35,386 nucleotides of DNA from a virus: positions 1 through 35,386 of the IMG/VR virus record IMGVR_UViG_3300033141_003454. The stretch is one strand, 5' to 3'. The notes beneath the pieces are model-generated. The model had not been told where the DNA came from. It worked only from the letters and a program-made list of their open reading frames with translations, and ran no database searches. Within the stretch, counting starts at the first letter, position 1. Each line of letters begins with the position of its first letter. A program made the position numbers and the translations under genes. Below are positions 1 through 35,386 of this stretch, one piece after another.

Positions 1-21
1 GCCCAATAACCAGACGGTAAA
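1..21 (+). repeat. Direct repeat copy 1, upstream of the portal gene
   Basis: The first 21 bases match positions 31859-31879 at 20 of 21 positions; the shared core is gcccaataaccaga followed by ggtaaa. This copy ends 8 bases before the portal start codon. Because the window begins here, the repeat may extend further left. Both copies sit immediately upstream of a gene that follows a module boundary, so a shared promoter or processing element is plausible. Confidence 0.6.
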
Positions 22-29
22 AGCTGAAC

Positions 30-2075
30 ATGGCAGTAGAAAGCCCTAGGCAGCAAGGCGTCTCCTTCAAGACGGGGACCAATGGAAACCCGATAGTACC
101 CACTGTCGGTTTTTTGCGTGTCAAATCCAATGAGCTTCTCGATGAAGAAGCGCGCCTCAAATTAAAATCCGAAGAACTCCTCGAGGATCCCTCCGCCAAC
201 GGCAGCTTCGCGCAGCTGATCGAGTCACGCTTCAAGCAGGCCGAGAACGCGAAGGATCACGTTACTGATATTCTGATGGATGCACTTCGCCGGCGTAAGG
301 GTGTTTACTCTGCGTCCCACCTGGCGGAGATCCGGCGCCAGGGTGGCAGTGAGATCTACATGAAGGTCACGGAGACGAAGTGCAACGCCGCTGAATCATG
401 GATAGCAGATGTTGTCACTCCCATCCAGGGGAAGCCTTGGGGTATGGATCCCACGCCACGGCCGGAGCTTCCACCGCAGGTTACTGAATCGGTTGTGATG
501 CAGACCCTCGCAGAGTTCGAGGAGCGTGGTCTCGAGGGATCCGAGGATGAGATCCGCGAAGTGGCCGCAGGCCTCCGAGACGATGCGTGGCGTAAGATCA
601 GGGAAGAGGCCAAGACCCGGGCCGGCCGCATGGAGAACCTGATCGATGACGAATTTATTGAAGGGCAACTGCCGGCAGCTCTTGATAATGGTATCTCTGA
701 TCTTGTGACTGAAGGCACCATGATTGTCAAGGGCCCCTTCATCCAGATGGAGAAGGGCCTCGACTGGCTCGAGGAGCGAGACTGGTTCCCTAATGTCACT
801 GAGCTCCCCGCCATGAAGTTCAAGAGAGTGGATCCACTTAATTTCTTCCCCAGTCCTGGTGCAACAACGATCGAGGATGCGACCTACTTGATCGAGCGCG
901 ATGAATTTACTCGTGGCGCGTTGTCCAGGATGCGCGGGGTCGAAGGCTACAACGATGCGCTGATCGAGAAAATTCTTAGATCTAATCTGCAGGGGACGAC
1001 GGTACCCCTGAGGACTGACTCTGAACAGGCCACTCTGGAAGACCGACAGGGAAGCCACAAGCTTGAGAATCCGGATGACAAGTATCAAGCGCTTTGGTAC
1101 TGCGGAACGTGCCCTGGCTGGGTCCTCGAAGAGTGGGGCATCACTGGACTTGATGAGTACACTGATTACGAATGTGTTGGGCTTAAGGTTGGCGGCTATG
1201 TGATCCACGCCAGGCTGAACCCGGATCCCCTGGGCAAGCGCAACTATCACAAGGCCGTCTACAAACCTGTTAAGGGATCCTTCTGGGGCAATGGTGTACC
1301 GCGGCTGATGAACGACACCCAGGACGCCTGCAATTCTACTGCCAGGCATTTGATCAACAACCTCTCGATCGGGAGTGGTCCTCAGGTTGTCATCCGGGAC
1401 GTTGACGCTCAGGCCGAAGGCGAGGACCTCGAGTCGATGTACCCGTGGAAGATCTGGCAATTCAATGAACCTGCGCGCACGGCCGCGAAACCGATCGACT
1501 TCTTCCAGCCGGAGATCCACGTCGAGCAGCTGCTCAAGGTGTTCGAGTTCTTCCTTAAGATGGCTGACGATGAGACGGGGATCCCCAAGTACGAATACGG
1601 AAGCGCCCAGGGCACTGGCGCCGCGAAGACAGCCACGGGACTATCCATGCTCATGAACAGCGCGAGCCGGGTCCTCAAGAAGTCTATTGCTGGAATCGAT
1701 TCCCAGATCATCCAGCCGATCGTTCACCAGGCCTTTGTGTGGAACATGCTTTACATTGACGATCCCAGTATTAAGGGCGATGTCAACATCCAGGCCTCCG
1801 GCGCCATGGGAATTTTTGTTAAGGAACAACAGCAGCTGAGACTGCAGGAGATGCTGACGACCACAGCCAACGCAGAGGACCGCGAGATTATTGGACCGAC
1901 TGGCCGTGCGGCTCTGCTTCGTGCCGGGATGAAGGGTCTCGAGGTCGCGGTCGACAAGGTTGTTCCGGAAGACGAAGATATCAAAGAGAGATTAAGGGCA
2001 GCAGCTGAAGCACAAATGCCTCCGGGAGGTCCGGAGACGGGAGCACCTGTGCCAGCGGTGCCAGGAGTACAGTGA
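30..2075 (+). CDS. Portal (head-tail connector) protein
   Basis: This 681-aa protein probably forms the dodecameric ring at the capsid vertex through which DNA is packaged and ejected. Its length and layout fit podovirus-type portals: an N-terminal alpha/beta wing, a central region containing the typical D-E-T-G-I-P stretch near residue 513, a Gly/Ala/Thr-rich segment (GSAQGTGAAKTATG) followed by a long helix corresponding to the portal stem and clip, and an acidic to Pro/Gly-rich C-terminal tail. The ATG at 30 gives a natural start, but only a weak ribosome-binding site is visible in the 29 bases available. A scaffold and a coat protein follow within 3 kb, which fits a head operon. Terminase would be expected to the left, outside the window. 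Family assignment is from pattern recognition rather than a search. Confidence 0.88.
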   Translation: MAVESPRQQGVSFKTGTNGNPIVPTVGFLRVKSNELLDEEARLKLKSEELLEDPSANGSFAQLIESRFKQAENAKDHVTDILMDALRRRKGVYSASHLAEIRRQGGSEIYMKVTETKCNAAESWIADVVTPIQGKPWGMDPTPRPELPPQVTESVVMQTLAEFEERGLEGSEDEIREVAAGLRDDAWRKIREEAKTRAGRMENLIDDEFIEGQLPAALDNGISDLVTEGTMIVKGPFIQMEKGLDWLEERDWFPNVTELPAMKFKRVDPLNFFPSPGATTIEDATYLIERDEFTRGALSRMRGVEGYNDALIEKILRSNLQGTTVPLRTDSEQATLEDRQGSHKLENPDDKYQALWYCGTCPGWVLEEWGITGLDEYTDYECVGLKVGGYVIHARLNPDPLGKRNYHKAVYKPVKGSFWGNGVPRLMNDTQDACNSTARHLINNLSIGSGPQVVIRDVDAQAEGEDLESMYPWKIWQFNEPARTAAKPIDFFQPEIHVEQLLKVFEFFLKMADDETGIPKYEYGSAQGTGAAKTATGLSMLMNSASRVLKKSIAGIDSQIIQPIVHQAFVWNMLYIDDPSIKGDVNIQASGAMGIFVKEQQQLRLQEMLTTTANAEDREIIGPTGRAALLRAGMKGLEVAVDKVVPEDEDIKERLRAAAEAQMPPGGPETGAPVPAVPGVQ

Positions 2076-2171
2076 ACGGGGAAGCGGGGAAGCGGAGGGC
2101 GCCGCCGAGTGGCGACGATAACCCTCGTATAAATCCGCAGTGGTAGTTAACAACTAACAGAGGAGAGGACG

Positions 2172-3194
2172 ATGGCATATTTCCAAGAACTAACAGCCGG
2201 GATAATCTTTCTGAGAGGTAAGGACCTCGAGGATACGACACAGTTAAGAACAGGCAGCTCAGCAACGGCCGCATTGATTTATGCGGAAACGGAAGATGGC
2301 ATGAACAATCCGCCCACCGGATCCATGTACCTTTCCACTGCAGGAACCATCTGGTTCCGTATTGCTACCACACCGGCGGCTACGGACTGGATCCCGCTCG
2401 ACCTCGAAGCTGTCGAAACCGCGTACATCTATGTTGCTAAGAGTGGTAACGACACCACGGGCAACGGCTCAGCAAACGCGCCATATCTGACTATCACGCA
2501 GGCACTGTCAGTTGTAACGTCCGCGCGCAAGACGATCATGGTTGCACCAGGCGAGTACGAAGAAGTTGGAGCAATCGTGTGGCCGACAACCGTGTCGGGC
2601 ATTCAGTTGATCGGTACAGGCAATCGCTTCGAAACAGTTATCAGCGCGGCCGCTGGCGATGAGGTTATCACCTTAACACCAGGCGTTCAGACGAGCACGT
2701 TTGAACTCACGATCCAGAACATCCAGATTGACCACGACACATCTGGCCAGGACGGCATAGCCGCAACCAACGACTCCATGACCAAGAAGCTTAACATCTA
2801 CCTCGGTAATGTTGGGTTTGCTGGTGATGGCGCGGATAATGCGATCGTCTGCACACACGGTGATACTGGCAACGCCATCCGCATCTACTGGGATGGCGGG
2901 AATGGTGACTGCGAGAGTGGCATCGACCTGGCACAGGCCAACGATGGGGACAGGTTCTATGTCGATAACGTAATCTTCAGCGGTGACGACATCGATGCCG
3001 GGACGAATGTAGCCGGGACGATCAAGATGCGTTATTGCCAGATTGGTTATCGCACGTTCACAGGTGGTGGAGCATCAACTGTGGTTACCATGGCATGGTG
3101 CATCAGGGACAACAGCGGAACACTTGGTGCTGTTGACGCTGCTGATGTGGAAACGAACAGCTCGATCACTGGCTCAGTCATTGTCGGAACGTAA
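2172..3194 (+). CDS. Beta-helix (DUF1565/pectate-lyase-like) virion protein
   Basis: A 340-aa protein with a good ribosome-binding site (gaggagagg) before its ATG. Residues 1-75 form a separate beta-rich head, with a segment reading like a small phage fibre domain (GSMYLSTAGTIWFRI). From about residue 83 the stretch YIYVAKSGNDTTGNGSANAP followed by Y-L-T-I-T-Q-A-L is characteristic of right-handed parallel beta-helix proteins of the DUF1565 type. The rest is short beta repeats rich in Asn, Gly, Asp and Ile. Such folds are used in phage fibres and polysaccharide-binding or cleaving spikes. Its position between portal and scaffold, well away from the tail genes, makes a head fibre or capsid-surface adhesin possible. 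No catalytic residues can be assigned. Confidence 0.65.
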   Translation: MAYFQELTAGIIFLRGKDLEDTTQLRTGSSATAALIYAETEDGMNNPPTGSMYLSTAGTIWFRIATTPAATDWIPLDLEAVETAYIYVAKSGNDTTGNGSANAPYLTITQALSVVTSARKTIMVAPGEYEEVGAIVWPTTVSGIQLIGTGNRFETVISAAAGDEVITLTPGVQTSTFELTIQNIQIDHDTSGQDGIAATNDSMTKKLNIYLGNVGFAGDGADNAIVCTHGDTGNAIRIYWDGGNGDCESGIDLAQANDGDRFYVDNVIFSGDDIDAGTNVAGTIKMRYCQIGYRTFTGGGASTVVTMAWCIRDNSGTLGAVDAADVETNSSITGSVIVGT

Positions 3195-3230
3195 TCTCGG
3201 ATAGATCCCCGAGTTTAATTGGAGGCCATT

Positions 3231-3503
3231 ATGGCCAAGAAGAAAAAGAAAAAGAAGGTTGCAGTTGCGGCTAAGAAGCGGGTTCCTCGTCGCAGGAGCG
3301 GTACTCTTGAACCAGATCTTGTCAAGGCCGGCGCAGTTGGCGTTGGTAGTCCAAGACCGGGACCAGGTGTGCCACTCGATGCCAGTATGGCTCGAACTCC
3401 TGTACGTAGACCAGCTCCCTCCAGGGCGCGTTTGGCGCGCATGAGGAAGCCTCGCAGAGCGGCGAGTCCGACGAAGGGGCCATACGGCTGCAGTCCTATG
3501 TAG
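3231..3503 (+). CDS. Small, extremely basic Lys/Arg-rich protein
   Basis: A 90-aa protein. I start it at the ATG at 3231, five bases after a GGAGG; an upstream in-frame TTG at 3219 would have to include the ribosome-binding site. The N-terminus is MAKKKKKKK, followed by a basic cluster (KKRVPRRRSG). The C-terminal half is rich in Arg, Pro and Ala, with an S-P-T-K stretch resembling tails of DNA-binding histone H1-like proteins. Acidic residues are almost absent. Nothing indicates an enzymatic fold. The charge suggests nucleic-acid binding or an electrostatic role in head assembly or genome packaging. I do not recognise a family. Two stem-loops follow it directly. Confidence 0.7.
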   Translation: MAKKKKKKKVAVAAKKRVPRRRSGTLEPDLVKAGAVGVGSPRPGPGVPLDASMARTPVRRPAPSRARLARMRKPRRAASPTKGPYGCSPM

Positions 3504-3511
3504 GTTTTGAT

Positions 3512-3537
3512 CTTGTGTGTTGATCCCAGCACACAAG
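3512..3537 (+). terminator. Stem-loop downstream of the basic protein gene
   Basis: An 11-bp stem (cttgtgtgttg pairing with cagcacacaag, one G-U pair) closes on a 4-base loop. There is no following T-run, so it is not a standard intrinsic terminator. It may stabilise or process the transcript. Confidence 0.45.
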
Positions 3538-3549
3538 TCATATTGACGG

Positions 3550-3577
3550 GCCGCCCCGGCCCAGGCACCGGGGCGGC
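3550..3577 (+). terminator. Strong G/C stem-loop between head genes
   Basis: A perfect 10-bp stem (gccgccccgg / ccggggcggc) with an 8-base loop lies 15 bases before the GTG start at 3593 and just upstream of its ribosome-binding site (aaggagag). It has no U-tract. Together with the preceding hairpin it forms a tandem structure able to attenuate or protect the transcript entering the scaffold and coat genes. Confidence 0.5.
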
Positions 3578-3592
3578 TCCTAAGGAGAGAGT

Positions 3593-3874
3593 GTGAGATA
3601 CATTAAGTTTGAGACGGGGACGAAGGATCGATGCCGGCATGCTCTCGAGATGCTCAAGCATAATGAAGCCTTTGAATGTCTGATGGAGAATTTGCTCCTG
3701 GTGTCAGAAAAGAATGCAAGCAGCAGGACGGTGGATATGAATCACGATGACCCAGAAGTGGGTCCTATGCGGGGAGTCGCGAGATTCCTTGCTGAGTTCA
3801 ACAAGATTTGTAGGGATCCCCGGAAACATCTCGGGGGTCAGAACAAGAAACCGAAACCAACTCCCGACCGATAA
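3593..3874 (+). CDS. Small hypothetical protein
   Basis: A 93-aa protein with a GTG start preceded by a clear aaggagag site. It begins MRYIKFETGTKDRC and is probably helical over residues 10-40. Its middle contains D-D-P-E-V-G-P-M-R-G-V, and a basic Lys/Pro-rich tail ends the chain. There are three cysteines but no recognisable metal motif. It lies between two hairpins and the scaffold gene, with 21 bases before the next start, so it is probably co-expressed with head genes. I do not recognise the family. Confidence 0.65.
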   Translation: MRYIKFETGTKDRCRHALEMLKHNEAFECLMENLLLVSEKNASSRTVDMNHDDPEVGPMRGVARFLAEFNKICRDPRKHLGGQNKKPKPTPDR

Positions 3875-3895
3875 GGCCGAGGGCAGGAGGAAGTC

Positions 3896-5026
3896 ATGAT
3901 AGATAGTCCAGAAGTAATACCAGATCAGATCAAGAAACAGCAAGAGAAAGCTGCCAGGCAGATGCAAGAGCACAAGGATCGACGCGAAGGCGCCGCCGGT
4001 GCTTCATCTCCTGCAGCCCCTGCGCCCTTGGCCGAGACGCCGGCAGCCGCACCCCCTGCAGCAGTAGCTGCATCTGGTGCTGAGCCCACGCATCCGACTG
4101 AGAAGCCCGCAGCGGATCCCGGAGTTCAGAACGTTGAGACACCGGAACAAAAGCTAGAACGCATTGAAGCGGAGAAGGCTGACCTTAGACGCCAGCTCGA
4201 TTCCGCCAATGGTAGATTCGGAGGACAGGTCCAGAACCTGAAGTCGAAGATTTTCGATCTTGAGGAACAGCTCAAGTCGCAAGTCCCGGCTGCCGCGCCT
4301 GCGGGATCCAGTCCGGCTACAGTTGCAGAGGTCACCCCCACCGGTGCCGCTGCTCCTGCGTCGGCCCCCCCACAGGGAACACCGGCACATCTAAAACATG
4401 TGACGGAGGAAATGATTGAACGTTACGGAGATGACTTCTTCACCATGGTGGCCGCTGTCGCCAGAGGAATTGACGAAGAGAAGGATGGTGAATTAGAAAA
4501 GAAAATCTCTACTCAGACGAAGAATCATTTGGCTGTCCAAGAATCTCGTCAGCTCGCCAGAGAATACTGGACTGACGTCGATGCTATTGAACCAGGTGCA
4601 TCTGTTATCAACGGAAATCCTGACGAAGGAATCGCTTGTGAACCCAACTGGTCCACATTTCTGGATGAGCCGGTCCGACCTGGAAGCTCACTCACGAGAC
4701 GGCAGGAGGCTGAAGCCGCGGTTGTTAATCGCAACCCGATCGCTTTCGCTGCCTTAGTGAAAGAGTACCGAGCAAGAGGTTCGGAGAGTACCCGTAGTGA
4801 ACAGCCACCTCGACCGTCGGTTGCGTCACAGGCCGTCCCCGCATCAGTGCAGGGAGACGGAGCCCTACCTCCAGAGAAAGGAGCGAAGCGGCAGATCCCT
4901 GAATCAGAGATTACGAAGTACAGGGCAGACGCTGCTAAGGGTCAGTTCACGATCGAAGAGGCTAACGAACGTATGAAGGAATACGATGCCGCATACCGGG
5001 AGAAGAGAGTCCTGGTTGGCGCTTAG
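3896..5026 (+). CDS. Putative scaffolding protein
   Basis: A 376-aa hydrophilic protein directly upstream of the coat gene, the usual position of phage scaffolds, which form the inner core of the procapsid and leave during maturation. Residues 35-80 and 130-165 are low-complexity Ala/Pro. Between them, around residues 82-125, lies a heptad-rich coiled coil (EQKLERIEAEKADLRRQL). A second helical region runs across about 165-300. The C-terminus is charged and helical (EANERMKEYDAAYREKR), resembling the basic coat-binding tail of scaffolds. There is no cysteine-rich or enzymatic signature. Assignment rests on position and composition. A cotranslated protease domain, present in some phages, is not visible. 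Confidence 0.72.
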   Translation: MIDSPEVIPDQIKKQQEKAARQMQEHKDRREGAAGASSPAAPAPLAETPAAAPPAAVAASGAEPTHPTEKPAADPGVQNVETPEQKLERIEAEKADLRRQLDSANGRFGGQVQNLKSKIFDLEEQLKSQVPAAAPAGSSPATVAEVTPTGAAAPASAPPQGTPAHLKHVTEEMIERYGDDFFTMVAAVARGIDEEKDGELEKKISTQTKNHLAVQESRQLAREYWTDVDAIEPGASVINGNPDEGIACEPNWSTFLDEPVRPGSSLTRRQEAEAAVVNRNPIAFAALVKEYRARGSESTRSEQPPRPSVASQAVPASVQGDGALPPEKGAKRQIPESEITKYRADAAKGQFTIEEANERMKEYDAAYREKRVLVGA

Positions 5027-5070
5027 GCGCCAGTGGCGCGGTCGTAGTGTTCCTCTGAGGAGAAGAGACA

Positions 5071-6000
5071 ATGAGTGTTGCACCAGCAGCCGGATATCCG
5101 CAATATGCGGACTCAGACATTGCCTATATCCCCCAGATGTACGCCACTACGACATTGGTTAAGTACTACGCCAAAAGTGCGGTGACCGCCATCACGAACA
5201 CCAAGTATGAAGGCGAAATCCGTGACGCTGGCGATAAGGTGATTATTCGGACCCGTCCGAGTATCACCATTCGCGATTACAAGAAGGGACAGAAGCTGGA
5301 GAAAGAAACACCAGAGAGCGCTCCAGTCACTCTCCTGATCGATAAAGCGAAGTACTATGACTTCGTCGTAGACGACGTAGACAGCAAGCAGGCGGATATA
5401 GTGCTGTCATCCGAGTTCACGGATGACGCGAGTGAGCAGATGAGGATTGCGATCGACACTGACGTGTTGGGATCAATCTACGCAGATGCTGATTCGTATA
5501 ACCAGGGACAGTCGGCGGGACGCATCTCGCAGGACCTGAACCTGGGAGTGAACGGGACACCTTTATTGGTGACCAAGCAAAACGTGATCGAGGTTCTCAC
5601 GTTGGTCGGTACGGTTATGGACGAGTACAATGTTCCGGAAGAGAATCGGAAGATTGTTGTACCCGCCTGGTTCCGTTACCTGATCATGAACTCGGACCTC
5701 AAGAATGCCAGTATAACTGGCGATGGCACGTCCATTGTTCGCAATGGCCGTGTTGGTGATGTCGATCGACTCACACTCTTCATGAGCAATCTGTTGAGCG
5801 TGGTCACAGACGGAACCGATCGGGTGACGAACATCATCGCCTGCCAGATGGACGCGATCACGTACGCGGCTCAGCTCGTCAAGAACGAGACGCTGCGCGC
5901 GGCTGACACCTTCGGGCGTGAGTATCGTGGTCTGAATGTCTATGGCTACAAGGCAGTCAAGCCTCAGGGTTTGGTCTGGCTCTACGCCATGAAGGGCTGA
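5071..6000 (+). CDS. Major capsid (coat) protein
   Basis: A 309-aa protein with a strong ribosome-binding site (gaggagaagag) before ATG 5071. It follows the scaffold gene and has the size and feel of an HK97-fold coat protein: an N-terminal arm ending at a helix (LVKYYAKSAVTAITNTKYEG), a beta-strand pair that reads as the E-loop (GDKVIIRTRPSITIRDYKKG), a long spine-helix region, a central segment with VPAWFRYLIMNS, and a C-terminal strand (FGREYRGLNVYGYKAVKPQG) typical of the P-domain. Coat proteins of this type are usually the most expressed phage product. A G/C hairpin follows the stop codon, and a weak hairpin precedes the ribosome-binding site at 5027-5039. Confidence 0.83.
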   Translation: MSVAPAAGYPQYADSDIAYIPQMYATTTLVKYYAKSAVTAITNTKYEGEIRDAGDKVIIRTRPSITIRDYKKGQKLEKETPESAPVTLLIDKAKYYDFVVDDVDSKQADIVLSSEFTDDASEQMRIAIDTDVLGSIYADADSYNQGQSAGRISQDLNLGVNGTPLLVTKQNVIEVLTLVGTVMDEYNVPEENRKIVVPAWFRYLIMNSDLKNASITGDGTSIVRNGRVGDVDRLTLFMSNLLSVVTDGTDRVTNIIACQMDAITYAAQLVKNETLRAADTFGREYRGLNVYGYKAVKPQGLVWLYAMKG

Positions 6001-6010
6001 GGACAATAAC

Positions 6011-6030
6011 GGGGGGCCTTCGGGCCCCTC
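6011..6030 (+). terminator. UUCG-loop hairpin after the coat gene
   Basis: Six G/C pairs (ggggcc / ggcccc), extendable to eight with one G-U pair, close on the very stable loop ttcg. It lies 10 bases after the coat stop codon and lacks a T-run. It is probably a partial terminator or 3'-end stabiliser, which would help set coat mRNA abundance. Confidence 0.6.
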
Positions 6031-6103
6031 GATTACTGGGGATGGCCGGGCCTGGTATGGCTCGGGTTGAGAAGTAAGTTGACTCCTAAGAGGAGACGAG
6101 GAA

Positions 6104-6589
6104 ATGGCAACGACATACGACAAAACAGTCGGCGGAACAGCCGAATTGAATGTCACTGAAGCGGGCTATTACTTCACCCTTCGCAGGAAGTACAACACAG
6201 ACTCGGACGCAGACGGGAATGTAGTGAGCGGCGACACACTGTCGCTCTTGAACATTCCAGCAGATACGTTTGTGGAGAGGATAGCAATCATTGTTGAGAC
6301 CATCGAAGATGGTACTCTTACGGTTGATGTCGGTGACGGATCGGGAGCCGCAGGCTTCCTTGACGATGCCAACATGGAATCCCTCGACACCAAGATCACA
6401 ACGCTGGCACTGACTGAAGCTACGCCGAACACGGTCACCGGTTATACGAACGGAAAACTGTATACCGCTGCTGACACGATCGACATGCTCTTCAACAACG
6501 CTGCCGACACTGTGAAGTTCGAGATTGTTGCACTCTGCATAAGGCTGAAGAAGGCCGACGCACAGAACAACCCAGTAGGGTCTACCTGA
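6104..6589 (+). CDS. Putative head decoration / minor structural protein
   Basis: A 161-aa beta-rich protein beginning MATTYDKTVGG with a ribosome-binding site (aagaggagacgag). It is dominated by Thr, Val, Asp and Ala, with alternating hydrophobic strands (FVERIAIIVETIEDGTLTVD) that resemble small phage beta-sandwich proteins. It has no signal peptide, membrane segment or catalytic motif. Its position directly after the coat gene, separated only by a hairpin, fits a decoration or head-stabilising protein made in large amounts. The role is inferred from position and composition only. Confidence 0.55.
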   Translation: MATTYDKTVGGTAELNVTEAGYYFTLRRKYNTDSDADGNVVSGDTLSLLNIPADTFVERIAIIVETIEDGTLTVDVGDGSGAAGFLDDANMESLDTKITTLALTEATPNTVTGYTNGKLYTAADTIDMLFNNAADTVKFEIVALCIRLKKADAQNNPVGST

Positions 6590-6632
6590 TCCTGGGCTGA
6601 GGAAAAGCCCGAAGAATAGCTGACGGAAATGA

Positions 6633-6661
6633 CCAGGGGGTCGGCGACACCGACCCCCTGG
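6633..6661 (+). terminator. Perfect 12-bp stem-loop
   Basis: ccagggggtcgg (6633-6644) pairs perfectly with ccgaccccctgg (6650-6661) around a 5-base loop. A weaker 5-bp hairpin (gggct / agccc, 6594-6610) precedes it, so this gap also holds tandem hairpins. There is no U-tract. An ATG at 6629 lies in the hairpin and is unlikely to be the start of the following gene. Confidence 0.6.
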
Positions 6662-6697
6662 CTTACTGCCAACGACAAAGAGAAGGAGGAGGCAATC

Positions 6698-7087
6698 ATG
6701 GCCCCACCAAGAAAGAAACTGAAGAAGATAAGAAAGACGCGATATCTCAAGCACTCGGAAAACGGGAACATCTGTATCTGGACCCCGATCCTCGAGAAGC
6801 GTGAAGATATGCTACCGTGTGACAAGGATGGCAAACTGTTATCGAGAGCCGACTCGCGCTATGACATCAGCGATCTTTCCATTATGGATAAGATCACGAG
6901 TTGTCGTAGAATAGCCGACCTCATTGACCTGGGCGCCCGTTTCGACGTTGGATTCGAGAAGGACATGAAGCTTAAGGACATGAAGCTGGCCCTGATCGAC
7001 GAGCTCAAGGAAAAAGGTGAGATCGACGACGACGACGGAGAAGAGGATCCAGACGATGGGGAGGGTGGCGAAGACGGCGAGGAGTAA
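6698..7087 (+). CDS. Small hypothetical protein with acidic tail
   Basis: A 129-aa protein. I use the ATG at 6698, preceded by a strong agaaggaggagg site, rather than the in-frame ATG at 6629 inside the stem-loop. The N-terminus is basic (APPRKKLKKIRKTRYLK). The centre is mixed, with a repeated short helix (MKLKDMKLA). The last 30 residues are almost all Asp, Glu and Gly. A bipolar protein of this kind in a head operon could be an assembly chaperone or a minor head component. I do not recognise the family. Three bases separate it from the next start, so the two are translationally linked. Confidence 0.65.
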   Translation: MAPPRKKLKKIRKTRYLKHSENGNICIWTPILEKREDMLPCDKDGKLLSRADSRYDISDLSIMDKITSCRRIADLIDLGARFDVGFEKDMKLKDMKLALIDELKEKGEIDDDDGEEDPDDGEGGEDGEE

Positions 7088-7090
7088 ATC

Positions 7091-7978
7091 ATGGCCGTTG
7101 ATTTTGCCCGACTCAGCTTACTGGCTGACCAGAAATTGAAGTCCTGTCCACCGCAAACGCTTACGCAGCGTTTGCAGTGGGCGGCTCGTCGTTTTATGAT
7201 TCGGTCCGAGGTCTGGACTCATGTTCAGACACAGGACGTAGTGGCCAATCAGAACGATTACCGCATTACTCTGCCTTCCACTAACTCCATTATCAAGAGG
7301 CTGGTCTCAGCGTGGTATGGCGAAGAATCGAAGAAGATGCAGATCGATTCCCGCATCGATGACTCCGACTACGATATCTTCCTCGCCAGGGCATCTGTAA
7401 TAATTGGGGACGCAACAGTCCCCTCCACTCCGGATCCGGATGTACGCGGTACCTACTTTGATAGCGGACTCAGCTACGGCGACGAGATCCTCTACAAGTA
7501 CGGAGACGATGAGTATTTCCTCTGGTATGATGGCACCGAGTGGAATATCAGTACGGAGGCCGGCGATACCGATGAATCATTCATAGGTGCTGGCAGCACG
7601 ATCATAGGAGACTACACCGCGGCCGGGACCGCGACTGGCGCTGTTGGTGGTACCGACAATACTGGCCTGACAATCACTTTCCTGGAGGCGTATACGAGCG
7701 CGCTCTCCTATGGCCTCACCACGAAGATGGCCGTCTATCCCGACATCGAGAATACTGATGAGGTACCTGACGCCCTTATGGACGACTGGGGGATCCGCGG
7801 GATCATGGAACTCGCGCTCGCAGATCTCAAGGGTGACAACGATCAGCCCTGGTCAGATCCGAAGGCAGCTGAATTGCACATGACAACGTACAAGAGGGCC
7901 TTGGGAGAATCACGCAGGCAAACGTTCAATAAACGTAAATCAGGAGATCTCCGAGTGAGAGCGAGGTGGTTCGCATGA
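7091..7978 (+). CDS. Head-tail adaptor (neck) protein with an inserted beta module
   Basis: A 295-aa protein. The N-terminal helices (LTQRLQWAARRFMIRSEVW) followed by a V-x-x-Q-N-D-Y-x-I-T-L-P strand, and the C-terminal helices (P-D-A-L-M-D-D-W, then QPWSDPKAAELHMTTYKRAL), match the pattern of phage neck adaptors that bind below the portal. Between these halves, at residues 118-190, sits an extra module reading RGTYFDSG, FLWYDGTEWNIS and DYTAAGTATG. A clear relative of this module is at the N-terminus of the 973-aa tail protein downstream. The stop codon overlaps the next start (ATGA at 7975-7978). The adaptor call is a family-pattern judgement; the function of the insert is unknown. Confidence 0.7.
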   Translation: MAVDFARLSLLADQKLKSCPPQTLTQRLQWAARRFMIRSEVWTHVQTQDVVANQNDYRITLPSTNSIIKRLVSAWYGEESKKMQIDSRIDDSDYDIFLARASVIIGDATVPSTPDPDVRGTYFDSGLSYGDEILYKYGDDEYFLWYDGTEWNISTEAGDTDESFIGAGSTIIGDYTAAGTATGAVGGTDNTGLTITFLEAYTSALSYGLTTKMAVYPDIENTDEVPDALMDDWGIRGIMELALADLKGDNDQPWSDPKAAELHMTTYKRALGESRRQTFNKRKSGDLRVRARWFA

Positions 7979-8325
7979 AAGTACAGGCGGCAGTAGATAG
8001 AGGGCGGAAGATGTTGGACGATGTCGACAAGCAGACCTGGGAGGAAGATAGCGATTTCCTGGACTGGTACAATGATTCAGTCATGGTCATCCGGAAGCTC
8101 AGGAAGGATACCCAGCTGGCAGCTGATGGCACCGCGATCGTGTTTGTGGCCTCAACTAGTGTGTCAGGCGACGACATGCTGTTCGCCGAGCCTGATGCCT
8201 GGGTGATAGCATGTGCTGAGTACATTGCCCACCGCGGCTTTGGTGAAGACTCGGGCGACAAGCGAGATCTCGAACGATCGGAACACCACTGGAACAATTT
8301 CTCACGATACATTGAAATGCTATAG
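7975..8325 (+). CDS. Small neck/adaptor-type protein (DUF6682-like)
   Basis: A 116-aa protein starting at ATG 7975, which overlaps the previous stop by four bases (ATGA). A GTG at 7966 is also possible but less likely. The N-terminus (RGRKMLDDVDKQTWEEDSDF) followed by L-D-W-Y-N-D and the C-terminal helix (RDLERSEHHWNNFSRYIEML) resemble a small phage family found next to adaptor proteins, with an aromatic 'D-W-Y/W-N-D' core. It probably contributes to the connector or to a tail-terminator ring. The assignment comes from context and motif memory and has not been verified. Confidence 0.6.
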   Translation: MKVQAAVDRGRKMLDDVDKQTWEEDSDFLDWYNDSVMVIRKLRKDTQLAADGTAIVFVASTSVSGDDMLFAEPDAWVIACAEYIAHRGFGEDSGDKRDLERSEHHWNNFSRYIEML

Positions 8326-8335
8326 GGGGTAACTG

Positions 8336-11257
8336 ATGGCTGTTCCAATATGTCTCGTTGCCTCGACTGGGGGATCAACTCCGGCCCCGGACTACCGCGG
8401 CGTCTACTTCAAGACGAAAGATCTTCTGAGCGCAGTAAATGTCTACAAGCTCAACCAGGCAGATTATTACCTCTGGTACGACGGATCCAACTACATCATC
8501 AACACGACGGCCGGCACGAAGCCTGGTGCGTACTTTACGAGCGCAACCCAGACAGGTACCTTCACCGCGGCCGGCGGCGCCTCCGGAGAGATCTCAGTCG
8601 CTGAAGGCGAAGACTACCGGATCTATCTCAAGGAGAAAGATTGCGTCATGGTCTCAGTGGGCCTCGCGGGGATCCCGCGCACGAAGCAGCTGACCAGGCG
8701 CTGGGATAAGATCTCCGACAAGGTTACCCAGGACTGCATGGATCTCCTCTACGCCTGGACGAGTGCCGAGAACTGGCAGGAGCAGTACTACGTCGACAGT
8801 CCCCTGGCTGTGGGCCCCCGGGGCGAGCAGGACTGGCCAGGCAGATGGCGCCAGGTGGTAGTTTCCAGGACCCGTGACGAACCTGACGGAATCACCGAGA
8901 TCCTACGATTAGGCTTCCAGCAGTACACTGGCACCCCTTCAGACCCGATTGACGAGGCTGAGGCCCGTCTAGGCCTTGAAATGGGCAATGTAGTGACCGG
9001 GGACAGGGTATATCGGCAGGATTGGCGATATGTGGATCCCGCTGACCATAAGATCATCGTCGAGAAGCTTGTGGCCATCAAGACCAGGACGAACCCCGTG
9101 GTCGAAGGCGTGGCAATCACCGGTAAGTTTGCCTGCTCTAAGATCAAGGCTGAGCCCAATGAGGATGGCAGCATAGTCATCTCCAGGACGCTGACGGAGA
9201 TCCACTCGATCACCGCGGCCGGCTCACCTGGCGCACCGACAGATCTCGTGGCTCTGTTGCCTGTCATCACTCAGGAGCAAGAGCTGCTCAACCTATTTGG
9301 ATTTGAACCCGGCGATGAAGAGAAGCTGGCATATGTTTACACCAACATAGACCCAGCGGCCGCAACGCAGACTGTCTGCATGGAGACCCTGTTGATAACG
9401 GATCTCGAGGCAATCGTCGGGGGAACTTGGAACATGGTCGACCGGAAGTTCGTGGAGGATCCAGAGACCGGCACCGCAACCTTCGCGGTCCTCTATATTG
9501 ATGAGACCTGGTTGGCTGACTATGTTGCCGATCGCAATGTCATCAGAGGAGGGACCGTCTCCGGCTGGCTCCGTAATCTCGTGCTGCAGGCGACGGGTGA
9601 GGACCAGGCGCAAGCCCTCGATGACTTCCAGCTGGTGATGGACGAGCTCGGCGGCAACTTCGCCGCGGGGACACAGTACAACAAGGGCGACACAGTAACG
9701 TACTCTGCCACCCAGTACATCTTCATCGCGAAACATCTTGGCGCCTGGTCGGCCAGCGATGTCGTCGAGGCGCACTATCTCCTGAACGGCCGTCAACTCC
9801 AACACAAGGGGAAGGGTGAGTATGTTGTCACAGGCGAGATGGTTTCAGCCTACGATGGGACGGCCGCATCGGATGCGATCGTAGTACGTGCCGGCGATGC
9901 CTTCACGGTCTCCGATCGCAGGATAGGTGTCCGGGTGTGGTTCCGGAGGAGCGAGGCAGCCAAGGACACGATTGTGGATCCCTCCGGACCTGGCGAGGCC
10001 TGGACGGACTGGTCATATGACAGCGTGACGTTCTACTCTCACAATTTCGCAGTGGAGGACCACCAGAACGGGACCTTCACTATCAGGCAGTATGGATGGG
10101 CGCTAACAGATTCAGAGGATGATGGATTCGTTACCAGGATCAAGCCGGGAATCACCACCTCAGACCAGCAGATGATCATACGAACCTGGCCGAATGTTAC
10201 TCAGGCCATAATGCTGTCGCTCACTGACTGGGATGGCGGCAAGGCCAGAAGCAATTTCTCATTCGTGGATCCTGTCTTCCAGAGCAGTACTCTCTTCACT
10301 CACGCCGACTGCTTTATTGAAGATAAGACGGAGGCCGGCTACACAGTGCGCCAGGTCCTTGTCTTCTTGGAGACAGGCGTAACTGAAGGGGATGCCCTGG
10401 TCCTTCACATAAAGCCAAGCGTCACAGCGGAACAGCAGAACATCATGGTTAGAATATGGCCAACAGTTTCAGAGGCCACAAAGGATACCTTGGTTGGAGG
10501 ACAGGGCAACGCGAGGTCAGCCTATACGCCTCCCGCTTTTTCAGCAGGAACCAATTACAAGAATGGTGATGCCGTAACCTATAGCGCTACGGATTATATC
10601 TTCATAGTCGATCACCCTGCTGGAGCCTGGGATGCTGCTGATGCGATCGCGTCGGCTTACGTTCACGCCGATGTCTTCGTGGATGACCGCGGCAGGGCAG
10701 GATACACGGTCCGGCAGGTCCTCGTCGCGCTGAGTACAGCAGTCACCGATGCGGCCGCCCTGATCATCAGGGTCAAGAGTGACAACACCGGAGCTCCTCC
10801 CATCCTGCAGCGGGTATGGCTGCATAGAACGGAAGCGGCAAAAGATACTCTGATGACTGCGAGCACAGGGAAGGCCCGGATCAACTATACCTTTGAGGGA
10901 CTTGAGTATTGGCATTCGGATGCGCTCGTCGATGAAGTTGGGAACGCTGGTTACAATGTTCGCCAGGTCCTCGTTGGGTATGGATCGGGATATGCGTCGG
11001 CCGGCTCACAGTGGGATCTCGATTACACGATCTATAAAACCTTCACTCGCACCAGGGACAATTTTGTTAAAGAGATTGCGTATCAGAAGTATGTAGCGAT
11101 GCGCGTGAGCGAGAAAGGCGCATGGGATGCTATTGACGATCTTGCGACCTCTCCTGGCGGTATGGTGGCGGGGAGTGATCATGTAGCACATACCGGCAAA
11201 GGACAGTTCAGGGCTTCAGCTTTAAGCCTCACCAGTGTAACCGATTGGCAAGCATAG
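8336..11257 (+). CDS. Large repeat-rich tail protein with CBM5/12-like modules
   Basis: A 973-aa protein. Residues 18-85 are a beta module (RGVYFKTKD, YYLWYDGSNYIINTTAG, GTFTAAGG) related to the insert of the adaptor at 7091. Residues 90-430 are a unique region that may be the tail-tube or nozzle-proximal domain. Two modules at about 441-480 and 736-776 read Y-x-x-G-D-x-V-T-Y-S-A-T-x-Y-I-F-I followed by G-A-W, the pattern of CBM5/12 chitin-binding-like domains. From residue 530 to 890 a repeat of about 80-120 aa occurs four times, marked by R-x-W (533, 615, 705, 825) and, in three copies, by Y-x-V-R-Q-V-L-V. Overall it looks like a tail or adhesin protein that recognises surface glycans. There is no signal peptide and no catalytic signature. 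Confidence 0.65.
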   Translation: MAVPICLVASTGGSTPAPDYRGVYFKTKDLLSAVNVYKLNQADYYLWYDGSNYIINTTAGTKPGAYFTSATQTGTFTAAGGASGEISVAEGEDYRIYLKEKDCVMVSVGLAGIPRTKQLTRRWDKISDKVTQDCMDLLYAWTSAENWQEQYYVDSPLAVGPRGEQDWPGRWRQVVVSRTRDEPDGITEILRLGFQQYTGTPSDPIDEAEARLGLEMGNVVTGDRVYRQDWRYVDPADHKIIVEKLVAIKTRTNPVVEGVAITGKFACSKIKAEPNEDGSIVISRTLTEIHSITAAGSPGAPTDLVALLPVITQEQELLNLFGFEPGDEEKLAYVYTNIDPAAATQTVCMETLLITDLEAIVGGTWNMVDRKFVEDPETGTATFAVLYIDETWLADYVADRNVIRGGTVSGWLRNLVLQATGEDQAQALDDFQLVMDELGGNFAAGTQYNKGDTVTYSATQYIFIAKHLGAWSASDVVEAHYLLNGRQLQHKGKGEYVVTGEMVSAYDGTAASDAIVVRAGDAFTVSDRRIGVRVWFRRSEAAKDTIVDPSGPGEAWTDWSYDSVTFYSHNFAVEDHQNGTFTIRQYGWALTDSEDDGFVTRIKPGITTSDQQMIIRTWPNVTQAIMLSLTDWDGGKARSNFSFVDPVFQSSTLFTHADCFIEDKTEAGYTVRQVLVFLETGVTEGDALVLHIKPSVTAEQQNIMVRIWPTVSEATKDTLVGGQGNARSAYTPPAFSAGTNYKNGDAVTYSATDYIFIVDHPAGAWDAADAIASAYVHADVFVDDRGRAGYTVRQVLVALSTAVTDAAALIIRVKSDNTGAPPILQRVWLHRTEAAKDTLMTASTGKARINYTFEGLEYWHSDALVDEVGNAGYNVRQVLVGYGSGYASAGSQWDLDYTIYKTFTRTRDNFVKEIAYQKYVAMRVSEKGAWDAIDDLATSPGGMVAGSDHVAHTGKGQFRASALSLTSVTDWQA
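9895..10980 (+). repeat. Tandem protein-coding repeats in the tail gene
   Basis: Four diverged units are recognisable by the R-x-W-x-x-x-x-E-A-x-K-D-T line and by near-identical DNA such as cgccaggtcctcgt and cggcaggtcctcgt at the Y-x-V-R-Q-V-L-V strand (near 10350, 10712 and 10960). The third unit is enlarged by an inserted CBM-like module at about 10540-10665. Confidence 0.65.
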
Positions 11258-11266
11258 GAATTTTAT

Positions 11267-13717
11267 ATGTCAGACTCAATCCCAACAGGCGGCGTAGAGC
11301 TTCTCTCAGACGATGGGACTGGCCCCGATCCTTTTCAGTTCCAGCTGCTCGAGGATATGGTTGGAGAAACTGGAGACGCATTAAGGGAGGCGGTCCATAA
11401 GTCAGAACTTGCCCAGGACCAGGAGAATGCTAACAAGCAAGAGGAAGCTCAGGAGAAGGACGAGGCCCAGGATGATTCCGAAAGCACGGTCAAGGGTAAA
11501 GAGAGCGTCAAGGATACTACCAAAGGCGCTGCACCTCCCGAGGCCGGCTCAGACATCTTCGAGCCCCTGGGGACAAAGCCTGCAGTAGGTGGTTCCGAAG
11601 AGATCGCAGAATCAGAGATCCAGGGCGAACAGTTCCAATCGGAGAGCGATCTGCTGTTCGACGCACTCAACAGGGTTGGTACCCTCGAGTCGAAACTAAG
11701 AAGCGTAGAACGTCTTCTTGAGGATCTTGAGGATGATGCTTCTGGCGTCGGTGAGAACTACACAGAATCTCCAGTTCAGTTTGAAACAGAGGACGAGTGC
11801 CTGTCGGATGGCGACGAACACCGTTGGCCTATCAGCGTGGACTCAGACGATATCACAAAGGTGCGTGTTGGCGATGCCAGGTTCACACGAAATGGTATTC
11901 CATTGACCTGGAGCGATGCGAATCCCGCTGGTTACATCGATGCGATTGGAGACATCGTGGAGCCTTACCCGACAAGCGCCGACTGCCATGTTCTTGCCAT
12001 CTTGGAGCGCACCGATGTTACCGCTGATCAGCGTGACCCGGCCCTGGTTCCACAAGTCGTCAGGATGTATGTGGTAGACGCTTCATCGTATGTCACGTTT
12101 GACAGCGAGGAAGATGATCACAATGGAATGATAGTCATCGGCTCTTTCTCGACTGATGCTAGTGACAACCCCCTCGAGGGAACGATCGTACAGTTCGAGC
12201 GCCAGGACCGGGACGACCTCCAGATTCAGCCAGATTCAGAGGCTTGGTATGATGGATCGTCTGATACCACCTTGAGGGACTGGTTTGAAGTACGAGGTTT
12301 GGCCGACATCACAGATAATTATGGAAGGGAGACTCTGGAGTATTTTACGGGAGACGTGGACAGCCCTCTTTATGGAGCATTGCAAATAGGGAATGTGGAT
12401 ACCTGTCTTGATGCCAATGACGGGACAGGACTGTTGTGGTCTCCGATGTTCCTGATTAATGATTACGAGAATGACACGGGCGATCCGCTCGGCGTGATGG
12501 ATTGGTTTGCGTATGATCATACGATCAACACCAGGGATCCACACATCCAATCTTTCGAGACAGTTGACGAAGACGCTGACAGGTTGAGCGTCAAGGGATG
12601 GGGGATTGCGGATCTCGGCCAGGTAGCATGGAGCAATGACCTCACGGCCGTCGACCGGGAGATCGAATGGCATTGGCTGAATTACATCAACAAGGACACC
12701 GTGGCGGAAGCAGTTGCTGCAGGAAGAGATTCCGTAATTTCTTCTACAGATCATGTCCGACAGCTCGAACGCTCTGGCGAAAATCTTAATTTTTACGAAG
12801 ACCTCTACACGGTCCTGGAAGGCTATTCAAATTACGAGGAGGCGGCTGCACAGACCTCCATCGACATGTATGGGTGGATGGATGACTGGTGGGATGCGGG
12901 TGGACACTCAGAAGTTCTGTACCACGTTGATCTTGTGGATATGCCGGACACGGCTGTCACTTCAGGCGCGGCTGTAGATCATCATGATGAGCGGCACCTT
13001 GTTAAGGGCGAAGATGAAGATGTGAATTATTTAACCGCACTTGGCTATGGTACAACAGGAGACACAATCGGAGCCAGTCGCAGGATCGTAATGGATTTGT
13101 TGAATTGTTTGCTGTATGAATCCACAGGGGTGTATCCGACTGTAGATTTTGATGAGTGTTGGTTGGACAGAGGTAACCAGGCAGAACATGAACCCTGGGA
13201 AATTCTTGACGGCACAAGGTTTTTGATTTCGGATGACGGTTTCACTGAAGACGGCACAATAGCAGAGTGCGCCTTACAAACTCTTGGTATGGCATATTTA
13301 GGCAAGGGTGTTTGGGCCGAGCGACATACAGACTTGTCCACACCAGCTGGATCTTTTAATAACACTCCAGATGGGTTCGATGCATCTTTAGGCGGCAAAG
13401 GTTATTCTGCCGCTGGTAACGGTGGAGTGTATGGATATAGTCTAGCCACAGCCGCACATGGTGCAGAGTTTTTCGAGTTCGGAGGAGACGCGCTAGAAGT
13501 TCAGCTCCTTGATGGGACATACGCAGTGAACGCATCTACTGGAAAGATAAACGCAGAGGATGGTTACTATGATAATGACGTTCCGGGCGTTGATATTGCA
13601 GATTGGCTTGGGGGCGGTATAGGCATAGGCACAGATATATTACCTTATTCAATCCGCACAACCCCAGCTGGGGGCGGTCCACCAATAGAAATTGAAGTGT
13701 TAGGAAGGCCGGTATGA
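11267..13717 (+). CDS. Putative tail fibre protein with acidic coiled N-terminus
   Basis: An 816-aa acidic protein, 9 bases after the previous stop. Residues 30-165 are Glu/Asp/Lys/Gln-rich with a coiled coil near 126-155 (ALNRVGTLESKLRSVERLLE), a plausible trimerisation or attachment stalk. Residues 180-300 are beta-rich. The middle is aromatic and Asp-rich, with many Trp and Tyr. The C-terminal part (GVYGYSLATAAHGAEFFEFG, then L-L-D-G-T-Y-A-V-N-A and N-A-E-D-G-Y-Y) has the short G-x-Y/A strands common in fibre tips. No family was recognised with confidence. Base composition falls toward A/T in its last 0.7 kb, matching the next gene and suggesting an exchanged tip region. Confidence 0.55.
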   Translation: MSDSIPTGGVELLSDDGTGPDPFQFQLLEDMVGETGDALREAVHKSELAQDQENANKQEEAQEKDEAQDDSESTVKGKESVKDTTKGAAPPEAGSDIFEPLGTKPAVGGSEEIAESEIQGEQFQSESDLLFDALNRVGTLESKLRSVERLLEDLEDDASGVGENYTESPVQFETEDECLSDGDEHRWPISVDSDDITKVRVGDARFTRNGIPLTWSDANPAGYIDAIGDIVEPYPTSADCHVLAILERTDVTADQRDPALVPQVVRMYVVDASSYVTFDSEEDDHNGMIVIGSFSTDASDNPLEGTIVQFERQDRDDLQIQPDSEAWYDGSSDTTLRDWFEVRGLADITDNYGRETLEYFTGDVDSPLYGALQIGNVDTCLDANDGTGLLWSPMFLINDYENDTGDPLGVMDWFAYDHTINTRDPHIQSFETVDEDADRLSVKGWGIADLGQVAWSNDLTAVDREIEWHWLNYINKDTVAEAVAAGRDSVISSTDHVRQLERSGENLNFYEDLYTVLEGYSNYEEAAAQTSIDMYGWMDDWWDAGGHSEVLYHVDLVDMPDTAVTSGAAVDHHDERHLVKGEDEDVNYLTALGYGTTGDTIGASRRIVMDLLNCLLYESTGVYPTVDFDECWLDRGNQAEHEPWEILDGTRFLISDDGFTEDGTIAECALQTLGMAYLGKGVWAERHTDLSTPAGSFNNTPDGFDASLGGKGYSAAGNGGVYGYSLATAAHGAEFFEFGGDALEVQLLDGTYAVNASTGKINAEDGYYDNDVPGVDIADWLGGGIGIGTDILPYSIRTTPAGGGPPIEIEVLGRPV

Positions 13718-15042
13718 TGAAAAAGATATTGATAACTTTGTTCTGTCTTGTTGCCTTTAGAGCATCAGCCATTGAAGACATGCTTTATACTGACGGGAAT
13801 GATATATTTTGGTATGGAGGAAGCACAGGCGTCACGGAGACAGTACTCAACCAGACGCTGGCTATCGCTAGAACCAACTATGTCATTGTCAAGAAGCTCG
13901 CTGATTTCCCGACTCCTGTAGGAGGCAAGATTCAACTGCCTGACAATTCTATCTACGAGGTGAACGGATTTGTGTTCCTTGGCGTGAATAGGATATTCAT
14001 GGGTGCGAACAATGAGTTGTGCGGAGCTAACAGGTCAACGGATATCCTGAGTTATTCTGGCACAGAGGCCATGATAAACGGAAGCAATTCCTTCTTCGAT
14101 GTAAATACTCTTTTCCTGCAAGCACCAGCAGGGCAGTTGCTTGATTTCAGTAACACAAATGGCGGCACATTTTCTCTCAGCCAGATACTTGCCCCATCAC
14201 CGATAGGTGGGATAGGGAGCATTGATGGATTCGCCAACCTCTTGACGTTTGAATGTATCTATGGATTTATGAGTAATGGATTAACGCTTCACGGCCTGGG
14301 TGGGGAAAACTTGATAATCGACAGGCAGATATTCTCAGGTCAATCCAACACGAATGTGACATATATTGATTTCGGTACTTCGACTTGGGAAACTGTTGTT
14401 ATCTCCAAGAGCGTATTCCGCTTCCCGCAGGATTCTCTTGTTGAAGTTCTTTCAGGGCTTCCGGGCAATTCAAACCTTACAGCAAATGGTACAGGGCTTA
14501 TGTTTGGCAACACCTTCCATTCCGAAGGCACATTTTGCCATCACACAAACTATATTACTGGAATGACCCATTCAGATGTTCAATGGAGGTGGTCGGCAAA
14601 TCAAGGAGCTGATGATTCAGAAGTCATTGGAGGAATGGTAACAACAAACGTACAGGAGGTTACAATCAATACGCAGAGCGTCCCTGAATTGGTTTCTTCC
14701 TACTGGGTTGGTAATGACCTGAACGAGCGATTTGTTTTCTCGGTAGACAGATTGACTTACACGGGGCTTTCAGAAACGAAGGTTTCTGTCACGGTATCAG
14801 CCACGCTATCTCCTTCCTCTGGCACGAATAAAGACCTTGAGATGTATTTATTTATCAACGGTGTTGAGTTCGAACGATCGAAGTCAGCAGCAAATGCAGA
14901 TAGTGGAACTCCACAAAGGTTTGTGATAGCCTATCCCTTGACCCTTGAGACAGGAGACTACATTCAGATTTACGTTGAGAATGAAGATGGGACACAAAAC
15001 ATAGATGTCGATCTGGGATTGCAAGTGATGATATTAGATTAA
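13714..15042 (+). CDS. Tail-spike/adhesin-like beta-helix protein with Sec signal peptide
   Basis: A 442-aa protein whose ATG overlaps the previous stop (ATGATGA; start at 13714 or 13717). The N-terminus is a textbook signal peptide: two lysines, a hydrophobic core (ILITLFCLVAF) and an A-S-A cleavage site before I-E-D. Residues 70-290 are short Asn/Gly/Ser-rich beta turns suggesting a right-handed helix. The last 120 residues (from WVGNDLNERFVFSVDRLTYT) read like a jelly-roll C1q/TNF-like trimeric tip with F-I-N-G-V-E and Y-I-Q-I-Y-V-E-N-E-D strands. This is a receptor-binding spike in architecture. A signal peptide is unexpected on a virion spike assembled in the cytoplasm. The DNA is clearly A/T-richer than its neighbours (38% G+C in a sampled 60-base line). 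Confidence 0.65.
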   Translation: MMKKILITLFCLVAFRASAIEDMLYTDGNDIFWYGGSTGVTETVLNQTLAIARTNYVIVKKLADFPTPVGGKIQLPDNSIYEVNGFVFLGVNRIFMGANNELCGANRSTDILSYSGTEAMINGSNSFFDVNTLFLQAPAGQLLDFSNTNGGTFSLSQILAPSPIGGIGSIDGFANLLTFECIYGFMSNGLTLHGLGGENLIIDRQIFSGQSNTNVTYIDFGTSTWETVVISKSVFRFPQDSLVEVLSGLPGNSNLTANGTGLMFGNTFHSEGTFCHHTNYITGMTHSDVQWRWSANQGADDSEVIGGMVTTNVQEVTINTQSVPELVSSYWVGNDLNERFVFSVDRLTYTGLSETKVSVTVSATLSPSSGTNKDLEMYLFINGVEFERSKSAANADSGTPQRFVIAYPLTLETGDYIQIYVENEDGTQNIDVDLGLQVMILD

Positions 15043-15055
15043 CCAAGGAGAAACG

Positions 15056-15577
15056 ATGGGGCTGAAGAAAACAATACTGGCTATGTGTCTGTGTATCGCT
15101 GCGAGCGTAGCCCTGGCACAGGAAGCCGATATTAGAGTCCAGGCTGTCTATACGAATGAAGCTGGTAGAATTATAGTCAAGACGATCTCCCTCGAGGGAT
15201 GGAAGGCCGTATATGACGGATCGAACTGGACTGCAAGAATATCACTAGCTACCATAGGGACAAACGGCGTTGCGTCTGACACTTCTGCTTATGCCGGGAT
15301 TGTCGCTGATGGTGTGGACATTGATACAACCGATCCATACAAAGGACTGCGCGGAAGAGACACTAACGGCACGGCCTGGGTTCTTGCATGGACGACAAAC
15401 GGAACTCCATTTGGCGTCCAAGATAGCGGAAGTCCTCAATATCCTTTTACGAATAGAGTGGCAGAGATAAACAAGCAAAGCGACAAAAGAGAAAAGGCAA
15501 ACAAGGAACGGCCGCAATCAGGAAAACTTCAAGAGCGGATTAAGAGGATCGAAAAAATACTAAATATCGATTACTAA
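15056..15577 (+). CDS. Small exported protein with basic coiled C-terminus
   Basis: A 173-aa protein with a ribosome-binding site (aaggagaaacg). The signal peptide (MGLKKTILAMCLCIAASVAL followed by A-Q) has an A-L-A cleavage site before Q-E-A-D. The mature part has beta strands, including GWKAVYDGSNWTARIS, which resembles the Y-D-G-x-x-W core of the module in the adaptor and tail proteins. The last 35 residues are basic and helical (KREKANKERPQSGKLQERIK). I do not recognise a family. It lies 13 bases after the spike gene and shares its export signal, so the two products may act together. Confidence 0.6.
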   Translation: MGLKKTILAMCLCIAASVALAQEADIRVQAVYTNEAGRIIVKTISLEGWKAVYDGSNWTARISLATIGTNGVASDTSAYAGIVADGVDIDTTDPYKGLRGRDTNGTAWVLAWTTNGTPFGVQDSGSPQYPFTNRVAEINKQSDKREKANKERPQSGKLQERIKRIEKILNIDY

Positions 15578-15589
15578 AAAGGAGAAATC

Positions 15590-15844
15590 ATGGAAAGAAG
15601 CCAAAACAGACGAGAGATTAGTGAGCGCCAGGAGTTACGCAAATCAGCGTTTAGGCTCGCTAAGCACAACAATAAGAACGATTCCAAAGTGAAGGCGGCC
15701 GACAAGAAGGTCAACGACCTTATTTCAAAGATAAAGGATCTTCGTGGGCAACAAAACGCCCTCCGGGCACCCCTAGCGCTTGCATCGGCAGAGCTACAGC
15801 AGGTGTTGACTGGATTTGTCCAGAAAGATTTACAGGACGAATAA
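15590..15844 (+). CDS. Small coiled-coil protein
   Basis: An 84-aa, strongly charged helical protein with a clear ribosome-binding site (aaaaggagaaatc). It starts MERSQNRREISERQELRKSA and continues with a heptad-rich stretch (DKKVNDLISKIKDLRGQQNA), indicating a coiled coil. It has no membrane segment. It begins the run leading to the two large presumed internal proteins, so a chaperone or minor virion role is conceivable. I do not recognise the family. Confidence 0.6.
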   Translation: MERSQNRREISERQELRKSAFRLAKHNNKNDSKVKAADKKVNDLISKIKDLRGQQNALRAPLALASAELQQVLTGFVQKDLQDE

Positions 15845-15870
15845 TCGTAAACAACAACTGAAGGCGATCG

Positions 15871-16077
15871 ATGGCAAAGAAGAAGATAGATATACTGGCC
15901 AAGATGAGCAGGCACCAGGATGTCACCTTCAAGGTGCCCCTGAAGTTTGCTGTATTGCTTATTGCTTTGGCCAAAGGGAATGAACTGGCCAAGCCGTATC
16001 ATCAGAATCTTCTCGACATGCAACGACAGATCGCTAAACAGTTAAAGACTGGAACGGAGGATCCCCATGGCGCTTAA
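15871..16077 (+). CDS. Very small hypothetical protein
   Basis: A 68-aa protein starting MAKKKIDILAKMSRHQDVTF. A mildly hydrophobic helix lies at residues 22-36 (PLKFAVLLIALAKG), followed by an amphipathic helix. Its last 11 bases overlap the start of the 708-aa gene, which is a sign of translational coupling. The hydrophobic stretch is short for a membrane anchor. No family was recognised. Confidence 0.55.
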   Translation: MAKKKIDILAKMSRHQDVTFKVPLKFAVLLIALAKGNELAKPYHQNLLDMQRQIAKQLKTGTEDPHGA

Positions 16078-18193
16078 CGCAGAACCTGCATTGACACTGG
16101 AAGAGGAGGAGCGGAGCCAGCAGCAGAAGAATGCCGTCCGTGCCTCAGACGCGAGGATGAAGAAGCCACCAGCGCCCGAGCGATCGCCGGCGACTGTTCG
16201 GAATTTAGCCAGAGCCGAAAAGGTCTTGGCGAAGCCGAAGGTGCAACCTGAGTATTCCGCAAAGCTTTCTGCAAAGGCGAAACTAAATGCAGAGGGCGGA
16301 GCATTGCCTCCAGGAACTCCGCCACCTAAAGCAAAGATGCAGATCTTAACCCCAGCCAAAGGTACGCCGCAAGGTAAACGTCCGGCTCCGGTTCCTACTG
16401 GCGTAAGAACTACTCACACCGTTGAGGGCAAGACGGCGCTACAGAGAGATGCGCAGAAGCGGAAGGATTGGCATGCCGAGCAGGCTGCCAAAGGTAAGCG
16501 CGGGGTGTCTGCAAGTCGCATCATGGCTGAGGAGCGTCTCCGGAAGGGTCCCTCGAAGGTCCAGCAGATGCAAGAGCGTGGAGTAAGCGCGCGCCAGGCC
16601 AGTCGACCTGGGTATATTTCTACCCGTGGGGGTAAGTCCTGGAGGAAGGCATCTCCGCGTGAGCTCTCCAAACAGAGAGCGAAGACTCCGATCGAGCAGC
16701 AGGCAGAGAGAGACTGGGAGGTTGTGGCCGGCGGCGTGAGATCTCAGGTGGGACGAGCTGCTACATTGGACGAATACAACGCCCAGTTTGAAGAGATGAA
16801 GTCTCGAGCCGGCGAAGGTGCGTCCTTTGCGGCCGCGCAGATCCAGAAGGACTACATCCAGATGATGCCGCCAGATGTTCGTGTTGAATATGAACGTGGA
16901 CAGGAGGACATCCAGGCCGAACGTGAATCACAACAGGCCGCCCAGAAGTTGAAGATCCTGACCATCGCCGGCGAGGAAGCCGCCATCTCCTCAGAGGAAG
17001 AAGGACGAGGGATGAAGCTCAGGACGATCCAGAGGAAGAAGGCGAAGGCAGAGACTGGTGGCAGACTGGAAGCCCAGGAGACTGCATCTGCGGATTATGC
17101 TGAGGCGCGCAGGAAGCGGGAGCGCGAAGCAATTCTGAACAGGGAGGCGACCAAAGAGGAATCTGCTGGCAATTTGGCTGAAGCGCAGCAGAAGAGAGAG
17201 GACGCCGCTCGAGAGGCCAGCGCAGCCGCCGCCCTGGAGCTTCGTGCTAAGAATGCGGAACGCACTGCCGAGGTTGCTGGCGCGGAACGTCACGCCGCGA
17301 TCGGGGTAGAGACTGGCCTCGTTGAAGAAGAAGGGGCCCTCAAGCAGCTCAAGAAGAAACGTGAGCTGAAGACTGCAGAGGAACTCGCCGTCGCAGAAGC
17401 TGACACGGCCGAAGCTACGGAGCGCGCGACTATTCGGAAGGAGAAGAATCTTCTCAAGGAGAAGGCTGCCCTTGCTCTATCGAAAGCGGAAGAGCTTCGG
17501 GCGATCGAAGACGCTCTTCCTCCTAGCAGGAGGGAGAAGGCGGCCACTGCCCGTAGTGGATTCGAGAGTTCGCGGAAGATTGCAGAGTCACTCGATGCCC
17601 AGGCCCGGAAGATGATCGAGCAGCATGGCAAGGTTGTCCAGGGCAAACTCATCATCATACCCGAAGAGCAGCTGCGCGAGATTGAGTCGCGACGCGACCA
17701 GGCATATTCTGACATGAAGTGGTACCAGGATCAGTATTCTGAAGCCTCGGGTCTTGACTCGCCGCCCTCGCTCGCACCAGATAAGGCAAAAACAATTAAC
17801 CAGTCAGACCAACAGAGAGCCGCCTCCATTAGTTACGAGAAAATGCTCGCCAAAGCAACAGGCAAGGGGAAGTTTGCGTCTGAGGCGTATCTTTCAAAAG
17901 GGGAAGCTTCGAGAAAGAACCTTGATGAGGAGTGGGCGAAGACTGGTCTACCGAAGGAAGATGCTCCGCATGCGGTTAGAACCTATAGGGCGCCCAGAGA
18001 CGTACCTCCCTCAGCTGAGAAGATTGAGGCTAAGCCGAAGGAAGATCCCATGGGCATGATGCTGGAGGCATCTCTGAATGCGTATAAGGCTGGCAAGCTG
18101 AGCAACGCAAAGCTCAAGAGGGTCATGGATACACTGGGGGTTCCTGCACCTGAGTGGCTGACGGCCGAGATAGAAGGGGCTGCAGTCCAGTAA
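16067..18193 (+). CDS. Large coiled-coil protein, probable internal virion protein
   Basis: A 708-aa hydrophilic protein starting at ATG 16067 after a GGAGG, overlapping the previous gene by 11 bases. Residues 1-120 are Pro/Ala/Lys-rich and disordered. Residues 130-260 are basic. Residues 275-570 are almost continuous helix rich in Ala, Glu, Lys and Arg (for example EARRKREREAILNREATKEE), a long coiled coil. The C-terminus has a compact helical end (KLKRVMDTLGVPAPEWL). Its position directly before a giant polyvalent protein matches internal-core gene pairs of short-tailed phages, where one partner is structural and the other is ejected. No catalytic motif is visible. Confidence 0.6.
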   Translation: MALNAEPALTLEEEERSQQQKNAVRASDARMKKPPAPERSPATVRNLARAEKVLAKPKVQPEYSAKLSAKAKLNAEGGALPPGTPPPKAKMQILTPAKGTPQGKRPAPVPTGVRTTHTVEGKTALQRDAQKRKDWHAEQAAKGKRGVSASRIMAEERLRKGPSKVQQMQERGVSARQASRPGYISTRGGKSWRKASPRELSKQRAKTPIEQQAERDWEVVAGGVRSQVGRAATLDEYNAQFEEMKSRAGEGASFAAAQIQKDYIQMMPPDVRVEYERGQEDIQAERESQQAAQKLKILTIAGEEAAISSEEEGRGMKLRTIQRKKAKAETGGRLEAQETASADYAEARRKREREAILNREATKEESAGNLAEAQQKREDAAREASAAAALELRAKNAERTAEVAGAERHAAIGVETGLVEEEGALKQLKKKRELKTAEELAVAEADTAEATERATIRKEKNLLKEKAALALSKAEELRAIEDALPPSRREKAATARSGFESSRKIAESLDAQARKMIEQHGKVVQGKLIIIPEEQLREIESRRDQAYSDMKWYQDQYSEASGLDSPPSLAPDKAKTINQSDQQRAASISYEKMLAKATGKGKFASEAYLSKGEASRKNLDEEWAKTGLPKEDAPHAVRTYRAPRDVPPSAEKIEAKPKEDPMGMMLEASLNAYKAGKLSNAKLKRVMDTLGVPAPEWLTAEIEGAAVQ

Positions 18194-18203
18194 GGATCAT
18201 AGC

Positions 18204-21200
18204 ATGGATACTGATACTTTTCTTATGGAGCTGAACAAGACCCATGAGGATCCATCTCTCATGGATCCTGGTGGAGAGTTCGTTCCTGAGGAGACTGAAG
18301 AGCTTCCGGTACCTGAACTTCGTATCGAGGGACCTCCGCCTGAGCCTGAGCCGGTCCCAACCCCTGAGCCCGAGATTCTTGAACAACCCGCGGCCGCACC
18401 TCCGCCTGTTGCTCCTCTTGAGTTGGCCCCTGAGAAGATCGAGAAACCTACACCGACGATGGAATCGCTTGTTTCCCCCGAGACCAGTCAGAAGTTTCTG
18501 GCTGAGCTGGAAATGATGAAGCCAGCTGGCGCCACAAAGAAAGGTGTTCAACCGATATCGCCAGAGTTCGATCCGGAGGGAATCGATTATGATTACAAGA
18601 GCGCTGAAGAAGTTGGGATGAAGCCAGACGAGACTGGACATTGGGCCAGCCGCCGACCATATACGGATGAGGAATCAGAAGCCCTTGGTCTACCGCCGGG
18701 ATCCGGATTGATTCTGAAGGGGAAATCCCACGAGACCTGGAACAAAACCTTAGAGGGTGAGGCGTCGGCCGGCTATGTAGTAGTCAGGGGTGAAGGCAAT
18801 CGCTACTACTCGGTTCCCGCTCCTCAGGCAGACGACAAGATGGGCGTCCTTGAGCAATGGAAGAGGCGTGGTGAGCAGACGCTTGGAGATCCAGAGGCAA
18901 GGGGTTTCCAGTTCTTGCCAGGATCCTCATGGGAAGAGCAATCATATAGAGCCGCCACAGTAAGTCTGGGCAATGAAGATACTGGCAGAAAAAGACTGCA
19001 TGAAATGAGCGATACCCAGTTGTATAAAATGGCCAGACACATGTGGCATCCCCTCGAATCTTTCAAATCCTTCTTTACTGGATCATCTAAAGAACAGAGT
19101 GAAAGACGTCGTCTTCCGAAATTCATAAGAAACCCAGCGCCATTAACAATGATTCCTGAAGAGAGAAGAGCGAAGGGGATCAGGCGGCTGTGGGCTGATG
19201 TAAAAGAGCGGAAGGTAACTAGTTATACACGCGAAGAGCGGAAGCGGATTGAGGATGCGTTGTTCGCCAGGATGAACAAGCGCCTGGTCACAATGGAGAA
19301 ATTCAAGACGGAGGAGGAACGCAGAGGGAAGACCATTCTGAGCCGTGCTGTTATCGGGGCAGCTGAGATGATTCCGTATATGGAGAACATCGCTCTTGGA
19401 CCGACTATGTTTATCGGTGGAGAAACGCCAGCTCGAGCTTCGGAAATGATGGCCGGCGAGGTTGCCCTGGACGAGGAAGGGAAAGCGAGGCTGACGAAGC
19501 CAGGAGTAGAGGCCGGCGAGGCTTACACAAAGGGCGTCATCGGATCCGCAGCCACCTTCTACATTGAGAAATTTCTGGGCAGACAACTTGGTAAAGTAGC
19601 CGGGAAGGTAGGGGGCAGGTTCTTACCGGCCGGCTTCACGACGGGGATCAAGAATCTAAAGGGCAAGATCCCATTGCTTCCGGTCTTTGAGAAGATCAAC
19701 AAACTAACTGGATTCGGCAGCCTGACGGAAGAGATATTTGTAGAGGAATATGCTGAAGCCCTCGTCAACGCGATCGGCAACCTCCAGAATGATTACGAGT
19801 CCGGGAATCTACCACCCCTCCTGGAGAGGTTGAGCGACGCCCATAAGAACTTCATCAAGGCTGTTCCGGATATGGCCCTGGCCATGATGTTTCTCCGGGG
19901 ATCCCAGCATGCCGCCAGTATGCCGGCGTATCTCGCGGATAGGGGTCATGATAAACTCGACCAGACTCTTAATGCGTTAGGAGTTCCATACAATCCGAGA
20001 GCAACCAAGAAGACGAAGTCTTCGTTAATCGAGAAAGCATTTTCTGACCTCGTAAGCGCCGGCGAGGCGAAGACCCTCCACGATTCCGTGAATGATGCGA
20101 TCACCGAAGAGATCGAGGCAATATACGGTGTGAAGGAAGCTGAGGAAGAGGTCGCGCCAGTGAAACCTGTGAAGGAAGCAGCCGAGAAACCTGAGGCCGC
20201 CCCGGCACCTAAGGAACCTTCTCCAGCAGAAGCAATAGACATTAACACTTTATCTGAAACTACCAGAGAAGATATTAAATACGCCACTGATCTGTGGCCA
20301 GACGAAGAAGCGGGGCCAAAGGCAGATGAGGTATACTGGGTCAGAACAGAGAAGCCAACATCTGAATTGATGAGTGTATTCTCCGAGGATGCGGATCCTG
20401 TCCAAACCATGATAGAAGCAGGTTATGACATAGAAGGTCTTGCTGAAGATATTGCCCAAAACGGGTTAGAGAATCCTATTGTTGTAGGTGACACAATCGA
20501 GGGGCAGCATAGAATCCTTGCCGCCAACATTGCTGGGATGGATACTCTTCCTGTAATCGAAATGAAGCATAAAGAAAAGGAGGCACCAGATGCCAAAACT
20601 GAAGAAGGAGAACCGGTACAATTATATCGTCCGGAGGAAGGGGGCGTCAGACCAGGAGAACAAGGACCTGGCGAAGAGGGGGTTCGACCGGACGTTAAGG
20701 GAGAGGTCGGAACGACGGAAGAGCTTGTAGCCGTCCTTAACGATATAACTCCAGAATCCATCACCGTAAAACAGTTCGGCAAACAGCTGGCCATTGTGAC
20801 TGAGAGCGGTGAGGCGATCGCGGTGCGAAGAATGGCGCCACCCGCGCCAGATACACCAGGTGCGAAAGCCTGGTTTGCCAAATCGATTATTGGGGATGAC
20901 CGCGGCGCCACCTTTGATCATCCGGACGATGGTCTTCCTGTTACAATCCCAGAAGAGTATGAGGACTTCGTTGCGCTCGCTCCGGAGGAACAGGCGAGGA
21001 TCCTCTCGGCCTATGCACCAGCAGCTGCCCACGACGTGGAGACGGACAATTATGTGGTTGAGGAACGGTCTTTCCTGAAACCTAAAGTTCACCTCGAAGA
21101 GATCTTCCACTCCGGTGTCGGCCGGCTTAGTGCAGATTCCCAGTCAGACATCAATGAGAAGTATGGAGACGAGGAGTCGGCGTACTCGAGCGAAGCGTAC

Positions 21201-24200
21201 AAGACTGGCAATTTCAGTGACGATCCCGCTGACCAGGCTCTCAAGTCAATTCATGACGGATCCGTGTACAGGCGAAACGTGTTGGATGATCCGGACACTC
21301 CGACGGCCCCTGAGCCCACTCTTACAGTAACGCCCCAGGACGACAGTGAGACGCCCATCAGCACGTATGCTGTCCGCAAGGGGATCCGGAAGCCGCCATG
21401 GCAGACGTTGGACCTGCAGAGCCCTGAAGCGAAAACGCTCGCGCGCAGGATGTCGATAGAATTTGAGATGATGGATATCCTTATCGGCCCACTCGATCGC
21501 ACGAAGGCATTCGACTACAAAGGAACCAAGTCGATGGATCCTTCTGACCTGGCCATGGCCTTCAACGAAGCACTCAGGGATGGCACCATTCAGCGACTTA
21601 TGGATCCCGGGGTACCGGCTGAGGATCTGGCGGCCGACATGGGACTGAAGGGGAAGAAAAAGAAAGCATTCTTAGAAGAGGTGCGGATCCTCCGTACTGC
21701 GCCGTTATATGATACACCGGGAGTGCGATCGGTACTGGGAGACAATACGAAGACGCATATGGGGACCGGCTTCGCAATCTTCACCTGCGCTCCGACGGCG
21801 CCATGCAAGGAATGTTATGCTGCTCGATCGCAGTTGATGTCGTCTATCCCTGCGGTCAGGAAGCACATCCGGAATACTTTCCATATCTTTGTGGATCCTA
21901 TTGGCTGGGGGAAGCGGGTGGCGCTCGAGGCTGCCAGGCAGAATCGTCACGTCATGCCGTTCATCAGGTTGAACGATGTTGGAGATCTGACGGGTGGCCA
22001 GATGTTGAAGGGATTCAACGCGGTAGCCGAGAACTCTGATCGGCCGGTGCATGTGTTCAGTCGGCACCACGATATGCTTGCTCGCTTGAAGGGTACCGCC
22101 CAGTCACCGTTCTTCAAGATGGGCAGCCTGGACAGAGATCTCTATACCTTCTACGGTCTCCCATACTTGCTCGACAACATGAAGGAGCGCTCGATCGCGA
22201 ATGCCTGGCTCTACACGGATCCGGCTGAGATCCCAGCGATGGAGACATTGATGGACGAGGATGAACTCCCCCTGATCCTGGCGGCATCTGTAAAGCTGCA
22301 CAACGGTCTGCCGGCGGACATGAAGGCATACAGTTGTCCGTGCGATTCCGGCTCCCGCCTTGCTGTCAAATCTTGCATCCAGTGTGCCCTGAGCAACAAG
22401 GGGTGTTACATGGGCTTCTTCAATAAGGGCATCGATGCAGACGGCCGGATGTGGAATCTTATGGATCGCGATCGTCCTGATGAGATCACACCGGTTGCCT
22501 TTAATGTCACTGGCGATTCATGGGAGGGTACCGAACCTGGTCAGAACAAGCGGCCAGCTGGTCAGCCGAGGATCCCCGCGAACAAGGCGTGGGCGAATGT
22601 TACGGCTGAGGTCCTCAAAATGAAAGCCAAGGCCATCATCGCGAACATCCGACATTATGAGAACGGCTACAAGAAGGATATCGTCCTGAAGGATCCCCGC
22701 TTCCCGGATACGGTTGTCAGGACGAAATCGAAACCGCGCGCGCTCAAGTATGTGAAGAGACTACGTGCCGCGGCCGGCGATGCCCTGGGGGGGACCTTCT
22801 GGCTGCCAGGTGGTGTGGATCCCAATGAGGACGTGGCCTACCGGGATACGGTTCCGATAACGAGTCCTCGAGCGATCAGTCGACTCAGGAACGAGTCACA
22901 GGACGCTACGGATCCAGAGCGTTATGCTGTGGAACGAGTCTCTCCGGAGGCGACGGTTGTTCCAGATCTTGACGTGGCAGAGGAGAGGGTGGCAACGCCA
23001 GCGGAGAAAGCGAAATCTGCAGAGCTCGGCCGGCAGGCTTCAATGGGGCCTGCAGCTGACACTCCGGCAGCCACCGTGACCGATGCTGATATCACGAAGT
23101 ACGCCGTCAGCCGGAATGTGGATCCAGAGAAGGCCAGGGCATCAATGAAGAAGGACCTGGAAGATATTGTCGCCTCGTCCACTGATGCGTATGAGAAACA
23201 AGAAAGATATGAATCGGTTCGGGGCGCGTTCATCTTTGGAGGAGCGGAACGGTGGCAGGCCGCCTTCAAGTACGGGGACACTGTCTCGAGTATTGTCCCT
23301 GAGCTTGTTAAGGATCGTAATGTTGCCTTCGATATCCGCGGGTATGCGATAAATAATCCTCGAGACTTTGCCGCCTTGTTGATGCCCTTGAGGTCCCCCT
23401 ACTTCGAGACCATGAAGGTTGCCTTCCTTGATAGGAAGAATCGGGTCATCAAGAGTAACGTCGTCACCGTTGGCATACTGGATGCCAGCCTGATACATGC
23501 CAGGGAGATGATGACGGGAATGCCAGAGAACACGGCCGGCGTAGTGATCTCCCACAATCATCCCAGCGGAGATCCTAGTCCAAGCGCCGAAGATATCCGA
23601 ATCACAAAAGTGATCGTCAAGGCATTCGAGGATGCCGGTATCAACGTCCAGGACCATGTCATCACTAATGGCGGCACTTTCTTCTCGTTCCGCGAGGAGG
23701 CCACTGTCGCGTTCCCAGAGATCCCTCAGTCCGCAAAAGAGAAGAAGCTTGTCCGGCGCAAGATAAAAGAACCGGCTGTGATGCCCGGCACGGAAGCGTG
23801 GGAGACTGTTCGTCGTAGCGAACTACCAATAATTATGACTCCAGACGATATCGCCAAGATGGCCAAGGGTCTTCGCCAGGCGAATCCCCTGATGGGACAT
23901 GCGATCTACTTGAACACCAAGAATAGGGTAGTAGGGGTAGAGCGGATGCCTCTCGATATTTCCATGAAAGACTTTCGTAAGCGCATCACCCTCGCCGTGT
24001 CAAGGGAAGGGGCTAGCGGGTATGTTCTCGACTGGCCGGCTCCGAACGACGACATGGCTTTTAATGTCGGCAGGGAAGCAATCAACCTGAGCAGCAGCTT
24101 AGACGTTAAGATCTATGATATGGCAACAGCGAACTCCAGGTCGACAAGGGAAGAGGGGATCCTGGTGTTCATGGAGAAGCCCGTAGAGTATACGACCGGC

Positions 24201-27200
24201 GAAGAAAAGAAGAAGGCCCAGGAGGTCCGTGAAGCTGGCAGAGAGACTGAGACGGCGCCCACGGAAGCCCAGAAGGAAGCCGGGAACTATGCCAAGGGCA
24301 AGCTCGCCCTGCAGGGGATGAACATCAGCATTGAGAATCCAAAGGGATCTACTCGCAGCGGTGTGGATCCTGGCGGACAGAAATGGGAGCAGCAGCTGCA
24401 GAACAGCTACGGGTACATCAAGAGGACCGAGGGCGCGGACGGGGATCAGATCGATGTCTTCATTAATGATGAGAACCCGATCAGTGAGACGGTCTTCGTG
24501 GTCAACCAGGTCAACCCAAAGACGGCGGAATTTGATGAGCACAAGGTCATGCTCGGGTTTGAGAATCTCAACGACGCCACGCAGGCATATCTTTCCAACT
24601 ACCAGGAAGGATGGCAGGGCCTGGGCTCGATCGACGCCATGAGCATCGATGAGTTCAAGGAATGGATCAAGTCTGACAAACCAAAGAACAGTCGGCCGGC
24701 AGTGAAGCCTGAAGCACAGGACGCGAGAAGGAACCTGGAGATAGAGCTCAGGTATTCTGTCGAGAGACGCAGTGACCAGCCGCGGGATCTCACGCCAGAC
24801 GAAAGGAATGAGATCGATGCGGTCCTCGCCACTGACAATCTTGACGCCACGGCCGGCGCCCTGGCCTTCGGCGAGAAGAACGTTGGTGATGAACCGCTTG
24901 CGGTCACCTTGGTCGACATGAGAGAGGATCTCCTCAAGCAGACTGATGCGCTCGTTGCGGATCCTGCGAAGATGCAGGAAGCCCTGGACAACGTCGTGAA
25001 GGCCCAGCTGCTCCGTGAAGCTGTTGAAGTGATCCATGGCGTGAAGTATGCGGTTGAACGGCGGACCGTATCATTACCGACTACGGTTGGCCCGAACCCC
25101 GGCACAACCACCACGAAGGTAACAATGTCGCATCCGGACTTCAAGAAGGCGAAGAGTGGAGATCTCGAGGCAGCTGACAGATTTGTGAGAGCCGCAACGA
25201 AACCTGGTCTTATGGTCTGGGCAAAAGCCAACATCAAGTCAGACGATGTGATCATGCCGATCCTGGCAGAAGAGGCGTCTGGCAGGAATAAGATTCCCCT
25301 GGCGTTTGCCAATTATCTATCTGAGGAAACTGGAGCAGACTATACCGCTGATATCGTGCAGAGCGTAAGAGCAATGCACACAGGCAAGGGGGCTATGTAC
25401 AGGATGTTGCAGCGTCCCGCATTTGATGGTCCCGTAGTAGCCGGGAAGAGGTACTGGATTGTCGATGATCACTTCACCATGGGCGGCACAATCATTGAGG
25501 CAGCAAACCATATTGTCCAGAATGGTGGGGAAGTTGCGGGTATTGCCACTATTTCCAAGAGCAATACAGCACCACCAAATTTAACAATTGACACGGCCCA
25601 GGCTGAAGAGGTAAGATCCCGCTATGGTAACACCATCCTCCAAGAGTTCAACATTGACCCCGCCGCCCTCACGGCAAGCGAGGGTCGGTACCTTCTCACC
25701 TTCGTATCGGATGAATCCCTCCGAAAGAGACTCGCTAAGGTCCGAGATGAAATCGGACAAACAGAAGCTCAAGGCGAGATCTTCCCGCGGCAAGTAGCGG
25801 AATCAGCCGTCCGCTACGCCATAGCGAGGGCCGAGAAAGGTGTCCTGTTCCATGTCACAACCAGGGACAACCTGCAGAAGATCAGAAAAGAAGGTCTCAA
25901 GAATTTCCAGACTACAAACTGGGTAGACGCCCAAGGCCAGCGCCAGGGGAAAGGCGAGATCTTTGCCTTTGAGAGGGTCGAAGACGCGCTCCGATGGGGG
26001 TTCAAGATGGACTGGGATCTCTTCAAGGGCAACCAGGAAGGTGACGTTGTTCTCGTTAAGATGAGGCGCGGCACCGACAAGTGGGACGTCGACACGGCGT
26101 CACCCCTCGAGCAGGCCGGCGCCAAGGGCCAATGGCTCAAGAGGTACCAGGGCGTACCAGTCGAAGACATTCTCGCAGATGTTGAATTTAACAAAGACAT
26201 GATGCCCATCATGCGAAAGCTGACAGCCGCGGAAGTGGGAGATATCCCTGTAGAAGATGTATTCCCGGAGAACACCCGCTATGCTGTCGAACAACAAGAA
26301 GCGCAGCCACCGGCCGAGACTCTTCCTCCGGAACAGGAAGAGGTACCACCGATTTGGAAATCAGGAATGTATGAGACAGTGGAGAATAAACTCCCTGGCT
26401 CGGTCACAGGACCGCAGTTGGTCAGCTTGCTAGAGTCATGGGCCCGGAAGGGACAATTAAAACGCGCAGAGCTAGACGATTCAGGCATCCTCGACTGGGC
26501 CAGGGAGACTAAAGGGAAGGTTTCAAAGGCAGACGTTCTTGCTGAGCTCGAGCGCAGGACGATCGAAGTCGGCGAGGTCATGAAGGGTGCTGATATTGAG
26601 GAGAATATCTCCAATGAACTCAACCTTGAACTTGAAGGGCAGGACATTCCTTCCATGCCGCTAGAATGGCTCCGTGTTGCTGACGACTTAACCGAAGCCG
26701 CCCAAGAGTATCAACGTGATGGTAATACAGAACTTGCTGAAAAATACTTTAGAATGGCAGAAGAAGCCAATATACATGCAGAAGGAATAGCGGATGGAAC
26801 TACAGCGGATGGAACGAAATTTGCCCAATGGCAAGTACCTGGTGGAGAGAATTACAAAGAGCTGCTGCTCACATTACCCGTTACCAAGGAAGCCATTCCG
26901 GATCCCAATATCGCGACCTTCGAGGAGATGGGGAAGAAGCATTACCCTGACTCCGAGATCCGGATTGTTGATGTGAGTGAATCGACATCGCAAAAGCGAT
27001 ACGATATGTATGTGGACGACAAGTTGAAGTGGACGGGTCTGGCCGGCGATTATGATCCACAGGTTCACGGGACGCGTCGCGGATTTACCGACGGTCACTG
27101 GGATGAACCAAACGTCCTTGCCCATATAAGGTTTGATGAGAGAACTACACCGGGAGATATTACAGGGATGGAGGTTAGGAAGACGACCGGTGGGCGTCCA

Positions 27201-30200
27201 TGGAAAGTATTTGTGAAGGGCGAGAAGGTTCATGCGAGTTCATGGCCAACCCAGGCGGCCGCCGAGAATGCAATCAAAGGCGCTGTTTCAAGAACGCCAG
27301 GTAAGAAGATGCTCTTCATCGAGGAGATCCAGAGCGACTGGCACCAACAGGGAAGGCGCAGAGGTTACGCGGCTGCGCCTGGCGTGAAACCACCTATCAC
27401 TGACCTTGACATTCCGGAGATAAGAAAGCTCCGACAGCTCGAGAAGGAATACAATCAAAGCCAGGCTGAGGCAGCATGGAATGATTATGCCGCATATCGG
27501 CTAAACGTAGTACTGCCTATCCTCGATAAGAAACTCGAAGAGGTGGGACTGGGGGCTGCATATCGTTTTCACGAAGATATCGATACCTGGGTAATTATGG
27601 AAAAATCTCCGGAGGGTGGAGGTGTACATGCTTCTGACGGAAAGACGCCCCAAGAAGCATATGATAATTTAGAGATTGGACAGACGGCTCTTGGCCCATC
27701 CAACCGCGGTGTTCCCGACGCCCCATTCAAGAAGAACTGGCACGAGCTCGCGATGAAGCGGATGTTCAGGCATGCGGTAGACAACGGTTTCGATTCCGTC
27801 GGATGGACAACGGGTCAACAGCAAGCCGACAGGTACAATCTGAGCAATTATATTGATGCTATAGATTCTAGATACGATCCAATCCGAGAAGTTTACAATA
27901 TCACTATGTATATGAAAGCGTCGGGTGATACGAACACCACTACTGTAGAGGCTGACAAGTTGGCAGAAACGGTAGGAAAAGACCTCGCCGGCAAAATGAT
28001 TAAAGATGTAGGGCAGCCTTTTGAAAAACTTAAAGACTTCGTTAAAGAACTGCCGTTGACTTTCGACCAGAAGACGCTCCTAATTAGAGAGGCTCTTCTG
28101 CCAATAGCAAATATGAGCGACGAAACGGTTGGCCTGTACAAGGGTCTATCCCCAGATCAACAAAAAAAGATCAAGCAACTTTCTACGGCTGACAGAGAGG
28201 GTAGGACACAAAAGACTTATAGGGGCCTCGACCTCAAGGTTGGCGGCGAGGGTATGAAATCTTTCTACGATAAGTTCCTGCCGGCATTCGCCAAGAAGTA
28301 CACGAAGAAGTGGGGCGGCAAGGTTTCTGAAGAGACCCTTGCGCCATCAGGTGATGAGGTGCGGGTTCTGATAACAACGGATGGCTATACCGTTGAACAT
28401 GGCAGTGAGTCACATGAGTTCGATAACGAGAAAGATGCAGACGATTATGCCGCCGATGTCCGCTCTGGAGAAACCGTCCACTCCCTCGCCATCACCCCAC
28501 AGATGCGAGAGTCCATTAAGACTGAGGCTCAGCCAGCATATGCCATCCGCCGGCGAGAGCCCGAGACTCGCGAAGAGCTGAGGGAACGCATCAAGGCGGT
28601 ACCTGGTGTGGATCCTGAGGCGATGGAGAAGGTTGTTGAGCATATCTCCAAGGTTCAGAAGCTGACGCCCGAACAACAGGAAGCAGAGAAGCAGAGGCTC
28701 CTGGCGCTTGTGCGGCGCCGCGAGCCCACAGAGCCCGTTAAATTTGCTGAGACTCTTTCAGCTGCAGCCAAGGCAGAGAGGGAAGAGAGGATCCGCGAGG
28801 AAGAAGACTTCGAGGAACAATTCTTCGAGGAGCAGGACGAGATCCAGGCGCAATTACAGGAAGAAGACGAGAGCAAGATCCGCGAGGATGAGCATGAGGC
28901 GTACATCATGGAGACCGCGAAAGCTTCCGACGAGAAAGCCCGGCTGCAGGAGAAGATAAAGGACGTCCGCCGGCAGAGGGATATTAAGATCGCAGAGCAG
29001 AAGGCCTTCCACCGCGAACAGAAGCAGAGGATGCGCCAGGTGTGGACAGACCGGCAGGCCCGTCGTGAGTTCATCTGGGACTACGCGAAGAAGCATTTGG
29101 AACCAGGCGATCGCGAGAAGGTCCTCAATCAGATCAAGGCCGCGGCGCCGACCGATCTCAGTATGCAGCGCGCGATCGAGCGCATCGATCGGCTCGAGGA
29201 ACAGTACGCCAAGAAGAAGCAGGAGAACCGCGTCAAGAAGCTGATGAAGATTGTGAATCGTAGGCTCAAGGCGAAACAGGGCAAGAACGTCCTCCGCGTG
29301 GAGTACGCGGATCCGCTGCGAGCTATGGTCGACGCGATGGATCCCACGAAGCCTGCAGCCAAGACGATCGCCGATATCAGTAAGACGAAGAAGTTCTTTG
29401 ATGATCATCCGGAACTGAGAGAGGATCTGCCTCCCCGGATCCAGGCCAGGATCGAACGCCTGCAGAAGCGCCCGGTTGGCACCATGTCGATGGACGAGCT
29501 GCAGGAGACAGAGATGGCAATCCTCACGATGCTGAAGCAGAACGATCTCAAGGGGAAATTCATCGGCCGCGGCCGCTGGCGCAACATCGAGGATCCTGCT
29601 CGGGAGATCATCGAGAAGATGCAGATTCATAAACGCGTCGGTGGCACACTGATGACCAGGACGCCCCTCGAGCCTGGAGCAGCTCCGGAGCGCCGCGGAT
29701 TAGGGAAGGTCCTGGTCGACTGGTATGACGACATCGATCTCATGGCCAGGATCATGGATGCCGAAGAAGATGGACCCGCTTCCCAGATCTTCTATGGCCA
29801 ACTGAACAAGGCTGAGGCTCAGCGCCTCGAGGATGTTCAAGAACTCAAAGCTTCCTTCCGCGCATCTCTGCAGAGGAGAGACGCAGATGTTGGCAAGGAG
29901 CTGTATAAGATGAGTGATGTCCTCCCTGGACCCGTTGAGGTGAAGGGAAGGGATCCGGAGACAGGAGAAGAAATCACAACGGCGATCGAGGAGATCCAGG
30001 TACCTGAAACTCGTGACGATCGCGACCGCCTGGTTTCATCAAAGAGGACCCTGCGCCTGACTCCAGCCCAGAAGATATCCCTGCTGCTTACCGCCAGGGA
30101 TCCGGATGGATGGAGATCCCTGTCTCAGAGTTCTGAAAACGAGGTCCTCCGATCGCAGACCGAGAAACTTCTTCGCCGCGGCCGCACTACGCGCGTGACG

Positions 30201-31847
30201 ATCGGGAAGATCACGTCAGCTGACATCAAGGCACTGGATGAGAGTTTGACGGAGCGTGAGCGGTCAGTCCTGGAGGCAGCTTCCGAGTTCTTCAACGTCG
30301 ACAGCAAGCGCCTGGTCAACGAGGCCAGCAGAGATCTAGAAGGGTACGACATTGCCGGGCAGGATAACTACTTCCCGAAGATCACCGTCAAAGAATTTAT
30401 CCGCCGTGGCCAGCGAGGCGCTCTTCCTGGCGCGACCTTCCAGCAGCAGACGCTGGAGGACCTGGGGATCCTCAAGGAGAGGCAGCCAGGTGCGAGAGCT
30501 CCTGTTCTCATCAAGGACATCTTCCAGGTCCTCGAGGAGCACATCGCTAAGATCTCAGCGTACCACGCATACGCGGCGCCGCTCCGTCAGATCAAGAGTG
30601 TCTTCAACTGGGTAGATAAGACCCCAGGTGGCGGCCGCATCAGCCTGGAGAATGAGATGCGGAAGGCCTATGGACCTGAATGGGTCAACAACCTGAAGGA
30701 CCTGATCGGCCGCGTTGAGGTCCAGAGCCACCAGCTGGATCCATTTGAGCACGTCATGGAGTGGCTACGCAGCCGCACAGTGGGCGCGATCCTTACAGGG
30801 AGACCCACGGTATGGGCTAAGCAGGCGATCTCGTATCCTCTGGTTGCTATGGAATTGGGGTATGGGAACATGGCCCGATCGCTACTTCCCCTGAGGGGCG
30901 ACCGTGGCGCGATCGCGGACAAGGTTGTCAGCCAGAGTCCGGAAGTGGTCAACAGACTTGTTCACGGCCGGATCTCTCGAGACATTGGAGACTATGTCGG
31001 CCGACACTTCATGCTGGACCTCCTGGCTGACGATAAGCCGTCGACCGAGAAACTCTCGACCGGAGTGCGAGTTGGTGACAGGATTGCGATCCGGAGGACC
31101 GCACTGGCTGCTTACTTCAAGGCTCAGGAAGATCTGGGGGCCGACGCCAGCGAGGAAGAACTGATGAAGCGATCGCGGTACTGGCTCGAGAGGGCGATCA
31201 AGAGAACGCAGCCAGCATGGCACCTGAAGGATCTCACCGTGATGGGAGGATCCCCGAGCGTGGCCAAGAGATGGTTCTACACCTTCCGGACGTTCAGAGA
31301 CAAGGTGATCAAGATGCAGCGCATGGCGGTCCTCAGATATTCAGAGAGCGATCGGTCGACCGGTGAGAAGGTGAAGATGGCGCGCGACCTGGTGTACATC
31401 AATCTCGTGGCGTTTCTCCTGGCCGCCCTGGTCAATGAAATCTGGAACAAGCTCCGGAAGCGGAAGAAGAAATACATGAAAGAGAAGACGACCCAGGACA
31501 AGGCGGTCGACCTGGCGCTGAGGACCTCGGACAATCTTCTTGGCAACTACTTCCTGATCGGTGAAGGCGCGAGTCTCATCGTGAGGCAGATGGCGAAGAA
31601 GAGAAACTACCGCGGGGACGTGTTGAGATCTCCGGTGGTTGAAACGATGAACGATCTCCTCGAGATTGGCCCGGATGTTGTCCAGGCGATCCAGTACAAA
31701 GCTGGCGAAGACGAGGAGAAGTTTGAAGCAGCCATGTGGAGACTCGCAGAAAAGGCCAATCAGACGGCCGGACGCGCAATAGGCGTTCCTTTAGAGGGTA
31801 TATGGGATATGACGGAAACTGTGACAGGTGGGCTGGAAGAAGAGTGA
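18204..31847 (+). CDS. Giant multidomain polyvalent protein (4547 aa), probably injected
   Basis: One uninterrupted 13.6-kb reading frame. The order is: a disordered Pro/Glu-rich N-terminus (1-110); a short polyvalent-type motif (G-L-I-L-K-G-K-S-H-E-T-W, about 165-180); hydrophobic helices (about 381-410 and 550-566); a ParB-like domain (675-797); a gp88-like Cys-cluster domain (about 1172-1430); a RadC-like JAMM domain (1700-1830); a probable degenerate second JAB (1872-1994); an inorganic-pyrophosphatase-like domain (2026-2165); a phosphoribosyltransferase (2285-2530); an ART/KptA-like domain (2545-2685); a long polyvalent module (2712-3442); a coiled coil (3450-3720); and a C-terminal module with membrane helices (3835-4547). 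This is the architecture of phage polyvalent proteins such as P1 DarB relatives, which are packaged and enter the cell with DNA. A role in counter-defence or host take-over is inferred from that family, not shown here. Eight copies of a Y-[A/S]-[V/I] motif mark domain borders. Confidence 0.85.
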   Translation: MDTDTFLMELNKTHEDPSLMDPGGEFVPEETEELPVPELRIEGPPPEPEPVPTPEPEILEQPAAAPPPVAPLELAPEKIEKPTPTMESLVSPETSQKFLAELEMMKPAGATKKGVQPISPEFDPEGIDYDYKSAEEVGMKPDETGHWASRRPYTDEESEALGLPPGSGLILKGKSHETWNKTLEGEASAGYVVVRGEGNRYYSVPAPQADDKMGVLEQWKRRGEQTLGDPEARGFQFLPGSSWEEQSYRAATVSLGNEDTGRKRLHEMSDTQLYKMARHMWHPLESFKSFFTGSSKEQSERRRLPKFIRNPAPLTMIPEERRAKGIRRLWADVKERKVTSYTREERKRIEDALFARMNKRLVTMEKFKTEEERRGKTILSRAVIGAAEMIPYMENIALGPTMFIGGETPARASEMMAGEVALDEEGKARLTKPGVEAGEAYTKGVIGSAATFYIEKFLGRQLGKVAGKVGGRFLPAGFTTGIKNLKGKIPLLPVFEKINKLTGFGSLTEEIFVEEYAEALVNAIGNLQNDYESGNLPPLLERLSDAHKNFIKAVPDMALAMMFLRGSQHAASMPAYLADRGHDKLDQTLNALGVPYNPRATKKTKSSLIEKAFSDLVSAGEAKTLHDSVNDAITEEIEAIYGVKEAEEEVAPVKPVKEAAEKPEAAPAPKEPSPAEAIDINTLSETTREDIKYATDLWPDEEAGPKADEVYWVRTEKPTSELMSVFSEDADPVQTMIEAGYDIEGLAEDIAQNGLENPIVVGDTIEGQHRILAANIAGMDTLPVIEMKHKEKEAPDAKTEEGEPVQLYRPEEGGVRPGEQGPGEEGVRPDVKGEVGTTEELVAVLNDITPESITVKQFGKQLAIVTESGEAIAVRRMAPPAPDTPGAKAWFAKSIIGDDRGATFDHPDDGLPVTIPEEYEDFVALAPEEQARILSAYAPAAAHDVETDNYVVEERSFLKPKVHLEEIFHSGVGRLSADSQSDINEKYGDEESAYSSEAYKTGNFSDDPADQALKSIHDGSVYRRNVLDDPDTPTAPEPTLTVTPQDDSETPISTYAVRKGIRKPPWQTLDLQSPEAKTLARRMSIEFEMMDILIGPLDRTKAFDYKGTKSMDPSDLAMAFNEALRDGTIQRLMDPGVPAEDLAADMGLKGKKKKAFLEEVRILRTAPLYDTPGVRSVLGDNTKTHMGTGFAIFTCAPTAPCKECYAARSQLMSSIPAVRKHIRNTFHIFVDPIGWGKRVALEAARQNRHVMPFIRLNDVGDLTGGQMLKGFNAVAENSDRPVHVFSRHHDMLARLKGTAQSPFFKMGSLDRDLYTFYGLPYLLDNMKERSIANAWLYTDPAEIPAMETLMDEDELPLILAASVKLHNGLPADMKAYSCPCDSGSRLAVKSCIQCALSNKGCYMGFFNKGIDADGRMWNLMDRDRPDEITPVAFNVTGDSWEGTEPGQNKRPAGQPRIPANKAWANVTAEVLKMKAKAIIANIRHYENGYKKDIVLKDPRFPDTVVRTKSKPRALKYVKRLRAAAGDALGGTFWLPGGVDPNEDVAYRDTVPITSPRAISRLRNESQDATDPERYAVERVSPEATVVPDLDVAEERVATPAEKAKSAELGRQASMGPAADTPAATVTDADITKYAVSRNVDPEKARASMKKDLEDIVASSTDAYEKQERYESVRGAFIFGGAERWQAAFKYGDTVSSIVPELVKDRNVAFDIRGYAINNPRDFAALLMPLRSPYFETMKVAFLDRKNRVIKSNVVTVGILDASLIHAREMMTGMPENTAGVVISHNHPSGDPSPSAEDIRITKVIVKAFEDAGINVQDHVITNGGTFFSFREEATVAFPEIPQSAKEKKLVRRKIKEPAVMPGTEAWETVRRSELPIIMTPDDIAKMAKGLRQANPLMGHAIYLNTKNRVVGVERMPLDISMKDFRKRITLAVSREGASGYVLDWPAPNDDMAFNVGREAINLSSSLDVKIYDMATANSRSTREEGILVFMEKPVEYTTGEEKKKAQEVREAGRETETAPTEAQKEAGNYAKGKLALQGMNISIENPKGSTRSGVDPGGQKWEQQLQNSYGYIKRTEGADGDQIDVFINDENPISETVFVVNQVNPKTAEFDEHKVMLGFENLNDATQAYLSNYQEGWQGLGSIDAMSIDEFKEWIKSDKPKNSRPAVKPEAQDARRNLEIELRYSVERRSDQPRDLTPDERNEIDAVLATDNLDATAGALAFGEKNVGDEPLAVTLVDMREDLLKQTDALVADPAKMQEALDNVVKAQLLREAVEVIHGVKYAVERRTVSLPTTVGPNPGTTTTKVTMSHPDFKKAKSGDLEAADRFVRAATKPGLMVWAKANIKSDDVIMPILAEEASGRNKIPLAFANYLSEETGADYTADIVQSVRAMHTGKGAMYRMLQRPAFDGPVVAGKRYWIVDDHFTMGGTIIEAANHIVQNGGEVAGIATISKSNTAPPNLTIDTAQAEEVRSRYGNTILQEFNIDPAALTASEGRYLLTFVSDESLRKRLAKVRDEIGQTEAQGEIFPRQVAESAVRYAIARAEKGVLFHVTTRDNLQKIRKEGLKNFQTTNWVDAQGQRQGKGEIFAFERVEDALRWGFKMDWDLFKGNQEGDVVLVKMRRGTDKWDVDTASPLEQAGAKGQWLKRYQGVPVEDILADVEFNKDMMPIMRKLTAAEVGDIPVEDVFPENTRYAVEQQEAQPPAETLPPEQEEVPPIWKSGMYETVENKLPGSVTGPQLVSLLESWARKGQLKRAELDDSGILDWARETKGKVSKADVLAELERRTIEVGEVMKGADIEENISNELNLELEGQDIPSMPLEWLRVADDLTEAAQEYQRDGNTELAEKYFRMAEEANIHAEGIADGTTADGTKFAQWQVPGGENYKELLLTLPVTKEAIPDPNIATFEEMGKKHYPDSEIRIVDVSESTSQKRYDMYVDDKLKWTGLAGDYDPQVHGTRRGFTDGHWDEPNVLAHIRFDERTTPGDITGMEVRKTTGGRPWKVFVKGEKVHASSWPTQAAAENAIKGAVSRTPGKKMLFIEEIQSDWHQQGRRRGYAAAPGVKPPITDLDIPEIRKLRQLEKEYNQSQAEAAWNDYAAYRLNVVLPILDKKLEEVGLGAAYRFHEDIDTWVIMEKSPEGGGVHASDGKTPQEAYDNLEIGQTALGPSNRGVPDAPFKKNWHELAMKRMFRHAVDNGFDSVGWTTGQQQADRYNLSNYIDAIDSRYDPIREVYNITMYMKASGDTNTTTVEADKLAETVGKDLAGKMIKDVGQPFEKLKDFVKELPLTFDQKTLLIREALLPIANMSDETVGLYKGLSPDQQKKIKQLSTADREGRTQKTYRGLDLKVGGEGMKSFYDKFLPAFAKKYTKKWGGKVSEETLAPSGDEVRVLITTDGYTVEHGSESHEFDNEKDADDYAADVRSGETVHSLAITPQMRESIKTEAQPAYAIRRREPETREELRERIKAVPGVDPEAMEKVVEHISKVQKLTPEQQEAEKQRLLALVRRREPTEPVKFAETLSAAAKAEREERIREEEDFEEQFFEEQDEIQAQLQEEDESKIREDEHEAYIMETAKASDEKARLQEKIKDVRRQRDIKIAEQKAFHREQKQRMRQVWTDRQARREFIWDYAKKHLEPGDREKVLNQIKAAAPTDLSMQRAIERIDRLEEQYAKKKQENRVKKLMKIVNRRLKAKQGKNVLRVEYADPLRAMVDAMDPTKPAAKTIADISKTKKFFDDHPELREDLPPRIQARIERLQKRPVGTMSMDELQETEMAILTMLKQNDLKGKFIGRGRWRNIEDPAREIIEKMQIHKRVGGTLMTRTPLEPGAAPERRGLGKVLVDWYDDIDLMARIMDAEEDGPASQIFYGQLNKAEAQRLEDVQELKASFRASLQRRDADVGKELYKMSDVLPGPVEVKGRDPETGEEITTAIEEIQVPETRDDRDRLVSSKRTLRLTPAQKISLLLTARDPDGWRSLSQSSENEVLRSQTEKLLRRGRTTRVTIGKITSADIKALDESLTERERSVLEAASEFFNVDSKRLVNEASRDLEGYDIAGQDNYFPKITVKEFIRRGQRGALPGATFQQQTLEDLGILKERQPGARAPVLIKDIFQVLEEHIAKISAYHAYAAPLRQIKSVFNWVDKTPGGGRISLENEMRKAYGPEWVNNLKDLIGRVEVQSHQLDPFEHVMEWLRSRTVGAILTGRPTVWAKQAISYPLVAMELGYGNMARSLLPLRGDRGAIADKVVSQSPEVVNRLVHGRISRDIGDYVGRHFMLDLLADDKPSTEKLSTGVRVGDRIAIRRTALAAYFKAQEDLGADASEEELMKRSRYWLERAIKRTQPAWHLKDLTVMGGSPSVAKRWFYTFRTFRDKVIKMQRMAVLRYSESDRSTGEKVKMARDLVYINLVAFLLAALVNEIWNKLRKRKKKYMKEKTTQDKAVDLALRTSDNLLGNYFLIGEGASLIVRQMAKKRNYRGDVLRSPVVETMNDLLEIGPDVVQAIQYKAGEDEEKFEAAMWRLAEKANQTAGRAIGVPLEGIWDMTETVTGGLEEE
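20226..20594 (+). other. ParB-like (ParB/sulfiredoxin fold) domain in the giant protein
   Basis: Residues 675-797 contain the strand V-Y-W-V-R, a helix (GYDIEGLAEDIAQNGLENPI) and the signature I-E-G-Q-H-R (765-770) followed by I-L-A-A-N-I-A-G, equivalent to the G-x-H-R nucleotide/nuclease motif of ParB-like proteins. Members bind CTP or act as nucleases. Which activity applies here cannot be told. Confidence 0.75.
21717..22493 (+). other. gp88-like cysteine-cluster domain in the giant protein
   Basis: Eight cysteines fall in two groups: C1195-x5-C1201-x2-C1204-Y and C1378-x-C1380-x10-C1391-x2-C1394-x6-C1401. Between them lies FIRLNDVGDLTGGQMLKGF and V-H-V-F-S-R-H. This matches my memory of the mycobacteriophage 'gene product 88' family found in polyvalent proteins. 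The cysteines could bind zinc or an iron-sulfur cluster. Biochemical function is unknown. Confidence 0.6.
23301..23693 (+). other. RadC-like JAMM (JAB/MPN+) domain in the giant protein
   Basis: H1784-x-H1786-x7-S1794-x2-D1797 is a perfect JAMM metal-binding motif inside SHNHPSGDPSPSAEDIRIT. It is preceded by the RadC-type line H-A-R-E-M-M. All metal ligands are present, so a Zn-dependent isopeptidase or peptidase-like activity is chemically possible. RadC-family members themselves have no settled function. Confidence 0.85.
23817..24185 (+). other. Probable degenerate second JAB-like domain
   Basis: Residues 1872-1994 start with L-P-I-I-M-T-P-D-D-I and continue AIYLNTKNRVVGVERMPLDI, which parallels the core strands of RadC-type JAB domains (strand, N-x-K-N-R-V, strand). 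The HxH motif is absent, so if homologous it is inactive and could be a binding or structural partner of the active copy. This is a weak call. Confidence 0.4.
24279..24698 (+). other. Inorganic-pyrophosphatase-like polyvalent domain
   Basis: Residues 2026-2165 contain ISIENPKGSTRSG, then Y-G-Y-I-K-R-T-E-G-A-D-G-D-Q-I-D-V (Y-G up to V2085) and V-F-V-V-N-Q-V. The acidic D-G-D-x-I-D-V cluster resembles the metal-binding loop of soluble inorganic pyrophosphatases. This conserved line is common in phage and conjugative-element polyvalent proteins, where the fold has been named InPase-like. Confidence 0.7.
25056..25793 (+). other. Phosphoribosyltransferase domain
   Basis: Residues 2285-2530. The PRPP-binding loop is V-D-D-H-F-T-M-G-G-T at 2420-2429, preceded by hydrophobic strand Y-W-I and followed by a helix, as in type I PRTases. 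The base-binding hood cannot be matched to a particular substrate. Confidence 0.75.
25836..26258 (+). other. ADP-ribosyltransferase/KptA-like domain
   Basis: Residues 2545-2685 start L-F-H2550-V-T-T-R-D-N-L-Q-K-I-R-K-E-G-L, the H-x-T opening of the ART/KptA fold. A G-E-I-F-A-F strand with an aromatic 'A-L-R-W-G' helix follows, then D-V-V-L-V-K-M. The fold family uses NAD+ or RNA 2'-phosphate. The third catalytic residue cannot be placed with certainty. Confidence 0.55.
26337..28529 (+). other. Large polyvalent-protein-associated module
   Basis: Residues 2712-3442 contain a well-known chain of motifs seen in phage and conjugative-element proteins: W-x-S-G near 2718, HWDEPNVLAHIRF near 2970, F-I-E-E-I-Q-S-D-W-H at 3038-3047, DAPFKKNWHELAMKRM near 3171, WTTGQQQADRYNLS near 3200, GLDLKVGGEGMKSFYDKFLP near 3341 and S-L-A-I-T-P-x-M-R-E-S near the end. 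Conserved E/D/H/W residues suggest a catalytic role that I cannot name. Confidence 0.7.
29706..31847 (+). other. C-terminal polyvalent/membrane-associated module
   Basis: Residues 3835-4547 begin L-V-D-W-Y-D-D-I-D and include Q-D-N-Y-F-P near 4055, then a helical domain and two hydrophobic segments near 4396-4414 (LVYINLVAFLLAALVNEIW) and 4443-4463. This type of C-terminus closes many giant ejected phage proteins (LPD38-like, from memory) and may insert in the cell envelope during ejection. Confidence 0.5.
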
Positions 31848-31853
31848 ATGTTC

Positions 31854-31881
31854 TTGACGCCCAATAACCAGAAGGTAAACA
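31854..31881 (+). promoter_or_regulatory. Candidate promoter overlapping the second repeat copy
   Basis: TTGACG (31854-31859, 5 of 6 to a sigma70 -35 box) is followed after 16 bases by TAAACA (31876-31881, a weak -10 match). The 21-bp repeat spans exactly this interval. It precedes the gene at 31901 and would give the fibre and lysis block its own promoter after the 13.6-kb gene. The match is modest, so a phage-polymerase promoter is an alternative. Confidence 0.35.
31859..31879 (+). repeat. Direct repeat copy 2, upstream of the fibre/lysis block
   Basis: Matches positions 1-21 at 20 of 21 bases (a C to A change at the 15th base). It begins 11 bases after the giant gene's stop codon and ends 21 bases before ATG 31901. 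Flanking bases outside the 21 are not conserved, which argues for a functional element rather than a recent duplication. Confidence 0.7.
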
Positions 31882-31900
31882 GACAGTAGGAGGTAATGAA

Positions 31901-32260
31901 ATGAAAAGACGTATATTGAAGATGTTCTTAATTCTCGTCGTCCTGGGTGCGGCCAGGTTGGCCATTGCTCTTTACGATACAGGGTATGGCAGCCAACTCA
32001 CTGCCACCACGGTAACTGGGCGCATGTCTGGCTTCACGGCCAATATGGTTTCCGTCTACAACAACAACTCAACGAACGACTTCTTCTTTTTGCTCAACTG
32101 CTCAACCAATACTTTCAACACAAGGCTGGCGGCTGGCACTACGATCAGGGTAGCCCCTGCATCTGGCATCACATTAAACGCTGGAGGCCAAGACAGCATT
32201 GAATCTATTTGCTATGCCACTACGAACCTCACGGCCTCTTTCGACGTCGCCACCTACTAA
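31901..32260 (+). CDS. Small exported beta-rich protein
   Basis: A 119-aa protein with a strong ribosome-binding site (taggaggta). The N-terminus is a signal peptide (M-K-R-R then a hydrophobic core ILKMFLILVVLGAARLAIA) with likely cleavage after A-I-A. The mature part of about 95 residues is Thr/Asn/Ser-rich, with alternating strands (FFFLLNCSTNTFNT; R-V-A-P-A-S-G-I-T-L) and two cysteines that could form a disulfide outside the cytoplasm. It resembles small phage-encoded beta-sandwich proteins placed before fibres. It is 12 bases from the next gene. I do not recognise the family. Confidence 0.6.
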   Translation: MKRRILKMFLILVVLGAARLAIALYDTGYGSQLTATTVTGRMSGFTANMVSVYNNNSTNDFFFLLNCSTNTFNTRLAAGTTIRVAPASGITLNAGGQDSIESICYATTNLTASFDVATY

Positions 32261-32272
32261 GGAGAGTATACT

Positions 32273-34291
32273 ATGAAGAGACTAATCGGATTCATGGCCG
32301 TCCTGATTATTTTTATTGGGACTGCAATCGGACAAAAAAACGGATATGATCGGTCGGCGTCAAAGCAATGGGTTGAGAACCTTGTTGAAGATGAGATCGC
32401 AACTACATCTCCAACCAACACGCTCGGGGAAGTTCTAACCAAGGGGAACGATGCTGGCGGGATCCTCATAACGAATGCTGGAGCGGGTGCGAAGAACGGA
32501 GACCTGATTCGATACGAGCAGTATGTCCTTCTCATGGAAACAGGGGTCCTCACAAAGGCCACAGCGGATGCCGCTACTGATACCAACGCTGCCCAGACTA
32601 CATTGATAGGTGATGTGCAAACTGACGCAGGAAACAATGCGTCAACTGGTTCTATGAATACCGCGGCCGGCACTGCTAATTCGGCAACGGGATCAACCCA
32701 TACAACGGGAATCGCCGACCTGGTTACGGTTACCGGAAACAATAGCGCAACAGGCTCGGCTCATACTACCAGCATTGCTCAGCTGGAAATTGATACAGCC
32801 AACAACTCAGCGACGGGACAGTCAACGAGGGTGACGGCTGAAGCAGCTCTCCCTGCAGCGGGCGGTGCAATGACCGGTCCAATAGATATGGATGGTCATT
32901 CAATATCGAACGTGGGCACAAACTCTATTCTATTTGTTGACGGTTCAAGGATTACTGTTGCTGGAACAAACATCTGGTTCGTGAATAGTGCTGACGAGAC
33001 AAACCTTCTCTCCGGGTATGAAGACCTTGATCCAAGAGTGACCGCCAACAATAGTGGTGTATCAACCCTTAACACCAGAACTGGTAATCTTGATTCCAAG
33101 GCAGACAAGAACGAAAACAACATCATTATCAACGCCTTGCGCATTTCTGTGAACGGTTCTCTTTCTGTTACGCCGCAAGCTGACGGGTTTACTGATGAAT
33201 ATGAAGACGAAACAGGCATTGACTCGGGGAGTGGTTCAAACTTCCTGTTTGAAGCCGGATATTATTATAATATCGCCGCAGACCAAGGAATTGATCTTAC
33301 AGAAAATCTTGCCGCTTATTATAAGTTTGATGATGATGCCGCAAACACTACCGCACTCGACATGATGGGGGACTATGATCAAGCATATCAAGGCGGTTCA
33401 AATACTTCTACATTCGCTGTTTCTGGAAAACTTGATGGAGCGTTAGAAATGGACGGGAGTGCAGACTTTGACAGCGGGAAAAACTTAACCGTTTTTCCAG
33501 ATAGTGCTTTTGCTGGATGGGTGAAGGTCGTAGGTGGACTTACACATACATTGTTTGAAGTGGGAACGGCTTACGATCCATATTGGCGAGTAGATAAGTC
33601 TGTTACTGATCAAGAAGTTAACCTTTATTACAGAACGGGCGGGTCATCTTATCTTTTAGTGTCTTCAGACAGTCTAAATCTGAATACCAATGAATGGGCT
33701 TTTGTTGCCATATCAATTACGAATAGTGTAGATTATGCTATTTGGATAAACGGATCAAATTCAACACTAACAGTAGATGGTCAAGTAGGCGCACCTTCGG
33801 GCAACATAACTGCTAATTTCTATCTTTGTGCTTCTGTTGACGGTGGTGAAAGTCGGTTTATAGGAACAATGGACAATTATCAATTTTGGACAAACAGAGC
33901 ATTGTCGCAAGCCGAGGTTGACTTTATATATAATGACGGATCAGGAACGACTAACCCGATTGAATCCGAAGTCTTTTCGGATATGGAAATCGTATCAATA
34001 AACAGTTGGTTTGCTGACAGCGAACCCGACAACGGAAAGCTGACACTTCTCATTGAAGATGTTTCTGTAGGCTCAACGATCAACACAGACATCAAGGGTT
34101 GGATTTCAAATAATGATGGTGGAGACTGGGACCAGGTAACGCTTGTGAAAGAAGCTGACTACTCTACTGGCGTTGATGTCTATGTCGGAACAAACGTGTT
34201 CTCAGGTTCGGATACTCAGATGGTCTATAAGATAACTACTCACAATGAAAAACTGTTCAAAATCTACGGCGCAAATCTGCTGTGGTACTAG
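32273..34291 (+). CDS. Tail fibre protein with LamG-like domain and signal peptide
   Basis: A 672-aa protein. A signal peptide (MKRLIGFMAVLIIFIGTAIG, cleavage before Q-K-N-G) comes first. Residues 20-60 include QWVENLVEDEIATTSPTNT. Residues 110-190 hold Asn/Thr/Ser/Gly repeats. Residues 190-220 carry the fibre signature ALPAAGGAMTGPIDMDGHSI, typical of phage tail fibres. Residues 260-300 look coiled. About 345-565 is a LamG/concanavalin-like jelly roll (YYKFDDDAANTTALDMMGDY; F-A-G-W-V-K-V; T-N-E-W-A-F-V-A-I-S; Y-Q-F-W-T-N-R-A-L-S-Q-A-E), which usually binds glycans. The C-terminal 100 residues are a further beta domain. This is a receptor-binding fibre by architecture. Its export signal is unusual and is shared with the spike at 13714. 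Confidence 0.72.
   Translation: MKRLIGFMAVLIIFIGTAIGQKNGYDRSASKQWVENLVEDEIATTSPTNTLGEVLTKGNDAGGILITNAGAGAKNGDLIRYEQYVLLMETGVLTKATADAATDTNAAQTTLIGDVQTDAGNNASTGSMNTAAGTANSATGSTHTTGIADLVTVTGNNSATGSAHTTSIAQLEIDTANNSATGQSTRVTAEAALPAAGGAMTGPIDMDGHSISNVGTNSILFVDGSRITVAGTNIWFVNSADETNLLSGYEDLDPRVTANNSGVSTLNTRTGNLDSKADKNENNIIINALRISVNGSLSVTPQADGFTDEYEDETGIDSGSGSNFLFEAGYYYNIAADQGIDLTENLAAYYKFDDDAANTTALDMMGDYDQAYQGGSNTSTFAVSGKLDGALEMDGSADFDSGKNLTVFPDSAFAGWVKVVGGLTHTLFEVGTAYDPYWRVDKSVTDQEVNLYYRTGGSSYLLVSSDSLNLNTNEWAFVAISITNSVDYAIWINGSNSTLTVDGQVGAPSGNITANFYLCASVDGGESRFIGTMDNYQFWTNRALSQAEVDFIYNDGSGTTNPIESEVFSDMEIVSINSWFADSEPDNGKLTLLIEDVSVGSTINTDIKGWISNNDGGDWDQVTLVKEADYSTGVDVYVGTNVFSGSDTQMVYKITTHNEKLFKIYGANLLWY
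32629..32822 (+). repeat. Asn/Thr/Ser repeats in the fibre shaft
   Basis: Four diverged copies of a short element encode N-N/A-N-S/A-S/A-T-G-S/Q, with S-T-H-T-T and S-A-H-T-T variants, e.g. NNASTGSMNT, NSATGSTHTT, NNSATGSAHTT and NNSATGQ. Repeats of this kind form fibre shafts and vary in number between related phages. Confidence 0.6.
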
Positions 34292-34299
34292 GGGGAAAT

Positions 34300-34512
34300 A
34301 TGAAAAGAAGAAATGCAATTATGGGCGTAATGGTTTGTTTGTTAGGCGCAGTAACATCGGTATTCGCCAAGCCACAGAAGATCACGCCGCTTCCAGGGAA
34401 AGCCCTGAAGAAAAGGCTGAAGAAGTATAAAGCTGACTTCGCGAAACCTGGAAACATCCAGGAGAAGCAAAACATAATTGCAGAATATCTCGGACTGAAA
34501 GATCCCGAATAA
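34300..34512 (+). CDS. Very small exported protein
   Basis: A 70-aa protein starting at ATG 34300 after a gggggaaat site; a GTG at 34282 is in frame but inside the previous gene. A signal peptide (MKRRNAIMGVMVCLLGAVTS then V-F-A) precedes the mature start K-P-Q. The mature part is a short basic helix (GKALKKRLKKYKADF) ending acidic. It heads the presumed lysis cluster. A cationic exported peptide could act on the envelope, but no family is recognised. Confidence 0.55.
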   Translation: MKRRNAIMGVMVCLLGAVTSVFAKPQKITPLPGKALKKRLKKYKADFAKPGNIQEKQNIIAEYLGLKDPE

Positions 34513-34545
34513 AGGGCGCACCGCACACGGAGGAGGGGGACGATC

Positions 34546-34797
34546 ATGGGCAACGGAATCTTGACACACGAAGTAGCTGACAGCATTAAGGAAATAGACG
34601 AACTCAACCCAGCTGATGAAGACTGTCGGCAGACCGTGGGCGTTCTTGGCCGTGCTACCAAACTTGGGTTACGCCTGGGGGAAGGTGCCTGTGCGGTTTC
34701 CAAACAGAATAGAATCATGCTTGGCATCCTCCTGATTTTCACCATCAAGGCAGAAGTTCTCCCCCTCATCCTGAAGATCGCATCATTCCTGAAATGA
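34546..34797 (+). CDS. Holin-like small membrane protein
   Basis: An 83-aa protein with a strong ribosome-binding site (ggaggaggggg). Residues 1-55 are soluble and contain two cysteines. Residues 57-82 are hydrophobic (NRIMLGILLIFTIKAEVLPL then ILKIASFLK) with K and E in the middle, so the region may be one kinked or two short membrane helices. The size, the C-terminal membrane end and the overlap with a lipobox protein suggest a holin or pinholin-type protein that opens the inner membrane at lysis. An unrelated membrane role is possible. Confidence 0.45.
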   Translation: MGNGILTHEVADSIKEIDELNPADEDCRQTVGVLGRATKLGLRLGEGACAVSKQNRIMLGILLIFTIKAEVLPLILKIASFLK

Positions 34798-35108
34798 AAA
34801 TCTTCTTCCTATTCGTGCTGATCATAATGGCCGGCGGCTGTGGATCCCTCCAGGCCGGCACGAAGTGGCTGAAGTACGAGAGCGACAAACTTAAAGAAGA
34901 ACAGCGCCAGGCAGATTTCCAGTTACGAGCTGACAGGTGGGCGCTCACCTGGTTGAAGACGTGGGGCCCAATCATTGTTGCATCACTTGTTGGAATGGGC
35001 GCCACAGGGAAGCTGGGTCACAGGAAGGGCAGAAGGGACGCGATGATCCGGAGTCTTGGTATCGAAAAGAAATCTGAGAAACCGACAGGAGGTCAAGATG
35101 GCAGCTGA
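34794..35108 (+). CDS. Lipobox protein with second TM segment (unimolecular-spanin-like)
   Basis: A 104-aa protein whose ATG overlaps the previous stop (ATGA). Residues 1-15 are a lipoprotein signal (MKIFFLFVLIIMAGG) with the lipobox M-A-G-G-C; Cys16 would be lipidated in the outer membrane. Residues 22-52 form a charged helix (KYESDKLKEEQRQADFQLRA). A hydrophobic segment follows at about 56-75 (WGPIIVASLVGMGATG), then a basic tail. A lipid anchor plus a C-terminal membrane helix is the layout of unimolecular spanins such as T1 gp11. The linker of about 40 residues is short for spanning the periplasm, so the call is tentative. Confidence 0.5.
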   Translation: MKIFFLFVLIIMAGGCGSLQAGTKWLKYESDKLKEEQRQADFQLRADRWALTWLKTWGPIIVASLVGMGATGKLGHRKGRRDAMIRSLGIEKKSEKPTGGQDGS

Positions 35109-35386
35109 TGATCAATTCTGTATTGCTGAAGCCCTGAGCCCCGTATCGAAGCTGACGAGTCTCGAGGATTACCTGCGCGAGATGAACCGAGAGAAGGATC
35201 CCATCCAGGTGAGGATCCTCAGGATCCCGGAGGACCGCGTGACGATGCAAGAGAGGGAGGCGGTCAACTCTGTCGTCATGGACTGCTACCTGAACATCCC
35301 TTACCCCAAGAGGAAGATGTGGCGCCTGGCGGTGTTCCGATTTGTGAACAGTCTTCCATGGGAGATCGAGGGCGTCTGGTGTACCA
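35098..35386 (+). CDS. Truncated gene, function unknown (runs off the window)
   Basis: The ATG at 35098 has a good ribosome-binding site (aggaggtc) inside the end of the previous gene, with an 11-base overlap. The frame stays open for 96 codons to the window edge. The visible part starts MAADDQFCIAEALSPVSKLT, then a charged stretch (REMNREKDPIQVRILRIPED) and an aromatic segment near the end (KMWRLAVFRFVNSLPWEIEG). There is no signal peptide. The position suggests a late or lysis-associated product such as an endolysin or assembly factor, but no such motif is visible yet. Confidence 0.6.
   Translation, partial: MAADDQFCIAEALSPVSKLTSLEDYLREMNREKDPIQVRILRIPEDRVTMQEREAVNSVVMDCYLNIPYPKRKMWRLAVFRFVNSLPWEIEGVWCT

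Follow-up and report, generated by a model that had tools for sequence, protein, structure and literature searches.

The DNA analysed here (the window) is an entire IMG/VR record of 35,386 bases, available as a single metagenome contig. It contains the gene of a 4,547-aa polyvalent protein at 18204–31847, which is the final large gene of a portal–capsid–tail module. The portal, scaffold-like, major capsid protein (MCP) and head/tail genes all lie upstream; the portal protein is encoded at 30–2075 and the MCP at 5071–6000, and the scaffold-like protein (3896–5026) was assigned by a weak Pfam match and its position. The giant gene is directly preceded by the gene of a 708-aa charged protein (16067–18193) and directly followed by a 119-aa gene (31901–32260). 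All these genes, and the domains and tags described below, are on the plus strand. Among the tail genes, a 973-aa protein (8336–11257) has CBM_5_12 matches, and after the giant gene, at 34546–35108, small membrane- or lipoprotein-like genes resemble a lysis cassette. No DNA-level relatives of the window were found among phages and plasmids.

The giant frame and its genomic setting

The frame runs uninterrupted from ATG to stop and takes up 39% of the window, exactly as had been predicted from the sequence. The possibility that assembly had wrongly fused several genes into it, which the original prediction had raised, could draw on the fact that it is seen in one metagenome contig, since the independent contig G001, 99.98% identical to window 1–5988, ends before the giant gene. 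Against this, there is no stop in 13.6 kb, and the codon-position GC shows a coding-like pattern that is constant over ten successive blocks. Moreover, a 57 kb relative (G003), whose MCP and portal are 72% and 57% identical to those of the window and whose gene order is the same, has in the corresponding slot a single open frame 3,328 aa long. This homologue lies between a 719-aa and a 115-aa protein, which match the 708-aa (26%) and 119-aa (46%) neighbours in the window. Nor is the size exceptional, as related frames reach 5,410 to 5,887 aa. The one-frame homologue between the same neighbour genes makes an artefact very improbable indeed.

Some features of G003 were observed in passing. Upstream of its portal gene there is a ClpP-like protease gene (L003, 1485–2090; 4e-24), for which the window and G001 gave no counterpart. 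Its large terminase (L015, ORF from 6485) carries an intein-like insertion of about 396 residues, starting with CVSGDTEI and ending with VNGIIHN-S, which is missing from the homologue in G001. The internal repeats of the 973-aa tail protein align to the G003 homologue at several offsets. Two further frames, L017 (1,622 aa) and L018 (1,572 aa), were first taken for homologues of the giant protein and proved to be repetitive tail-fibre-like proteins.

Enzyme-like domains, backbone and an unnamed module

Three enzyme domains of disparate activity are well supported in the polypeptide, out of the seven that had been listed originally. The RadC (JAMM) domain (aa 1716–1832; 23349–23699) matches PF04002 at 4.9e-28 and has an intact HxHPxGxPxPSxxD motif. 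It is followed by a polyvalent-type InPase (aa 2021–2156; 24264–24671), also with its motif intact (PF18823, 1.7e-56), and by a phosphoribosyltransferase (PRTase) domain (aa 2308–2514; 25125–25745; phrog_22413, 8e-43), which is about 39% identical to Moraxella phage proteins and contains an intact PRPP loop, VDDHFTMGGT. The GP88 domain (aa 1193–1343; 21780–22232) is marginal: it scores 20.8 bits (4e-4) in the whole protein, under the PF17338 cut-off of 24.4, and 25.2 bits, above it, when searched as a single stretch. The ParB/Srx-like segment (aa 742–792; 20427–20579) is weak (Pfam 0.015, PHROGs 0.0028, Spo0J in the PDB 0.025) and does not match the ddrB-ParB family; its GQHRILAA motif is intact. 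Regarding the KptA/ART fold, there is only a hint, the motif LFHVTTRDNLQKIRKEGL (aa 2541–2571; 25824–25916), where about 30 residues match RNA 2'-phosphotransferase (0.004) and PF01885 (0.0026) below the cut-off; the predicted structure of the segment comprising the PRTase and this motif is poor (pLDDT 42). The seventh item, a polyvalent-associated domain, was not borne out, as no Pfam LPD family matched and the region belongs to an unnamed module described below.

As anticipated, the protein differs from the DarB type, with no Pfam match to a methylase or helicase and no [DNS]PP[YF] motif. Lytic transglycosylase and RNA polymerase domains gave no match either, and the HExxH signature of zincin metallopeptidases is absent across the 4,547 residues, whereas the G003 relative has two. 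The idea of a complete host-takeover or anti-defence kit is not supported: a defence-library search returned nothing beyond a weak JAB match, and KptA/ART was called only weakly. Nor is this set of domains unique, since RadC and InPase share a single frame in four further giant proteins, and among the structural matches to the module in BFVD are proteins whose names refer to GP88, ART-PolyVal and LPD. IMG/VR was also scanned with three parts of the protein (C-terminal, KptA-like and GP88), none of which gave a match.

Comparison with the G003 homologue delimits a common backbone made of residues 367–561, 2690–3064 and 3168–3806 and, more weakly, the C-terminus. The N-terminal segment (aa 367–561; 19302–19886) is 28.8% identical (8e-21), and the C-terminal region (aa 3948–4527; 30045–31784) is common to phrog_28077 and the G003 homologue. 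Instead of the several C-terminal membrane helices predicted originally, a single hydrophobic helix was found (aa 4392–4414; 31377–31445), which is the sole strongly hydrophobic stretch of the giant protein and is conserved in G003. LPD38 was considered as the C-terminal domain and rejected for lack of a match to PF18857, a family found in 12 of the 25 records searched. The cargo of the G003 protein is different and consists of ART-PolyVal, LPD23 and the two HExxH sites. These two relatives thus show how related phages retain the backbone while exchanging its cargo.

Such a backbone might suggest a mainly structural protein of the internal core or ejection apparatus, in the position of T7 gp16, with the backbone as a DNA conduit and the enzyme-like domains secondary or decayed. 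The conservation of the backbone and its hydrophobic helix would fit this, as would the place of the gene, which closes the virion module directly behind the gene of its 708-aa partner. We regard it as rather unlikely, because RadC, InPase, PRTase and ParB have active-site motifs that seem intact, the transglycosylase search was negative, and the exchange of cargo between relatives suggests selection on the cargo.

The central part of the backbone contains a widespread module (aa 2716–3448; 26349–28547) of about 530 conserved positions, with PGGENYKE, EEIQSDW and GQQQADRY motifs. It was found at 51 loci in IMG/VR and at least 80 in genome contigs from many phyla, in frames from about 550 to more than 5,000 aa. 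None of 42 members matched a Pfam LPD family, one of the 42 weakly matched a GNAT family, and a PDB sequence search found no relative. The structure model (pLDDT 69.5) gave nothing below E 0.001 in a Foldseek search of the PDB. By VIA-align, all matches being partial, the top row was ICL2 (Z 9.0, rmsd 3.0, 122 aligned residues), and other rows included NAT10 (Z 7.2, rmsd 3.4, 110 aligned; a second row at Z 6.8) and an insect N-acetyltransferase (Z 6.0). These model-based matches are no more than suggestive of a GNAT-like core; profile comparison did not support GNAT homology, as hhalign against 27 GNATs gave no match. The module looks new, being widespread and without a Pfam or PDB sequence match, and makes an attractive subject for studies of its structure and activity. 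Four solo proteins of 552–567 aa (L144, L145, L147 and L148), in which it stands almost alone, are encoded in gammaproteobacterial genome contigs (MAGs) and would be convenient for structure work.

Tags at the domain borders

A short tag, (R/K)-Y-A-(V/I)-x-R, marks eight domain borders of the giant protein. The copies are TYAV-RK at aa 1054 (21363–21374), RYAV-ER at 1573 (22920–22931), KYAV-SR at 1632 (23097–23108), RYSV-ER at 2183 (24750–24761), KYAV-ER at 2281 (25044–25055), RYAI-AR at 2537 (25812–25823), RYAV-EQ at 2692 (26277–26288) and AYAI-RR at 3445 (28536–28547), the last one at the end of the module. All eight lie outside the called domains (chance about 0.003 by coverage). The word [RK]Y[AS][VI], a pattern chosen post hoc, occurs six times against 0.27 expected and was never as frequent in 2,000 shuffles. 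The codons differ among the tags, which are therefore not recent DNA copies.

This class of tag was first noticed by eye in the giant protein, and later tests were anchored on other sites. In 73 proteins bearing the module, with tandem module ends excluded, further copies of the tripeptide at the module end are found in the rest of the protein 1.86 times as often as expected; when the anchors were permuted between proteins, the ratio was 0.94 ± 0.18 (0 of 5,000). Compared with ends of the "DIR(F/Y)" type in the same protein, it gave 26 identities against 7.5 ± 3.2 (0 of 20,000). When words were searched without bias, strong repeats were few (17 versus 4 in shuffles), so that the claim rests on the anchored tests. 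The spelling is uniform within the protein of each relative and different between proteins, and the tags of relatives flank Pfam domains: FAPR occurs six times in L096, where ART-PolyVal (2660–2800) lies between two copies, FSR occurs four times in L082 (Salinisphaera hydrothermalis C41B8), around PBECR1, and QFSK is the tag in L058. The giant proteins of phages Y3 and RHph_TM3_14A have no clear tag, which is thus not universal. A literature search for such tags found no relevant description; together with the unnamed module, they are the aspects of this protein that look new.

The tags bear on the question of how a multi-enzyme injected protein passes a narrow tail and then splits into working parts. 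Built-in metallopeptidases have been proposed to split such proteins (Iyer et al., PMC5512222), and here is a giant protein without an HExxH metallopeptidase yet with regular border tags. Because the tag is uniform within and different between proteins, and because no HExxH zincin is built into the protein, we propose, speculatively, that a protease acting in trans might cut the chain at the tags, freeing the domains; the tags would then give exact predicted cut sites. About even odds can be given to the tags being something other than cleavage sites, either sequence of the domain ends that intragenic recombination has spread, or tags for docking or packaging. The tag after the module is part of its conserved end, PLF(S/A/G), even in solo proteins, so part of the tag may be fold and not signal; searches of the window and of the near-identical contig G001 turned up neither a phage S78 prohead protease nor one of the ClpP type, and some phages lack tags. 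Against these alternatives, domains that are unrelated to each other are followed by tags of uniform spelling in the same protein, and the differing codons of the tags do not fit recent copying. A broader possibility, which we think less likely than not, is that giant polyvalent proteins are pre-proteins with phage-specific border tags cut in trans, their spelling co-evolving with the protease, and with the module of about 530 residues, possibly GNAT-like, as their common core. The tags would then be spelled (R/K)YA(V/I)xR here and FAPR, QFSK, FSR(R) or FRT in others, and the enzyme set might be released during maturation or entry.

A proposed role and comparison with known systems

The window phage is podovirus-like, and its giant protein joins the known class of injected polyvalent proteins and is not a DarB relative. 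It has the multiple domains and the late virion gene neighbours of phage-type polyvalent proteins, and domains, position and synteny support the earlier view of a polyvalent protein encoded with virion genes. Our preferred explanation, to which we give a probability of roughly 0.78, is that it is packaged and ejected with the DNA, with an enzyme cargo on a conserved backbone. The protein would be a late virion-associated polypeptide packaged in the head and then delivered into the cell along with the genome. The backbone (residues 367–561, about 2716–3806 and the C-terminus, including the single hydrophobic helix) would serve delivery. The cargo would comprise RadC, InPase and PRTase, probably GP88 and the ParB-like domain, and perhaps an ART/KptA fold, and would act as infection begins, with nucleotides and nucleic acids as its targets.

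T7 gp16 and the N4 vRNAP are large internal virion proteins that are presumed to be ejected. The window protein resembles them in position and presumed ejection and differs in having neither a transglycosylase nor an RNA polymerase domain. It shares with P1 DarB/DdrB the prediction of an internal, ejected, early-acting protein, but it lacks the SNF2 helicase and adenine methylase dyad that defines DarB, and its ParB-like domain is weak.

Proteins of this kind were named polyvalent by Iyer et al. 2017 (PMC5512222), whose domain list includes InPase, PRTase and RadC. The likeness to the phage-type members lies in several unlike catalytic domains carried by one polypeptide beside virion genes. 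In that survey the zincin MPTase is the commonest domain and the hub of the domain network without being obligatory, and the window protein differs from the phage-type proteins in lacking it. RadC was found there only in proteins of conjugative elements and InPase only in phage-type ones; the window protein, like the four other giant frames, departs from this by having both together.

Judged by portal and MCP, the isolate phages closest to the window are Rhizobium RHph_TM3_14A, with a 2,307-aa InPase protein in the late virion block, and its relatives; Pseudoalteromonas phage vB_Pun_Y3 is a further one by portal. Y3 has a related portal, a similar gene order and a 3,421-aa frame (WPJ21802), annotated DdrB-ParB, in the late virion block; this protein differs in the annotation of its cargo and in having no visible border tags.

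In the Burkholderia podovirus JC1, the DarB-like gp69 of 4,515 aa was detected in CsCl-purified virions by 51 unique peptides (PMC9144972). This bears on whether the window protein might instead remain unpackaged and, made late, act in the producing cell, for instance by excluding superinfection or by taking over the host at a late stage. Superinfection roles are mentioned by Iyer et al. (PMC5512222), but the virion location of gp69 and the position of the giant gene among virion genes make such a role quite improbable. As for gp69 itself and the DarB-like protein of Bcep22, the window protein differs from them in having no methylase or helicase, while gp69 matches a helicase of the HepA type. 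JC1 and the window phage are alike in their podovirus character and in the size of the two proteins, each encoded by the final large gene of its virion module and ahead of the lysis genes, and JC1 gp69 is the best precedent for packaging of the giant protein.
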